A stretch of DNA of 64,000 bases from Pseudomonas putida (GTDB taxonomy: Bacteria; Pseudomonadota; Gammaproteobacteria; Pseudomonadales; Pseudomonadaceae). Position 1 is the first letter of the stretch, and each line of letters begins with the position of its first letter. The notes under the pieces are model-generated. The model did no database searches. It saw only the letters and a program-made list of their open reading frames with translations, and was not told where the DNA came from. The stretch covers positions 1,392,001 to 1,456,000 of the forward strand of contig CP163498.1 in the NCBI GenBank assembly GCA_041071465.1, in the 5' to 3' direction. The translations under genes were made by a program, and so were the position numbers. Below, one piece after another: positions 1-64,000 of this stretch.

Positions 1-1653
1 AACGACCATCTTGCGAGTCGAGTGCACCAGCGCGTCACCCTGGTTACGGGCAGCGGCCAGTTCTTCGAACTTGCGGTCTTCCTCGGCGTTGGCCTCGGCG
101 TCACGCACCATGCGCTCGATTTCCTCGTCCGACAGACCGGAGTTGGCCTTGATCACGATCGACTGAGCCTTGCCGGTGGCCTTGTCTTTGGCGCCAACGT
201 GCAGGATGCCGTTGGCGTCGATGTCGAAGGTCACTTCGATCTGCGGTACACCACGTGGTGCTGGCGGAATGTCAGCCAGGTCAAACTTGCCCAGCGACTT
301 GTTCTGCGCAGCCTGCTTACGCTCACCCTGCAGCACGTGAATGGTCACGGCGCCCTGGTTGTCATCGGCGGTCGAGAACACCTGCGACTTTTTGGTCGGG
401 ATGGTGGTGTTCTTCTCGATCAGCGCGGTCATCACGCCACCCATGGTTTCGATACCCAGGGTCAGCGGGCTGACGTCCAGCAGCAGTACGTCTTTCACGT
501 CACCGGCCAATACCGCGCCCTGGATGGCAGCACCCATGGCAACTGCTTCGTCCGGGTTGACGTCCTTGCGCGCTTCTTTACCGAAGAAGTCAGCAACGGT
601 TTTCTGCACCAGCGGCATACGGGTCTGGCCACCGACCAGGATCACGTCGTCGATCTTGCTGGCGTCGATGCCGGCGTCTTTCAGGGCGATGCGGCAAGGC
701 TCGATGGTACGTTGAACCAGGTCTTCAACCAGCGACTCCAGCTTGGCGCGGGAGATTTTCACGTTCAGGTGCTTCGGACCTGTCGCATCTGCGGTGATGT
801 ACGGCAGGTTGACGTCGGTCGACTGAGTCGAGGACAGCTCGATCTTGGCTTTCTCGGCAGCTTCTTTCAGGCGCTGCAGGGCCAGCGGATCGTTCTTCAG
901 GTCCATGCCGGACTCTTTCTTGAACTCGTCGACAAGGTAGTCGATCAGGCGCATGTCGAAGTCTTCGCCACCCAGGAAGGTGTCGCCGTTGGTGGCCAGT
1001 ACTTCGAACTGATGCTCACCGTCGACTTCGGCGATTTCGATGACCGAAACGTCGAAGGTACCACCACCCAGGTCATAAACGATGACGGTGTGGTCGCCTT
1101 TGGCCTTGTCCATGCCGTAAGCCAGAGCAGCGGCGGTCGGCTCGTTGATGATGCGCTTGACGTCCAGACCAGCGATGCGGCCGGCATCCTTGGTGGCCTG
1201 GCGCTGGCTGTCGTTGAAGTAGGCCGGAACGGTGATGACCGCCTCGGTGACAGGCTCGCCGAGGTAGTCTTCGGCGGTCTTCTTCATTTTTTTCAGCACT
1301 TCGGCGCTGATTTGCGGTGGCGCCATGTCCTTGCCGCCGGCCTGTACCCAAGCGTCGCCGTTACCGCCCTTGACGATTTTGTATGGCACCAGCTTGATGT
1401 CTTTCTGCACGACCTCTTCTTCGAAGCGGCGGCCAATCAGGCGCTTCACTGCGAACAGGGTGTTGTGCGGGTTGGTCACAGCCTGGCGCTTGGCCGACTG
1501 GCCAACCAGGATTTCGCCGTCGTTGGCATAAGCCACGATCGAAGGGGTAGTACGCGCGCCTTCGGCGTTTTCGATGACCTTGACGTTACCGTTTTCCAGA
1601 ATGGAGACGCACGAGTTGGTGGTCCCCAGGTCGATACCGATGATTTTGCCCAT
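1..1653 (-). CDS. dnaK: Chaperone DnaK (Hsp70), C-terminal end cut off by window
   Basis: ATP-dependent cytosolic Hsp70 chaperone working with DnaJ and GrpE. The 551 codons present begin [14 protein letters not shown] (Hsp70 phosphate-loop signature) and include the second ATPase signature [12 protein letters not shown] and the third, [10 protein letters not shown], followed by most of the substrate-binding domain. About 90 C-terminal residues (lid helices) lie before base 1. ATG is at 1651-1653 with a purine-rich RBS (GGGAGAG). It lies 101 bp downstream of grpE on the same strand, so it is probably read from the grpE heat-shock promoter, possibly with its own. Identification is certain; only the 3' end is missing. 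Confidence 0.98.
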
Positions 1654-1754
1654 GTTAACTCTCCCGAAACTTGAATTTGGCGGCAGCGGCTACTTCGGCC
1701 AACTGCGGTAATACTTGATCGCTTGACACCTAGATGGGGATGCCCGGACTAATT

Positions 1755-2309
1755 TCAAGCCTTCTCGTCGATAGAAGGTTGCGGGGCAGCCGGCGCCTTG
1801 CTGACCACCACCATGGCGGGGCGCAGCAGGCGGCCATTCAGCAGGTAGCCTTTCTGGAACACGTTCAGCACGCTGTTTGGCTCTACTTCGGCGTTTTCCT
1901 GCATGGCCATGGCCTGGTGGTGCTCAGGGTTGAACGGCTGACCGTGCGGGTCGACAGCTTCGAGGTTGTAGCGCTTGAGGGTGTCCTGGAACATCTTCAG
2001 GGTCAGCTCGACGCCTTCACGAATCTGCTTGACGTGCTCGTCGTCGGCGCTGGAGTGAGCCAAGGCCAGTTCCAGGCTGTCGATCACCGGCAGCAGGTCG
2101 CTGGAGAATTTCTCGAGGGCGAACTTGCGGGCCTTGTCGACTTCCTGCTCGGCGCGGCGAATGCTGTTCTGCGCTTCTGCTGCGACACGCAGGGACTGAT
2201 CCTTGGCGGCGGCCAGCTGCTCCTCGAGCTCCTGAACGCGGGCGCCGTTATCCACTGCAGCGGCTTCTTCGGCATTAAGGTCTTTCTCGTTCAGCTGATC
2301 GTCAGCCAT
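1755..2309 (-). CDS. grpE: Nucleotide exchange factor GrpE
   Basis: A 184-aa nucleotide exchange factor that releases ADP from DnaK. It starts [11 protein letters not shown], with an acidic N-terminus, a long coiled coil (about residues 20-90), and the C-terminal beta domain with the family signature around [23 protein letters not shown]. The ATG at 2307-2309 is preceded by GGAGGAGA; the frame extends 28 codons further upstream, but without an RBS and through the promoter. It precedes dnaK, the usual gammaproteobacterial order, and is driven by the sigma-32 promoter annotated just upstream. Confidence 0.97.
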
Positions 2310-2366
2310 GGGTTCTCTCCTCCGCAATTTCTGTAGTACGAGCAAAGCTCGCCGTGTCTGCCGGCT

Positions 2367-2394
2367 ATATGGGGCCTGAAAAACCAGCTTCAAG
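2367..2394 (-). promoter_or_regulatory. Sigma-32 (RpoH) heat-shock promoter of grpE-dnaK
   Basis: On the minus strand the -35 CTTGAA (complement of 2389-2394) is followed after 14 bp by the -10 CCCCATAT (complement of 2367-2374), matching the RpoH consensus CTTGAA-N13-17-CCCCATNT at every defined base. Transcription would start near 2360, giving a leader of about 50 nt before the grpE ATG. Confidence 0.93.
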
Positions 2395-2439
2395 GGGCAA
2401 GGTGGTTTTCAGGGCCGCAACAGAATCTGCCAAGGGGCA

Positions 2440-2476
2440 TTGGCAGGCCTGAAAAAAGTACTGTATAAATAACCAG
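2440..2476 (+). promoter_or_regulatory. recN promoter with overlapping LexA-like box
   Basis: A TTGGCA -35 (2440-2445) and a TATAAA -10 (2464-2469) with 18-bp spacing lie upstream of recN. CTGTATAAATAACCAG (2461-2476) overlaps the -10 and differs from the LexA consensus CTGT-N8-ACAG by one base in the right arm. recN is a classic SOS gene, so LexA repression is the expected control. Confidence 0.8.
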
Positions 2477-2499
2477 ACCTGACTTTCGGGAGCCGCCCC

Positions 2500-4173
2500 A
2501 TGCTGGTGCACCTGTCCATTCACAATTACGCCATCGTCGAGCACCTCGACCTCGAAATCGCCCGTGGCATGTCTGTCATCACCGGCGAGACCGGCGCCGG
2601 CAAATCGATCATGCTCGACGCCCTTGGCCTGGCCCTGGGCGACCGAGCCGACAGCGGTGTGGTGCGCCCCGGCACCGACAAGGCAGACATCCTCGCCACC
2701 TTCGACCTGGTGGACATCCCCGAGGCGCATGCCTGGCTGACCGAGCGCGACCTGGACAACGACGGCCTGTGCATCCTGCGCCGGGTGATCACCGCCGAAG
2801 GCCGCAGCCGCGGCTACATCAACGGCACGCCCTGCCCGCTTGGCGACCTTAAAGCGCTGGGCGAACTGCTGATCGACATCCATAGCCAGCACGAGCACCA
2901 GTCGCTGCTCAAGACCGACACCCATCGCCGCTTGCTCGACGAGTATGCGGGCGCCGTCGACCTGGCCCGCCAGGTACAGCTGGCAGCCAAGCGCTGGAAC
3001 CAAACCCGCCTGGAGCTGGAGCGCCTGTCCAATTCCGGCGACGAGCAGCGCGCCCGCCACCAACTGCTCAGCTACCAACTGGAAGAACTGGACAACCTGG
3101 GCCTTGGCGAGCACGAACTGGAGCAGCTGGAACAGGAGCACAAGAACCTGACCAGCGCCGAAGCCCTGTTCGGCATCTGTCGCCAGGTCATCGACCAGTG
3201 CAGCGAGAGCGACTCGGGCAACGTGCTCAGTGCCCTCACCTCCTGCCTCAATCGTCTGGGTGCCGCCACCAACTCACCCAAGGCACTGGGCGAAGCAGCC
3301 AACCTGATCGCCAGCGCGCAAATCCAGGTCGAGGAAGCCGTGGGCGAACTCAACCGCTTCCTCGACAACTTCGATGCCGACCCGATGCGCCTGCAGGCCT
3401 TGGAAGAGCGCCTCGACACCCTCTATACGCTGGCGCGCAAACACCGCGTGCACCCCACCGAACTGCCTCACCTGCAGCAACGGCTGATGGAAGAAATCGA
3501 AGGCCTTAACGCCAGTGACGAGTCGATCGAGCGCCTGGGTGAAGAGCTTGCCGCCTTCGCCCAGCACTATAAAGAGAAGGCCCGCGAACTCAGCGGCCTG
3601 CGTCAGCAGGCAGCCCAGCAACTGGCGGGCGCCGTCGAACAGGAAATCCAGCGCCTGGGCATGCCTGGCGGTCGCTTCTGCATCGAGCTGACACCTAACG
3701 AGGGCTCCGACCTCTCACCCCATGGCCTGGAGCAGATCGAGCTGCTGGTCAGCGCAAACCCCGGCCAACCACTCAAAGGCCTGGCGAAGGTGGCCTCGGG
3801 CGGCGAACTGTCGCGTATCAGCCTGGCGATCCAGGTGATCACGGCACAGACCTCGCGCATCCCGACCCTGGTATTCGACGAAGTCGACGTGGGTATCGGC
3901 GGCCCCACTGCCGAAATCGTCGGCCAATTGCTGCGTCGCCTGGGCGAGCGTGGCCAGGTGCTGACCGTGACACACCTGCCACAGGTAGCAGCACAAGGGC
4001 ATCATCACCTGTTCGTACACAAGGTGCGCAACAGTGATACCACCCACACCGCCGTGGCCAGCCTGGGCAAACGTGAGCGGGTAGAAGAAGTGGCGCGGAT
4101 GCTGGGCGGCATCGACCTGACCAAAGAGTCCTTGGCGCATGCGCGCAAGATGGTGGTTTCTGGAAAGGCTTGA
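2500..4173 (+). CDS. recN: DNA repair protein RecN (SMC-like ATPase)
   Basis: A 557-aa SMC-type ATPase for recombinational repair of double-strand breaks. It begins MLVHLSIHNYAIVEHLDLEI, with Walker A GETGAGKS near residue 32, two long coiled-coil segments in the middle, the ABC signature KVASGGELSR near residue 430 and Walker B TLVFDEVDVGIGG shortly after, then a conserved THLPQVAA. Length matches the family (about 555). It diverges from grpE; the LexA-like box in its promoter implies DNA-damage induction. Confidence 0.97.
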   Translation: MLVHLSIHNYAIVEHLDLEIARGMSVITGETGAGKSIMLDALGLALGDRADSGVVRPGTDKADILATFDLVDIPEAHAWLTERDLDNDGLCILRRVITAEGRSRGYINGTPCPLGDLKALGELLIDIHSQHEHQSLLKTDTHRRLLDEYAGAVDLARQVQLAAKRWNQTRLELERLSNSGDEQRARHQLLSYQLEELDNLGLGEHELEQLEQEHKNLTSAEALFGICRQVIDQCSESDSGNVLSALTSCLNRLGAATNSPKALGEAANLIASAQIQVEEAVGELNRFLDNFDADPMRLQALEERLDTLYTLARKHRVHPTELPHLQQRLMEEIEGLNASDESIERLGEELAAFAQHYKEKARELSGLRQQAAQQLAGAVEQEIQRLGMPGGRFCIELTPNEGSDLSPHGLEQIELLVSANPGQPLKGLAKVASGGELSRISLAIQVITAQTSRIPTLVFDEVDVGIGGPTAEIVGQLLRRLGERGQVLTVTHLPQVAAQGHHHLFVHKVRNSDTTHTAVASLGKRERVEEVARMLGGIDLTKESLAHARKMVVSGKA

Positions 4174-4242
4174 GCTGCTCTACCAGGCCAATGCAGTTGT
4201 TGTGAAAGCGACCTGCGTTGCCTTAAGACCCTCAGAAAGCAC

Positions 4243-4266
4243 AAAGGCGACCCGAAGGTCGCCTTT
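4243..4266. terminator. Hairpin between convergent recN and fur
   Basis: A perfect 10-bp stem AAAGGCGACC / GGTCGCCTTT with a CGAA tetraloop sits between two convergent genes. The flanking U-tract is weak on both strands, so it is a probable bidirectional terminator rather than a canonical one. Confidence 0.65.
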
Positions 4267-4289
4267 GCTATTCATAACGATATAAATCG

Positions 4290-4694
4290 TTACTTCTTCT
4301 TACGCACGTACAGGACCAGATTGTGGTCCACCAGCTCGTAGCCATGCTCGGCCACGATTTCGCGCTGGCGCTTCTCGATTTCGGCATCCATGAACTCGAT
4401 GACTTCACTGGTATCCACGTTCACCATATGGTCGTGGTGACCGCCATCGGCCAGTTCGAACACCGCGTGGCCGCCGTCGAAGTTGTGGCGAACCACCAGA
4501 CCCGCCGCTTCGAACTGAGTCAGCACGCGATAGACGGTGGCCAGGCCCACATCTTCGCCAGCCTCCATCAGCGCCTTGTAGACATCCTCTGCACTCATGT
4601 GACGCTGCTCGGTAGAGTCGAGCATCTGAAGGATCTTTACTCGAGGCAGGGTCACCTTGAGACCGGCTTTGCGCAATTCGCTATTTTCAACCAT
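4290..4694 (-). CDS. fur: Ferric uptake regulator Fur
   Basis: A 134-aa Fe2+-dependent repressor, the standard Pseudomonas length, starting MVENSELRKAGLKVTLPR. The N-terminal winged helix is followed by the metal-binding motif HDHMVNVD preceded by DGGHH. No Cys pairs (CxxC) are present, as in Pseudomonas Fur. I chose the start at 4694 because the upstream extension runs into the divergent omlA promoter region. It shares a 97-bp intergenic region with omlA, the known pseudomonad fur/omlA arrangement with overlapping divergent promoters. Confidence 0.97.
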   Translation of the reverse strand: MVENSELRKAGLKVTLPRVKILQMLDSTEQRHMSAEDVYKALMEAGEDVGLATVYRVLTQFEAAGLVVRHNFDGGHAVFELADGGHHDHMVNVDTSEVIEFMDAEIEKRQREIVAEHGYELVDHNLVLYVRKKK

Positions 4695-4791
4695 GGTCAG
4701 CTTTCTCGCCGATGCTGCTTCGCAGCTTCTCTTAATACGGGTATGATCGGGGTTTACGTTGTCCAGCCAAGATAGTGGAAGTCGCCCACCG

Positions 4792-5328
4792 ATGCAAAAC
4801 ACCAAGCTCTTGCTAACCAGCCTCACCCTAGTGGGACTGCTCGCACTCGCCGGTTGCTCGTTTCCCGGGGTTTACAAAATCGACATCCAGCAGGGCAATG
4901 TCGTCACGCAAGACATGATAGACCAATTACGCCCGGGAATGACCCGACGGCAAGTAAGGTTTATCATGGGCAACCCGCTGATTCAGGATACCTTCAACAC
5001 CAACCGTTGGGATTACCTGTATAGCCTGCAGCCTGGTGGCGGTAAACGCCAGCAAGAGCGCATGAGCATCTTCTTCAACGAAAGCGACCAACTGGTCAGC
5101 CTGTCTGGCGACTTCATGCCGGGCGTAAGCCGCGACCAGGAAATCCTCGGCGGCAGCAGCGACACCACCGTCAGCCCAGCCACCGAGCCAGGCCAGGCCG
5201 AACAGCCGGCACCACAGCCGGTGGAAAAACCAGCCAAGCCTGGTTCGACCGAAGAGTCCATCCAGCGCGAAATCGATACCATCGAGACCACCCCAGTCCC
5301 GACGCCAGCACCACTGGAAACCCGGTAA
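4792..5328 (+). CDS. bamE: Outer membrane lipoprotein OmlA/BamE (SmpA family)
   Basis: A 178-aa outer-membrane lipoprotein of the BAM complex. The signal peptide [20 protein letters not shown] ends in a lipobox LAGC with the acylated Cys near residue 22. The BamE core follows ([25 protein letters not shown], typical SmpA/OmlA motif split here as [13 protein letters not shown] and [11 protein letters not shown]). The C-terminal 60 residues are Pro/Glu/Thr-rich and low complexity, longer than in E. coli BamE. The in-frame upstream extension to 4759 lacks a signal sequence and was rejected. Divergent from fur. Confidence 0.94.
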
Positions 5329-5343
5329 TCGCACAGCAGATAC

Positions 5344-5376
5344 AAAAAAGCCCGGACCTGGTCCGGGCTTTTTTTT
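5344..5376. terminator. Rho-independent terminator of omlA (bidirectional with ratA)
   Basis: Stem GCCCGGACC / GGTCCGGGC (5350-5368) with an A-run before and a T8 run after. It can terminate omlA on the plus strand and ratA on the minus strand, which converge here. Confidence 0.92.
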
Positions 5377-5388
5377 GCGCCTTATCCG

Positions 5389-5823
5389 TCAGGCATGCAA
5401 TTGCTTGGCGCGCTGGCAGAAGGCATCGACCAGGGTGTTGGCTGCCTGATTGAACAGCGGCCCCAACGTGGCACGCACGATCGGCCCGGCATAATCGAAG
5501 GACAGGTCCAGGCTGATCTTGCAGGCTTTTTCACCCAGCGGTTTGAACACCCACACACCATGCAGCTGAGTGAATGGCCCCTCTTCGAGGTTCATCTCGA
5601 TGGACTGCCCCGGCACCAGCACATTGCGCGTGACGAAGTGCTGGCTCATGCCGCCCTTGGCCACTTCGAGCTTGGCCCGCATGTGCGTGTCACTGGCTTC
5701 GATCACCGTCGAGGCCGAGCACCACGGCAGAAACTCAGGGTAGCTGGCCACATCGTTGACCAGATCGTAGAGCGCCTGGGCGGGGTATGGCAGCAGGGCG
5801 GAGCGTTGAATATGGGTAGTCAT
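5389..5823 (-). CDS. ratA: RatA family START-domain protein (ubiquinone-binding / ribosome-associated toxin family)
   Basis: A 144-aa SRPBCC/START-like protein. It starts MTTHIQRSALLPYPAQALYDLVNDV, followed by YPEFLPWCSAS and the amphipathic core ending VDAFCQRAKQLHA. The family is called RatA in E. coli (reported to block 70S association) and Coq10-like in yeast; which role applies here cannot be read from sequence. I placed the start at 5823, the position matching family members; the frame is open for 38 more codons upstream. It is divergent from smpB and converges on omlA. Confidence 0.9.
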   Translation of the reverse strand: MTTHIQRSALLPYPAQALYDLVNDVASYPEFLPWCSASTVIEASDTHMRAKLEVAKGGMSQHFVTRNVLVPGQSIEMNLEEGPFTQLHGVWVFKPLGEKACKISLDLSFDYAGPIVRATLGPLFNQAANTLVDAFCQRAKQLHA

Positions 5824-5986
5824 CCAGGCGTCACTTCCAAGGCTGGGTGGCGGCGCTTCGCAGCGTGCCGAAAACAGGTTCTGTGCGTATGACAGGGGTT
5901 GTATTGTCCGGTATTCATTCCGGTGGCTCAAGCACACCGAAATCCCATAGCGGACGACGCGCGGACTTGCCTATAATGCCGCCCCT

Positions 5987-6469
5987 ATGGCTAAGCAAAA
6001 AAAACATCCGACCGGGACCATCGCGCAAAACAAGAAAGCGCGACACGATTACTTCATCGAACACAAGTTCGAGGCCGGGCTGGTCCTGTCCGGCTGGGAA
6101 GTAAAAAGCCTGCGAGCTGGCAAGGCGCACCTGACCGACAGCTACGTGCTGCTCAAGGACGGTGAAGCCTGGCTGTTCGGCAGCCACATCACTCCGCTGA
6201 CCACCGCCAGCACCCACGTCATCGCCGACCCCATCCGCACCCGCAAGCTGCTGCTGAACAAGCGCGAGCTTGAGCGCCTGGAAGCGGCCGTGGCGCAAAA
6301 AGGCTACACCTGCGTGGCCTTGGCGCTGTACTGGAGCAAGCACCTGATCAAGTGCGAAATCGCACTGGGCAAGGGCAAGAAGGAGTTCGACAAGCGCGAC
6401 ACCATGCGCGAGCGCGACTCCAACCGCGAGCTGCAGCGGGCTGTGCGGAACAAGGGCAAGGAAGACTAG
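5987..6469 (+). CDS. smpB: SsrA-binding protein SmpB
   Basis: A 160-aa partner of tmRNA in trans-translation: it binds the tRNA-like domain and rescues stalled ribosomes. It begins [21 protein letters not shown], includes the beta-barrel motif [14 protein letters not shown] and ends in the basic tail with [20 protein letters not shown], which occupies the mRNA channel. The tmRNA gene itself lies 7.6 kb downstream in this window. Confidence 0.98.
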
Positions 6470-6487
6470 ATCTTCTTTCGCCTGTTC

Positions 6488-6590
6488 GGCCCTCTTCGCG
6501 GGTAAACCCGCCCCCATAGGTATATCACTGCCCTTGAAGGCTGTGAGAACCCTGTGGGAGCGGGTTCACCCGCGAAGAGGCCAGCACTGC
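6488..6590. repeat. REP-element inverted pair
   Basis: Two oppositely oriented REP units: 6488-6520 (cctcttcgcgggtaaacccg) and 6551-6590 (gtgggagcgggttcacccgc plus gaagagg). They lie between the convergent smpB and lldR and belong to the abundant intergenic P. putida-type REP family. Confidence 0.85.
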
Positions 6591-6601
6591 CACCACAAAT
6601 C

Positions 6602-7369
6602 TCAACGCCCGCTACGCCGCTCTGCCCGCGCCACCCGCTGCGCCTCTTCGTGCGCCTCTTCCAGCACCTCCTGCACATACAGAATGTGCCGGCTGGACAC
6701 CTCGCGCGCATCCTCCGCCCTGCCCTCGACAATCGCCAGGTACAGCTCCCGGTGCTGACTGATCAGCATGTCCCGGGTTTCGGTGCGCTGCTGGTACATG
6801 CCGCCAATGTTAGTCACCACGTTGCGCTTGAGCAGGTCGAACAACCCCCGAATGGTATGCAGCAACACTGCGTTATGGCTGGCCTCGGCAATCGCCAAGT
6901 GGAAGCGTGCATCCGCCGCGCCCTCCTCCGCCCGGGTCACTTCGTCGACCCTGGCATAGCAGTCCTGCAACACATCGAAGGCCGCCTTCAGCCGCGCTCG
7001 GTCAGGCTCGGTGGCACGTTGGGCAGCATAGTAGGCACACGACGCCTCCAGGGTATGGCGGAATTCGAGCAGGTCACGCTGCGCCTCAGCACTGTGCTCG
7101 AGCAACTGCAGCAATGGGTCGCTGAAGGTGGACCCCAGCGACTCGGCAACAAAATTGCCCCCGCCCTGACGGCTGACCAGCAGCCCTTTGGCCACCAGCT
7201 TCTGGATCGCCTCACGCAGTGACGGGCGGGACACACCAAATTGCTCGGCAAGGACGCGCTCGGCCGGCAGCCGCTGCCCCGAGGTCAGCGTGCCTTCCAG
7301 AATCATCCCTTCCAACCGATCGACAATGTCGTCGGACAGGCGCCGTTGGCGGACCTGATCAAAAACCAT
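6602..7369 (-). CDS. lldR: Lactate-responsive GntR/FadR-family regulator LldR
   Basis: A 255-aa transcription factor: an N-terminal winged helix (residues 1-75; LPAERVLAEQFGVSRPSLRE is the GntR recognition helix region) and a C-terminal FCD ligand domain whose metal site includes the D/H residues in ARFHLAIAEASHN. GGAGAG precedes the ATG at 7367-7369. It is divergent from lldP, and a perfect palindrome of FadR-family type lies in the shared intergenic region. In Pseudomonas, LldR represses lld genes and is relieved by lactate; that role is inferred from family and position. Confidence 0.93.
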   Translation of the reverse strand: MVFDQVRQRRLSDDIVDRLEGMILEGTLTSGQRLPAERVLAEQFGVSRPSLREAIQKLVAKGLLVSRQGGGNFVAESLGSTFSDPLLQLLEHSAEAQRDLLEFRHTLEASCAYYAAQRATEPDRARLKAAFDVLQDCYARVDEVTRAEEGAADARFHLAIAEASHNAVLLHTIRGLFDLLKRNVVTNIGGMYQQRTETRDMLISQHRELYLAIVEGRAEDAREVSSRHILYVQEVLEEAHEEAQRVARAERRSGR

Positions 7370-7516
7370 CACATGCTCTCCACAAACCCCCAGCAAATTT
7401 CAGGGGGCGCCTATTCTCGCCGATCCAGGACGCGCACACACCCATCAAGCCGCGATTTTCCCAGCGCATCAGGTGCCCGCTCATCGGCACGCGACCAAAG
7501 TTTTGCGCAGGACAAA

Positions 7517-7580
7517 TTGACACACCCACGACAGCGCTTTTAACCTAGCGACCAGCCATTGTAAATTGGTCTTACCAATT
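7517..7580 (+). promoter_or_regulatory. lldP-lldD-dld promoter and LldR operator
   Basis: A TTGACA -35 (7517-7522) and a TTTAAC -10 (7539-7544) are followed by AATTGGTCTTACCAATT (7564-7580), a perfect palindrome around CTT containing the TGGT-N3-ACCA core typical of FadR-subfamily operators. Its position just downstream of the predicted start site suits repression by road-block. Confidence 0.82.
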
Positions 7581-7624
7581 ATCCAATGCCAGTGCTGACC
7601 AACAACAATTAGGGGCCACCCCAT

Positions 7625-9295
7625 ATGCAAACCTGGCAACAACTCTATAGCCCGCTTGGTAGTCTTGGCCTGTCCGCACTGGCGGCGGTCATCCCCATCG
7701 TGTTCTTCTTCCTGGCCCTCGCCGTGTTCCGCCTCAAGGGCCACGTAGCGGGCAGCATCACCCTCGCGTTGTCGATCCTGGTGGCGATCTTCGCCTTCCA
7801 GATGCCTGTCGACATGGCCTTCGCCGCCGCGGGTTACGGCTTCCTCTACGGCCTCTGGCCAATTGCCTGGATCATCGTTGCCGCGGTGTTCCTGTACAAA
7901 CTCACGGTCAAGAGCGGCCAGTTCGAGGTGATCCGCAGCTCGGTGCTGTCGATTACCGACGACCAGCGCCTGCAAGTACTGCTGATCGGCTTCTGCTTCG
8001 GTGCCTTCCTGGAAGGCGCTGCAGGCTTTGGCGCACCCGTGGCAATCACTGCCGCGCTGCTGGTGGGCCTGGGCTTCAACCCGCTGTACGCCGCCGGCCT
8101 GTGCCTGATCGCCAATACCGCACCGGTGGCCTTCGGCGCCCTGGGCATCCCGATCATCGTGGCCGGCCAGGTCACCGGCATCGACGCCTTCCACATCGGC
8201 GCCATGACCGGCCGCCAGCTGCCACTGCTGTCGCTGTTCGTGCCGTTCTGGCTGGTGTTCATGATGGACGGCCTGCGCGGCGTGAAGGAAACCTGGCCTG
8301 CCGCGCTGGTCGCCGGCCTGAGCTTCGCCGTCACCCAGTACTTCACTTCGAACTTCATCGGCCCAGAGCTGCCAGACATCACCTCGGCACTGGCCAGCCT
8401 GATCTGCCTCACCCTGTTCCTGAAGGTCTGGCAGCCCAAGCGTTCGTTCAGCGAAGCCAAGGGCAGCGTCGGCGCCGCCGTGGTGCAGCCAAGCGGCAGC
8501 CAGCCTAGCCCGTACAGCTTTGGCGAGATCTTCAAGGCCTGGTCGCCGTTCCTGATCCTGACCGTACTGGTCACCATCTGGACCCTGAAGCCGTTCAAGG
8601 CAGCGTTCGCCCCAGGCGGCGCGATGTACAACTTCGTGTTCAACTTCGCCATCCCACACCTCGACCAGCTGGTGATCAAGACCGCACCGATCGTTGCCGC
8701 GCCGACCGCCATGCCTGCGGTGTTCAAGCTCGACCCGATCTCCGCCACCGGCACCGCGATCTTCCTCTCGGCACTGATCTCCATGGCGGTGCTGAAGATC
8801 AACTTCAAAACTGGTCTTACCACTTTCAAAGAAACCTTCTGGGAACTGCGCTGGCCGATTCTGTCGATCGGCATGGTGCTGGCCTTCGCCTTCGTCACCA
8901 ACTACTCCGGCATGTCCTCGACCATGGCCCTGGTGCTGGCCGGCACCGGCGCTGCATTCCCGTTCTTCTCGCCGTTCCTCGGCTGGCTGGGCGTGTTCCT
9001 GACTGGCTCGGACACCTCGTCCAACGCCCTGTTCAGCTCGCTGCAGGCCACCACCGCGCACCAGATCGGGGTTAACGACACCCTGCTGGTAGCGGCCAAC
9101 ACCAGCGGCGGCGTGACCGGCAAGATGATCTCGCCGCAATCGATCGCCGTGGCCTGCGCCGCCACCGGCCTGGTGGGCAAGGAATCGGACCTGTTCCGCT
9201 TCACCGTCAAGCACAGCCTGTTCTTCGCCACCATCGTCGGCCTGATCACCCTGATCCAGGCTTACTGGCTGACCGGCATGCTGGTTCATCACTAA
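7625..9295 (+). CDS. lldP: L-lactate permease
   Basis: A 556-aa LctP-family lactate/glycolate:H+ symporter of the inner membrane, with about 12-13 hydrophobic segments. Recognisable stretches include [21 protein letters not shown] sequence near residue 122 and the C-terminal [20 protein letters not shown] / [12 protein letters not shown] block diagnostic of the family. First gene of the lldP-lldD-dld operon; 62 bp with an internal hairpin separate it from lldD. Confidence 0.96.
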
Positions 9296-9305
9296 AGTGA
9301 AAGGG

Positions 9306-9329
9306 GCCGGGCGCCATCGCGCGCCCGGC
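9306..9329 (+). other. Intercistronic hairpin lldP/lldD
   Basis: A perfect 9-bp stem GCCGGGCGC / GCGCCCGGC with a 6-nt loop and no U-tract. It could stabilise the 3' end of the lldP message or attenuate the downstream genes. Confidence 0.6.
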
Positions 9330-9358
9330 ACTCCCCACAAGCAACGCTGCGAGAATCC

Positions 9359-10504
9359 ATGATCATTTCTGCCTCTACCGACTATCGCGCCGCGGCCCAA
9401 CGCAAGCTGCCTCCCTTCCTGTTCCACTACGCCGATGGCGGCGCCTACGCCGAGCACACCCTGCGCCACAACGTCTCGGACCTGGCCAGCATTGCCCTGC
9501 GCCAGCGCGTGCTGAACAACATGTCCGAGCTCAGCCTTTCCACCCGCCTGTTCGACGAAACCCTGAGCATGCCGGTGGCCCTGGCCCCGGTCGGCCTCAC
9601 CGGCATGTACGCCCGCCGTGGCGAAGTGCAGGCGGCGCGTGCGGCGGCCGCCCATGGCATCCCGTTCACCATGTCCACGGTGTCGGTGTGCCCGATCGAA
9701 GAAGTGGCGCCCGCCATCGACCGGCCGATGTGGTTCCAGCTGTATGTGCTCAAGGACCGCGGCTTCATGCGTAACGCCCTGGAGCGGGCCAAGGCTGCCG
9801 GGGTCAAGACCCTGGTATTCACCGTCGACATGCCAGTGCCCGGCGCCCGCTACCGCGACGCCCACTCCGGCATGAGCGGCAAGAACGGCCCGCTGCGCCG
9901 CGTGCTGCAAGCCATGACCCACCCAGAGTGGGCATGGGATGTCGGCGTGATGGGCCGCCCGCATGACCTGGGCAACATTTCCAAATACCGTGGCAACCCA
10001 ACCGGCCTTGCCGACTACATCGGCTGGCTGGGCAACAACTTCGACCCGTCCATTTCCTGGAAAGACCTGGAATGGATTCGTGAGTACTGGGACGGCCCGA
10101 TGATCATCAAGGGCATCCTCGACGCCGACGACGCCCGCGATGCGGTCAAGTTCGGTGCCGACGGTATCGTCGTGTCCAACCACGGCGGGCGTCAGCTCGA
10201 CGGCGTGCTGTCCAGTGCCCGCGCCCTTCCGGCGATTGCCGACGCGGTCAAGGGCGACCTCAAGATTCTGGCCGACTCCGGCATTCGCAGCGGCCTCGAC
10301 GTGGTGCGCATGATCGCCCTGGGCGCCGACACCGTCTTGATCGGCCGCGCCTTCCTCTACGCCCTTGCCGTGCATGGCCAGGCTGGCGTGAAGAACTTGC
10401 TGGAGCTGTTCGAGAAAGAAATGCGCGTGGCCATGGTGCTGACCGGTGCCAAGTCGATCAGCGAGATCACCCGTGACTCGCTGGTACGCGAACTGGGCGC
10501 CTGA
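9359..10504 (+). CDS. lldD: L-lactate dehydrogenase (FMN, quinone-linked)
   Basis: A 381-aa FMN-dependent alpha-hydroxyacid dehydrogenase that oxidises L-lactate to pyruvate and passes electrons to the quinone pool at the inner membrane. The catalytic signature [10 protein letters not shown] is present near residue 273, as are the FMN-site [12 protein letters not shown] and [10 protein letters not shown]. Length equals E. coli LldD closely. Second gene of the lactate operon. Confidence 0.97.
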
Positions 10505-10579
10505 CCGCCTGCAAGAACGACCGCCTGATTGACCCGGGGCATGTGGCGCACAGACGCCACAGCCCCGCGAGGAGATTGC

Positions 10580-13388
<2,809 letters not shown>

Positions 13389-13407
13389 AGGCTGGCACCT
13401 TCACCTT

Positions 13408-13601
13408 TGTAGGAGCGGCCTTGTGTCGCGATCGGGCCGCAAAGCGGCCCCACGATTTATGCACCCACGCTGACATCCTAGGGCTGCTTCGCAGCCCGAT
13501 CGCGACACAAGGCCGCTCCTACACAGGTACAGCGCAAGCCCGGGCCAAGCACGGTCCAGTGGGAGCGGCTTCAGCCGCGAACACCGGCAAAGCCGGTGCC
13601 A
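13408..13601. repeat. REP cluster (inverted pair plus third unit)
   Basis: Unit 1 (13408-13451) and its inverted copy (13481-13522) share taggagcggccttgtgtcgcg on opposite strands. A third, different-type unit follows at 13559-13601 (gtgggagcggcttcagccgc, then accggcaaagccggt). This fills the 316-bp gap between dld and the next small gene; no ORF is credible here. Confidence 0.88.
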
Positions 13602-13704
13602 TCCCCCTCTCATATCGCCCCGCCACCATCCCGATTGAACCCCCGCCAATCCCCCACAGTCCACCTTACAGGCCCACCTTCCAGAGGCCCCAGAGGAGAC
13701 ACCC

Positions 13705-13995
13705 ATGAAAGGTACCGCGCTTTCGGCCCTGTTCGCGGCCGCCACCCTGCTGGCTTCGCCGGTGTTCGCCGCCGAAGACCTTTGCACCACCAACCTGCAA
13801 AAGATCGACGACAGCATGGCCACTGCCGGCGCCACCTCCGAGGGCCTGGACAAAGCCATCACCGAGCACGTCGACAAAGCCAAGGCCGCCCAGGCCTCGG
13901 GCGACACCAAGGAATGCATCGCCATCACCAGCAAAGTGCTGGAGCGCCTGGAAAAAACCGAGAAAGGCAGCGGCACCGGCAGCGGCGGTGCGTAA
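13705..13995 (+). CDS. Small periplasmic protein of unknown function
   Basis: A 96-aa protein with a clear Sec signal peptide (MKGTALSALFAAATLLASPVFA, cleavage after AxA near residue 23; quoted here as its first 12 residues MKGTALSALFAA and the site PVFA-AED). The mature part is about 73 residues, helical and charged, with two Cys (EDLCTTNL and TKECIAI) that could form a disulfide, and a Gly/Ser-rich tail. GGAG precedes the ATG by a suitable distance. I do not recognise a characterised family; the arrangement dld / small protein / ssrA appears native to P. putida. Confidence 0.8.
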   Translation: MKGTALSALFAAATLLASPVFAAEDLCTTNLQKIDDSMATAGATSEGLDKAITEHVDKAKAAQASGDTKECIAITSKVLERLEKTEKGSGTGSGGA

Positions 13996-14094
13996 GCCCG
14001 AAGGCGGGCGACAGGACCGGCTGTCGACGTCGCCCGCGCAATGCCGTATACTCCATCCCACGCGCCGTAAGGTGCGTTAGCGTAACGCTAGTGT

Positions 14095-14493
14095 GGGGCC
14101 GATTAGGATTCGACGCCGGTAGCGAAACTCTAGGTGCATGCCGAGTTGGTAACAGAACTCGTAAATCCACTGTTGCAACTTTTATAGTTGCCAATGACGA
14201 AAACTACGGCGCGGAGTTCAAGCTGGCCGCTTAAGCGGTCCTCTTGACCCGTTGCTTCTGGTAGCTTCGGCTCCAGCAATCACTAGGGGATGCCTGTAAA
14301 CCCGAACTGATTGTCATACAGAACAGGATCGTCGCGTAGCACGTTGTGGGCGAAGTGACTAAAACTTACACAACTCATCCAAAGCACCCTGCCCGTCGGG
14401 CGGCTGCGGATTAAATCAGTAGACACGGCTAAGCATGTAGTACCGACAGCGGAGTACTGGCGGACGGGGGTTCAAATCCCCCCGGCTCCACCA
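14095..14493 (+). ncRNA. ssrA: Transfer-messenger RNA (tmRNA)
   Basis: The 5' end GGGGCCG (14095-14101) pairs with CGGCTCC near the 3' end, which finishes ACCA at 14490-14493; the T-arm GGGGGTTCAAATCCCCC lies just before it. The 5' part contains the tmRNA signature GATTAGGATTCGACGCCGGT. The tag frame (14190-14234) encodes ANDENYGAEFKLAA then TAA, ending in the LAA degron. It works with SmpB. Its 3' end doubles as the integration site of the downstream island, and the sequence restores an intact tRNA-like end. Confidence 0.98.
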
Positions 14494-14496
14494 AAT
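14480..14496 (+). other. attL: island junction at the ssrA 3' end
   Basis: ccccggctccaccaaat spans the last 14 bases of ssrA plus three more. A near-identical copy lacking one T lies at 32955-32970, giving the expected direct repeat for a tyrosine-integrase island. Both copies are followed within about 40 bp by a similar acgtctttttt tract. Confidence 0.8.
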
Positions 14497-14505
14497 GATC
14501 AATCA

Positions 14506-14531
14506 AAGACGTCCACGGACGTCTTTTTTTT
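14506..14531 (+). terminator. Terminator of ssrA
   Basis: AAGACGTCC / GGACGTCTT stem (14508-14523) followed by T8. It lies 13 nt after the tmRNA CCA end and just inside the island boundary, so the island (or the ancestral site copy) supplies it. Confidence 0.85.
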
Positions 14532-14608
14532 GTGCCTGGAAGTCAGTGAAATCAAGGGCTTACTGCTCTTTTGAGGACCACAATGGTTTTTTGAGTTCCA
14601 GCCATCCC

Positions 14609-14658
14609 GGTATTCCCGGTGGTATTCCAGCCTACCTGGGGCTAATCTTGGGAATACC
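14609..14658. repeat. GGTATTCC arm-type repeats, left end
   Basis: GGTATTCC occurs at 14609-14616 and 14621-14628 and inverted at 14651-14658, between attL and the integrase gene. The same octamer recurs twice at the right end (32872-32892). These are probable arm-type binding sites of the integrase and may overlap its promoter. Confidence 0.6.
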
Positions 14659-14682
14659 AAAAGGTGTCATGGAGCTTCTCCC

Positions 14683-15939
14683 ATGTGCGCTCAAACAGCT
14701 CGCCTCTCCGACCGCCAGCTCAAGGCAGTCAAGCCCAAAGACAAGGACTATGTCCTCACGGATGGCGACGGCCTCCAGCTCCGAGTCCGGGTCAACCGCT
14801 CGATGCAGTGGAATTTCAACTACAGGCATCCGGTCACCAAAAATCGAATCAACATGGCGCTCGGCTCCTACCCTGAGGTCTCTCTGGCGCAAGCTCGGCG
14901 GAAAGCGGTTGAGGCTAGGGAAGTACTTGCGCAGGGGATTGATCCCAAAGCTCAGCGCAATGAGCTCGCGCAGGCCAAGCTAGCCGAGACGGAACATACG
15001 TTCGAGAAAGTAGCTAGCGCCTGGTTCGAGCTGAAAAAGGACTCGGTCACGCCGGCCTATGCTGAGGACATCTGGCGCTCACTCACTCTGCACGTTTTCC
15101 CGAGTATGAAATCGACTCCGATCTCGGAAGTCAGCGCACCGATGGTGATAAAGATCCTTCGCCCTATAGAAGCCAAAGGCAGCTTGGAAACGGTGAAGCG
15201 TCTTAGCCAGCGCCTCAACGAGATCATGACCTATGGGGTCAATTCGGGAATGATCTTCGCGAACCCGCTCAGCGGGATTCGGGCGGTATTCAAGAAACCG
15301 AAGAAAGAAAACATGGCGGCGCTACCACCCGAGGAGCTTCCTGAACTCATGCTGGAAATAGCGAACGCCAGTATCAAGCGCACGACCCGCTGCCTGATCG
15401 AATGGCAGTTGCACACCATGACTCGCCCCGCCGAGGCGGCGACTACTCGTTGGGCAGACATCGATTTTGAAAGGCGTGTCTGGACCATCCCACCGGAGCG
15501 GATGAAGAAGCGCCGACCGCACAGCATCCCGTTGAGCGATCAAGCCATGTCATTGCTGGAGATACTGAGGTCCCACAGTGGTCATCGAGAATACGTCTTC
15601 CCGGCAGACCGAAACCCTCGTACTCATGCCAATAGCCAGACCGCCAACATGGCGTTGAAACGCATGGGCTTCCAGGACCGCTTGGTCAGCCACGGCATGC
15701 GCTCGATGGCCAGCACCATATTGAATGAACATGGGTGGGACCCGGAGCTCATCGAAGTGGCGCTGGCGCACGTCGACAAGGATGAGGTGCGCAGTGCCTA
15801 CAACCGAGCCGACTACATCGAGCGACGGCGGCCGATGATGGCTTGGTGGAGCGAGTACATTCTGAAGGCGTCGACGGGCAATCTCTCGGCCAGCGCGATG
15901 AATGTGGCTAGGGATCGGAACGTAGTACCCATCCGATAG
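14683..15939 (+). CDS. P4-family tyrosine integrase
   Basis: A 418-aa site-specific recombinase responsible for insertion at ssrA. It has an N-terminal DUF4102 arm-binding domain (LTDGDGLQLRVRVN), a core-binding SAM-like domain (about 105-200) and a C-terminal catalytic domain with R248 (TMTRPAEAA), H337-x-x-R340 (SHGMRSMAST), H363 (LAHVDKDE) and nucleophile Y373 (VRSAYNRADY). All catalytic residues are present, so it should be active. It is transcribed away from ssrA, the usual orientation for P4-like islands. Confidence 0.95.
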   Translation: MCAQTARLSDRQLKAVKPKDKDYVLTDGDGLQLRVRVNRSMQWNFNYRHPVTKNRINMALGSYPEVSLAQARRKAVEAREVLAQGIDPKAQRNELAQAKLAETEHTFEKVASAWFELKKDSVTPAYAEDIWRSLTLHVFPSMKSTPISEVSAPMVIKILRPIEAKGSLETVKRLSQRLNEIMTYGVNSGMIFANPLSGIRAVFKKPKKENMAALPPEELPELMLEIANASIKRTTRCLIEWQLHTMTRPAEAATTRWADIDFERRVWTIPPERMKKRRPHSIPLSDQAMSLLEILRSHSGHREYVFPADRNPRTHANSQTANMALKRMGFQDRLVSHGMRSMASTILNEHGWDPELIEVALAHVDKDEVRSAYNRADYIERRRPMMAWWSEYILKASTGNLSASAMNVARDRNVVPIR

Positions 15940-16905
15940 GGCGCGGCGACAACGGCGACACTGGCGACAGACCGCGTGCCATCTACATCCTTGCCGTCTG
16001 AGCGGATGGCGACAGTCGCCAACTCGCCTCGATTTTGGCTTCTCCGGCTAAGCCCGTGAGCATGGGGAGGCTTCGCATCCCCATGCTCACGGGCTAACAC
16101 TAGAAAAGCGACAAACGGCCACTCTGCCACTGACACCCACCGACTTCCAAAGCACGCCAGAGGTGGAATCTGGCGCATTTCCATGTGCCCGTCACCAATT
16201 GACCCGTGCCGCGGCGACCGATAGAACGAAGATTCAAAGCGCTGCCTTAGGCAGCACCCCAGATGACCAGAGCCTTCAAGGTCATGCCGCTAACCCGGTG
16301 GTTCAACCCAAAGTGCGATTCGCGCCCGGAGGCTCGCACAGTCATTCGCCAGAATGATGGACGCCCTCTAAACAATCCGCCTAGTGCGGCTGCCCGCTAA
16401 CCCTTTAGCCCTGCAGCAACGAACCTGCTCGGCCAATGTTTTGCGCCAACCGTTCGCCCGTCTCTTTTTCCAGAAAAGAGACGGGCGCTCCTACCACTGC
16501 TGCAGCCCTCATCGTACATGGCTTTGCGGCAATTCCCCTCGTGACAATCGGCGTGACAAGCGCCGATGTCACCAGCAACAGCGCTGTAGATGATGGTGCC
16601 GCAGACCAGGGAATGGACTGCACCTGACTGACAGTCAGGCATGCCCCAGTCATCGCATTGCTGCTTGCACATGGCTCAGGATCTCGCGGCACGGGTCTCG
16701 TCAGCCAATGCAGCCTCCACCCGCCCACCGGTAACGGTGCTCAGGAGGCCAGATCATGAGATGCCCTTGCTCCTGGTCGTAAGGAGCCGCCAGTCCCGCG
16801 TCAGTGGACACCCTCACAGGTCGCAGGGGCCTTGATCCCTGATAACACTCAGCATTCTTGGCGGGATGACGTGAGGGAGAGATCGGTAATTTATGGAGGA
16901 CGGCT
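15940..16905. other. 966-bp non-coding segment with iterons and two perfect hairpins
   Basis: No credible gene: short frames here lack RBS and homologous appearance, and no AlpA-like regulator is seen. Contents: GGCGACA at exact 9-bp spacing (15945, 15954, 15963) and again at 16008 inside the palindrome GGCGACAGTCGCC; an 18-bp perfect stem AGCCCGTGAGCATGGGGA (16051-16068) with its complement at 16078-16095 and a 9-nt loop; a 14-bp perfect stem CGCCCGTCTCTTTT (16455-16468) with complement 16474-16487 and a 5-nt loop. Confidence 0.75.
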
Positions 16906-18303
16906 ATGCAACTGCGCGAAGTACAAGGGCCACCACGCCCCTTGTTGGAACAGCAGGTTACGCCCCTACCCTACCCGGTCGCGGCGCTGGGCGATCTATT
17001 GGGGCCTGCCGTGGAACGCATGGCCGATGTGATCGGCGTGCCCTGCGCCATGGCCGCGCAATCCATTCTGGCCACGGCAGCTTTAGCGAGCCAGGCGCAC
17101 GCCAATGTTCACCTCGACGGCCGAATCTATCCGTTGTCGCTGTACTTGCTGACGGTGGCTTGCTCGGGTGATCGCAAAAGCGCGGTGGACCATATTGCAC
17201 TGCAGGCCGTACGCGACTGGGAAAGACAGCAGTGGATCGCCTATGGCGAACAGCTCAAGGCGCACCGAGCTGCAATGAGCCTCACCGCGAAGTCACCGAC
17301 CTCGAAGAAGTCAGCACAGCTAGCGCTGGACGCCCAACCTGAACCCGTCCAACCGAGACTCCTCAGTGCTGAGCCGACCATTGAAGGCCTGGTCAAAAGC
17401 CTCTGCCATGGTTTGCCGAGCATGGGGCTGTTCAGCGATGAAGGCGGGCAGTTTTTGGGCGGCAGCACCATGAGCAAGGACAACATGATCAAGGCGATCA
17501 CTCACTTGTCGACGTTATGGGACGGTAGCCCGATTGATCGGTCACGCGCGATGGCTGGGGAAAGTCTGCGTGCCTATGACCGCCGCCTCAGCATGCACTT
17601 GATGCTGCAACCACGCCTGGCAGACCGCTTGCTGCAGGACGCTGATATCAAAGACCAAGGCATCCTGGGACGTTGCCTGATCAGTTGGCCCGAGCGTCTG
17701 GTTGGACAACGGCTGTACAAAGCCATCGACCTGACCCGAGATCCAAAGGTGCACCTGTACCAGCAGCGCATTGCCGCGCTGATGCAGAAGCCTTGGTCAC
17801 GCCATAAAGACGGCGGCCTCAACCCTGCGGCCCTGGAGTTGAGCCCCCGCGCCCGTGAGGCCTGGATTGCCATTCACGACACCATTGAATGCGAGTCAGG
17901 GGAGTTCGGCGAGTTGGTCAACGTGCAAGCTGCCGCGGGCAAAGCCGCCGCGAACGTACTACGCATGGCTGGTGTGATGGCGGTGGTTGAGGAATCGACT
18001 GTATTGGAAGACATGCACATTCAGCGCGCCTCCACGCTGATGGATTACTACCTGGCCGAGAACCAACGCCTGACTGAACAGGAACCACTGAATAAGCTTC
18101 GCGCAGAGGCTGATTGCCTGCTGCGCTGGTTGATAAAGAAGAACTGGCCACCGTTTCGCCTACGCGACCTTACGCGCAACGGCCCCCGCTTTGCCCGTAA
18201 AAGCACGCGGCACACCTTCGAGTTATTGCTGCAACTGGTTGCCCATAACTGGCTGGACAATGACGGGGACATATTCGAGGTGCGCCATGTTCCGACTCAA
18301 TGA
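16906..18303 (+). CDS. DUF3987 (YfjI-like) island protein
   Basis: A 465-aa protein of the DUF3987/YfjI type, common directly downstream of integrases in proteobacterial islands and usually described as replication- or primase-associated without proof. Visible features: VAALGDLLGPAVERMADVIG near the N-terminus, a helicase-like P-loop-region relic (ACSGDRKSAVDH, where the Walker lysine context is present but atypical), GLFSDEGGQFLGG near residue 179, and a C-terminal winged-helix-like segment (RLRDLTRNGP, FELLLQLVAHNWL). Start chosen at 16906 following GGAGGACGGCT. It overlaps the next gene by 17 bp. Confidence 0.75.
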   Translation: MQLREVQGPPRPLLEQQVTPLPYPVAALGDLLGPAVERMADVIGVPCAMAAQSILATAALASQAHANVHLDGRIYPLSLYLLTVACSGDRKSAVDHIALQAVRDWERQQWIAYGEQLKAHRAAMSLTAKSPTSKKSAQLALDAQPEPVQPRLLSAEPTIEGLVKSLCHGLPSMGLFSDEGGQFLGGSTMSKDNMIKAITHLSTLWDGSPIDRSRAMAGESLRAYDRRLSMHLMLQPRLADRLLQDADIKDQGILGRCLISWPERLVGQRLYKAIDLTRDPKVHLYQQRIAALMQKPWSRHKDGGLNPAALELSPRAREAWIAIHDTIECESGEFGELVNVQAAAGKAAANVLRMAGVMAVVEESTVLEDMHIQRASTLMDYYLAENQRLTEQEPLNKLRAEADCLLRWLIKKNWPPFRLRDLTRNGPRFARKSTRHTFELLLQLVAHNWLDNDGDIFEVRHVPTQ

Positions 18304-18646
18304 CGCCGTGCGCCGCTATCAGGCGCAACATTGCTCGCCGACCGAGTTACGGCGTGTCGCCGCCACTGCCACCACTTTGTCGCCACGTGCCAATCCAGAT
18401 GCGGCGGGGGTTGTCGCCAGTGTCGCCGCTGTCGCCGCTCCAACATCTGAGTCAATCGACCTCACTCGGCTTATCGAGCAGTTGCAAGAAGAAGGGGCTT
18501 TGCTGCAACGCAGCGAAAATGCCCTCCTCATCCGCCCAGCGCACTGGGGACAGTTGGACACCATCGGCCCCCATTGGAAAGCCCTGCTGCTGCTCCTTCA
18601 AACCAATGATCAAGGTGAAGACAATGGCGCTGGTCGGTCGGCGTGA
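18287..18646 (+). CDS. Small island protein of unknown function
   Basis: A 119-aa protein, start ATG at 18287 overlapping the DUF3987 gene end (MFRLNDAVRRYQAQH). The middle contains an Ala/Val run (VVASVAAVAAP) encoded by TGTCGCC repeats at 9-bp spacing, and the C-terminus (IEQLQEEGALLQRSENALL) looks helical. No family recognised. Its position between the DUF3987 gene and the recombinase, with overlapping ends, indicates one operon. The repeat-encoded segment may reflect a DNA-level function. Confidence 0.6.
   Translation: MFRLNDAVRRYQAQHCSPTELRRVAATATTLSPRANPDAAGVVASVAAVAAPTSESIDLTRLIEQLQEEGALLQRSENALLIRPAHWGQLDTIGPHWKALLLLLQTNDQGEDNGAGRSA
18412..18436 (-). repeat. Second iteron cluster (inverted), 9-bp period
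   Basis: TGTCGCC at 18412, 18421 and 18430, with further copies at 18355 and 18378. It is the reverse complement of the GGCGACA iterons at 15945-15969 with the same 9-bp period, 2.4 kb away on the other side of the DUF3987 gene. Confidence 0.65.
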
Positions 18647-19604
18647 CGGTCGCAACTTTGGCTACGGTCGCCAACTGAGCTATGCCGGTCGGCAGGCACT
18701 GGAAGATCTGTTTGCCGGCGGCCACTTCTCCACCGTCAAAGCACACAGCGATCGCTGGCAAGCCTTCGTGCGCTGGTGCCGGTCAGAGGACGGCCCCGGT
18801 TACAACGATGCACGCCAGATTGATCGACAGACGCTGCTAGAGTACGTCGCGTACCTACGTCAGCAGATCCAGCAAGGCGATCTGTGCATCGCTACCGCGC
18901 AAAACCGCCTGAGCAGCGTTAACCGCACCCTCGCTGCGCTGCGCGGTGATCAGCACGTGAGAGTCATCAGCCCGTGCCAGGCGTTAGGGCAGCAGCGCTC
19001 CAACGTACGCACTCGAGCACCAGATGGCCAAGACCATCAAGAAGTACAGCGAGTGCTTCATTCGCTTGTTGAGCAGCAACACGAGCGAATAGCGGCCGTT
19101 GTCATGCTGGCCCGCGCAACGGGTATGCGCCTGCGTGAAGCGATCCTGGCGGATCTGCCACGCCTGCAACGCGAAGCAGTGCACCTAGGCCGCATCAATA
19201 TTCAGGACGGTACCAAAGGAGGCCGCTCAGGGGCATCTGCACCACGTTGGATCATTGCCACTGAACAAGTTAACGCGGCCCTCCAATTTGCGCTTGATGC
19301 GTCGCCGCCCCGAAGCCGCAACTTGCTCGCCAGCGACGAAAGCTACGCCGCATTCCTGCAAAAGACCGTGCTCCCCGCCCGCGAAACGCTGCATGAACAC
19401 GGACTGAAGGGGCTCCATGACCTACGAGCAGCCTACGCATGCGAGCGTTATGAGCAACTCACGGGCCATACCGCCCCGGTCAATCGTAGCCACTGCTATC
19501 GCATTGACCGCGGCCTTGATCAACTGGCGCGCCAACAGATCAGCCTTGAGCTTGGGCATAACCGGATCGATGTGGTTTCGGCCTACATTGGAGGTCGAGC
19601 GTGA
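18624..19604 (+). CDS. Second tyrosine recombinase (integrase-domain protein)
   Basis: A 326-aa protein of the Integrase_1 / phage SAM-like recombinase group. It has an N-terminal core-binding domain (about 20-110, TVKAHSDRWQAFVRWC) and a catalytic domain with ARATGMRLREA (Arg I), HDLRAAYACERY (HxLR, Arg II region) and LELGHNRIDVVSAYIG (box with H and terminal Tyr). Start ATG at 18624 with AAGGTGAAG upstream; 23 bp overlap with the previous gene. It is separate from the P4 integrase, so the island encodes two recombinases; its target is unknown. Confidence 0.75.
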   Translation: MALVGRRDGRNFGYGRQLSYAGRQALEDLFAGGHFSTVKAHSDRWQAFVRWCRSEDGPGYNDARQIDRQTLLEYVAYLRQQIQQGDLCIATAQNRLSSVNRTLAALRGDQHVRVISPCQALGQQRSNVRTRAPDGQDHQEVQRVLHSLVEQQHERIAAVVMLARATGMRLREAILADLPRLQREAVHLGRINIQDGTKGGRSGASAPRWIIATEQVNAALQFALDASPPRSRNLLASDESYAAFLQKTVLPARETLHEHGLKGLHDLRAAYACERYEQLTGHTAPVNRSHCYRIDRGLDQLARQQISLELGHNRIDVVSAYIGGRA

Positions 19605-19876
19605 CCAAGCCCTTCGATATGGCGCTGTTCCTGAGCGGCGTACTGACTGGCTCGAAGGCCACCCAGCAACGACATCTACGGCAAGCCCGAATCATGCAAG
19701 CTGCCATTCAACAGCGATGGCAGCGAGATAATCCTTGGACCTGGCAGCTCAAGCATTTGCGCTGGTTTCTCACTCAGCACCTGAAAGACCATACCGACGC
19801 CACCCGGTATTACTATCGACTCACAGCTCTTTTGCTCTGGAAGCGATTAGGGAGAGTCCGAGAGCTGCTGATGTGA
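19601..19876 (+). CDS. Small island protein of unknown function
   Basis: A 91-aa basic protein starting at GTG 19601 and overlapping the recombinase stop (GTGA). Trp- and Arg-rich, predicted helical (RQARIMQAAIQQRWQ, WQLKHLRWFLTQHL). No family recognised; it is translationally coupled to the recombinase and may be its partner. Confidence 0.6.
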   Translation: MTKPFDMALFLSGVLTGSKATQQRHLRQARIMQAAIQQRWQRDNPWTWQLKHLRWFLTQHLKDHTDATRYYYRLTALLLWKRLGRVRELLM

Positions 19877-19934
19877 TATTCGCCGAGTCCTAGCCTAGCC
19901 CACCAGTCGCACTTACAATCGGGCAAGTGCAACC

Positions 19935-20654
19935 TCACTCTTTCCAAACCTCAGCAGCCAACGGCAACTCATTCAACTCGGCGCGGGCCTCGCGCCAGGT
20001 TGGAAAATGCTCCCCGAGGATGGAGATAAAGCGCTCATTGTGGGTGGGTTCGAGCAGGTGAACCATTTCGTGAACGATCACGTACTCAAGCAGGTCTTTA
20101 GGCTTCTTCACCAACTCGGTGTTCAGTCTAATGTTCCCTGCTTGATGGTTACAGCTGCCCCATTTGGTTTTCATCCGCTGCAGGTAATAACCCACCACCT
20201 TCACCTTCAGCTTGCGCTCCCACTTCTCGATTAACAACGGCACCACGGCGTGCAGTTGCCGCTTCTGCCATTCATGGATCACTTCGGCGCGCTTATGTGC
20301 ATCACTGCCCGGGCGAACGGTTAAGGTGATGCGTTTGTGGTCAAGCACCACCGATGGCTTGGTGTCCAAGTGGTTAACCACCATCAGGTAGCGCCGACCC
20401 CAGACATAGTGGCTTTCTCTTTCCACAAACTGACGCGGCGCTTCACGCGCCTGCGCCTCCAGTTTGTTCTGCTGCTCGCGAATCCAGCCCAGCCTGGAAA
20501 TAGCATAAGCCCGGGCGACTTCAAGCCGAGTGCTTGTCGGGGCGACTAACGTTACCCGCCCATCGGGCGGGTGCACGCTCAGGTGAACATTCTTGATGTC
20601 TTTCCTGGTCACTGAAATTGAAATATCGCCTAGCTCAATAATCTCGTTCATCAA
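19935..20654 (-). CDS. YgjP-like M48-type metallohydrolase (DUF45/WLM)
   Basis: A 239-aa zinc metalloprotease-like protein with the active-site motif VHEMVHLLEPTHNERF (HExxH plus distal H/E) near residue 190 and the family block KTKWGSCN with N near residue 165. YgjP-type proteins are often linked to type I restriction loci; their substrate is uncertain (peptidase, or a nucleotide hydrolase in E. coli). The ATG overlaps the hsdR stop by 4 bp, so it is the last gene of the hsd operon. Confidence 0.85.
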   Translation of the reverse strand: MMNEIIELGDISISVTRKDIKNVHLSVHPPDGRVTLVAPTSTRLEVARAYAISRLGWIREQQNKLEAQAREAPRQFVERESHYVWGRRYLMVVNHLDTKPSVVLDHKRITLTVRPGSDAHKRAEVIHEWQKRQLHAVVPLLIEKWERKLKVKVVGYYLQRMKTKWGSCNHQAGNIRLNTELVKKPKDLLEYVIVHEMVHLLEPTHNERFISILGEHFPTWREARAELNELPLAAEVWKE

Positions 20655-23600
20655 TATCCCTGTTGGTTCTTGATGATCTCGAATATTGCCGAAGTCGCTA
20701 CACGGTCACGCCCCATCAGAGGGAACAGCGCATTCAGAACCTGCGCTTCCCGCGCTGGGTCTCCTCGCCAGGATGAAGGAGCCGAGCCGCGCATGGCCAG
20801 ATCAATATCCAAAGCCAGCTTCACCTTTGCCTCTTCATCTATCGGGCACTGGAAAGTGGTCGTTGCAATGCTGTCCAGGTTGTTGAACAACACGATGGCT
20901 TCCCGATGTCCGTTCAATGCAGCTGGAGAGCTTCCCGGTCCCTTCTGCGCCAGCTGTTTGACCAGCGCCTCGGCCTTGCGCAAAAACTCCTCGTAAGCGG
21001 CTGCATCTTCACGACTCTGCTTGATCAGGTCCTCGAGCAACCTCGACATACCCTCGTAGAACTTCGGGTCTGTCAGTTGTTCACGAATGATGGTCTTGCG
21101 CACGTTGTTGATAATGCCTTCGGCAATCGCACCCTTGGAGAGGTTACCTTTGGCATTGAGCTTTTTGGCGATGGCATCGTGAACGCCAGTCTGAACGATC
21201 AGCTCAACCAGCGAGAAATTATCGACGGTGCTCATCGGGTTCGCGTGATCTGCCTGAATGTAGGTATTGAGCAGATGCCGCATGTCCGCTTCGAATGGCT
21301 TGATATCTAGCTCTTCGCCCGAATGCTTTTTGATCGCCTCACGAAGGTCAGCGTAGAACTGCACTTCTGTCTGAAGCCTGCCGGCTTCAGCAGCCGAGTA
21401 ACCGGCTTCGGTCAGGTTCTGCGCCAAGTCGGCAAACGCCCGCACAAACGAAGCCACCGCCTTGTAGAAGGACACTCGCAATGCTTCCGTCTCATCCAGC
21501 CCATTGGCGTTTGCGGCAGCACCACAGAAGTAATGGATAAACTGCTCAACCTCACGCGGCGGTGCCACAGGGGCGCACAAGTAACTCAATGCCTCTCGGG
21601 CGGCGTCCAGCTGTTTCTTGCCCTCAACTAGCCAGTTCTTCAGTTCAACGTTGTTGCCGTCACCACTGCCAGCTTCCTCATCCAACTCGTCAGAGGTGTA
21701 AACCGAAATGACGTCTTGCACATCGCCGAACAGCTCTTTGAAATCGACGATATAGCCAAAGTCCTTATCATCACCGTCGAGCCGATTGGTGCGGCAAATT
21801 GCCTGGAACAGGTTATGGTCCCGCAGCTCATTGTCCAGATAGATGTAGGTGCAACTTGGCGCATCGAAGCCGGTTAGCAGCTTGCTGACCACGATAAGTA
21901 GCTTCAGGTTGGCCGGCTCCTCAATGAAGCGACGCTTGGTCTCTTCTTCATAGGCAGTCGTAGTCTGCCCCTGCTTCAACACGTGCTGCGTATAGGTATC
22001 GAACTTGTAACGCTCATCGCTTTTCGCCGGTTCTCGGGAGATCAAGTTGTGATTCGGCTCATAGGAGGTTACGATTCCGCAGTGCGTGCCGAACGAGGTG
22101 TTTTGAAACAAGCGAAAGTAGTGGCAGGCATCGTAGATACTGGCCGCCACCAGGATGGCTGTGCCCCGGTCATTGTTCAGCCGTGGTTTCAGACTGAAAT
22201 CCTCAATGATGCTGGCGATGATGCGCTGCTTACGCTCACCCGCACTCATCAGCCCTTCCATAGTTGCCCAGCGCTTACGCAGGACCGACTTCTGGTAGTT
22301 GTTCAACCCTTTGGTTGCCCCCTCGAACCATTTATCGATAGCCTCTTGCGAAGCCAATTGCTGCGGTACGTCGCGCGCCTCGTACTTAAGGTCCAGTACC
22401 ACCTTGTCCGCGACAGCTTCGTGGAATTTGTAGGTGTGAATGTTGGTGCCGAACACGTCACGTGTAGTTTGTTTGTCCTTGCGCAGCAGCGGTGTACCGG
22501 TAAAGCCAATAAACACAGGGCATTGGCCAGCCACTGCTTCATTTGCTTGTTCATGTCACCGCCTTGGGTGCGGTGACGTTCATCCACGAATACATAGAAG
22601 CGCCCATGCATGGGCGGTGGCGGTACGCTCAAATCAGGCTCGAACTTGTGCAGCAACGCGCAAAGCAATCGTGGCGTACTGGCGGATAGTTTCTGCACAA
22701 GATCGGCACGCGAGACAATGCGTGGCGAGGGCGAGTCGTTACCGATTACCCCGGCATTACGCATCACCCCGGATATTTGCTTGTCTAACTCATCGCGATC
22801 GGTGATGACAAGAATGCGCGCCTCAGGATCATGCTCCAGCAACCACTTGGCGATCAGCACCATCAGAATGCTCTTGCCACTGCCCTGGGTATGCCAGATA
22901 ACCCCGCCCTCTTTACGCCGAACCCGCTCCTGCGCGGCCTTCACTGCAGCGTATTGATGAGGGCGCGGCACCTTCTTGATACCCGCATCGAAGATGATGA
23001 AGTTGCGGACCAGGTCAAGCAACCGCGACTTCTCGCACATCTGAGCCAAGGGGACATCTAGCAGATAGCCCGACTGTGCCGCTTCCGGGAAAGGAGTCAC
23101 TTGATAGTGGGCGGGCATCTCGCGCTGGATATTCAGCTCTTCTGACTCTGTTTTTAATGCTGTCGCCTTCCACTCGACAAAAAACTCGGCGCGGGTAGTC
23201 GCGGTGCCATAGCGCAAGCCTTGGGAGTCACTGCCAGCGAAGACCAACTGCACTGTACTGAAGAAGCCCTTGTTGAAGATTTCCTCCTGGTTGGTGATCA
23301 ACTGGTTAACACCATCGGCCACCTCAACCGAACTGCGCTTGAGCTCAATCACGCCGATGGCGATTCCGTTCAGGTAAATCACCAAATCAGGGCGGCGCTC
23401 ATAGCCACCGCGCAAGGTCACTTCTTCGGCAATGGCGAAGTCATTGTCCTCAGGGTGCTCCCAATCAATCAGATGCACCGTTTCGTGGGCCTGCCCAACG
23501 GCTACCTGTACCGGCACGCCGTAACGCAGCAGTTGGTAGGTACGCAAATTAGCTTGATACAGCGTGATGCCGGTGGAATCAGCCGCAGCCATGAGCTTTT

Positions 23601-23814
23601 GCAACGCTGCTGAAATTTGCGCATCGGAGTAGTCCCGCTGCTTCAGGTTTGCCTGCAACAGCTCGACTTCAATGTTGCGATTTTGCCCACGCTTGCTCCA
23701 CTCACCCAGGTAGTTGTAGCCAAGACAATCAGGCCGCGACTTGTCCGTAAACAAGGCCACAATGCGATTCTGGGTGCGACGTTCGGAGCGAGGTTGTTGA
23801 ATCATCAGGTGCAT
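20651..23814 (-). CDS. hsdR: Type I restriction endonuclease subunit R (HsdR), one apparent frameshift
   Basis: Motor and nuclease subunit of the type I R-M complex. Merged length is 1054 aa. N-terminal PD-(D/E)xK nuclease: D143 (RRPDLVIYL) and E157/K159 (GVIELKR). Helicase motifs: Walker A HTQGSGKS near 308-315, motif II DERH at 411-414, motif [11 protein letters not shown], motif [12 protein letters not shown]. The frame breaks at 22518-22520 (three G on the plus strand); adding one restores [19 protein letters not shown] across the two pieces (23814 to about 22515, then to 20651). The intact remainder argues for sequencing error. Confidence 0.92.
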
Positions 23815-23824
23815 CCTGCAGGGT

Positions 23825-25798
23825 TTACTCGGATTCGTGTTTGCTGACGAGACTGTTGAGCAACACGTTATTCATTTGTTCGGAATGGGCGCGTATGGCG
23901 TCGGCATCCCAAGATTCTATTTCCATCATCAGATACTGTTTAACGCTATCGATGGTGTTGTTTTTATAAAACTCTTTCTTGGCCGAAGGCATGAAATTGC
24001 TCAAGCGAGAGTTCTTGCTGTGGCTGATCAGGCACAGATTGCCGAACGAGTTAAGCGTGTCAGCATCCAGCTGAACTTGTCCGTCTAGCGGATGCTGCGG
24101 GTAGTAATGCTCAATCGAACTACGGAAGGTGAATTCATAGGATTTAACCGACTCCTTCGCCCTGTGTTCAAGCCAAAGCAAGTAGTCCAGAAAGTTGAAC
24201 ACCAGGTTGTTTTCGATGTTGCCGAACGTCAACCTAGACTCAATCGTCTCTGCCGCAATACTTTCGCGGCGCGTCTGACAGACGCCCCGGTTGGTATAAA
24301 TCATCGCAAAGTAATCAAGACCCGCCCCTTGAGCCAGAATACGGTCAAAGACAAACGCTTTTGCTACCGACTCCATGTGCTGCAGATAAGCCTGAGCCTC
24401 AATCTGTTCAACATAAAACAGGTGAAACAGCGCCGCATTCAACCAGTGCTTGTAAACCAGCGTTGGCGTAGAAACATGAAACGCTGACAGCAGCATCAGG
24501 ATGCGGCGGTTGATGCCCTCGTTGCCATCCTCCTCGCCGAAGGTATTCACATAACTCCCCCGCCCCGCCCGGCTACGTTCTCCGCCGTCATTCCATTTGA
24601 AGCGTTTGAGGCTCCAGCCATCTGCGCCCTTGATGAACTCACGCTTGATTACATACTGGTCAAACAGATACTTGCAGCGCAGCAGGCTAAAGGTAAAACG
24701 CTTCACCGCGGCTACAGGATCTGGCTGTTTGAGCACATAAGCTTCAAAGGTATCGAGCAGACGTTTGTCATCCAATGGGATGTCAGCTTTCGTATCGACA
24801 CGCAGTACATGCAACAAGAAGTTCGGGAAGTTTATAACCGTGTTGAAACGCTCTGGCGCATCCTCACTTGACTCATCCTGCTTCGCAGCAACCGGTGCCT
24901 TGGCAATGATCTGATCAAGGGTTAAGCGGGTTTCCTGCTTGGCGGCCTCCTCTTGCGAACTGTGCAGCGCAGCCCGCAGCGCATCAAAGTCAGCAAGCTC
25001 AAACTGTCCCCAGTCCTTGTCGCCAAAAATGCTGCCACGTTGGCCAGGCGTGAAGCCCATTTGCACATAGCGCTCCATGTTCGCGCAGGCTTCCCAAACG
25101 GCATGGAGGCAGTTCTGGCTCTGCTCGCAGCCCTGCAACTCCTTCATCATCCGCGCCTTGAGCACCTCGTGCTTTTCCAGCTGCTCACCGCGGTTATTCA
25201 TGATCTCGAAGTAATGGTTCAGCTCCGTATCCGCCGGAACCTTCACCCGCATGATTTGCACGTAGCGGAACAGGTAGTCGTAGAACTGCTGAAGCGAAAC
25301 GCTGTTCTCTTTCAGCTTTTGCGGCAAAAGTTTCTGGATGAGGCGGTAGCCATTGAGAATGCCAGTATTGATCTGTTTCTCAGCCAGCACCTCGGCAGGG
25401 TCGTCGTTGAATTTCCCCTCGAAAATGGCCGAAAAGGTGGCGCGCGAATGCTCACGGCTATCGAAGTGGATACTCAGGTTCGAGTACCAGGCAAGATCAA
25501 CCAACCGGGTGTTTTTCAAGTACGAAGTCAGTAGCGAGAGGGTCGTCAGCCGCTGTTGGCCGTCAATGGTTTCAAACACCGGTGTTTTGCTATCCGGGCG
25601 CTCATACACCACCAAGGTGCCAATGTAGTAATTGCGCTCTTTATCGTCCTTCTTCGGCAGGTAATCGATCACGTCCTGAATCAGCTGCGTGATTTCGCCC
25701 TCCTCCCAGGCGTAATTACGCTGGTACATCGGGATGACGTACTCATCCCGACCGCTGAGCAGCGCCTTGATGGATAGCTGACTGATTTCGCTACTCAT
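23825..25798 (-). CDS. DUF262-DUF1524 (GmrSD-like) protein
   Basis: A 657-aa protein with an N-terminal DUF262 (GmrS-like, ParB-fold) domain containing [14 protein letters not shown] and the NTPase-linked motif [12 protein letters not shown] near residue 79, and a C-terminal DUF1524 HNH-type domain with [12 protein letters not shown] and the downstream N in [12 protein letters not shown]. This is the fused GmrSD layout of type IV, modification-dependent restriction enzymes and SspE-like effectors. It is encoded inside an hsd operon, overlapping its DUF262 neighbour by 8 bp and 10 bp upstream of hsdR. All key residues appear present. Confidence 0.9.
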
Positions 25799-27199
25799 AA
25801 TATTTCATCGCCTTGAACAGAGCTTCGATCTCACCGGTTCTGGTTGACTTCTGGCCACTCAATACCGGCAGGGTGCAGCTAATAAAGTCAGCCGGACGTG
25901 TGGCGTCCTTGATCAACCGGAACAGATTGTTCTCCAGTACGTGGTTATCCATGCTGGCCAGCTGCACCACCTGCATCTTCAGGCGCAGGCTGTAGGCCCA
26001 GATAAAAATCTTCTCGATGGCACGGGAAATGCCCGCCTGACCGAACTTGTCGATATAGTAAATCAACAGGCAATCGAACATCGCCCGCACATAACAATCG
26101 CCGGTGCGGGTTCTTGCCGGATAGCTATTGAGCGTATCCATGATGGTTTTCGCATAGCCATCGAGCCCTTCAGCACCCACCAGTTCATGCCCGTTCCAGG
26201 ACTCGGCGCTGATCCGCGCCACTTTGCCCTGATAGTGGCTGATCAACTCAAAGAAGCGCCGGCCATTGATGATGATCTGATCCAGGTGGAAGGGAAAACC
26301 AAGCTCGCGCGAGTCGATCTTGCGCTCGTACTGCCCGTTGTAGTTATCGACAAAATGGTGGGCGATACGCAACTGCTCCACATAGGGGTAGCTGGTCACC
26401 GTGTCGATGTTTACGCCCTTGAATAAGTCACTGTCATCCTTGCTGAAGTAACGCGCCGAAACCCCTTTCGACCAATTGCGGATGCGGTACAGGTACTGCG
26501 AAAACAGCGTGGCTAACTCCTCGGTATCACTGCTTTCCCAGCGCGCCACCGTGGCCGCTTTAAACTGCTCGTCGCGCGGGCCGAACTCACGCAGATGGTA
26601 AGCCTTGAGCAGATCATGGGGCTCCAGATCCCGGCCCCGCGCATTCTGCGAGTCAAAGAACTGGAAGGCTTCCGACACATCGTTCAAAGCCACGGCCACG
26701 ACCTGGCACTTGTTCAGGAAGAAGTCTATATGCGCCTCGGTAAAGTCCGCACGGGAAACAATGCGGGCCACCTCAAGGTAATTGCTGTGGATGTTCTTCT
26801 GCGAGATTTCGCTGGTAAAACCGGGGTTCACCATCGCTTGCTCAAGCTCGAGCAGGCGTTCGCGCAAGTCTTTGCGTTCGAGCTTTTTTTCCTTGTTCCG
26901 CTGGATCAGCGCACGGACCGCCAGCAGCAGGCTGATGGTCCGCTGCTGGCCATCGACGATGTTCCTGGTCCCACCTTCGTGGTGAAATACGATAGTGCCC
27001 AGGCGGTAGGCGGACTTGTCCTTATGGATAGCGATATCGGAGAACAGTTGGCTGATGTTCTTGCCGGTCCACTTGTAGGGGCGCTGGTACTGGGGATATC
27101 CAGCGCAGAATCCATGAGCAGTTCGTAAACGCTGATGATATTGCTGGAGAGCTCAGTAGCCTGTAGCAGTTGAGGCGCATCCATGCTCAGGTTGGTCAT
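25791..27199 (-). CDS. DUF262 protein without HNH domain, one apparent frameshift
   Basis: Merged length 469 aa. It starts MTNLSMDAPQLLQAT; after repair the N-terminus reads LDIPQYQRPYKWTGKN and later VDGQQRTISLLL, the DUF262 motifs. The C-terminal half lacks an HxxP / N-S-N DUF1524 signature, so this is a GmrS-like subunit only. The break is at 27092-27095 (four G on the plus strand, five expected). The start ATG overlaps the hsdS stop by 4 bp. It may act as the partner or NTP-sensing subunit of the adjacent DUF262-DUF1524 protein. Confidence 0.82.
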
Positions 27200-28412
27200 A
27201 GCAGTCGGGTTCTTCCGGTTAACAGTTCTTGCATCATCCCCTGCTTAAGAGCTCGGGTCTTAACCAGACGCTGTTCCAGCGAGGTCAGCTCTGCGTCCAT
27301 ATCGGTCAGTACTGCGGCGATAGCGGTTTGCTCTTCGATGCGAGGGATTCGTATCGGTGCTTCCAGAAGCGCAGTATTTTCGAAGTTAACCTGACTTTCT
27401 GCCATGCCAGTTGTCCGCTGGTCCAAGTATGTCTGAGCGTCACGGGCGGAGATCGCGGTAGCCAACATCAGTGACTCAACTTTATTCGGACGGGTCGAAG
27501 TGCGATCATCTTGCCGGAAGGGATGATTCGCGGCGGCACATAATTAACCCAAGCGGCCACGCCGACCCGGTGCCGAGGTCCAGCCTTCGTGACGATAACA
27601 TCGCCCGTCCTGAGTTCGATCTGAGGCTTGTTCCAAAACACTCGCGGCAGCGTCTTATGCTTAGTCCAATCCCAGCCATTCTCTTTGGTTGCAGCAGTCG
27701 TTTTTAAAACGCCCCACTCGGACTCGTCTTGGATATTCCGCTCCTCGCAAGTTGGGCTCGGTCCGCAGAAAAAACCCGAGATCACATCCTGAACCTGCAC
27801 GAACTCCCACTCTCCATGGAAACCAGGGAGACGAATCTGGCCTGAGAGAAGTTGTTGCATGGCGGCCTGCTTAAGGTAGCGCTTCTTGGCAATAAGCAGC
27901 TCTAACGCACCCAGTAGCGCATCCACATCATTCAAAGTCGTAGCGATGGCCTGTTGTTCTTCCGGAGGAGGAACAGGGAGTCGATATTTTGAAATCTGCG
28001 GAGCGGTCAGCTGCGGTACGCCAGTGCTCTCATTTGCGAACTTGACGCTATTGTTAATGACTTGTGCGAAGTAAAAACCAGCCATCTCGCACTTTGGGTT
28101 TAGCACCAGAACTCGACCGATTGCGGTATAAGGATGGTCGCGGAAATTCGCTCTACCAACCATACCGCGAGCTGTAATCGTAATCGAGTTTGCCGGGTGG
28201 TCGGCATAGGAACAATAGCCGTATAGACCGCTGTTCGTCAGTGCATTTGAATAAATCGGATACGGATGGATGGAGTCTTGGAATGATTGAGAGCGCTTCG
28301 GGTCAAAATCGGCCCCTGCGGTAATATTGAACAATTCGCTGAAAGTAGAGACATCCCACTGTTCCGGAACTACGCCCACCTCCGTTTGTTTATAACCCGG
28401 CTTCACTGCCAT
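27196..28412 (-). CDS. hsdS: Type I restriction specificity subunit (HsdS), one apparent frameshift
   Basis: DNA-recognition subunit, 405 aa after merging. It has two target-recognition domains, each followed by a conserved helix: LPVPPPEEQQAIATTLNDVDALL (central; core EEQQAIATTLNDVD) and IRIPRIEEQTAIAAVLTDMDAEL (C-terminal; core EEQTAIAAVLTDMD). The frame breaks at 27485-27486; one extra T on the plus strand gives RNKVESLMLATA and joins the two pieces. The start overlaps hsdM by 10 bp. The two TRDs define a bipartite target that cannot be read from sequence. Confidence 0.9.
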
Positions 28413-30885
28413 ACCGCCCCCATCTTTTTCAGATGTTCTTCCACGCGACTGGCAAGCGTGGCGACTTCGTTTTCGAGCTGCGGTAACGGGGTGGCGTAGC
28501 GCTCACTCAGCTCACGAATACGTCCGGTCAGGGTTTGGGAGACGCGATCCAGTTCACCCTGTGCAGCTGCAGCCAGGGTGGCCAGCCACTTATCGTCAAC
28601 CACCAGGGTTTTGATTTCAGCCTCGCTAAGCTGCGGGTATTTAGTGTGGATTTTGCCGTCGAGGCTTTCTTCTACCGCTTTGAGTTTGGCCTTGAAGGTG
28701 CTTTGCTGGTCGAGCAAGATGGCATATTCGGTCAGGACCTTGAGTTCGTCCTCATAGTCAGGGTCTTTACCAATCTCGCGCTGGCGCGCCTTGATCGCTT
28801 TGGCGGTGACCTTTTGCCTATCGCCCTCGCCATCTATCACTTCGCTGAGCGAGCCATCTTCACCGCTATGCTCTTCAATCATTTCGCTCATGCTTTGCTC
28901 GACGCTTACCAGCTGGGTTTCGAGCTCCTCAATGGCGATGCGCTCAGCCGTAAAGTAGCGGGCAACCAGCAGCTCGACCGGAATCAGGTCGGACTTAAAG
29001 CGGCGCTTGCCTTGGCAGTAGTCATGCTTCTCGGCCCAAACCAGCTTGTTGGTCTTGTCCTTTACCTTCAGGATTTCACGCACTTTAGCGCCGGCCTTCC
29101 AGCCGTCGGCGCTGATCAGGTAGCAGTCATCCTGCATGCTCCCAGTCCAGTAATCCATGAGATGCTGGTAGATGTCGTAATAGTCGAGCAAGGGAGCTTT
29201 GGCGAAGGCGCTGAGCAGATCTTCAGACAGTATGGCGATCAACGTCTTGGGGTGGCTGCTGGCCTCATCGGCAGCAAAGCTTTTCAGTAGCGGGATGCTG
29301 CGGGCCAGCCACTGGTTGAACAGCGTATCCACACCCGCCTTGAAGGCGGTGAACTGCGGGTGAGCGAAGATAACCGGCTTCACCTCGCGACTGGCGAGCT
29401 CAAAGTAACCGAGGTGGCTGGCCGGCTTGAACAGGGCCGCGCGCAGGGCAGGCATGACCTGCCAGTAGCTATCGAACGCATCGATATCACGCTCGGGAAT
29501 GCCACCGCGCAAATGGCCGTCGATATCCTGAATGTCCTCAGGCTCGCTACTGTCGATATAGCGGGGCAGGTTGAGGCTGAAGTTGTTCTTCGGATCACTG
29601 ATTTCGTCGAAGGAAACCATACGCGCGTAACGCGGCACATCGGCCATTCGGGTAAAGGTATCGACGATCTTGTGCACATCCTGATCGCGCAGGCGATTCT
29701 TCGGGCCGTCCTTGATAAAGCCCTTGGCGGCATCGATCATAAAAATGCCTTTGCGGGCGCTTGCGTTTTCCTTGTCCAATACCAGAATGCTGGCGGGAAT
29801 ACCAGTGCCGTAAAACAGGTTGGCCGGCAGACCGATAATGGCCTTCAGGTAACCAGAGCGCACCAGTTGCTCACGGATCACCGCCTCGGCATTACCCCGA
29901 AACAGCACGCCGTGGGGCAAAATGCAGGCACCTTTGCCGGTGCCCTTCAACGAGCGGATGATGTGTAGCAGAAAGGCGTAATCACCCTGTTTTGCCGGTG
30001 GCTCGCCCAGGCAAAGCGCTGATAGGGATCTTTGGCTGGCGTCAGGCCGACGCTCCAAGACTTGACCGAGAACGGAGGGTTAGCCACTACGTAGTCATAG
30101 GTACGCAACTGTTCGCCGTCCTTGAACTTGGGCGTGGACAGCGTGTTGCCCTGCTGAATGTTGGCAGTCGGAAAGTCATGCAAGATCATGTTCATGCGGG
30201 CGAGACCGGCGGTGGTCACGTCCATCTCCTGACCTTCCAAGGTGATCTGCTTGCCCGCCTGGTCAGCCACTTTTAGCAAGAGCGAGCCTGAGCCGCAGGT
30301 GGGGTCATACACAGTCGTGGCGCCCACTGCATTGGTCGGACTGATGCCAATGACCTTGGCAATGATGCGACTGACCTCGGACGGGGTGTAGAACTGGCCC
30401 TTGCTTTTGCCGCTCAGGCTTGCGAAGTGGCACATCAGGTATTCGTAGGCGTCGCCGAGAATGTCATCGTTTTCGGCGCGATTTTTCGAGAAATCCAGCT
30501 CGGGTTTTTCGAAGATGGCCACCAAGTTGGTAAGACGTTGCACCATCGCATCGCCTTCGCCCAGCTTGTTTGGGTCGTTGAAGTCGGGGAAGTCACTGCG
30601 CGCAAGCCGGGTGTTGGCATCGATCAACGGCTGGATGATCTGCGTGTTGATCTTGTCGCCGATATCGGACTTGCCCTTGAGGGCGATCATGTCTTTAAAG
30701 CTGGCTCCCGGCGGGATGGTCACCGGCGGAGCGAAGTCATCCGAGTTCCCGTACTTGTCGGAGATGTACTTGATAAACAGCATGAACAGGACGTAGTCCT
30801 TGTACTGGCTGGCATCCATCCCACCGCGCAGCTCATCGCACGAGGCCCAGAGGGAGGAGTAAAGATCGGATTTCTTGATAGCCAT
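28403..30885 (-). CDS. hsdM: Type I DNA methyltransferase subunit (HsdM), one apparent frameshift
   Basis: N6-adenine methyltransferase subunit, 827 aa merged. HsdM N-terminal helical domain (MAIKKSDLYSSLWASCDELR), SAM motif I DPTCGSG at 194-200, catalytic motif IV ANPPF at 268-272 and a long C-terminal coiled-coil region used for subunit contacts (about 650-827). Break at 30006-30008 (three C on the plus strand; four restore FAWGEPPAKQGDYAF). The length exceeds minimal HsdM (about 520) because of the C-terminal extension. First gene of the six-gene operon. Confidence 0.93.
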
Positions 30886-31339
30886 TGGCAACCCTGACTG
30901 AGGTAACGAGTAAGTGCGCAGGCGCCCCCTGTTACGCGCTCGGGAAAATGCCCATGGCGCCAACATTAGTCGGGGGTCGACAGATATTTGTAGCGAAGCG
31001 GTGCTTTACCTGCGGTTAATGGGTGAACCTTATCTACTTCGGCTTCGTCTGGCCAGCATTTCGCCCTTGATTCTGGTCTTCATCCACGGCCACAGTTCAA
31101 TCACCCGGAAGGTCGCAGACCGTGGCCGGCGGACTTGGATGCCGCGAACAGTAAGCCGCTGAGCTTTCGGCGCCAATACTGGACGTGTGCACAGGTAAGT
31201 AATCCGCTCACATACCGATAGCACTACGCCGCTAGGCAAACACCACTTCGCTGATTTTTGATAATTTGCAAAGCTGAAGATGAACTTACCTGTACTCATA
31301 GTTTACATATCGCCCAGCACTGGTTTTCCGCAGGCGGGC
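30886..31339. other. 454-bp intergenic segment upstream of hsdM
   Basis: It should contain the hsd operon promoter. A 90-codon minus-strand frame at 31030-31299 lacks any recognisable family or good RBS and was not called. I see no repeat or strong hairpin. Confidence 0.5.
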
Positions 31340-31633
31340 TCAGCGTGCTTTCAGCAACCCCTCAAAATCCGAAGCCTGAATCTCCGAAGCCCCACTCAAC
31401 ATGTCCCGCGCCAACGCCCGTCGCTTACTCAGCAACTCATCGAGCGTCGCCTCAAACGGCGGCATGGTCACATCCCGAACCGTTGGGTAGTACACATACA
31501 CATCCTTCTGCTGCCCAATCCGATAAGCCCGATCTGTCGCTTGATCTTCCTTGGCCGGGTTCCAGCAACGAGTGAAGTGAATAATGTGGTTGGCCGCTTG
31601 CACGTTCACCCCAAACCCGATGGCAAGGGTCGT
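31340..31633 (-). pseudogene. SNF2-type helicase, C-terminal remnant
   Basis: About 98 codons of open frame from a TGA at 31634-31636 to the stop at 31340. It contains the SNF2 motif V-VI region: VNVQAANHIIHFTRCWNP and QATDRAYRIGQQKDV, then the usual C-terminal tail ending SDFEGLLKAR. The rest of the helicase is absent, and DNA upstream (31640-31930) shows only broken frames. A relic of an earlier defence or mobile gene at the island's right end. Confidence 0.85.
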
Positions 31634-32046
31634 TCATGAACGCGCGAGTACGTATCACCAACGGATCGCTTGTCACCTCCCCCAGCAACTGGTTGTCCAG
31701 ATGGCGCAGGAAGCCGTAATAGCGCTCCACCTCCCCAAGGCCGCCACGCAGTGTCTGCGCATGCTTGTGGATGAAGTAGAGAAATGGCGTGAGCCAATAA
31801 TGAGTGGTAGAGCATGCCCTGCAGCAACGACAAACCCTGATGCTGAGCGGCATCACGTCTACGGTTGATGTAACGCTTGTCATCACTGGCAGAAATCGAG
31901 GTATGGTAGATCTGGTGGATCTCGTCATCACCCTGATCTACCCACTTGATCACATATTCATCCCACAGCACACGCATACGCCAGAGCAGGTCAATAAAGC
32001 CTTCGGCCCTCGCTGCACGCTGCATGCTGCTCTGGCTCCGCCGCCT

Positions 32047-32612
32047 CGCGCGCCGCATATCGAGGGGCTGGCATTGGCCTATGCCCATACGCGGGTGCTG
32101 GAGGTGCCAGACCGCTTGATCAATGCCGAGATTCTGAGACCCTTGCTGAAAGCCTGCCGCGAACACCTACGGTTGGAAGTCGAATACGTTTCGTTGGCCA
32201 ACCCTGAGCCTGAAGTCAGGCTGATCGCGCCTCATACGCTTATTTACACCGGCATGCGCTGGCACGTGCGCGCGTTCTGCGAGGAGAACCAGGCGTACCG
32301 CGATTTCGTGCTGAGTCGCCTGCGCGGTGTACCGGAGTTCATGGATGACGTGACCGAAACGGTATCGACGGAGATGACGAATGGAACACCGAGGTACCCG
32401 TGCTGATCGTGCCGGATGAGCGGCTAACCCCTGCGCAGAAGGCAATTATCGAGACCGATTTCGGGATGGTGGGCGGAGAGCTCGAAATCTCCAGCCGTCA
32501 AGCCCAGGTAAAGTATGTGCTACAGCGCTATCAGATCGACCCGAAGAAACTAGACCCCAAGCCTGAGGCGCAGCAGATTTTGGTTGAGAATCTAAGGGGA
32601 TTGAAAAGCTAA
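32047..32612 (+). pseudogene. WYL-domain regulator, C-terminal remnant
   Basis: It begins abruptly at APHIEGLALAYAH and continues as the WYL domain (IYTGMRWHVRAFCEE) and WCX tail (KYVLQRYQIDPKKLD), clearly homologous to the fuller WYL gene at 42179-43053. The winged-helix N-terminus is missing. It also has a one-base break near 32372 (GAGATGAC where GAGGATGAC keeps the frame into EVPVLIVPDERL). Non-functional as a DNA-binding regulator. Confidence 0.85.
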
Positions 32613-33126
32613 TTATACGACTAGATCGGCCCATAGGTTTGCCTACTACGGGCCACAGGTTTGACCCTAGGTATGGCAACATTCCAGTTGGTATCCCGAC
32701 TTAGAATTTAACCCCATCACAACCACAGAGCACGGCCGAAATATTCACTCAGCGTGGCAGGAGGTGGGATCCCTTACCTTGACGCAGTGTGTCCAAACCT
32801 GAGCTGGAGCACTACAAGGGAGCAAGCTTTGTGAACGTCTTAGAAAGACGAATTTAAGAGCTTTATCAAGCGGTATTCCAAAAGGTATTCCATTAGTTTT
32901 TTAAACCAAAGAATTTTCATAAAAGTCATACAGATAGAGTATTGATTCAGATTACCCCGGCCCACCAAATCCCAAAAAATAATAGCCCAAAGAACGTCTT
33001 TTTTCGCCTGTGGAATGCACAGTTCAAAAACCGGATTTACCCCCTTCCGTGTAGGACGTTTCCCAAAGATACTCGCAGCGCCTATTTTCCGTTGCACACG
33101 CAAAACACGGTCTCTAGTCTCGACGT
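32613..33126. other. AT-rich non-coding segment with the island's right end
   Basis: Contains GGTATTCCA twice (32872-32880 and 32884-32892), the attR copy (32955-32970) and an acgtctttttt tract at 32994-33004 resembling the ssrA terminator. A 121-codon minus frame (32840-33205) crosses the attachment site and a structured leader and is not credible as a gene. Confidence 0.7.
32955..32970 (+). other. attR: right junction of the island
   Basis: ccccggcccaccaaat matches attL (14480-14496) except for one missing T, and the preceding ttcagatta resembles ttcaaatcc of the ssrA T-arm. This copy cannot form a functional tRNA-like end, consistent with it being the displaced 3' end. Confidence 0.75.
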
Positions 33127-33291
33127 GTCGTTGCCATTCAACGACCGGGTTTAGCCGCCCGACTTCGTCAGACAACACAGCCATGCAATACCGAGCAATC
33201 GGCATTGGCGCTTTATGGCGGCTGTGCGTGGGGCACCTTCGGGTGCGCCGGGTGCCTGACGTCCCGGTCGGCTAACCCGCGTACAGCTGCC
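33127..33291 (+). promoter_or_regulatory. Structured 5' leader upstream of small Pseudomonas gene
   Basis: Hairpin GTCGTTG / CAACGAC (33127-33133 with 33139-33145). Then a 12-bp closing stem, 33217-33228 with 33280-33291 (two G-U pairs), enclosing GCACC-TTCG-GGTGC (33233-33246, UUCG tetraloop) and CCGGG / CCCGG (33248-33252 with 33263-33267). It ends 54 nt before the ATG at 33346. A 30-codon leader frame (33183-33275) overlaps the structure. I recall similar leaders before DUF3077-type genes in pseudomonads, but did not search. Confidence 0.55.
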
Positions 33292-33345
33292 ACCTTACTG
33301 TTTAGCCGCGGTGGGTGGTTGCTTCACTACGACAGGAGCCACACC

Positions 33346-33588
33346 ATGCTAAAAATTGTCCCCGCCCCACCCCACCATCTCCATTCCCTGGAAGACACAA
33401 TCATCCTGGCCTCGGACTACGCACTCTGTGCAGAAGCCGTAGCCCAGCAAGCGATGCTGCTGCAGCCCAGATCACCCGCATCGGCCTTGATCATGGCCTC
33501 GATGCACGAGCTTGAAACCTTGCGCCGACTCCTCGAATCAGCGCTGGCGCAAATGCAGCAGCCCGCGAACCGGCAACCGATGCATTGA
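33346..33588 (+). CDS. Small Pseudomonas-specific protein (often paired with DUF3077)
   Basis: An 80-aa protein, ATG at 33346 with AGGAG 8 nt upstream; the frame is open further upstream but runs through the structured leader. Sequence MLKIVPAPPHHLHSLEDTII then Ala-rich helices. I recognise the type as a short protein common in many copies in P. putida and relatives, usually next to DUF3077 genes; function unknown. No membrane segment. Confidence 0.7.
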   Translation: MLKIVPAPPHHLHSLEDTIILASDYALCAEAVAQQAMLLQPRSPASALIMASMHELETLRRLLESALAQMQQPANRQPMH

Positions 33589-33675
33589 TGCACATGCCGA
33601 ACCAAAACCTGTGGAAGCCCGGCTCATCGGCGACGGGGCCAACCCAGGCATCAAAAAGACCAGGGAGATTGATCA

Positions 33676-33945
33676 ATGACCACCGAAGCCCCCCAATGCA
33701 CTGTCGGTAAAACCATTTTCTTTCAAGGCGAAAACCAAACCCACCCACTGTTTCGCATTGAGGCCGGCATCCCTTGCCAGAACGCCCGCGAACAGGCCTC
33801 GGAACTGATGGGCTACGCGCGGGACCTGACCATCGACGGTCTGATGGAAGATAAACCCAAGCTGATTTGGGCGGCGCACTACCTGTGCGCGTTGGGCAAA
33901 GCGCTGCTGGACGATGCCGAGCTGGGCATGATGAAAACGCCTTGA
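33676..33945 (+). CDS. DUF3077 family protein
   Basis: An 89-aa protein with the DUF3077 pattern: KTIFFQGENQTHPLFRIEAG, NAREQASELMGYARDL, and AAHYLCALGKALLDDAE. The family is Pseudomonas-restricted and uncharacterised; a helical two-component-input-like fold has been suggested only by composition. GGGAG lies upstream of the ATG. It lies 87 bp after the preceding small gene on the same strand, probably co-transcribed from the structured leader. Confidence 0.82.
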   Translation: MTTEAPQCTVGKTIFFQGENQTHPLFRIEAGIPCQNAREQASELMGYARDLTIDGLMEDKPKLIWAAHYLCALGKALLDDAELGMMKTP

Positions 33946-34260
33946 AATAGCCCTACAGCCCCGCGTTCTGAAAGCAGCCTCATGTCGCGAAAGGGCCGCA
34001 AAGCGGCCCTAGCGGTCCAAGCTCCCGCATAAATGTCCAAGAGCCGACCTGCAACAGGTCAACGCTTCAACAACAATCCATCAGCCCAAACCTGTCTAGA
34101 TAAACAGGTAAATCATCCGCACACATAACTTCAAAAAACCCGTCAAAAAAGCCGCTTCCAGCCCCTACTCTCGCCAATAACAGTGCGTTTTATTGACAGT
34201 TTACGAAGGGTAATCAGAGTGCCATCATGCGCCCACTCTGAACTCATACAGGATGTGTGA
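33946..34260. promoter_or_regulatory. Regulatory gap before the GTPase operon, with inverted-repeat operator and REP fragment
   Basis: A REP-like fragment lies at 33981-34015. A perfect inverted repeat ACCTGT-N8-ACAGGT lies at 34090-34109; from 34104 to 34126 it matches 42147-42169, upstream of the WYL gene, at 18 of 23 positions. A TTGACA (34192-34197) is present but has no good -10. This is the likely control region of the operon that starts at 34261. Confidence 0.6.
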
Positions 34261-34470
34261 ATGCCTATCCCTCCTAGCCCCATGACCTTCCACTGCGATC
34301 AATGCAACTGGAGCATGACCGTGGCCCCAGCCAGTGACGCGCTGGGCCCAGGAGACTGGCATCACAGCTGCCCTAAGTGTGGCAACCCCAACCTGCAAGT
34401 TGCTCGGGCCGGTGCCCTTGCCGGCCTGCTGGCCAAAGCCGCCCGGCATCTGCACATCCGCAAGCATTAA
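34261..34470 (+). CDS. Small zinc-ribbon protein
   Basis: A 69-aa protein with two Cys pairs, CDQC (residues 12-15) and CPKC (about 38-41), spaced as in zinc ribbons, followed by a short hydrophobic/basic helix (GALAGLLAKAARHLHIRKH). First gene of the GTPase operon, 57 bp before the next. Function unknown; a nucleic-acid or protein adaptor is plausible. Confidence 0.65.
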   Translation: MPIPPSPMTFHCDQCNWSMTVAPASDALGPGDWHHSCPKCGNPNLQVARAGALAGLLAKAARHLHIRKH

Positions 34471-34527
34471 GCGCCTTGCACTAGCCCTGTTGTTGCGAAC
34501 ACGCCCGGCACTTAAAGGATTATCACC

Positions 34528-34761
34528 ATGCTCGAAAGCCAAAAAGCCTTCGCCACTTACCTGAAGAAAATGCAGGGGCTGCACGAAGGCCAGATGGTCA
34601 CTTTCGACCAAACCTTGCTGCCTAAAGTCATGACGACCGAACGGATGGTGCCGGTAATCGCTGCAGTCATTCCCCGTTCCCACCCAAGCCGTTCGCTTTC
34701 AGCAAAAGACCATAGCAGTGCCCCTTCCCGCCCAACAAAAGTCAAACAGCAAAGTTACTAG
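34528..34761 (+). CDS. Small protein of unknown function
   Basis: A 77-aa protein beginning MLESQKAFATYLKKMQGL, with a polar, Ser/Lys/Arg-rich tail from residue 50 on. AAGGATTATCACC precedes the ATG. No recognised domain. It lies 84 bp upstream of the first GTPase in the same direction. Confidence 0.5.
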   Translation: MLESQKAFATYLKKMQGLHEGQMVTFDQTLLPKVMTTERMVPVIAAVIPRSHPSRSLSAKDHSSAPSRPTKVKQQSY

Positions 34762-34845
34762 CCATATGACATCATGCCGGCACCCGGAGCCTTGCAGTGG
34801 GCTGATGCACTGCAGCAACAGTGATGCGACAGGAGACGCTGACTG

Positions 34846-35715
34846 ATGGACCGAACCAAACGACTTGAGGCGCTGGAGGCGGAGTACCAGCTGTTTGCCA
34901 GCCAGCGCGACGAGGCTTCCCCGGCCAAGCCCCGCATTGCCGCCTGGGGCCTGGTCAAAGCAGGGAAAAGCTCCCTGCTCAATATGCTCAGCGGCCATGC
35001 CAGCGACGAGCATTTCCAAACGGGTGATGTGCGTACCACCCGTACCAACCAGGCACTGGAACTAGACCACTACGTGCTAGTGGACACCCCAGGCTTGGGC
35101 TATGACCAGGACGACACTCTGCAAGCGAACCAGGGCCTTGATGCCGCTGATGTCGTGCTGTTCGTCCATGCCCCACCTGGTGAGCTTGACCAGGAAGAAG
35201 TGGCCCTGCTCGATCAGTTGCGCAGCGCCTATGGCCAAGACGTGGGTGAACGCGTGGTGTTGGTGATCAGCCAGCTGGACAAGCTGCAAGACGCCGACCT
35301 CGCCGCAGTCAAGGACACCATCGAACGTCAGGCCCTGATCCATCTAGGCACGGCGCCTGAATGCTTTGTCATTTCCAACACGCGTTTCAAAAGCGGTGTA
35401 GAGAAAAACAAGCAAGGGCTCTGCGAAAAAAGCGGCATTCCACAGCTGGCGCAACACCTGCAATCGCTTTCGAAGCGCCTCGCCAAGTCGCTCGCTGACG
35501 CCCGGCAACAGCGCCTGGCACGGCGCGCCTTGGAGCTGGGCACGCGTATCGACGCATTGATTGAACAGGACCTCAAGCTGATCGAGCAGATCACCGAGCC
35601 GTATGTGGTCAAGGCCAAAGCCTTCGTCGAGCACATCGACAGCGCTCGCCGGACCTTCAAGACCCATACGTCCGACATGCAGAAAGCACGCACCAAACTC
35701 GACAGCCTCAAGTAA
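34846..35715 (+). CDS. Dynamin-like/Era-type P-loop GTPase 1
   Basis: A 289-aa GTPase. G1 GLVKAGKSS at 35-43, G3 DTPG at 80-83, and a divergent G4 candidate SQLD at 142-145 (canonical NKxD replaced). The C-terminal 90 residues (from about 195) are helical and charged, rich in Arg/Lys/Glu, a short stalk-like region. The small size suits an accessory GTPase. 11 bp before the membrane coiled-coil gene. Confidence 0.82.
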   Translation: MDRTKRLEALEAEYQLFASQRDEASPAKPRIAAWGLVKAGKSSLLNMLSGHASDEHFQTGDVRTTRTNQALELDHYVLVDTPGLGYDQDDTLQANQGLDAADVVLFVHAPPGELDQEEVALLDQLRSAYGQDVGERVVLVISQLDKLQDADLAAVKDTIERQALIHLGTAPECFVISNTRFKSGVEKNKQGLCEKSGIPQLAQHLQSLSKRLAKSLADARQQRLARRALELGTRIDALIEQDLKLIEQITEPYVVKAKAFVEHIDSARRTFKTHTSDMQKARTKLDSLK

Positions 35716-35726
35716 GGAGACTTGCA

Positions 35727-36320
35727 ATGCCTCTACCTTGGTTGATCGGCGTTGCGGCAGTCGCTGCTGCCGCCGCCATTGCTAAAGCGGTCAGTGACGA
35801 CACCCCTTCGTCTTCAAGCACCACCACCCACTACGACGATAGCGAGCGGCTTGAGCAGGAGCGGGAAGCCAAGCGCCTGCGCGAGCAAGAAAACCTCAAA
35901 GCCCGCGTCCAGTCTCTGGCCGGCGAGCGGCGGGAACAGCTCAAGGCCCAGCTCAGAGGGGCGGCATCGACACTGGCCGCCTCGCTGGACAAGCACAACC
36001 CGGTCTCTGAAGGCGTAACCAAGATGACGCGCTTGACGCTCGAAGGGGTGACGGGGGATCAGCTTGAACAACGTATCCGCAGCACCGCGTCGTCGACGTC
36101 CAATTACGGTAAGACGGTCAAAGCTATTCTCCAAGCGTCGCCCACTATGGAAGGTGGGCACATCGTTCATTTCATGCAGGGCGTGAACCTGCTCGAATCC
36201 GTGACCGCGCCTGCCGAAGCATCTGCCTCCGACCAGGCGGCGCTCGCCCAAGCGCAAGTCGCCCAGGCACGTATCGAGCGCCTGCAGCAACTGAAACGTC
36301 AACTTCTGCTTAAGGCGTGA
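35727..36320 (+). CDS. Membrane-anchored coiled-coil protein
   Basis: A 197-aa protein with an N-terminal hydrophobic helix (PLPWLIGVAAVAAAAAIAKA, residues 2-21), a Ser/Thr linker and a long charged coiled coil (SERLEQEREAKRLREQENLK onwards). It resembles no family I can name. Placed between two GTPase genes with gaps of 11 and 7 bp, it may tether the GTPases to the inner membrane. Confidence 0.65.
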   Translation: MPLPWLIGVAAVAAAAAIAKAVSDDTPSSSSTTTHYDDSERLEQEREAKRLREQENLKARVQSLAGERREQLKAQLRGAASTLAASLDKHNPVSEGVTKMTRLTLEGVTGDQLEQRIRSTASSTSNYGKTVKAILQASPTMEGGHIVHFMQGVNLLESVTAPAEASASDQAALAQAQVAQARIERLQQLKRQLLLKA

Positions 36321-36327
36321 TAGATCG

Positions 36328-38091
36328 ATGAGCACCGTTACTCGTGATGAATTGATGCAGGTCTTTCAACAACTGCAGGGGCAATTCTCCAGCCAGAAGC
36401 AAAACCTCGCGCAAGCTCAGCAACGCTTCGACACGCTGCGCACCGGTTTTGTAAAGCACTTGCGTCAGCAGACCGAAAGCATGGCCAGCGCGGTCAGTGA
36501 CAACAATCCGCTCAAGGAAGGTGCGACCCAGATGGCGCAGCGCCTGACTGACCAATTCATGGTCTGGGAAGAGCGCGCCGAGGTGCGTGCGAAGGGCGCG
36601 GTCTTTCGTGAGAACTTCAACGACTCCTTACTGGTGTTCGTGTACGGCAAGGTCAAATCAGGCAAAAGCTCGCTGGGCAACTACGTGGCTTGGGGGCACA
36701 GTGAACCCACTGCGCAACTGAAAGCCCAGGCCACGCTGAAACCCACTTACTTTTCTCATGACCGAACCGACGTCGCCAGTGGCGACAAAGAAGGCGAGGC
36801 ATGCAGCTCCAAGCAATTCAGGGTCGGTGCCACTGAGGCCACCAGTTCGATTCAAGGATTCAAGCTGCCTGGGTTCACCTGGGTCGACTCGCCTGGGCTG
36901 CATTCCACCAATGCGGCCAATGGCAACTTGGCGCGCAAGTATGTCGACCAGGCGGACCTGATTCTCTACACCATGAACTCGCAAGCGCCTGGCCGCCAGT
37001 CGGACATGAGCGAGGTCAGGAGCCTGCTCGATGGCAAACGCTCGTTGATGATTCTGCTGACCGGCAGCGATATCACCGAAGAAGACGAAGACGATGATGG
37101 GCAACTCGTCACCGAAGTATTGATGAAATCCAAGGAAACCCAGCAGCGGCAAATCCAGGAAGTCACCGGCAACCTGGTGGAGATGCAGAAGGACGCTGCC
37201 AGCCATGTCCGCATCCTGCCCATCTCGACCCGCTTCGCCGAGCGCCACCCCTCGCACTTGCAGGAAAGTGGCCTGGGCACCCTGTTCCAAACCCTCAAGA
37301 CGCTGTCGCAAGGTGAAGGTCTCAACCTCAAGCTGACCACCCCCTTGAACAACCTGCGCAAGGCCGTGGCTGAAACCTGCGACGACCTGAGCTTGATCAA
37401 GGAACTGACCGAGACGTTCGAGCTGCAGATCCAGAAGCAGGAGCAGGCAGTGGAGCGCGAGCTGCGGACCCTGAGCCAGAAGGGCGTCACGGAAATGCGC
37501 AGTTTCGTCAACCAGCTCTACAACGGGCCACGCCCCGGCGACGCACAGCCTCAGCTGCGCGAGCGCCTGGCCACCCTGCTGGGCCGCCTGACCGGCGAGG
37601 CCATGAAGGGTATCGGCGAAAGCCAGCAAAATGCGCTGCAACGTGCCTTCGATACCAGCCGCATCGGCGCCATTCCGGCGTACCGCGAGGTCACGGTCGA
37701 GAAGGAATACATCAGCGGCACTCGCAGCAGCACCAAAACCGCTTGGGGAGCGGGCGGGGCGGTTGTCGGTGGTGTCATTGGCTTCTTCGTCGGCGGCCCC
37801 GCAGGCGCCGCAGCCGGGGCTTCGCTGGGCAGTGCCGCGAGCATGATTGGTCGCAGCGCCGAGGCCATCCGCGCCAAACACAATGTGGTGGTCGGCGACA
37901 ACCTGGAAGAACAACGCCAGGCAGCTCTCGAGCAGTACGCCGACGCCCTGCCTGCCTACCTCAACGAGCAGGTACGTGGCATCTACGATCCCCTACGGGA
38001 CTCCATGCTCGAATACTGCCAAATCCTGACCATCGAAATGGAGCGCCTGCGTCAGGCGCTCATAACCCTTGAAACGAGCACCGCGCAATGA
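36328..38091 (+). CDS. Dynamin-like GTPase 2 with glycine-zipper membrane segment
   Basis: A 587-aa protein: N-terminal helical region (1-95), GTPase domain with G1 GKVKSGKSS at 107-115, G3 DSPG at 187-190 and G4-like TGSD at 245-248, a long helical middle (about 300-460), then a Gly/Ala-rich hydrophobic segment at about 471-508 (GGAVVGGVIGFFVGGPAGAA) typical of membrane insertion, and a helical end. The layout is that of bacterial dynamin-like proteins. The stop overlaps the start of GTPase 3 (ATGA). Confidence 0.82.
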   Translation: MSTVTRDELMQVFQQLQGQFSSQKQNLAQAQQRFDTLRTGFVKHLRQQTESMASAVSDNNPLKEGATQMAQRLTDQFMVWEERAEVRAKGAVFRENFNDSLLVFVYGKVKSGKSSLGNYVAWGHSEPTAQLKAQATLKPTYFSHDRTDVASGDKEGEACSSKQFRVGATEATSSIQGFKLPGFTWVDSPGLHSTNAANGNLARKYVDQADLILYTMNSQAPGRQSDMSEVRSLLDGKRSLMILLTGSDITEEDEDDDGQLVTEVLMKSKETQQRQIQEVTGNLVEMQKDAASHVRILPISTRFAERHPSHLQESGLGTLFQTLKTLSQGEGLNLKLTTPLNNLRKAVAETCDDLSLIKELTETFELQIQKQEQAVERELRTLSQKGVTEMRSFVNQLYNGPRPGDAQPQLRERLATLLGRLTGEAMKGIGESQQNALQRAFDTSRIGAIPAYREVTVEKEYISGTRSSTKTAWGAGGAVVGGVIGFFVGGPAGAAAGASLGSAASMIGRSAEAIRAKHNVVVGDNLEEQRQAALEQYADALPAYLNEQVRGIYDPLRDSMLEYCQILTIEMERLRQALITLETSTAQ

Positions 38092-39721
38092 CTCAACCAG
38101 GCCCGATGACCCAACTGCTAGCCCTCTACGACGAAGTGGATGGTCTGTGTGAAACCTACAACCCGCACACTGTCGCCAGCATTCGCGAACTGAGCCGGGC
38201 GAAGAAGGCGCAAGCGGGTGCGAGCATCATGGTGTACGGCGTCTATAACGCCGGTAAAAGCACGCTGATCAACGCCTTGCTTGGCAAAGAGTTGGCTGCG
38301 GTAGCCGATGTGCCGGAGACCGCCCGTGTGCAGGGCTATCGCTGGGGGACTTCGAAGTGCTCGATACACCCGGCATCGACGCGCCGCTAGAGCACGAGGC
38401 CATCACGCGCGAACAGCTGGTGCAGTCGGATGTGGTGATCTTCGTGGTCAACCCGCTGGGTGTGGTCGAGGAGGAAAAAACCCTCGATGTGCTGCTGGAA
38501 CTGGTGCTTGCCGGCAAGATGATCTTTCTGGTGCTCAACTGCAAAAGCCGCTTCGACCCGATCGACCTGGCCCGCATCAAGGACGAACTCAGCGAGCGCA
38601 TTCAACAAAAGGCCGGCTCCCAGAAGGTGCTGGGGCATATCCCGATCGTCGAGGTTAACGCCCGCTCCGCGCTCAAGGCGAAACTGGAGAACAAGCAGAA
38701 CCTGCTGAACAGCTCGGGCTTTCCAAAGTTTGAACGCGATCTGGAAGGGTTCTTCGCATCCGTGGAGCAGAAGGCAATCGTGGCGCGTGTCGCTAACGAA
38801 CTGCGCAGCTTCCTCGATGCAACGGTAGCCGAGCTGGACAAACGCCAGGACCAAGCTGCGATCAAACGCCTGGACGCCTTCTATGGCGAGATCGCGCGCC
38901 GCGAAATCGATATTCGCCATGGTTTGAAATCGCTGATCGAAGCCAAGGCCGCCTACATTGCCAAGAGCACGATCACAGCGCTTAACCAAAACATCGAAGG
39001 CGCTCAAGGCAAGGTCGAGCAGCTTATCGGGCAGGCCAACGAACAAGTCTGCAGCGAGCTCGAAGACGCACTCACCCGCCTGGGCCTGGACGCCTCCGAG
39101 ATGCTCGACGAGGTCATTCGAGAGGTACAGGTACAACCACAGGCTTACAACGCTCAGGCTGCACCCGACCTCGATACAGCGCAGGCCCCCGCCAACCAGT
39201 TGCCCGCATCGCAGGGCGTCGACTTGAGCCTGCTCGAATCCGGTGTCCGTCAGGCCAGCAGCATGCTCAAGGCCGAGCATGTCGTCAGCGCGCTGAAAGT
39301 CGGCAAACAGTGGCTGCCGACACTGTTCAAAGGGGTCGGGCCGGTCACCATGGGCAAGGTTGCCGAACAGATCGTCGGTAAGGTCATCCCCGTCATCGGT
39401 ATTGCTTTCCAGGTAGGCAGTGCGCTGTATTCCGCCTTTGCCGGCGACCCTGAGCAGCAGCGACTGGAAGAACAAGCCAAACGCGAGGAGCAGGAGCGCG
39501 AGCGCCGCGAACAGGCAATCCAAGCATTCGCCGACGAAACGGCCTGGGAATTCTCGCGGTCGCTGAACGCCATGGTCGATAGTCACCTGAAGACCAACTT
39601 TGCCGATATCAAGGACAAACTGCAGAGCCTGCGTGGCAGCCTTGGCCAGGACCAGCGCCGTCTCAGCGAGGACCGTGAACGGTTGGTCCAGGCCCAGGCC
39701 GCGATGGGTGAGTATGCCTGA
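38088..39721 (+). CDS. Dynamin-like GTPase 3, one apparent frameshift
   Basis: Merged length 544 aa. G1 GVYNAGKST at 51-59; after repair G3 reads DFEVLDTPGID near residue 93; G4-like NCKSRFD. It is followed by coiled-coil helices, a hydrophobic segment (VIGIAFQVGSALYSAFAG) near residue 440 and a final coiled coil. The frame breaks in a G5 run at 38344-38348; six G join the pieces. ATGA overlap with GTPase 2 and 8-bp overlap with the next gene mean translational coupling. Confidence 0.82.
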
Positions 39722-40043
39722 TACCCCCACGCCCTTTGCCTGCAGCCGCTGCATGGAATGCTGCCGACGTGTGCACTTGCTTGCTGAAACCGCGGTGATG
39801 GACCGCGGCGACGGTGTATGCCGGCACCTGGATGAAGCCAACGCCGGGTGCCGCATCTACGACCAGCGGCCGGACGCCTGTCGCATCGATAGGCAGTACG
39901 AACTGCATTATCGCCAGGCAATGAGTTGGGAAACGTACGTCAAGAAGAACGAAGCCGGGTGCAAGCAATTGCAGGCGCTCGGCGCTGGCGAGGCCACCCG
40001 GGTAATCCTGGCTTCTACAGACAACCGCTTTACACAACCATAG
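39714..40043 (+). CDS. YkgJ-family CxxCxxCC metal-binding protein
   Basis: A 109-aa protein with CSRCMECCRR at about residue 10-19 and later C(RHLDEANAG)C plus RPDACRIDRQYE, the eight-Cys pattern of the YkgJ zinc/iron-chelating family (PF03692 type). No characterised activity in most members. It starts inside the last codons of GTPase 3 (8-bp overlap), so it is part of the operon; no other start has a better position. Confidence 0.82.
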   Translation: MPDTPTPFACSRCMECCRRVHLLAETAVMDRGDGVCRHLDEANAGCRIYDQRPDACRIDRQYELHYRQAMSWETYVKKNEAGCKQLQALGAGEATRVILASTDNRFTQP

Positions 40044-40053
40044 GGACTTCAGA

Positions 40054-40792
40054 ATGGGTATCAGCTACCGCGCGGATGATGACCTGGCCTTCCTGCAATA
40101 CTGCCGGGAAGACGACATCCGCAACCTGGCGGCCTATCTCATGTTCGACAAGGACGGAGAAAAGCGCAGAGCAAGCGAAATCGCCGATGAGCCGCAATTC
40201 AAGAAACTGCAGGGCCAGCCAGATCAATGGCGTCGCTGCTGGCAACTGGTTGCCGGTGAGTTGCAGCATTTCGCGGGTGACTCCATCGTCAACCTGTTCC
40301 GCCGTCAGGGTGTGCTCTACAAGGAAATGCTCTGCGACGTCTGCGACAAGACCGATGTGAAGTACGACAGCAAAGCCAGCGCCTACGCCATCGAAAACCA
40401 GCTCATCGAAAAACTGGTAGAAAAGAGCTGGGAACAAATGTCGCCGGAACAGCGGCGTAGCACAGCCGAGGAAATGAACCTCAATGGCGCGCTCGGCGCG
40501 CTGCCGCTGGCCGCGATCATCAATGCCATTCGTGCAGGTGGTCTGGGTTCGCTGCAGTGGTCATCGTGGCTTGCAAGGGGTACCACTGCGTCATTCAGCA
40601 ATGCGATCGGGGTGACCCTCGGCGGTGCTGCAGCGCTGGTAGGCGGGCGCGCGGTAGCGGCCATCGCCGGGCCTTTGGCAGCGATCGCTGTGACCGTTCC
40701 TCTGCTCAGCGGTACGGCCTATCGGGTCACGATCCCGGCAGTCATTCAAATCGCGTTCATGCGGCGCCAGTATGAAAAGAGGATCACTTCTA
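40054..40792 (+). CDS. YaaW-like protein (DUF3944 / UPF0174)
   Basis: Resembles E. coli YaaW: DDLAFLQYCREDDIRNLAAYL (DUF3944 start), WQLVAGELQHFAGDSIVNLFR, and the C-terminal GTAYRVTIPAVIQIAFMRRQYEK. The middle is hydrophobic and glycine-rich (about 170-230), suggesting membrane association. As sequenced, the frame runs to 40899 through 35 unrelated residues. Adding one G at 40781-40782 ends it at TAA in TAATG, where the next gene starts, giving about 246 aa, close to YaaW (237). Function unknown. Confidence 0.8.
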
Positions 40793-41689
40793 ATGCAGGC
40801 AGCAGCAGAACTTCTGAGCAAAATCTGGGTACTCGACGAGGCGGCCTTTTCGAAGCCCCTCCTGGATGCGCTGGCGGCAGGCAAGGCAGTCATCCATGAC
40901 GGCGTGGCGTATTACGCGGCGGGCAGTGGCAAGACGGGCGTCATCCAGCACCTGCCGTTCAAAGAAGCCGTGTTCAAGTCCGCCGAAGAAGCACTCAAGG
41001 CCGCGCAGATGACTACCGTCATGGCCACCGCCGCGTCCACCTGCGTGATTCTCGGGGCGCTGATCATCCAGACCAAGTACCTGGCGGCAAAACTCGACAA
41101 GATTCAGAACACGGTCGACGAAATCGCCAAAGAGCTGCATACCCAGAACATCGTCTATTACATGGACAAGGTCACCGACTACATCGGCAGTATCGAAGTC
41201 GCCCGCACCTTGCTCAAAGACCGCAGCCTGGCAAGCGAAATCAAGGATGTGGCTTACCCCTTGCTGGCATCAGCTGCAGCCAAGCGTAACCATGCGATGT
41301 CGTTCATCGACAACGTCCTGGCATTGGCGCAAAACAGCAGCGAGGTAAGCAGTAAGCACTACGAGCTGGTGGTCAACTTCGCCCACATGATGCTGGAGAT
41401 CATGCCGCTGGGCATTCACACGGAATATTTGCTGGCCGCCCGTGTAGGCAAGCCGATGCTCGCCCAGCAGATACTGGAAGATGGCGCAGAGCGGTATCAG
41501 GGTGCAATGCAACAGTACAAGGGGTTCCTCAATGCCCAACATCGCGAGTTGGTGCGGGGAAACATGGGCGACAAGACCGTAGTCCTGCAGCGCATCGAAG
41601 ATAGGGCACGGCAACTGATTCAGTCGACAGAAAATCAACTATTGCTCACGTTGCCCAATGGCCGTATGGCAGTGCTCGAAGCTGCGTAA
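40793..41689 (+). CDS. Membrane protein of unknown function, last gene of the GTPase operon
   Basis: A 298-aa protein: N-terminal soluble segment with an atypical AAGSGKTGV (a P-loop-like string, but no supporting motifs), one transmembrane helix (about 73-92, TTVMATAASTCVILGALII), then a long helical domain. Start ATG at 40793 chosen because it would overlap the repaired YaaW stop (TAATG); an upstream ATG at 40772 is possible. No family recognised. Confidence 0.65.
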   Translation: MQAAAELLSKIWVLDEAAFSKPLLDALAAGKAVIHDGVAYYAAGSGKTGVIQHLPFKEAVFKSAEEALKAAQMTTVMATAASTCVILGALIIQTKYLAAKLDKIQNTVDEIAKELHTQNIVYYMDKVTDYIGSIEVARTLLKDRSLASEIKDVAYPLLASAAAKRNHAMSFIDNVLALAQNSSEVSSKHYELVVNFAHMMLEIMPLGIHTEYLLAARVGKPMLAQQILEDGAERYQGAMQQYKGFLNAQHRELVRGNMGDKTVVLQRIEDRARQLIQSTENQLLLTLPNGRMAVLEAA

Positions 41690-41798
41690 GTTCACTGGCC
41701 AGCACCGTTGATAAGGGGCTCGAACATGAGCCCCATGCCCGGCCAGTTCAAGCATGGCTCGCCTGAGCAGCCTCCAATCCGTTCAGTTTTGCCCATAC

Positions 41799-42059
41799 TC
41801 AACGCTCATTCGCATGGGTCATGCCCTGCAAGATTTCCACCTTGCGCCGCAACTGCCCCACATGTTCCCGCTCCGCCCGCAACGCCGCCCTCAGCTCGCG
41901 GTTCTCCATTTCCCAAATCTGCAACCAGCGCAAATCCTTCTGGCAGTGCTCCACCTTCTTGCCCAGCTCGCCCAGCCTCAACCCCTGCTGAATCAGCACC
42001 AGCAAGATGATCCCCATCGCCACCAAGGCACCCGTCGCAACCACTTCCGGCATCGTCAT
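41799..42059 (-). CDS. Small membrane-anchored coiled-coil protein
   Basis: An 86-aa protein: an N-terminal transmembrane helix (ATGALVAMGIILLVLIQQGL) then a coiled coil (RELRAALRAEREHVGQLRRK). AAAGGAC lies 7 nt before the chosen ATG (42057-42059) but only 1 nt before an ATG at 42065. It is on the opposite strand between the GTPase operon and the WYL gene, divergent from the latter. Function unknown. Confidence 0.65.
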   Translation of the reverse strand: MTMPEVVATGALVAMGIILLVLIQQGLRLGELGKKVEHCQKDLRWLQIWEMENRELRAALRAEREHVGQLRRKVEILQGMTHANER

Positions 42060-42127
42060 GCTCATGTCCTTTGCTACCTTCGGAGCGTTCCGAAGACGAA
42101 CCAAAGATATGTAATGCATAACTACAC

Positions 42128-42169
42128 GTCTAGAATGTAGACTTATACAGGTAAAGTAATCGCGCACAT
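42128..42169 (+). promoter_or_regulatory. Predicted operator upstream of WYL regulator
   Basis: Inverted repeat GTCTA-GAATG-TAGAC (42128-42142) followed by ACAGGTAAA...GCACAT (42147-42169), which matches 34104-34126 upstream of the GTPase operon at 18/23 bases; both also contain GTCTAGA just before. A shared binding site for the WYL protein, giving autoregulation, is the simplest reading. Confidence 0.55.
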
Positions 42170-42178
42170 GGAGAGGGT

Positions 42179-43053
42179 ATGAAACGCAAGCAATCCATCG
42201 AGCAGGTACGCTGGGACCTGGCACTTCGCTATCGTTTGATCGAAACCGTTGCCTGGTGGGAAGGCCGGCTGACCACGGGCCACCTGATGCAGAGCTTTGG
42301 CATCAGCCGCCAGCAGGCGTCGAAGGACATCAATACCTACATCACCGAACATGCGCCCGAAAACTTGACGTATGACAAGCAGATCAAGGGCTATGTACCG
42401 AGCGAGCAGTTCGAGCCGCTGTTCATCGATAACAGCGCCAGCGCCTATCTGCACCTGCTCTACCAGAACAACGAACGGGCGCCGCACATCGACGGGTTGG
42501 CACTGGCCTACGCGCACCCCGTGTACTGGAGGTGCCTGACCGCCCTATTCGGCCAGAGGTGCTGCGCCCATTGCTCAAGGCTTGCCGTGAAGGCCTGCGC
42601 CTGGAAACCGAATACGTATCCTTCAACACCCCCAACGTCGAGGTGCGCCTGATCGCCCCGCACACGCTGGTGTACACCGGCATGCGCTGGCACGTGCGGG
42701 CCTACTGCGAAAAGAACGGCCAGTACCGCGACTTCGTCCTCAGCCGCCTGCGTGGGCAGCCAGGCTTGCTCGACGCGTCGCCGAACACGCGTGAGCAGGA
42801 TGAAGACTGGAATGTCGAGGTGCCGGTCATCTTCGCGCCTGATGGGCGGTTGAACACGGCGCAGCAGGCAATCATCGAAACCGACTTCGGCATGACCGAT
42901 GGCCAATTGGTGGTGCCTAGCCGCAGGGCATTGGTGAAGTATGTGTTGCAGCGGTATCAAATCGACCACCGCAACATGGCGATACTGCCCGAGGCCCAGC
43001 AACTGGTGGTGAGCAACCTCCAGGAACTGCAACCGTGGTTGATGAAGTACTGA
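42179..43053 (+). CDS. WYL-domain transcriptional regulator (BrxR/CapW type), one apparent frameshift
   Basis: Merged length 291 aa: N-terminal winged helix (LMQSFGISRQQASKDINTYI), WYL domain (VYTGMRWHVRAYCEK) and C-terminal WCX (KYVLQRYQIDHRNMA). This is the layout of BrxR/CapW repressors that control BREX, CBASS and other defence operons. The frame breaks near 42521-42524; adding one base (for example G) gives LEVPDRPIRPEVLRPLLKAC, as in the paralogous remnant at 32047. GGAGAGGGT precedes the ATG. Confidence 0.85.
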
Positions 43054-43095
43054 CGCAGGGCGCTTGCTCTAGCTGCAACGCGTCATGTGTTGTTC

Positions 43096-43140
43096 TGTGG
43101 GAGCGGGCTTGCCCGCGAACACGGGCGAAGCCCGTGCCAG
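43096..43140. repeat. REP element
   Basis: ctgtgggagcgggcttgccc, gcgaac, and the imperfect stem acgggcgaagcccgt, between the convergent WYL gene and the TonB receptor gene. Confidence 0.82.
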
Positions 43141-43151
43141 CCCGCCCCACC

Positions 43152-45545
43152 TCACCAGCTGTAACTCAACTTGGCCGTCACTTCGCGCCCCGGGTTGTAG
43201 TAGTTCGCCGTCCCCGACCCAACCACATGTTGCTCGTCGAACAGGTTGCTGACATTCAGCGCCAGGTCGGTCCCCTTGGCGATCTTGTAGTTCAGCGCCG
43301 CGTCGAACAGTGTTGTGCCGTCGCTCTTCTTGGTGTTGGCAGCATCCATGTAGTAGGCACCCACGTACCGCGCGCCCAGACCCACGCTCACATCCGTGCC
43401 CGGTACGTCGTAATAGCTCCACAGCGATGCGGTGTGCTTCGGTGCAGTGGCAAATTCATTGCCCTTGAGCGAGTCGCCGTTCCACAACGACCCGCGCAGC
43501 ACCTCGGACTCCATGTAGGAGTAAGCACCGATCACGCTGATGTCTTGCGTGACTTGCGCCTTGGCTTCCAGATCCAGACCGCGCACGCGTGACTCGCCCA
43601 CTGTCTGCTGCTCGATGATGCCGCTTGGCAGCACCACGGCAATGGTCACGTTCTCCTGGGTCAGGTCGTAAACGGCAGCCGAGAACAGTGCGTCCATGCC
43701 CAAGGGCGAATACTTCACGCCCACTTCATACTGCCTGCCCGTTTGCGGCGTAACGCCAACTTGCGGGGGTGATACGGACTCCACCATGCTCACATAGGTA
43801 GAGACTTCATCGTTGACGATATAGGTCAGTGCCGCGCGATAAGAGGTTTCGGAGAAGTTGTCCTTTTCCGTCTGCTCGCCACCGATGTACTCCTTGCTGG
43901 ACAGGTCCATCGAGTCATTACGCACGCCTGCGGTGGCGATGACGCGGTCAAAGAACGACAGGTTCTGCTGCAGGAACACCGCCTTGGTGGTGGCATCATT
44001 CTTCTTGCGGGTATAGGGCGTGATGCCGCCTGGCACGCCGGTGAATACCGGGTTGGCGATGTCGATGGAAGGCGCCAGGCCGTAGACCGAACTCTGCTTG
44101 GACGTCGAGTCGAGGTACTCCACGCCCACCAGGGTGCTGCTGTCGATATGCTCGAATTGGGCATCGTACTGCAGCATCAGGTTGCCATTGAGCTGATCAG
44201 CATCACTGTCGGTGCCGAAGATGTAGCGTGGAATCGTAGTGCCGACACGCGAGGTGCTGTCGCTCAGGTACGCGTAGCCAAAGTCATCGCTCAGCTCGCT
44301 GTAACGCAGGTTGCTGCGCAATACGAAGCCATTGTCGAAGTCGTGGGTGATGTTGCCGCTGAGGCTGGTGCGCTCCACATTGTGGAAGTTGTAGCTGGGC
44401 TCGCCATAGAAATCGCTGCGGTCGTATTCCTTGTCCAGCGGGTAGCCGCCACTGTTCGGCGAGCTATCGGTTTTCAGGTAGTCGAGCACCATGGTGGCCG
44501 AGGTAAAGTCGGTGGGCGCCCAGGTCAGGCCGCCCATCACGAACCGGTTGTCGTCCTGGGAGTGGTCGTACTCGCGGTCGCTGTTCTGCATCTTGGCCGT
44601 GAAGCGGCCGGCCAGGGTTTGCTCGTCGTTCAAGGCATCACCTACATCGATACCGGTTTCGGCATGGTTGTAGGAGCCGTAGGTCACGTAGCCCTGGCCA
44701 AACTTCTCGAAGCGCGGTTGCTTGGTCACGAAGTTGACCGAGCCACCTGGGTCTGCCGGGCCGAACAGCGTGGAGTTGGCACCACGCAGAATTTCTATGC
44801 GCTCGTAGGCGTAAGGGTCTTCACGCACACCGCGCATCGAGCTGAGGGTCAGGCCGTCACGGTAGGTGGTGGCCTGAAAGCCGCGGATCAGGAAGTAATC
44901 GTTGCGGTCGTCCGAACCGTAGTAGTCGCTGACCACGCCGGGGGTGTACTGCAGCGCCTCTTCGGTGGTGCTGACGCTGCGCTGCTGCATTTCCTTGTTG
45001 GTCACCACAGACACGGAGGCTGGCGTGTTGAGGATGCTGGTCGCCACCTTGCCGCCTACCCACAGCTCCTTGGCAACCACCGAGTTGCTGTCTTCGTCGG
45101 CGCTGGCTTTGACCTTGGCATTGATGATGACGGGCGCCAGGCGGTAGTCCTCGGTCGCCCCCAGCTCCAGCGGGCCGGCAGGCTTGGGCTGCGGTACCAC
45201 CAGGTAAGCACTGGGGCCTTGCTGCTGCGCCTGAAGCTCGGTCCCCTGCAACAACTGCGAGAGAGCCGCCGACGTGCCCAGCGTACCTTGCACACCTGCC
45301 GTGTTGCGGTCGGCTATGCGCTGCGCGTCGAAGGACAGGCTAATGCCCGCCTGGCGTGCAAAGCGGTCAAGCGCCGGCGCCAGTGGGCCGCCAGGAATGT
45401 TCCATTGCTGCGCCTGGTTGCTGTGTTCAGCAGTTGCAGATTGCGCAAGGGCAGGCAGCGCACAGCTACTGACAACCAGGCCCAGGAAAGCACCGTGCAC
45501 AGCACGACTCAATGGGTGGCGCTGTGGAACCGGGGTCGAACTCAT
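43152..45545 (-). CDS. TonB-dependent ferric-siderophore receptor with STN domain
   Basis: A 797-aa outer-membrane receptor. Signal peptide (about 1-35, ending PALAQS), STN (secretin/TonB short N-terminal) domain with WNIPGGPLAPALDRFARQAG, plug domain (SVVTNKEMQQRSVSTTEEAL), and beta-barrel ending in the aromatic LSYSW. The STN domain is typical of receptors that signal to an anti-sigma factor, yet no FecI/FecR pair lies nearby. A partial Fur box upstream indicates iron control; the ligand is unknown. Confidence 0.94.
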   Translation of the reverse strand: MSSTPVPQRHPLSRAVHGAFLGLVVSSCALPALAQSATAEHSNQAQQWNIPGGPLAPALDRFARQAGISLSFDAQRIADRNTAGVQGTLGTSAALSQLLQGTELQAQQQGPSAYLVVPQPKPAGPLELGATEDYRLAPVIINAKVKASADEDSNSVVAKELWVGGKVATSILNTPASVSVVTNKEMQQRSVSTTEEALQYTPGVVSDYYGSDDRNDYFLIRGFQATTYRDGLTLSSMRGVREDPYAYERIEILRGANSTLFGPADPGGSVNFVTKQPRFEKFGQGYVTYGSYNHAETGIDVGDALNDEQTLAGRFTAKMQNSDREYDHSQDDNRFVMGGLTWAPTDFTSATMVLDYLKTDSSPNSGGYPLDKEYDRSDFYGEPSYNFHNVERTSLSGNITHDFDNGFVLRSNLRYSELSDDFGYAYLSDSTSRVGTTIPRYIFGTDSDADQLNGNLMLQYDAQFEHIDSSTLVGVEYLDSTSKQSSVYGLAPSIDIANPVFTGVPGGITPYTRKKNDATTKAVFLQQNLSFFDRVIATAGVRNDSMDLSSKEYIGGEQTEKDNFSETSYRAALTYIVNDEVSTYVSMVESVSPPQVGVTPQTGRQYEVGVKYSPLGMDALFSAAVYDLTQENVTIAVVLPSGIIEQQTVGESRVRGLDLEAKAQVTQDISVIGAYSYMESEVLRGSLWNGDSLKGNEFATAPKHTASLWSYYDVPGTDVSVGLGARYVGAYYMDAANTKKSDGTTLFDAALNYKIAKGTDLALNVSNLFDEQHVVGSGTANYYNPGREVTAKLSYSW

Positions 45546-45609
45546 TTTTCTCGCTCCGTAGAGGGGTCGGCGGGCTGGCCTGTATTCCGGCCTTCTCTAC
45601 AAGCCGAAC

Positions 45610-45628
45610 GAGAATGATAAAACACCTC
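45610..45628 (-). promoter_or_regulatory. Probable Fur box of the TonB receptor
   Basis: GAGAATGATAA (45610-45620) matches 10 of 11 bases of the left half of the Fur consensus GATAATGATAATCATTATC; the right half is poor (12/19 overall). It is about 65 bp upstream of the receptor ATG. Confidence 0.55.
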
Positions 45629-45664
45629 ATTTATTTTTAGATCGTTGCACGGACCCTGGCCGTT

Positions 45665-47209
45665 TCAAGGTCGCCCTTCGGCCATCAGCCCCTCCTGCAT
45701 GGCAGGCAGTGGCCGGCTCAGCAACACGCCGACCAGCAGCGCAAACAGCAACGCCGCCACACCCGCGACCTGTAACACAGCCTCGAAACCGCCCATGAAT
45801 GCCTGGCGGGCCAATGGCGTCACCGCCTCACGCAAGCCTGGCTCAAGCAGGGCCAGCGCCGCCTGCAAGTCGCCCGCTGCAACCCGCGTGGCCATCGCGG
45901 CAACCTGGCTCGATTGTGCGGGTGCCACAGTGGCCATGGCCTCCTGCAGCAACTGCCCGCTACGGGCAGCGAGCACACCCCCGAGCACACCAATGGCCAG
46001 CACGATCGCACCAAACCGCGTGGTGGTGCTCAGGCCCGAGGCCATACCGGTACGCTCACGCGGTACGCAGGCCATGATGTTTTTCTGCGTATCGCCATTG
46101 AGCAGCCCGGCGCCCGCCCCCAACACCACGCTGGCCAGGGCGAATGCCCCATAACCGCCGTGGCGCGTGGCCCAGGCACACAGCAAGTTGCCCGTGCCCA
46201 CCAGCACCAGGCCCAGCGCAAACACCTGCGCCGGGCTGCAGTGGGCAGCCAGGCGCATGCCCAGGCGCGGCGTCAGCAGCATGGCAACGGCGAACGGCAA
46301 CATGCCCGCCCCCGCGGCCAGGGCCGACAGTTGCAGGCCGTTCTGCAAATACAGCGGCAGCAGGGTCATCATCACCTGGGCGCAGGCGGCGTAGGCAAAC
46401 ATGCCCAGCAGAGCCCCTACAAAACGCCCGCTACGCATCAGTTGCAAGTCGATCATCGGCCGCTGCTGGCTGCGCTCGACCATGATGAACAGGCTGAACA
46501 GAAAGGCGCTGATCACCAACCGGCCAAGGGTTTGCGCACTGCCCCAGCCCACCTGGTTGGCATCGATCATCGCCCAGATCAGGTAGCCCAGGCTGCCGGC
46601 GAAGGTCAGGCTGCCCCAAGGGTCCAGGCGTGCCGCCGCACTGTCCCGAGACTCTTCGATACTGCGCATGACCATTACCGCCAGCAGTGCCACCAGCGGC
46701 AGGTTGATGTAGAAGATCCAGCGCCAGCCCAAGGTACTGGCAATCACCCCGCCCAGCAGCGGCGCGAAGGTGATGGTGGCGCCCATGCAGGCGCCCCAGA
46801 AGGCCCAGGCACGCATGCGTTCTTGTGGCTGATGGAACCGGTTGCCAATCGCCGCCAGGGCCGAGGTCAGCAGCAACGCAGCGCCTACCCCCTTGGCGGC
46901 TCTGGCCAGGTCGAGAAACAGCAGGCTGGGCGCCGCACCGCAGGCCAGCGAAGCCACGCCGAACAGCACCAGGCCGAGCAGCAGCATGCGCCGCCGGCCG
47001 AAGCGGTCGGCCAGGCTACCGGCGGGCAACAGGCAAGCGGCGAAGGCCAGCAGGTAGGCGCTGACTACCCATTCGATGTCGGCGAACGAGCCGGACAGGT
47101 CTCGCGCGATACTGGGCAGGCTGACCGCAACAATGTTGGTGTCGAGGATGATCAGGGCGCAGACCAGGGAAGCGGTAAGCAAGGTAAAGCGTGCTGAAGG
47201 GGCAGGCAT
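45665..47209 (-). CDS. MFS drug-type exporter (DHA2 / EmrB-QacA family)
   Basis: A 514-aa inner-membrane transporter with 14 predicted helices. Motif A region GSLADRFGRRRMLLLG (residues about 65-80) and the family start LDTNIVAVSLPSIARDL. Start at 47209 chosen for GGAG 6 nt upstream (ATG CCT GCC CCT); the open frame extends 26 codons more. It is divergent from a LysR regulator, which probably controls it. Substrate unknown. Confidence 0.9.
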   Translation of the reverse strand: MPAPSARFTLLTASLVCALIILDTNIVAVSLPSIARDLSGSFADIEWVVSAYLLAFAACLLPAGSLADRFGRRRMLLLGLVLFGVASLACGAAPSLLFLDLARAAKGVGAALLLTSALAAIGNRFHQPQERMRAWAFWGACMGATITFAPLLGGVIASTLGWRWIFYINLPLVALLAVMVMRSIEESRDSAAARLDPWGSLTFAGSLGYLIWAMIDANQVGWGSAQTLGRLVISAFLFSLFIMVERSQQRPMIDLQLMRSGRFVGALLGMFAYAACAQVMMTLLPLYLQNGLQLSALAAGAGMLPFAVAMLLTPRLGMRLAAHCSPAQVFALGLVLVGTGNLLCAWATRHGGYGAFALASVVLGAGAGLLNGDTQKNIMACVPRERTGMASGLSTTTRFGAIVLAIGVLGGVLAARSGQLLQEAMATVAPAQSSQVAAMATRVAAGDLQAALALLEPGLREAVTPLARQAFMGGFEAVLQVAGVAALLFALLVGVLLSRPLPAMQEGLMAEGRP

Positions 47210-47335
47210 GGCAGGCTCCAGAAGCAGGCTGGTCGTATCAGCGCCAGCCTTGTAGTGTTGACCCCACCATAACGCCGCCAACACCAAGCCTTGTTAGCCC
47301 CGGCGGCCTGCGTCATTACCCTGTAGGTAACACCC

Positions 47336-48205
47336 ATGGAAATCCGCCATTTCCGCTACTTCCTCTGCGTCGCCCGCCACGGCCATTTCACCCGGGCCGC
47401 CGAGCAACTGGGCATCGCCCCGCCCACCCTCAGCCGGCAGATCCAGGACATGGAGCGCGAGCTGGGCGTGCGCCTGTTCGAGCGTAACCAGCGCGAGGTC
47501 AACCTTACCGCCGCCGGCCAGGCGCTGTTGATCGAGGCTGAACAGGCCGTGCGCCAGTTCGACGCCGCACAACTGGGCGCGCAGCGCGCCGCCCGTGGCG
47601 AAAGCGGGCGCATCGAGCTGGGCTACGTGGCCTCGGCCGCCTACTCGGGCATGCTTCAGCAGCAAGTCAGCCACTACAGCGAAACCTGCCCCGGCGTGCG
47701 CCTGAATATCCGCGAACTGCCCATGGCCGATCTGCCCGGCATGGTTCGCGATGGCCTGCTCGACCTGGCCTATGTGCGCTCGCCCATGGAGCTGCCGGAA
47801 GCGCTCGAAGCCATTGCCTTGCGCCAGGAAGGCTTCGTGCTCGCCCTGCCCGCCAGCTCGCGCATCAATGAAGTACCACAGATCCCGGCCGCGCGCCTGG
47901 CCAATGAAACCTTCATCCTGCCCGAGCAGATCTCCGGCACGCTGGAGGTGGCCGCGCAAGGTGGTTTCGTGCCACGGCTCGGCCCGCAACCTGGCAGCCT
48001 GGTGGCGGTGATTACCCTGGTGTCCCTTGGCCAAGGCATTGCCGTGGTCCCGGAATCGGTCGTGCAGCGCATTAGCCTGCCGCAGGTGAACTTCCGGCGA
48101 ATAGTCGACTGCCAGGCCAGCTCGTGGCTGAGCCTGATCCATCGACGCTTCGAAAAAGCGCCGGCAGTGATGCGGTATGTGCAAAGCGTGATGGGCGGCA
48201 CTTGA
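47336..48205 (+). CDS. LysR-family transcriptional regulator
   Basis: A 289-aa LTTR: N-terminal helix-turn-helix (FTRAAEQLGIAPPTLSRQIQ, 19-38) with MEIRHFRYFLCVARHGHF start, then a periplasmic-binding-like effector domain. Divergent from the MFS exporter gene with a 126-bp gap that should contain both promoters; it is likely the local activator or repressor of that exporter. Confidence 0.93.
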   Translation: MEIRHFRYFLCVARHGHFTRAAEQLGIAPPTLSRQIQDMERELGVRLFERNQREVNLTAAGQALLIEAEQAVRQFDAAQLGAQRAARGESGRIELGYVASAAYSGMLQQQVSHYSETCPGVRLNIRELPMADLPGMVRDGLLDLAYVRSPMELPEALEAIALRQEGFVLALPASSRINEVPQIPAARLANETFILPEQISGTLEVAAQGGFVPRLGPQPGSLVAVITLVSLGQGIAVVPESVVQRISLPQVNFRRIVDCQASSWLSLIHRRFEKAPAVMRYVQSVMGGT

Positions 48206-48212
48206 TGGCTGC

Positions 48213-48823
48213 TCAAACGCTCGGATCGTCTGCAGTACCCAAGGCATAGAACTCATGCAGCTTGGCTTGCAGCAGTGCCTTGTCTGGCAAGCGCGTTTGA
48301 TACTCGGCAATCAGCGCGGGGACAAACAGCGATTGAGTGCGTACTCAACCACCTCGTCGTCTCTGCTGGCGCATAGCAACACACCGATGGCCGGGTTTTC
48401 ATGAGGCTTACGCTCATTGCAGTCCAGTGCTTCAAGATAGAAATCCAGCTTGCCCAGGTACTCTGGCTCGAAGCGACCGACTTTCAGTTCGATCGCTACC
48501 AGGCAGTTGAGGCCACGGTGGAAGAACAGCAAGTCGAGTGCGAAGTCACGGCCGCCGACCTGAAGCGGGTATTGTGAGCCGACGAAGCAGAAATCCCGGC
48601 CCAGCTCGATCAGGAACTGTTTGAGCCGGTCCATCAATGCGCAATGCAGGTCTGATTCGGCATGCACACCAGGCAGACCAAGAAATTCGACCATGTAGGT
48701 ATCCCGAAAAACGTCCATGGCCGCAGGATAGTTCTGCCTCAGCGCTGCCGAAACTTTTGCCGGGTTAGCAACGCAGCGCTCATACAGAGCGGCTTTAAGT
48801 TGACGCTCAAGCTCACGCCGCGT
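48213..48823 (-). pseudogene. DUF1016 / YhcG-type nuclease, N-terminally truncated
   Basis: Remaining codons read RELERQLKAALYERC, then DTYMVEFLGLPGVHAESDLH, and the PD-(D/E)xK core DFALDLLFFHRGL with AIELKVGRFEPEYLGK, ending LSPALIAEYQTRLPDKALLQAKLHEFYAL after repair. An in-frame TAG at 48824-48826 and loss of the N-terminal half (about 200 aa in full-length members) show truncation. A further one-base break lies at 48318-48321 (four G, five expected). Probably inactive. Confidence 0.85.
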
Positions 48824-48874
48824 CTACGCCTGGCAAGCCCCACGCCGACCGCTCGTGCTGCCAAACAAGTGTTT

Positions 48875-48910
48875 CAAAAAACAAAGGGCACCCATCCACG
48901 AGTGCCCTTT
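48875..48910 (-). terminator. Rho-independent terminator of the permease gene
   Basis: Stem AAAGGGCAC / GTGCCCTTT (48883-48891 with 48902-48910), loop of 10 nt, followed on the minus strand by a T-rich tract (complement of 48875-48880). Confidence 0.88.
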
Positions 48911-48933
48911 GCCCTACCACCCGGTGAACTCAA

Positions 48934-50253
48934 TCACCCCATCGACCGCGCCCCCACCGGTTGCGCATGGCCCCGCGAGGTCACGATCCCCAGGAAGGAA
49001 ATCACGATCGCCAGGCCCAACGTGGAACTCACTTCCGCCCGGTGCTCAGGCGTGTACATCATCACCGCCAGCGCCCCGGCAATGAAGATGATCACCGCCC
49101 AGGTCAGGTACGGGAACAGCCACATGCGGAACTTCAGCTCGGTGTTTTCCCGCTCCAGGCGGCGGCGCATACGCAGCTGCGAGATGGCGATGACCATGTA
49201 CACCAGCAAGGCAATGGCGCCGGAGCTTGCCAGCAGGAACTCGAACACACCCTTCGGCGCGAAGTAGTTGAGCACAGCGATGGCCGCACCGATCAGCGTG
49301 CTGCCGAACACCGCGGCACGCGGTACACCGACCTTGGAGGTCTTGTTGAGGAAGGCCGGGGCGTCACCGCGCTTGGCCAGCGAGTACATCATCCGCGAAG
49401 CGATGTAGATCGACGAATTCATGCAACTGGTCACGGCCACCAGCACCACCAGGTCGACCATGAACGCCGCGTTGGGGATGTTCATGATTTCCAGCGCACG
49501 CTGGTACGAACCCACCACCGCCAGCTGCGGGTCGTTCCACGGCACCACCGAGATGATCACGAAGATCGACAGGATGTAGAAGGTGCTGATACGCCAGATC
49601 ACCGAGCGGGTGGCCTTGGCGATGTTGCGCGATGGGTCGCTGGACTCGGAGGCCGCGATGGTCACCGCCTCGGTGCCGATGAAGCTGAACATCACGGTAA
49701 TGAACGCACCGACCACGGCCGACCAGCCCTTCGGCGCGGCGAAACCCAGGCCGATGAAACCCAGAATGGCGGTGACCTTGAGGATGGCGAACCAGAACTC
49801 GAACTCGCCGTACTTGGCCACACTGAACAGGTTGGTACCGGCCAGCAACAGCACCGAAGCCAAGGCGAAGATCCAGCTGTCCACCTGCGGGAACCAGGCG
49901 TTCAGCACATGCCCGGCGGCCAGCGCTTCGATAGGGATGACCAGCACCCAGAACCACCAGTACAACCAGCCGATGGTGTACCCGGCCCAGCGGCCAATGG
50001 CCTGGTCGGCATAGGTGGAAAACGATCCGGTGTCAGGGTGTGCCACGGCCATTTCGCCGAGCATGCGCATGACCAGTACCACCAGGGTCCCGGCCACGAA
50101 ATAGGAAATTATGGTTGCTGGCCCGGCTGCCGCGATGGCATGGCCGGAGCCTACGAAAAGTCCGGCGCCGATGATGCCGGCGATGGACAGCATCGTTACA
50201 TGACGTGGCTTGAAACCTTGTGCAAGGTTGCCATCAGATCCCACGGTGTTCAT
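48934..50253 (-). CDS. Amino-acid permease (APC family, GABA-permease-like)
   Basis: A 439-aa inner-membrane transporter with about 12 helices. The APC start is PRHVTMLSIAGIIGAGLFVG, then GEMAVAHPDTGSFSTYAD, and WYWWFWVLVIP-like helix 3. The family (AAP: GabP, AnsP, AroP) is clear; the specific substrate is not, though overall similarity in motif choice suggests GabP. No operon partner; terminator at 48875-48910 downstream. Confidence 0.88.
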   Translation of the reverse strand: MNTVGSDGNLAQGFKPRHVTMLSIAGIIGAGLFVGSGHAIAAAGPATIISYFVAGTLVVLVMRMLGEMAVAHPDTGSFSTYADQAIGRWAGYTIGWLYWWFWVLVIPIEALAAGHVLNAWFPQVDSWIFALASVLLLAGTNLFSVAKYGEFEFWFAILKVTAILGFIGLGFAAPKGWSAVVGAFITVMFSFIGTEAVTIAASESSDPSRNIAKATRSVIWRISTFYILSIFVIISVVPWNDPQLAVVGSYQRALEIMNIPNAAFMVDLVVLVAVTSCMNSSIYIASRMMYSLAKRGDAPAFLNKTSKVGVPRAAVFGSTLIGAAIAVLNYFAPKGVFEFLLASSGAIALLVYMVIAISQLRMRRRLERENTELKFRMWLFPYLTWAVIIFIAGALAVMMYTPEHRAEVSSTLGLAIVISFLGIVTSRGHAQPVGARSMG

Positions 50254-50589
50254 TGATGTTGTTCTCTTTTTGCTGACACAAGGATGGACGGGCAGGCGTA
50301 GGCGAAAATATCTCCTTTGAATTCAATAAGTCGACAGCTTACTCGCGTTCTGTTGTTGATCTTTGGCACGCATCACAGAGCAGCTGTCAGTGCAGGACGG
50401 GCTTCATTTAAGCCCCGCATGGCTGTGGGTAATTACACGAGAACGCCCCGGAACTGTTCGATCACGACAGGGCGTTTCCATTAACGCCAGATGTCGCGAA
50501 TGGCATGCCCGATCGCGTCACCGGGCCGTTTGGCGCTTTTGTTTTTCATTTGGATGTGTGTTGCCTGCACTGGCCCTATCGGTCAGATA
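50254..50589. other. Intergenic gap between permease and gudD
   Basis: Holds the permease promoter (not clearly matched) and ends at the gudD terminator. No ORF, repeat or structured element is convincing. Confidence 0.5.
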
Positions 50590-50614
50590 CAAAAAAGCCC
50601 CGGTTTCCCGAGGC
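50590..50614 (-). terminator. Rho-independent terminator of gudD
   Basis: On the minus strand GCCTCGG-GAAA-CCGGGGC (one mismatch) followed by T6. Confidence 0.85.
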
Positions 50615-50640
50615 CTTCCTTGCAAAGTCTTGAACCCGCC

Positions 50641-51996
50641 TTAACGAACCAGGCAAGGCCGCTTGTTATCGAAGCACCACCCCGGTATCAGGTACTGCAT
50701 CGCCACGCTGTCATCCCGCGCGCCAAGGCCCATGTTGCGGTAGCACTCATGCGCCTTGGCCAGTTGGTCTTCATCCAACTCCACCCCCAGCCCTGGCCGC
50801 GCCGGCACCCGCACATGCCCGTCGACAATACGCAGCGGCTCGCGGGTCAGGCGTTGGCCGTCCTGCCAGATCCAATGGGTGTCGATGGCGGTGATCTCAC
50901 CCGGCGCCGCAGCCGCCACCTGAGTGAACATCGCCAGCGAAATGTCGAAGTGGTTGTTGGAGTGGGAACCCCAGGTCAGCCCCCAGTCGTTGCACATCTG
51001 CGCCACCCGCACCGAACCCTGCAAAGTCCAGAAGTGCGGGTCGGCCAGCGGGATGTCCACCGACTGCAACTGGATGGCATGGCCCATCTGTCGCCAGTCG
51101 GTGGCGATCATGTTGGTGGCGGTGGGCAGACCAGTGGCGCGGCGAAACTCGGCCATCACTTCACGGCCCGAGTAACCGTTCTCGGCACCGCACGGGTCTT
51201 CGGCGTAGGCCAGCACGCCGTGCTTGTCGCGACACAGGGCAATGGCCTCTTGCAATGACCAGGCGCCGTTCGGGTCGAGGGTGATGCGCGCTTCGGGAAA
51301 GCGCTCGGCCAAGGCCGTTACCGCGTCCATCTCTTCTTCGCCGCGCAATACCCCGCCCTTGAGCTTGAAGTCGCTGAAGCCATAACGCGCCTTGGCGGCC
51401 TCGGCCAGACGTACCACCGCCTCTGTGGTCAGCGCCGTTTCGTGACGCAGGCGGAACCAGTCTTCATCGCTATCGGTTTCGTTGCGGTAAGCCAGGTCGG
51501 TCTGCTGACGGTCGCCGATATAGAACAGGTAACCGAGCATCTTCACTGCATCGCGTTGCTGCCCCTCGCCCAGCAGTGCCGCCATCGGCACGTTCAGATG
51601 CTGGCCGAGCAGGTCGAGCAGCGCCGACTCGATGGCGGTCACCGCGTGCACGGTGATGCGCAGGTCGAAGGTTTGCAGGCCACGGCCGGCCGAGTCGCGG
51701 TTGGCAAAGGTGTGGCGCATGGCATTGAGCACACGCTGGTAATGGCCGATTGGCTGGCCGACCACCAGGCTGCGGGCGTCCTCCAGGGTTTGGCGAATCT
51801 TCTCGCCGCCGGGCACTTCGCCAAGGCCGGTGTTGCCGGCGCTGTCGCGCAGCACCACCACGTTGCGGGTGAAGTACGGGCCATGGGCGCCACTGAGGTT
51901 GAGCAGCATGCTGTCATGGCCGGCGACGGGGATCACGCGCAGGTCGGTGACCACCGGGGTGCTGGTGTGAACGGCTGGGTTGGTCTGCATGTTCAT
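50641..51996 (-). CDS. gudD: D-glucarate dehydratase
   Basis: A 451-aa enolase-superfamily dehydratase converting D-glucarate to 5-keto-4-deoxy-D-glucarate. Catalytic KLKGGVLRG (KxK motif near residue 206), metal ligands in TLDPNGAW and EDPCGAE, and the base NNHFD histidine region near residue 338. Start MNMQTNP at 51996 after a weak RBS; an upstream extension of 38 codons overlaps gudP. It forms an operon with gudP, 19 bp upstream, under the divergent GntR regulator. Confidence 0.95.
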
Positions 51997-52015
51997 GGTT
52001 GTTGTCTCGCAGTCA

Positions 52016-53368
52016 TCAGTGGGTCTGGCCCAGGGCCGAAGGGGCCTTGAGGTCATCGGAAGGGGCGCCTTTGGGGCGCATGCGTACGAAGAAGATGGCG
52101 ATGGCTGCAAGCACCGAGGTTACCGCCAGGCCGTACAGCCCACCCTGGATCGAGCCGGTTTGCTGCTCCAGCAGGCCAAAGGTGGTGGGGGCGACGAAGC
52201 CGCCGAGGTTGCCGACCGAGTTGATCAGGGCAATGACCGCTGCCGCGATACGGGCATCCAGGTAGCCCTGGGGGATTGGCCAGAACAGCGACGACGCCGA
52301 CTTGAAGCCAATCGCGGCGAAGCACACCGCGACGAAGGCGAACACCGGCCCACCGGTAGTGGACATGAACATGCCGATGGCGGCGACCAGCAGGGCACCC
52401 GCCACCCAGGCCTGCTGGAATTTCCAGCGTGTGGAACCGGCGGCGAAGGCGTACATGGCCAGGATCGAGATCAGCCACGGGATCGAGTTGAAGAACCCGA
52501 CCTGCATGTCACTCAGATCGCCCATGCGCTTGATGATGCTCGGCAGCCAGAACGTGGCGGCATAGATGGTCAACTGGATGCAGAAGTAGATCAGGCAGAA
52601 CAGCACGATCTGGCGGTCCTTGAGCAGGCTCCAGGCCGACGGTTTGACAGCGCCAACGGCCTCGCGTGCTTGCTGCTCGCGGTCGATGGTGGCGACCAGT
52701 GCGTCCTGTTCGGCCTTGCTCAGCCACTTGGCATCTTGCGGCTTGGAGTCGAGCCAGAAGAACACGAAGAAGCACAGCACCACCGAGGCCATGCCTTCGA
52801 TGAACAGCATCCACTGCCAGCCATGCAGGCCCAAGCCCTGAAGCTGCATCAGCGCCCCGGCCAGCGGCCCGGAAATCAACGAAGCCAGTGCCGAACCGCT
52901 GAGGAAGATGGCAATGGCCTTGCCGCGCTCGGCAGCCGGCAACCAACGGGTGAAGTAGTAGATCACCCCTGGGAAGAACCCCGCTTCGGCCACACCCAGT
53001 AGAAAGCGCAGCACATAGAACTGGGTTTCGTTCTGCACAAAGGCCATGGCCGTGGCCACCAGCCCCCAGGTGAACATGATGCGGGTCAGCCACAGGCGGG
53101 CACCGACCTTTTGCAGCAGCATGTTGGAGGGCACTTCGAACAGTGCGTAGCCGATGAAGAACAAGCCGGCGCCAAAGCCGAAGGCCGCAGCGCTGATGCC
53201 CAGGTCACTTTCCAGGTGCGGGCGGACAAAGCCGATGTTGACGCGGTCGAGGTAGTTGACGATGAACATGATGACGAACAGCGGCAGTACGTGGCGCTTG
53301 ACCTTGGCCACGGCGCTGGCCAACGCGTCGCCGTCATGTCGGCCAGACGGAGCGAGGGTGTCGTTCAC
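52016..53368 (-). CDS. gudP: D-glucarate/galactarate MFS transporter
   Basis: A 450-aa ACS-family MFS permease of the GudP/GarP type. Helix 1 is [18 protein letters not shown] (motif NYLDRVNI), with motif [20 protein letters not shown] in TM4 and 12 predicted helices. I place the start at GTG 53366-53368 (MNDTLAPSG) because GGAGAT lies 6-7 nt upstream; an alternative GTG is at 53383. Imports the substrate of gudD; probably repressed by the adjacent regulator. Confidence 0.92.
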
Positions 53369-53449
53369 TTGCGGATCTCCCACTAATTGTTTTTGTGCGG
53401 GTCGAGGTTGTCTGACATGGCAGTGGGGGTGAGCATATGCGCCGCGCAG

Positions 53450-53461
53450 TTGTACGACAAG
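53450..53461 (-). promoter_or_regulatory. GntR-family operator, gudP side
   Basis: TTGTACGACAAG, the reverse complement of CTTGTCGTACAA at the regulator's own promoter (53594). It matches the FadR-subfamily TNGTNNNACNA pattern and is 82 bp upstream of the gudP start. Confidence 0.78.
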
Positions 53462-53593
53462 CTCACTAACGTCGGTAAATCCTCAAAATACAAGCCATCA
53501 CAATGGCAATCTGCTTCGATTATGCAAAAACACTTAACCTACGCGTTGACTTGATCACGTGAAAAACCAGCAAAAAATATTTCTATCGATTAA

Positions 53594-53606
53594 CTTGTCG
53601 TACAAG
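53594..53606 (+). promoter_or_regulatory. GntR-family operator, regulator side
   Basis: CTTGTCGTACAAG is a perfect palindrome around CGT, 22 bp before the regulator ATG, identical to the gudP-side copy over 12 bases. It indicates coordinate control and autoregulation. Confidence 0.8.
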
Positions 53607-53628
53607 TACAACAGTCAGCGGATGGCAC

Positions 53629-54330
53629 ATGGAACCCGAACACGCCCGTAAACGCGGCCACAGCCGCGCTCATGACCTGGTTTCCAGCCTGACCCAGCAC
53701 ATTTTGCTGGGCACCTTCAAACCGGGCGACAAGTTGCCCTCGGAAAACACCCTGGTGCGCGAGCACGGAGTCAGCCGCACGGTGGTGCGCGAAGCCTTGT
53801 CCAAGTTGCAAGCTTCGGGGCTGGTGGAGCCGCGCCACGGTATCGGTACGTTCGTGATGGAGCGCCAGGCCCAGGCCGGCCTGCGCGTGGCGGCGGAAAG
53901 CGCGGCGAATGTGCGTGATCTGCTGGAACTGCGTATTGGCCTGGAGGGTCAGGCCGCCGCATTGGCCGCGCTGCGCCGTGACGAGGGGCAGCTGGCACGC
54001 ATGCGCCAGGCGCTGGATGACTACCAGGACCTGGCCGCAGCTGGCGACAGTTGCATCGAAGCCGACCGGCGCTTTCACCTGCTGATTGCCGAGGCCACTG
54101 GCAACCTGTATTTCACCGAGATGCTGCTGCAGCTAGGCAACGGCCTGATCCCGCGTAACCGCATGGCCCTGGCCGAACGCTCCGGGGCCAAGCTGGCGCG
54201 GCAAGCCTACCTGGCCAACCTGGAGCACGAGGCGATCCTCAATGCCATCCGCCGACAAGACCCGGATGCGGCGCGGGCGGCTGTGTGCCTGCACCTGTCC
54301 AACAGCCGCGACCGGTTGCTGCCAGGTTGA
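53629..54330 (+). CDS. GntR/FadR-family regulator of the gud genes
   Basis: A 233-aa protein with N-terminal winged helix (LPSENTLVREHGVSRTVVRE, 35-54) and FCD effector domain (DRRFHLLIAEATGN metal/ligand site). Divergent from gudP-gudD with matching operators at both promoters; role as glucarate-responsive repressor inferred from position and family. Confidence 0.92.
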   Translation: MEPEHARKRGHSRAHDLVSSLTQHILLGTFKPGDKLPSENTLVREHGVSRTVVREALSKLQASGLVEPRHGIGTFVMERQAQAGLRVAAESAANVRDLLELRIGLEGQAAALAALRRDEGQLARMRQALDDYQDLAAAGDSCIEADRRFHLLIAEATGNLYFTEMLLQLGNGLIPRNRMALAERSGAKLARQAYLANLEHEAILNAIRRQDPDAARAAVCLHLSNSRDRLLPG

Positions 54331-54357
54331 TAATCATCCGACTGGCGCATCCCCCTG

Positions 54358-54476
54358 TGTAGGAGCGGCCTTGTGTCGCGAAAAGGGCCGCGAAGCGGCC
54401 CCCGGTCATCAGCTATATCGCATAAATCGGGGGGCTGCTTCGCAGCCCTTTCGCGGCACAAGGCCGCTCCTACAAG
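54358..54476. repeat. REP inverted pair
   Basis: tgtaggagcggccttgtgtc (54358) and its inverted copy ending gcggcacaaggccgctccta (54453-54472) enclose two GC hairpins, between the regulator and ABC genes, which converge. Confidence 0.85.
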
Positions 54477-54496
54477 GGACCGCATCTGGCCGGTTT

Positions 54497-55258
54497 TCAA
54501 GCCACCGCCCGGTCCACCAGCACCTGCAGGCGCCCCTGCGAACAGCGCTCCACCCGGGCCACCACGCCATACACCTCAGCCAACAGCCCCGGCTGCAGCA
54601 CATCCACCGGCGCCCCGCAGGCCACCACCCTGCCCTCACGCAACACCACCAGCCAATCTGCGTGGCTGGCTGCCAGGTTGATGTCATGCAGCACCGCCAC
54701 CGCCAGCAACCGATGCGCCTGCACGCGTTCGCGCACAGCGCCCATCACCCGCAACTGGTAATGCAGGTCCAGCGCACTGGTCGGCTCGTCTAGCAACAGC
54801 ACCTGTGGGTTGCGTGCCAGCAACTGGGCCAAGGCCACCAGCTGCCGTTGCCCGCCAGACAAACTGTCCAGCGAGCGCTCGGCCAAACCCTCGATGCCCA
54901 ACTGGCGCAACGCATCGAAGGCGCAGCCCAGCAGATCGCTGCCAGCGCTCACGCGCAAGGCCGCAACAATGCTTTCCAATACGCCCAAGGCGATACCCGG
55001 CGGTAGCTGCTGGGGCATATAGGCCAGGCGACGTGAGCGCTCGGCAAAGCCCAGGCGCGTCACATCCTGCCCATCCAGGCGCAAACCACCGCGCATCCGC
55101 TCCAGCCCTGCCAAGGCACGCAACAACGTGGATTTGCCCGCACCATTTGGCCCGACCAGCGCTACCAGGCTGCCGGCCGGCAACGCCGGCAGGCTCACCC
55201 CCTGCAGGATCTGCCGCGCGCCGTAGGCCACCGAAACACCCTCGATCAACAGGCTCAC
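54497..55258 (-). CDS. Iron-siderophore-type ABC transporter ATPase
   Basis: A 253-aa FecE/BtuD-type ATPase: Walker A GPNGAGKST at about 36-44, ABC signature LSGGQRQL near 133, Walker B LLLDEPTSALD, switch His in AVLHDINLA. Starts with GTG overlapping the permease stop (GTGA). Last gene of the importer operon. Confidence 0.92.
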   Translation of the reverse strand: MSLLIEGVSVAYGARQILQGVSLPALPAGSLVALVGPNGAGKSTLLRALAGLERMRGGLRLDGQDVTRLGFAERSRRLAYMPQQLPPGIALGVLESIVAALRVSAGSDLLGCAFDALRQLGIEGLAERSLDSLSGGQRQLVALAQLLARNPQVLLLDEPTSALDLHYQLRVMGAVRERVQAHRLLAVAVLHDINLAASHADWLVVLREGRVVACGAPVDVLQPGLLAEVYGVVARVERCSQGRLQVLVDRAVA

Positions 55259-56316
55259 AACCTTCTCCCCCGGCGGAACACCAGCACCACGAATACCGGC
55301 ACGCCCACCAGCGCGGTAACGATGCCCACCGGCACGATCACCCCCGGCAAGATCGCCTTGCTGACAAGCGACGACAGCGACAGCATCAACGCCCCCACCA
55401 GCGCACTGGCGGGCAGCAGGAAGCGTTGGTCCTCACCGACCAGCAGCCGGGCGATGTGCGGCCCGACCAGGCCGACAAAACCGATGGTGCCGACGAATGC
55501 CACCGCCGTTGCCGACAACAGGCTGATGCGCAGCAGCGAGGCAAAACGCAGGCGCCGGGTATCGACGCCAAAACTGCGCGCACGGTCCTCGCCCATGCGC
55601 AGCAAGGTCATGGCCGGTGCCGCTCGTAGCGAGAACGGCAACAGCAACCCCAGCACCAGGGCCAGCATGCCAAGCTTGTGCCAGTCGGCGCGGGCCAGGC
55701 TACCCAAGGTCCAGAACACCAGTTGCTGCAGCACATCCTCGGTGGCCAGCAATTGCAGCAACGAGACCAACGCATTGCAGCTGAACACCAAGGCGATGCC
55801 AAACAGCACCAGGCTCTCGACCCCGGCGCCACGCAACCGCGACATGGCCTGCAACAGCACCACCGACAGGCAGGCGAAGATGAACGCCATCACCGTCACC
55901 TGGGCGCTCGGCGCCAGCCAGGCAATGCCCAGTGGGTAGGCAATCGCCAGCGAGGCGCCGAGTGCCGCCGATGACGACACACCCAAGGTGAAGGGGCTGG
56001 CCAGCGGGTTGTCTAGAATCGCCTGCATCTCGGCACCGGCAAGCGCCAAGGCCGCCCCCACCAGCACCGCCATCAGCGAGTACGGCAGGCGCACGTTCCA
56101 GATGATCACCCGCTCGGTGGCACTCAACGTCGCCGGGTCGAAGACGCCATGCAGCAATTGCCCCAGGCCCATGCCCGAGGCACCGCTGGCCAGGTCGCCC
56201 AGTACCGACAACAACAGCAACAACGCCAGCGTGAAGACCAGCAAGGCCCGCCGCCACAACAGGCGACGATAATGCCAGGCTGCCAACGCCGCGCCTTCGT
56301 GGGCCAGCGCGGTCAC
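55255..56316 (-). CDS. FecCD-family ABC transporter permease
   Basis: A 353-aa permease with about nine to ten helices. FecCD signatures RLPYSLMAVLVGAALALAGA (residue 76-95), ASPFTLGVSSSAALGASL, and FVGLVGPHIARLLVG near 275. Starts with GTG overlapping the binding-protein stop (GTGA). Mediates ferric-siderophore, haem or cobalamin-type import with its neighbours. Confidence 0.93.
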   Translation of the reverse strand: MTALAHEGAALAAWHYRRLLWRRALLVFTLALLLLLSVLGDLASGASGMGLGQLLHGVFDPATLSATERVIIWNVRLPYSLMAVLVGAALALAGAEMQAILDNPLASPFTLGVSSSAALGASLAIAYPLGIAWLAPSAQVTVMAFIFACLSVVLLQAMSRLRGAGVESLVLFGIALVFSCNALVSLLQLLATEDVLQQLVFWTLGSLARADWHKLGMLALVLGLLLPFSLRAAPAMTLLRMGEDRARSFGVDTRRLRFASLLRISLLSATAVAFVGTIGFVGLVGPHIARLLVGEDQRFLLPASALVGALMLSLSSLVSKAILPGVIVPVGIVTALVGVPVFVVLVFRRGRRL

Positions 56317-57425
56317 CTGGCATCGACCCAGTACTGGCCGTCCAGGCCGACCTTGAGCATGCGGTTGATTTCACCCATGGTTGCCTGCGGGTCGAGCGCC
56401 TTGAAACGCTCCGGGTGTACCCATCGGGCCATGGCCTCGACCGCCAGGATGTTGAAGGGCGAGTTGTAGAAGTCATGCCACAAGCCATGGGCCTGGCCAG
56501 CCTGGATCGGCCGCAGCGGGGCGAACTCGGGGCGCGCGGTGATCTTCGCCAGGCTCTGGCGTGCCGTATCGGTGGAGACGCCAGCCCCCAGCAGCACCCC
56601 GGGCGCGCGGTTGCCGGTGGCGATGTACACGTCCGGGTCGGCTTGCAACACGTACTCGACACTCACATCACCCAGCGCCCCAGGCACCACATCGGCACCA
56701 ATGTTGTGCCCGCCTACGGCTTCGACCACGCTGCCCAATCCGCTCTTGCCAGTGGTATGCCCCGGTGCCTGCCACACGCCAGCCAACAGTTCGAGAAACA
56801 CCTTGGGCCGCTCGCTTTCCTTGATCCTGGCCACGCCGTCGGTTACCCGCTTCAGGTGACGGTCGTACAGGTTCAGGTACTCCGCCGCCTGCGGCTCACG
56901 CCCCAGCAGCGTGCCCAGTGCCTGCATGCTCACCCGGGTATTGCGGATCGGGTGCACGCGAAAGTCGATGAACAGCACCGGCACCCCGGCCTTTTCCAGT
57001 AGATCGGCCACCGGGCTGTGCTGGGTCGGGCCCTCACCGGCGATGCTGAAAATGGCCAGGTCGGGCTTGAGCGCCAGTATCTGCTCAGCGCTCACGCTCT
57101 GCTCGGACGCCTGGCCGATCAGCGGCAACTTGGCCACTTGTGGGTACTGCTGCGCATACACCTCATAGGTATGCGGGTCGAGCAGGCGCATGTCGTTCTG
57201 CCAGCCAACCACCCGCTGGAACGGGTTGTCACGGTCAAGCAAAGCCAGCGCGAAGAACAGGCGCCCTTCGCCAAGCACGATGCGCTGAGGCGGGTGGTCA
57301 ACCTCGACCTTGCGCCCGAGCACGTCGGTCACTTGCATGGCGCTGGCAGGTTGGATGAAGCCGAGGCAGGTAGCCAACAGCAAGACAGGCAGCAAACGCT
57401 GCCAGAAAAGGGGAGTCGGGCACAT
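56313..57425 (-). CDS. Periplasmic substrate-binding protein of the FecCD-type importer
   Basis: A 370-aa class-III binding protein (FepB/BtuF-like) with a signal peptide ending PASA-MQ (about 29). It contains VTDVLGRKVEVDHPPQRIVL, the usual first beta-strand block, and IGADVVPGALGDVSVEYVL. Start at 57425 (MCPTPLFWQ) gives a proper signal peptide; upstream codons to 57470 do not. First gene of the operon; no Fur box recognised upstream, so the metal substrate is inferred only. Confidence 0.9.
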   Translation of the reverse strand: MCPTPLFWQRLLPVLLLATCLGFIQPASAMQVTDVLGRKVEVDHPPQRIVLGEGRLFFALALLDRDNPFQRVVGWQNDMRLLDPHTYEVYAQQYPQVAKLPLIGQASEQSVSAEQILALKPDLAIFSIAGEGPTQHSPVADLLEKAGVPVLFIDFRVHPIRNTRVSMQALGTLLGREPQAAEYLNLYDRHLKRVTDGVARIKESERPKVFLELLAGVWQAPGHTTGKSGLGSVVEAVGGHNIGADVVPGALGDVSVEYVLQADPDVYIATGNRAPGVLLGAGVSTDTARQSLAKITARPEFAPLRPIQAGQAHGLWHDFYNSPFNILAVEAMARWVHPERFKALDPQATMGEINRMLKVGLDGQYWVDAR

Positions 57426-57555
57426 CGGGGCATCCTCTTGAAGAGAACCAATCGCAACAGAGCGGGGCATTCTAGCCAGCCGCCCTGTGCTGCCGATGTG
57501 CGCGAATGTATTGGCTTGTAGGGTGGCCGTTACATCCAGCCGCCCTCACCTATCC

Positions 57556-58566
57556 TCACCAAGTCAGGCAGATCTTGCCGAAATGCCGGTTGCTCTCCTG
57601 GTAACGGAACGCCTCGACGATCTGCTCCAACTCGAAATGCTTGTCCACCACCGGGCGCAGGCCGTTGGCATCGATCGCCCGCACCATCGCCTGCTGCTGC
57701 GCACGGCTGCCTACCAGCACCCCTTGCAGGCGAATCTGCCGCACCAGCGCCTGCACCAGCGGCAACTGCCCAGCCACCCCGGTGAGGATACCGATCAGCG
57801 AAACATGCCCACCGATGCGCGCGGCAATCATCGACTGCTCCAGCGTCGCCGGGCCACCCACTTCGATCACATGATCAACCCCGCGGTTGCCCGTCAGCTC
57901 ACGCACTTTCTCACCCCAGGCCGGGGTGCTCTTGTAATTGATCAGGTGGTCGGCACCCAACGCTTTCAGGCGCTCCAACTTGGCATCGCTGGACGAGGTG
58001 GCGATCACTGTGGCGCCGGCCAGCTTGGCGAACTGCAAGGCGAAAATCGACACACCGCCAGTGCCCTGCACCAGAACCGTGTCGCCGGGCTTGAGGTGAT
58101 CATCACTCATCAGCGCGCGCCAGGCGGTAAGCCCGGCGGTGGTCAGGGTGGCCGCTTCGGCATGGCTGAAACCCTTGGGCGCCAGGGTGAACGCAGTGGC
58201 ACGGGCGGTGACCTGCTCTCGGGCGTAGCCATCGAGGCCGTCGCCAGGCACCTGGGCAAAGCCCTCGACATTGGCCTGGCCATCGAGCCAATCGGGGAAG
58301 AAGGTGCTGACCACGCTGTCGCCGACCTGGAACTCGGTAACGCCAGCCCCCACCGCGACCACCTCACCGGCGCCATCGGCCATGGGGATGCGCCGCTCGC
58401 TCGGGCCCCACATGCCGCTGACCACGGCGAAATCGTGGTAGTTGAGGGAGCTGGCGTGCAGGCGCACGGTGATCTCGCCGGCCTTGGGGGCCAGGGCCTC
58501 GCTGGTGCCGACCTCGACCTTGTCGTAGCCGCCGCCGGGTTGTACGTAGATGGCCTTGCTGGTCAT
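57556..58566 (-). CDS. Zinc-type MDR oxidoreductase (quinone reductase / alcohol dehydrogenase)
   Basis: A 336-aa medium-chain dehydrogenase: N-terminal GroES-like domain (LHASSLNYHDFAVVSGMWG) and Rossmann domain with VQGTGGVSIFALQFAKLAG and TSSSDAKLERLKALGAD. The Cys and His ligands of the catalytic zinc are not apparent in the usual positions (NYHDF instead of GICGTD), so it is probably a zinc-free NAD(P)H reductase. Isolated gene, followed by a REP. Confidence 0.88.
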   Translation of the reverse strand: MTSKAIYVQPGGGYDKVEVGTSEALAPKAGEITVRLHASSLNYHDFAVVSGMWGPSERRIPMADGAGEVVAVGAGVTEFQVGDSVVSTFFPDWLDGQANVEGFAQVPGDGLDGYAREQVTARATAFTLAPKGFSHAEAATLTTAGLTAWRALMSDDHLKPGDTVLVQGTGGVSIFALQFAKLAGATVIATSSSDAKLERLKALGADHLINYKSTPAWGEKVRELTGNRGVDHVIEVGGPATLEQSMIAARIGGHVSLIGILTGVAGQLPLVQALVRQIRLQGVLVGSRAQQQAMVRAIDANGLRPVVDKHFELEQIVEAFRYQESNRHFGKICLTW

Positions 58567-58622
58567 GGGTAGGTCTCCGTATCAGAAGAAAGAATGGGGT
58601 TCAGCATAGACAGGTCCGGCCC

Positions 58623-58643
58623 TTTCGCGGGCATGCCCGCGAA
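58623..58643. repeat. REP fragment
   Basis: ttcgcgggcatgcccgcgaa, the palindromic core of the P. putida REP, between the MDR and HAD genes. Confidence 0.75.
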
Positions 58644-58668
58644 CAGACCCGCATTGCCAATACAAGAA

Positions 58669-59264
58669 TCAGCCCAGCATCACCTTCAATGCCTGGCAAT
58701 CGGCCGCATGCCAATCCACCAGCTCCGGCCACGGGTTATCCGGCAGGTTCACCAGCACCGTGCGCGCCCCCGCCGCCCGTCCACAGTCCAGGTCAAAGCG
58801 GTAATCCCCCACCATCACCAGCTCACTGGGCGCCACGCCCCAGGCACTGGCAATTTTCAGTAACCCATCCGGGCTCGGCTTGGGCGCCGCTTCGTCACGC
58901 CCGAGAATGTGCTCCACCGCGAAGCAGTCCGCCAGGCCGATGGCCTCCAGCGTCACATGCGCAAGCTCACGCGCATTGCGGGTAAGAATACCCAGCCGGC
59001 AACCGCGCTCGGCCAGTTCGCGCGCACCAGTTCCACCGCCCCGGTGGCCGCCGTGGAGGCAACCGCCAGGTCCCGCTCGTGCTCCAGCAACCAGGCATGC
59101 TTGGCTGCCGCCTCATCAGCCGGCAGCGCCGCCAGGTGGGTGAGGATGTCGTGCTCGGCCGGGATGTCCAACGCCACGCGAATGGCGGCAAAGTCGTGCA
59201 CCGCCACGGTCAAGGTGCCGTCCATGTCGAACACCCAGTTGCGCACCTCGCCAAGGAGGCTCAT
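58669..59264 (-). CDS. HAD-family phosphatase (phosphoglycolate-phosphatase-like), one apparent frameshift
   Basis: Merged length about 198 aa. Motif I NWVFDMDGTLT near the start (nucleophile Asp), motif II LGILTRN after repair, motif III lysine in DEAAPKPSPDG and motif IV MVGDYRFDLDCG. The break is near 59019 (one C missing on the plus strand); repair gives VRAELAERGCRLGILTRNAREL. The ATG at 59264 overlaps the tesB stop (ATGA), with AAGGA 6 nt upstream. Substrate unknown. Confidence 0.85.
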
Positions 59265-60130
59265 GCCCAATCCTTGCGATGACGAATCAGGCCTTCCTGG
59301 CTGGACGATGCCACCAGTTGCCCGGCCTGGTTGAAGATGCTGCCGCGGCAGAAACCACGGGAATTACCGGCCCAGGGGCTATCGGTTGCGTACAGCAGCC
59401 ATTCGTCAGCGCGCAGGTTGCCATGGAACCACAACGAATGGTCGAGGCTGGCGATCTGCATGTCGCGCTGCCACACCGACTTGCCATGGGGCAGCAGCGC
59501 AGTGGTCAGCAGGCCGAAATCCGAGGCGTAGGCCAGCAGGTACTTGTGCAGGGCGGGTACGTCAGGCAGGTTGCCGTCGGCGCGGAACCAGGCGTACTTC
59601 ACCGGGTCGCCGGGCTTGGGGTTGAACGGGTCACGCTCGGTGACCGGGCGGATCTCGATCGGCTTGGCGCACAGCACTTTGTCGCGAATGCGCTCGGGCA
59701 ACTGGTCGGCCATGGCGCGGGCCAGTTCTACTTCGGTCGGCAGGTTTTCCGGGCCGACCACCTCTGGCATCTGCGCCTGGTGCTCGAACCCTTCCTCGTC
59801 GTACTGGAACGATGCGCTGCAGGTGAAGATGGTCTGGCCTTTCTGGATCGCCGTCACCCGCCGGGTGCTGAAACTGCCGCCATCGCGCACGCGGTCCACC
59901 GAGTACACCACCGGCAGGCTGGCATCGCCCGGGCGCAGGAAGTAGCCGTGCAACGAATGCACATGGCGCGCGTCCTCGACCGTCTGGCTGGCTGCCGACA
60001 ACGACTGCCCCAGCACTTGCCCACCGTACAGCTGGCGGAAGCCCAGGTCCTGGCTGCGGCCACGGAACAGGTTCTCCTCGATGGCTTCGAGGCTCAACAG
60101 GTCGACCAGGTCGTCCAACACATGACTCAT
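59261..60130 (-). CDS. tesB: Acyl-CoA thioesterase II
   Basis: A 289-aa double-hotdog thioesterase hydrolysing medium/long acyl-CoA. It contains LFRGRSQDLGFRQLYGGQVL, VHSLHGYFLRPGD, and the C-terminal catalytic region SLDHSLWFHGNLRADEW (Asp of DHS). Starts MSHVLDDLV; the upstream frame to 60235 crosses a REP. Overlaps the HAD gene by 4 bp. Confidence 0.95.
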   Translation of the reverse strand: MSHVLDDLVDLLSLEAIEENLFRGRSQDLGFRQLYGGQVLGQSLSAASQTVEDARHVHSLHGYFLRPGDASLPVVYSVDRVRDGGSFSTRRVTAIQKGQTIFTCSASFQYDEEGFEHQAQMPEVVGPENLPTEVELARAMADQLPERIRDKVLCAKPIEIRPVTERDPFNPKPGDPVKYAWFRADGNLPDVPALHKYLLAYASDFGLLTTALLPHGKSVWQRDMQIASLDHSLWFHGNLRADEWLLYATDSPWAGNSRGFCRGSIFNQAGQLVASSSQEGLIRHRKDWA

Positions 60131-60139
60131 CGGGGGTTC

Positions 60140-60175
60140 TCCGTAGGAGCGAGCTTGCTCGCGATGCGCCGCCCG
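60140..60175. repeat. REP-like element upstream of tesB
   Basis: ccgtaggagcgagcttgctc followed by gcgatgcgccgc, another intergenic REP subtype. Confidence 0.65.
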
Positions 60176-60277
60176 AGCGGCGCTCGATCTCACAGGCGCT
60201 GAACGTGCAACATGCAGCGCCTTCCAAGTGGGCAAATAATACAGGGTTTGTCATTGGTGCCGGGCATGGCCATGCAT

Positions 60278-60847
60278 TCAGGGGCGCAGGGTGCGCTCCC
60301 AATGGGTGCGGTCGATGCGGTACAGCACATGCGGGCGCAGCGGGTGGCCCTCAGGCAGGCGGGGGTGCTCGAAACTGCCCTGCGCGTCCTGCTGCATACC
60401 GATGGCTTGCATGACCTTCTGCGACGGCAGGTTGCTCTCGCTAGTGAACGACACCACTTCCTCCAGGCGCAATTGGGCGAAAGCACAACGCAGGCAGGTC
60501 CACGCCGCCTCGCTGGCAAAACCCAGGCCCCAGTGACGGCGGGCCAGGCGCCAGCCAATCTCCACAGCGGGGGTGAAATCGGCCTCGAAGCCCACGTGCA
60601 GCAAACCGGTCATGCCGATGAACGCGCCGCTGTCCTTGCGCTCAAGGGCCCACAAACCAAAACCGTATTCATTGAAGTGCCCGCGCACCCGACCGATCAA
60701 TGCAGCGGCTTCCAGACGCGTCAGGGGCGCCGGGAAGTAGCGCATCACCTGCGGGTCGGCGCACAGCGCGGCGAACTCGCGCAGGTCGTCGTCGTGCCAT
60801 TGGCGCAGCACCAGCCGTGCGCTTTCCAGTTCAAGGATGGGGGTCAT
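60278..60847 (-). CDS. GNAT acetyltransferase (RimJ/RimL-like)
   Basis: A 189-aa N-acetyltransferase: TPILELESARLVLRQW start, acetyl-CoA-binding RRHWGLGFASEAAWTCL (Q/RxxGxG/A variant) near residue 103-119 and the late NLPSQKVMQAIGM helix. Substrate (ribosomal protein, amine or metabolite) cannot be told. Isolated gene. Confidence 0.88.
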   Translation of the reverse strand: MTPILELESARLVLRQWHDDDLREFAALCADPQVMRYFPAPLTRLEAAALIGRVRGHFNEYGFGLWALERKDSGAFIGMTGLLHVGFEADFTPAVEIGWRLARRHWGLGFASEAAWTCLRCAFAQLRLEEVVSFTSESNLPSQKVMQAIGMQQDAQGSFEHPRLPEGHPLRPHVLYRIDRTHWERTLRP

Positions 60848-61026
60848 GGGGCCTGCTCCGGTTTTGCCGCCTTGCAGTGTACAGCGTAGGCGCGGGCTCG
60901 GCTTTCACCCAACCGGTAGCCGCCGAATGCAATTTTCACACGCCCTTCACCGGCCCCCGACAGGCCCCTCAGCACAATGCCGCCATCTCTGCCGCGCCAG
61001 ACGCGGCCATGCCAACGGAGCTACGC

Positions 61027-61713
61027 ATGCAATCGAGCAATACCCTGGGGCACGCTGCCATACACACCCGGCGCAAGCGGCGCCTGTCTCGCAAAGCCCT
61101 CGGTGCCGCCCTTGGCCTGTGCATGGTCGTGGCGGCGTTGACCACCTGGCTGGCGACGAGGACGCATATCGTGGACCTTGGCAACGAGCAACAACTGAGT
61201 GACAGCGGTTTACTGCAAGACTGGGCCGAAGGCGCGGTGATCGTGATGATCCGCCACGCCGAACGCTGCGACAGCGCACCCGGCCCCTGCCTGGACGACC
61301 CCACCGGTATCACCGTCAGCGGTAGCCAGGCCGCAACCCGTGTTGGCCAAGGGCTGAACCGGCTGGGCCTGCACAACGCCGACCTGCTGACCAGCCCGAA
61401 ACTGCGCACCCGGCAAACCGCGCACTTCATCCTCGGTCAGGCGGTGGCCAGCGAAGGCTGGCTGGAAACCTGCGACAGCCAGTTCGCCAGCGAGGCGCTG
61501 GCGCGCAAACGTGCGGGGCACAACCTGGTGCTGGTGACCCACAACGGCTGCATCGACCATTTCGCCCGCCAGCAGAACGTTGCCGGTGGCGAGCGTCAAA
61601 GCAGCTACGCCAGCGCTTTGTTCGTGTCGGTGGATGGCGATGGCAAGGCGCGCATCCGAGGGCGCCTGAACGAGCCGGACTGGCAACGCGTATTGGCCAG
61701 CGCAGGACGATAA
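61027..61713 (+). CDS. Membrane-anchored histidine phosphatase
   Basis: A 228-aa protein: basic N-terminus, one signal-anchor helix (ALGAALGLCMVVAALTTWLA, about 26-45), then a histidine-phosphatase core with the catalytic VMIRHAERCD (RH motif) and later LVTHNGCIDHF (second His). Start at 61027 with GGAG 6 nt upstream; ATG at 61009 is possible. Resembles the Ais/LPS-core phosphatase group, but that assignment is uncertain. No operon partner evident upstream. Confidence 0.8.
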   Translation: MQSSNTLGHAAIHTRRKRRLSRKALGAALGLCMVVAALTTWLATRTHIVDLGNEQQLSDSGLLQDWAEGAVIVMIRHAERCDSAPGPCLDDPTGITVSGSQAATRVGQGLNRLGLHNADLLTSPKLRTRQTAHFILGQAVASEGWLETCDSQFASEALARKRAGHNLVLVTHNGCIDHFARQQNVAGGERQSSYASALFVSVDGDGKARIRGRLNEPDWQRVLASAGR

Positions 61714-61751
61714 CTGGCAAGATCAGCACTGGCCCCGATTGTGAACACCCC

Positions 61752-62666
61752 ATGCCGCTGCCGCTGATCTACCACGAAGACTACAGCCCGGAGTTCCCCG
61801 CCGAACACCGCTTCCCGATGGACAAGTTCCGCCTGCTGCGCGACCACTTGGTCGACAGCGGGCTGACCACCGACCAAGCCCTGCTGCGCCCGGACATCTG
61901 CCCCAACGACATCCTCGCCCTGGCCCACGACCGCAGCTACATCGAGCGCTACATGAACGGCGAGCTGTCGCGCGAGGACCAGCGCCGCCTCGGCCTGCCC
62001 TGGAGCGAGGCGCTGGCCCGGCGCACCGTGCGCGCCGTCGGCGGCTCGCTGCTCACGGCCGAAATGGCCCTGCAGCACGGCATCGCCTGCCACCTCGCCG
62101 GTGGCACCCACCATGCCCATTACGACCACCCCGCCGGCTTCTGCATCTTCAACGACCTCGCGGTGATCAGCCGTTACCTGCTGGCGGCTGGCCGGGTACA
62201 CCGGGTGCTGATTTTCGACTGCGACGTGCACCAGGGCGATGGCACCGCGCGCATCCTGCACGACACGCCAGAGGCCATCACCGTGTCGCTGCACTGCGAG
62301 CAGAACTTCCCGGCCCGCAAGGCGCAAAGCGACTGGGACATCCCCCTGCCCCGTGGCATGGGCGATACCGCCTACCTGAAGGTGGTGGACGACGCCCTCA
62401 ATTACCTGCTGCCGTTGTATCAGCCCGACCTGGTGCTGTATGACGCCGGCGTCGATGTGCACAAAGACGACGCCTTGGGCTACCTGCAACTGACCGATGC
62501 TGGCGTTGCCGCCCGTGACGAAGCCGTATTGCGCCACTGCCTGGGCCGCGATATCCCGGTGGTGGGCGTGATCGGCGGTGGTTACAGCAAGGACCGCGCA
62601 GCCTTGGCCAAACGCCACGGCATCCTTCACCACAGCGCAGCACGCGTCATCGGTTGTTCACAATGA
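61752..62666 (+). CDS. Histone-deacetylase-like (class II) amidohydrolase
   Basis: A 304-aa Zn-dependent deacetylase-fold enzyme. Active-site features: HLAGGTHHAHYDHPAGFCIF (tandem HH), FDCDVHQGDGT (Asp/His metal ligands) and YDAGVDVHKDD (third ligand), GVIGGGY near the end. Bacterial members act on polyamines, acetoin-like or protein acetyl groups; the substrate here is unknown. It follows the phosphatase gene by 38 bp. Confidence 0.92.
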   Translation: MPLPLIYHEDYSPEFPAEHRFPMDKFRLLRDHLVDSGLTTDQALLRPDICPNDILALAHDRSYIERYMNGELSREDQRRLGLPWSEALARRTVRAVGGSLLTAEMALQHGIACHLAGGTHHAHYDHPAGFCIFNDLAVISRYLLAAGRVHRVLIFDCDVHQGDGTARILHDTPEAITVSLHCEQNFPARKAQSDWDIPLPRGMGDTAYLKVVDDALNYLLPLYQPDLVLYDAGVDVHKDDALGYLQLTDAGVAARDEAVLRHCLGRDIPVVGVIGGGYSKDRAALAKRHGILHHSAARVIGCSQ

Positions 62667-62814
62667 CTGTGGAACCGCTTGTGGATAACCTGCGGGAAAG
62701 GCGCTACAGCCCTTTGATGGCAAGGCCTGCAGACTTCTGAGCATTTTTTGACCAGTGCTTCCATGGCCAGCGCTGCGCTAGAATGCGCCTCTTTTCCACA
62801 GCCTGCTGCCCACC

Positions 62815-64000
62815 ATGCCCGATCTGAACCCCGCATCCTCTCCCCTCGCTGTCGTCATCGGTGGCGGCCCTGCCGGCTTGATGGCTGCCGAAGCACTGGC
62901 CCAGGCAGGCCTGTCAGTCGAGGTGTTCGATGCCATGCCTTCGGTTGGGCGCAAGTTCCTGCTGGCGGGCGTCGGCGGCATGAACATCACCCATTCCGAG
63001 CCCTACTCGGCGTTCGTGGCCCGCTATGCCGAACGCCAGGGCGAGATCGAGGCGTTGCTGCGCGACTTCGATGCGGACGCATTACGCCAATGGATTCACG
63101 GCCTGGGCATCGAAACCTTCGTCGGCACCTCGGGCCGGGTGTTTCCGACCGACATGAAAGCCGCGCCGCTGCTACGTGCCTGGCTCAAGCGCCTGCGTGA
63201 CAACGGGGTAGTTATCCACACCCGTCATCGCTGGCTGGGCTGGAACTCCGATGGCGCCTTGCGGATTGCTTATCCACAGGGCGAACGGCTGGTGAAAGCC
63301 GCCGTCGTGGTGCTGGCACTGGGGGGCGCCAGCTGGGCGCGACTGGGCTCCGACGGCAGCTGGCAACCGCTGCTGGCCGAACGGGCTGTGGATATCTCGC
63401 CTTTGCAGCCGAGCAACTGCGGTTTTGAAGTAGACAGTTGGAGCGCCTTGCTCAAGGACAAGTTCGCCGGCGCGCCGCTGAAGAACATTGCCCTCAGCGT
63501 ACCGGGCAGTGCACCGCGCAAAGGCGAGTTCATCCTCACCGCGCAAGGTGTGGAGGGCAGCCTGGTGTATGCCTGGTCGGCTCCGCTGCGCGAGGCCATC
63601 AACCGTGACGGCCGTGGGCTGCTGTTGCTCGACCTGCTGCCGGACAAGCCTGTGGACAAAATTGCCCAGGCACTGGCCAAGCCACGCGGTTCACGCTCCA
63701 TGGCCAAGCATCTGCACAGCCAGTTGGGTATCGATGGGGTCAAGGCGGCACTGCTGCGGGAGCTGACTGATCACGCGAGCTTTGCCGACCCGCAGGCGCT
63801 GGCCCGATCGATCAAGGCATTGCCGATCACGTTGGTGCGTACACGGCCGCTGGATGAAGCGATCAGTAGCGCCGGCGGGGTGCGTTTCGAGGGGCTGGAT
63901 GAGGGGTTGATGGTCAAGGGCATGCCGGGGGTGTTCTGTGCCGGCGAAATGCTGGACTGGGAGGCGCCGACCGGGGGGTATTTGCTAACGGCGTGCTTTG
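62815..64000 (+). CDS. HI0933/BaiN-type FAD flavoprotein (3' end beyond window)
   Basis: 395 codons present. N-terminal FAD motif VVIGGGPAGLMAAEALAQAG near residue 13, GRKFLLAGVGGMNITHSE typical of the HI0933 family, and the C-terminal FAD motif PGVFCAGEMLDWEAPTGGY. The gene continues past 64000 by only a few tens of codons. Activity of most family members is unknown. Confidence 0.9.
   Translation, partial: MPDLNPASSPLAVVIGGGPAGLMAAEALAQAGLSVEVFDAMPSVGRKFLLAGVGGMNITHSEPYSAFVARYAERQGEIEALLRDFDADALRQWIHGLGIETFVGTSGRVFPTDMKAAPLLRAWLKRLRDNGVVIHTRHRWLGWNSDGALRIAYPQGERLVKAAVVVLALGGASWARLGSDGSWQPLLAERAVDISPLQPSNCGFEVDSWSALLKDKFAGAPLKNIALSVPGSAPRKGEFILTAQGVEGSLVYAWSAPLREAINRDGRGLLLLDLLPDKPVDKIAQALAKPRGSRSMAKHLHSQLGIDGVKAALLRELTDHASFADPQALARSIKALPITLVRTRPLDEAISSAGGVRFEGLDEGLMVKGMPGVFCAGEMLDWEAPTGGYLLTACF

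Follow-up and report, generated by a model that had tools for sequence, protein, structure and literature searches.

Does a row of nine genes that includes three different GTPases form one undescribed system of Pseudomonas putida, or is it composed of separable parts? The window, i.e., the whole stretch of 64,000 nucleotides of contig CP163498.1 that was analysed, carries this row at 34261-41689 (Table 1), and the ORF listing agrees with the initial annotation in that all ORFs are co-directional and separated by intergenic gaps of 84 bp or less. A single nine-gene system, as originally proposed, is ruled out because none of 12 relatives (loci L002-L013, from a genome scan of contigs; L002 is of the same species) holds all nine genes and L002 lacks the first two; the conserved unit comprises four or five genes. 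Compared across these loci, the row is best described as a pair of modules, to which a further two genes are loosely linked. We give a probability of roughly 55% to the reading that the row is one transcription unit, in which an undescribed dynamin/GTPase core (34846-40043) is joined to a Juk pair (40054-41689) and acts against phages at the membrane.

Table 1. Features of the gene row and its 3' flank, with positions in the window
Feature	Position	Strand	Assignment and support
Small zinc-ribbon protein, 69 aa	34261..34470	+	Loosely linked, probably not core; sub-threshold Pfam matches only
77-aa ORF	34528..34761	+	Unassigned to a family and not conserved; probably not part of the system
G1, small dynamin-related GTPase, 289 aa	34846..35715	+	Core; PADLOC LeoA 1.9e-21
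Coil protein, 197 aa	35727..36320	+	Core; hydrophobic segment at the N-terminus, then a linker rich in Ser and a charged helix
G2, dynamin-like GTPase, 587 aa	36328..38091	+	Core; Pfam Dynamin_N 7.5e-11; PADLOC LeoA 6e-19
G3, dynamin-like GTPase	38088..39721	+	Core; in two frames (38088-38390, 38357-39721)
YkgJ-type CxxCxxCC protein, 109 aa	39714..40043	+	Pfam PF03692 9e-7
JukA, Juk sensor	40054..40899	+	PADLOC JukA 2.7e-94
JukB, Juk effector, 298 aa as in L002	40793..41689	+	PADLOC JukB 1.5e-127; mechanical ORF from 40772
Hairpin just 3' of JukB	41715..41734	+	No T run; not among terminator-like sites
WYL-type regulator, two ORFs in the assembly	42179..43053	+	Context, not a component; PADLOC WYL 4.8e-16 (second piece)

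The first two genes probably lie outside the conserved unit, since homology of the window to L002 begins only at 34682-34721, inside the 77-aa ORF, and matches to one or both are missing from relatives. A zinc-ribbon homologue is located just upstream of G1 in half of the 12 relatives (L008-L013; weakly, 5e-4, in L013), and L003, L005 and L006 carry one at another place of the stretch; a search of the relatives' loci gave no match in L002, L004 and L007. The ORF itself is present as annotated, with sub-threshold Pfam support, but its membership in the unit is contradicted by its absence from L002. The 77-aa ORF has no Pfam, PADLOC or NCBIfam match, and no tblastn match in any of the 12 relatives.

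The order G1-G2-G3 is kept in all 12 relatives. The coil and YkgJ-type genes are each kept in 11, the former giving no tblastn match in L013 and the latter lying directly 3' of G3. The four-gene core (G1, coil, G2, G3) is likewise found at L017-L019 and L031, on one plasmid each of Klebsiella and Photobacterium, and at L030 of another genus, there together with JukAB genes (58% JukA and 75% JukB identity). The linkage of the three GTPase genes thus extends beyond the strain to varied sites and taxa. Plasmids of Acinetobacter and Diaphorobacter carry two-gene GTPase-dynamin pairs, which were left out as differing in arrangement. The YkgJ-type protein, confirmed as such by its Pfam match, accompanies the core in near relatives, and no match to it was obtained in the distant loci L016-L020, L024-L026 and L031. 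In agreement with the suggested N-terminal membrane anchor, a hydrophobic stretch is found at the N-terminus of the coil protein, whose position and general layout are kept in Pseudomonas, L030, Klebsiella and Photobacterium; L009, L018 and L019 have a short Ser run or none, and Photobacterium has a low hydrophobic peak.

Three P-loop GTPases had been recognised at residues 35-43 of G1, 107-115 of G2 and 51-59 of G3, and alignments of 11, 13 and 11 sequences, respectively, bear this out: the P-loop and DTPG of G1 are invariant even with the Klebsiella and Photobacterium plasmids included, as is DTPG/DSPG in G2 and G3. In each of the three alignments the invariant columns include those that we take to be the P-loop, the switch Thr and DxPG. 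G3 lacks the Asp of (N/T)KxD, a GTPase consensus motif, in its alignment, which speaks against the preferred reading. The profile matches support a dynamin relationship of G1-G3. All three have PADLOC matches to LeoA or LeoBC, of which that of G2 spans residues 164-578 and those of G3 are to LeoBC (9.1e-24) for the longer second piece and to LeoA (2.1e-9) for the first. This kinship, proposed earlier for all three, is less clear for G1, which matches only Der/EngA-type GTPases among solved structures in a PDB search and is closest to these by both PDB and Pfam scores (MMR_HSR1 9.4e-11, Dynamin_N 1.7e-6). Candidate traits of bacterial dynamins are seen in G2, with a glycine-rich hydrophobic segment that peaks near residue 478, and in G3, with a hydrophobic peak at residue 429 and, for a profile of intact relatives, matches to Cj-DLP1 (2.5e-14), BDLP1 (1.7e-6) and LeoA (6.8e-5), although Der/EngA structures rank above or among the dynamins and match more strongly than BDLP1 and LeoA. 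The G2 profile gave only chance-like matches against the PDB, and the single G2 sequence an E value of 0.09 or worse; of 7999 candidates that were scored, 561 are homologues of G2 at E<=1e-10.

G3 had been taken for one intact gene, which it is not in the window, where a one-base difference leaves it in two frames. It is a single open frame of 536-546 aa (about 543) in the 12 relatives of the genome scan, and 119 of 120 homologues among the matches listed measure 538-545 aa, the lone exception, of 454 aa, being located on a contig of 6,319,294 bases, which is as long as this genome. Between 34721 and 43104 the window differs from L002 by four indels, all of them one-base losses in the window and all in or beside short base runs. 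Three fall inside genes, namely G3, JukA, the last ~40 codons of which are out of frame relative to relatives, and the WYL regulator; the frames of L002 are intact, with a JukA of 246 aa (PADLOC 5e-95) and a JukB that starts at the JukA stop codon. Frame breaks in three genes are what a decayed, non-functional copy of the operon in this strain would exhibit, but we consider decay improbable: the losses sit at short base runs, L002 is intact and hsdR of the window is likewise split, which makes an assembly error likelier, and the deletions in G3, JukA and the WYL regulator are probably of that kind. Of the four gene overlaps described for the row, two (the G3 split and JukA/JukB) result from these one-base deletions.

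Eleos, the LeoA-LeoBC defence system, may be similar in its adjacent dynamin genes, as remote PADLOC matches let G2 resemble LeoA and G3 resemble LeoBC over most of their length. G2 is nevertheless far below the cut-off of the curated NCBIfam model for LeoA/HP0731 (NF041922; 36 versus 325 bits), and the third GTPase G1, the anchored coil and YkgJ are extras of the row studied here. LeoABC is described as two dynamins, one of them split, and reported to affect vesicle release (PMC4159319). Residues 87-295 of the G3 profile align to Cj-DLP1 of the Cj-DLP1/2 pair, which is likewise encoded by tandem genes but with different partners; bacterial dynamins are reported to occur paired, and DynA of Bacillus is given as one fused protein (PMC6104087). 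DynA, also dynamin-like, acts against phages at the membrane and is reported to delay phage lysis (PMC8844932), while the core here is a row of several genes. The suggested relationship to E. coli YjdA (CrfC)-YjcZ did not hold, as NF007368 scores 13 against 1146 bits and is listed for the first G3 piece only. No described counterpart of the core was found in the literature and databases searched; the core may be identical with Ophion (van den Berg et al. preprint, Ophion/Dionysus), which is reported to co-occur strongly with Juk (PMC13282480). Within these searches, the claim that nothing like the row had been described stands for G1-coil-G2-G3 but not for the last two genes, which by homology are the known Juk system. 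The annotated YaaW-like protein is indeed of the YaaW/DUF3944 type (Pfam PF13099, 1e-9), but this and the one-helix protein are JukA and JukB, the L002 copy of the latter matching the solved JukB structure 9jht with 2.6e-36.

As in Juk, JukA and JukB are adjacent and co-directional, here at the 3' end of a longer row headed by the core, whereas the Juk account given in a review names no dynamin or GTPase (PMC13282480). The slot 3' of YkgJ is modular: among the 12 relatives it holds JukAB in two, a fourth GTPase in five and neither in five, one of the latter (L005) having a hydrolase-JukA fusion that precedes the core. JukAB adjoins the core in the window's species, L003, L030 and L015, although in L015 that core is shortened (no match to G1, the coil protein or N-terminal G2), and occurs without the core in L033, L034 and L044. 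JukA is present in 9 of 13 core-bearing against 93 of 385 other Pseudomonas genomes (Fisher p=0.001, kinship ignored). Within 10 kb of 13 cores, four JukA genes were seen versus 0.03 expected under random placement (three without the same-species genome G289; one, in G057, beside a shortened core); with an assumed 50-fold island effect p rises to 0.06-0.18, so that, by this count alone, island clustering may be the explanation.

It is conceivable that core and JukAB are an integrated machine against jumbo phages, in which JukA senses the early-infection vesicle and the dynamins are extra Juk effectors that remodel it. This is consistent with the two ways in which a JukA-type gene accompanies the core (JukAB behind it, hydrolase-JukA ahead of it), with the at least two changes that the JukAB label requires on the G3 tree, and with the diverse effectors with which JukA is reported to team (PMC13282480). 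We regard it as unlikely, given that the review's account of Juk omits dynamins, that 9 of 12 core loci yielded no JukA-type gene (part of the ORFs scanned with JukA models), and that docking may be recombinational. Against the preferred reading, too, L004 lacks JukAB though nested among JukAB-bearing relatives, and core-linked JukA and JukB do not form one clade (weak support).

The same nine loci, and JukAB standing alone elsewhere, also agree with a core that serves envelope maintenance or vesicle release, as first proposed for LeoABC, travels as an island passenger and has JukAB as a functionally independent neighbour in its operon slot. The effect of LeoABC on vesicle release cited above favours this explanation, as does a tmRNA gene near the core in 6 of the 24 stretches that were scanned (L002, L004, L006, L010, L012, L021; some stretches share a genome): shared islands at tmRNA genes could bring modules together. 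The JukAB-only stretches L033 and L034, however, have no tmRNA gene, and in L003 JukAB is not merely nearby but lies between the YkgJ stop codon and the hairpin that directly follows YkgJ in its near relative L004; in the window this hairpin stands behind JukB (Table 1). Moreover, the core is patchily distributed (13 of 398 Pseudomonas genomes, its own included) and carried on plasmids, unlike housekeeping genes, which makes a housekeeping role unlikely. We hold such an envelope role to be unlikely. The core was found in its own genome only among 369 of a class-wide draw, in 2 of 398 of a phylum-wide and 7 of 398 of a family draw (own included), draws which overlap with each other and with that of Pseudomonas and differ in alignments and cut-offs. 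A phage-borne origin was rejected, with no match in annotated phages and none confirmed in viral contigs, and a near search found no Klebsiella version in E. coli.

The defence-island setting and the bounding regulator noted initially are evident in the window, with a type I restriction locus near the GTPases and the adjoining WYL regulator. Other cores neighbour Zorya ZorA (L003), a CARF-nuclease (L031) and type III CRISPR genes (L025). Enrichment near defence genes amounts to a trend only: 11 of 30 hand-picked large flank ORFs had a defence match, as did 3 of 20 ORFs in the controls (p=0.087), the count leaving out the window's own flanks and flank proteins scanned separately (the MkoA-like nuclease-helicase and HEC-06-like GmrSD among them), and the controls including one region with a Dpd gene and two matches to RtcR-like activators.

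We take the core to be an undescribed, Eleos-like dynamin system, probably directed against phages, that is sometimes docked to Juk; for the whole row, one transcription unit is most likely. Whereas the gene content, the homologies, the co-directional linkage and the modularity are observed, co-transcription, the anti-phage role, a heteromer and cooperation with Juk are inferred. G2 and G3 would pair heterotypically in the manner of LeoA/LeoBC or Cj-DLP1/2, with the glycine-rich segment of G2 and the hydrophobic helices of G3 inserting into the membrane. The coil protein would hold the complex at the inner membrane, while its assembly would be controlled by G1. Upon phage attack the complex may gather at the attacked membrane and remodel or seal it. 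When infection starts, nucleus-forming phages are reported to keep their DNA inside a membrane vesicle, at which Juk, as one of few defences, is reported to act (PMC13282480, PMC12931631), JukA carrying JukB to the vesicle (PMC13282480). Where JukAB is docked, JukA would bring JukB to this vesicle and the dynamins could cooperate at the same membrane site.

In a bolder and rather doubtful version, a transferable dynamin machine that comprises three to five GTPases and brings its own membrane anchor would cooperate with Juk: JukA would guide it to the lipid-bounded early-infection vesicle of jumbo phages, and its dynamins would constrict or break the vesicle or fuse it with the inner membrane. 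If true, such a Juk-guided machine would be a bacterial analogue of the interferon-induced GTPases that attack pathogen vacuoles. As the core stands repeatedly beside Juk yet also travels alone, including on Enterobacteriaceae plasmids, it lets a dynamin attack on phage vesicles be tested directly. Even without the Juk link, the G1-coil-G2-G3 unit widens the known bacterial dynamin pairs to a set of three GTPases with a dedicated anchor.

The row of co-directional ORFs with short gaps proposed in the initial annotation is borne out by the ORF list. PADLOC identifies its final two genes as JukA and JukB, a known anti-jumbo-phage sensor and effector pair, and JukB also matches the solved JukB structure 9jht. 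All three GTPases (G1, G2 and G3) match the LeoA/LeoBC models of PADLOC, G1, G2 and the first piece of G3 score above the Pfam gathering threshold for Dynamin_N, and the P-loop and DxPG residues do not vary among aligned relatives. Judged by these models, the proposed dynamin relationship is firm for G2 and G3 but weaker for G1, because the best Pfam match of the latter is the general domain MMR_HSR1 and its PDB matches are all of the Der/EngA type.

The operon lies in a 6.32-Mb single-contig genome with kin in Pseudomonas, the nearest named contig being L002 of P. hunanensis (99% identity across 8.4 kb). G3 is spread over two frames, and JukA loses its frame towards the end. Both hsdR and the gene of the WYL regulator are likewise split, as hsdM seems to be in the ORF list. 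Against L002, the operon stretch differs by four indels, every one a one-base loss in the window, and 119 of the 120 G3 homologues listed measure 538-545 aa, the single shorter entry belonging to a contig as long as this genome. We read these breaks as assembly error, with decay of this operon copy as the alternative.

A genome-contig scan with G2 yielded 12 loci, against which the window proteins were compared by tblastn. The nine genes had been put forward as a unit; the order G1, G2, G3 is indeed kept in all 12, whereas the 77-aa ORF is matched in none and JukA-JukB in two (L002 and L003). The membrane-anchored coil protein, which completes the core G1-coil-G2-G3, is missing in L013 and the YkgJ-type protein in L007 (each 11/12), and a zinc ribbon immediately precedes G1 in six. 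The layout is modular. The JukAB slot is held in five loci (L008-L012) by a GTPase of 372-379 aa (G4), whose L008 copy has a DUF697-like tail. Among the part of the ORFs scanned with JukA models, nine of the 12 loci yielded no JukA-type gene.

Coordinates of the features discussed
Stretch	Positions	Feature
Window	14095-15939	tmRNA gene, then integrase ORF (matches to CP4-type and related integrases)
Window	20651-30966	type I restriction locus including GmrSD-like gene (PADLOC Orf5/HEC-06); hsdR in pieces and hsdM apparently so, probably through assembly errors
Window	31804-32612	second WYL-type regulator, apparently also in two frames
Window	34261-41689	row of co-directional ORFs (proposed operon)
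L003	1190-3394	full-length Zorya ZorA upstream of operon
L005	6889-8343	alpha/beta hydrolase-JukA-like fusion directly upstream of G1 (PADLOC JukA-like, 2.8e-8; DUF726, 6.1e-12)
L016	4823-12511	GTPase array, five GTPase matches in a row, then thymidylate-kinase-like and radical SAM genes
L020	299-7193	GTPase array, five GTPase matches in a row, then ORFs similar in size to those L016 genes
L025	346-11235	four-gene core interleaved with type III CRISPR csm6, cas1, cas2 and RAMP

In L003, JukAB is preceded by the stop codon of YkgJ and followed by a GGGGCTC/GAGCCCC hairpin, which comes immediately after YkgJ in L004 and lies 3' of JukB in the window. The G3 tree nests L004 among the JukAB loci, requires at least two changes of the JukAB label and unites the G4 loci in one clade. 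Core-linked copies remain ungrouped in the weakly supported JukA and JukB trees. JukAB also occurs without the core (L033, L034, L044). Across two draws of 398 Pseudomonas genomes with coinciding handles, the JukA model matches 102 genomes, the core 13 and both 9 (p=0.001, phylogeny ignored), JukA being adjacent to the core in G000, G289, G057 and G008.

In G057 (locus L015), YkgJ-JukA-JukB follows G3; the core is shortened there, since G2 is matched in its C-terminal part only and G1 and the coil are unmatched. Another genus of the family (L030) carries G1-coil-G2-G3-YkgJ-JukA-JukB. Its G1, JukA and JukB share 48%, 58% and 75% identity with their window counterparts, its G2, G3 and YkgJ share 54%, 56% and 61% with those of L009, and the coil aligns partially. 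The four-gene core recurs in L017-L019 and L031, with YkgJ unmatched. A protein search scored 7999 candidates, of which 561 qualify as G2 homologues at E<=1e-10. G2 matches 37 plasmid records, 29 of them from Klebsiella, Raoultella and Citrobacter with at least 99% G2 identity among themselves, the remaining eight below 60%; G3 matches 29 in the same three genera. The whole core was confirmed on the one such record inspected, with TrlF and S-4TM genes upstream. On the Photobacterium plasmid L025, two further, AIG1-like GTPases precede the core, and in L016 and L020 G4-like GTPases directly precede a distantly related G1-G2-G3.

Homology between the window and L002 stops just past the tmRNA and restarts at ~34.7 kb, with one 78%-identical segment in between (33.0-33.9 kb). 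The cargo found from ssrA up to the operon therefore differs between two strains of the same species. The defence island of the window appears to be ssrA-linked. A tmRNA was found in six (L002, L004, L006, L010, L012, L021) of the 24 core stretches scanned, a set that excludes L007 and in which some stretches share one genome, and in none of six control stretches. The expected enrichment near defence genes shows as a tendency: PADLOC matches 11 of 30 flanking ORFs (five of them WYL) versus 3 of 20 control ORFs, but with p=0.087.

PMC literature yielded no paper on YaaW with dynamin and phage or on YkgJ with dynamin, nor did broader queries give any, and among looser matches no title or opening of an abstract presents this operon; novelty is chiefly limited by the Ophion preprint, which lies outside this comparison. 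The pertinent papers name "Dynamins" in a hotspot of Pseudomonas islands (PMC12629846), describe JukA as a sensor and JukB as a pore former at the early-infection vesicle (PMC13282480), report that DynA delays phage lysis (PMC8844932) and state that bacterial dynamins mostly form operon pairs thought to act as heteromers (PMC6104087). The core, with its anchored partner, may form a heteromeric membrane-remodelling defence complex, which in some hosts would act at the same site as Juk.
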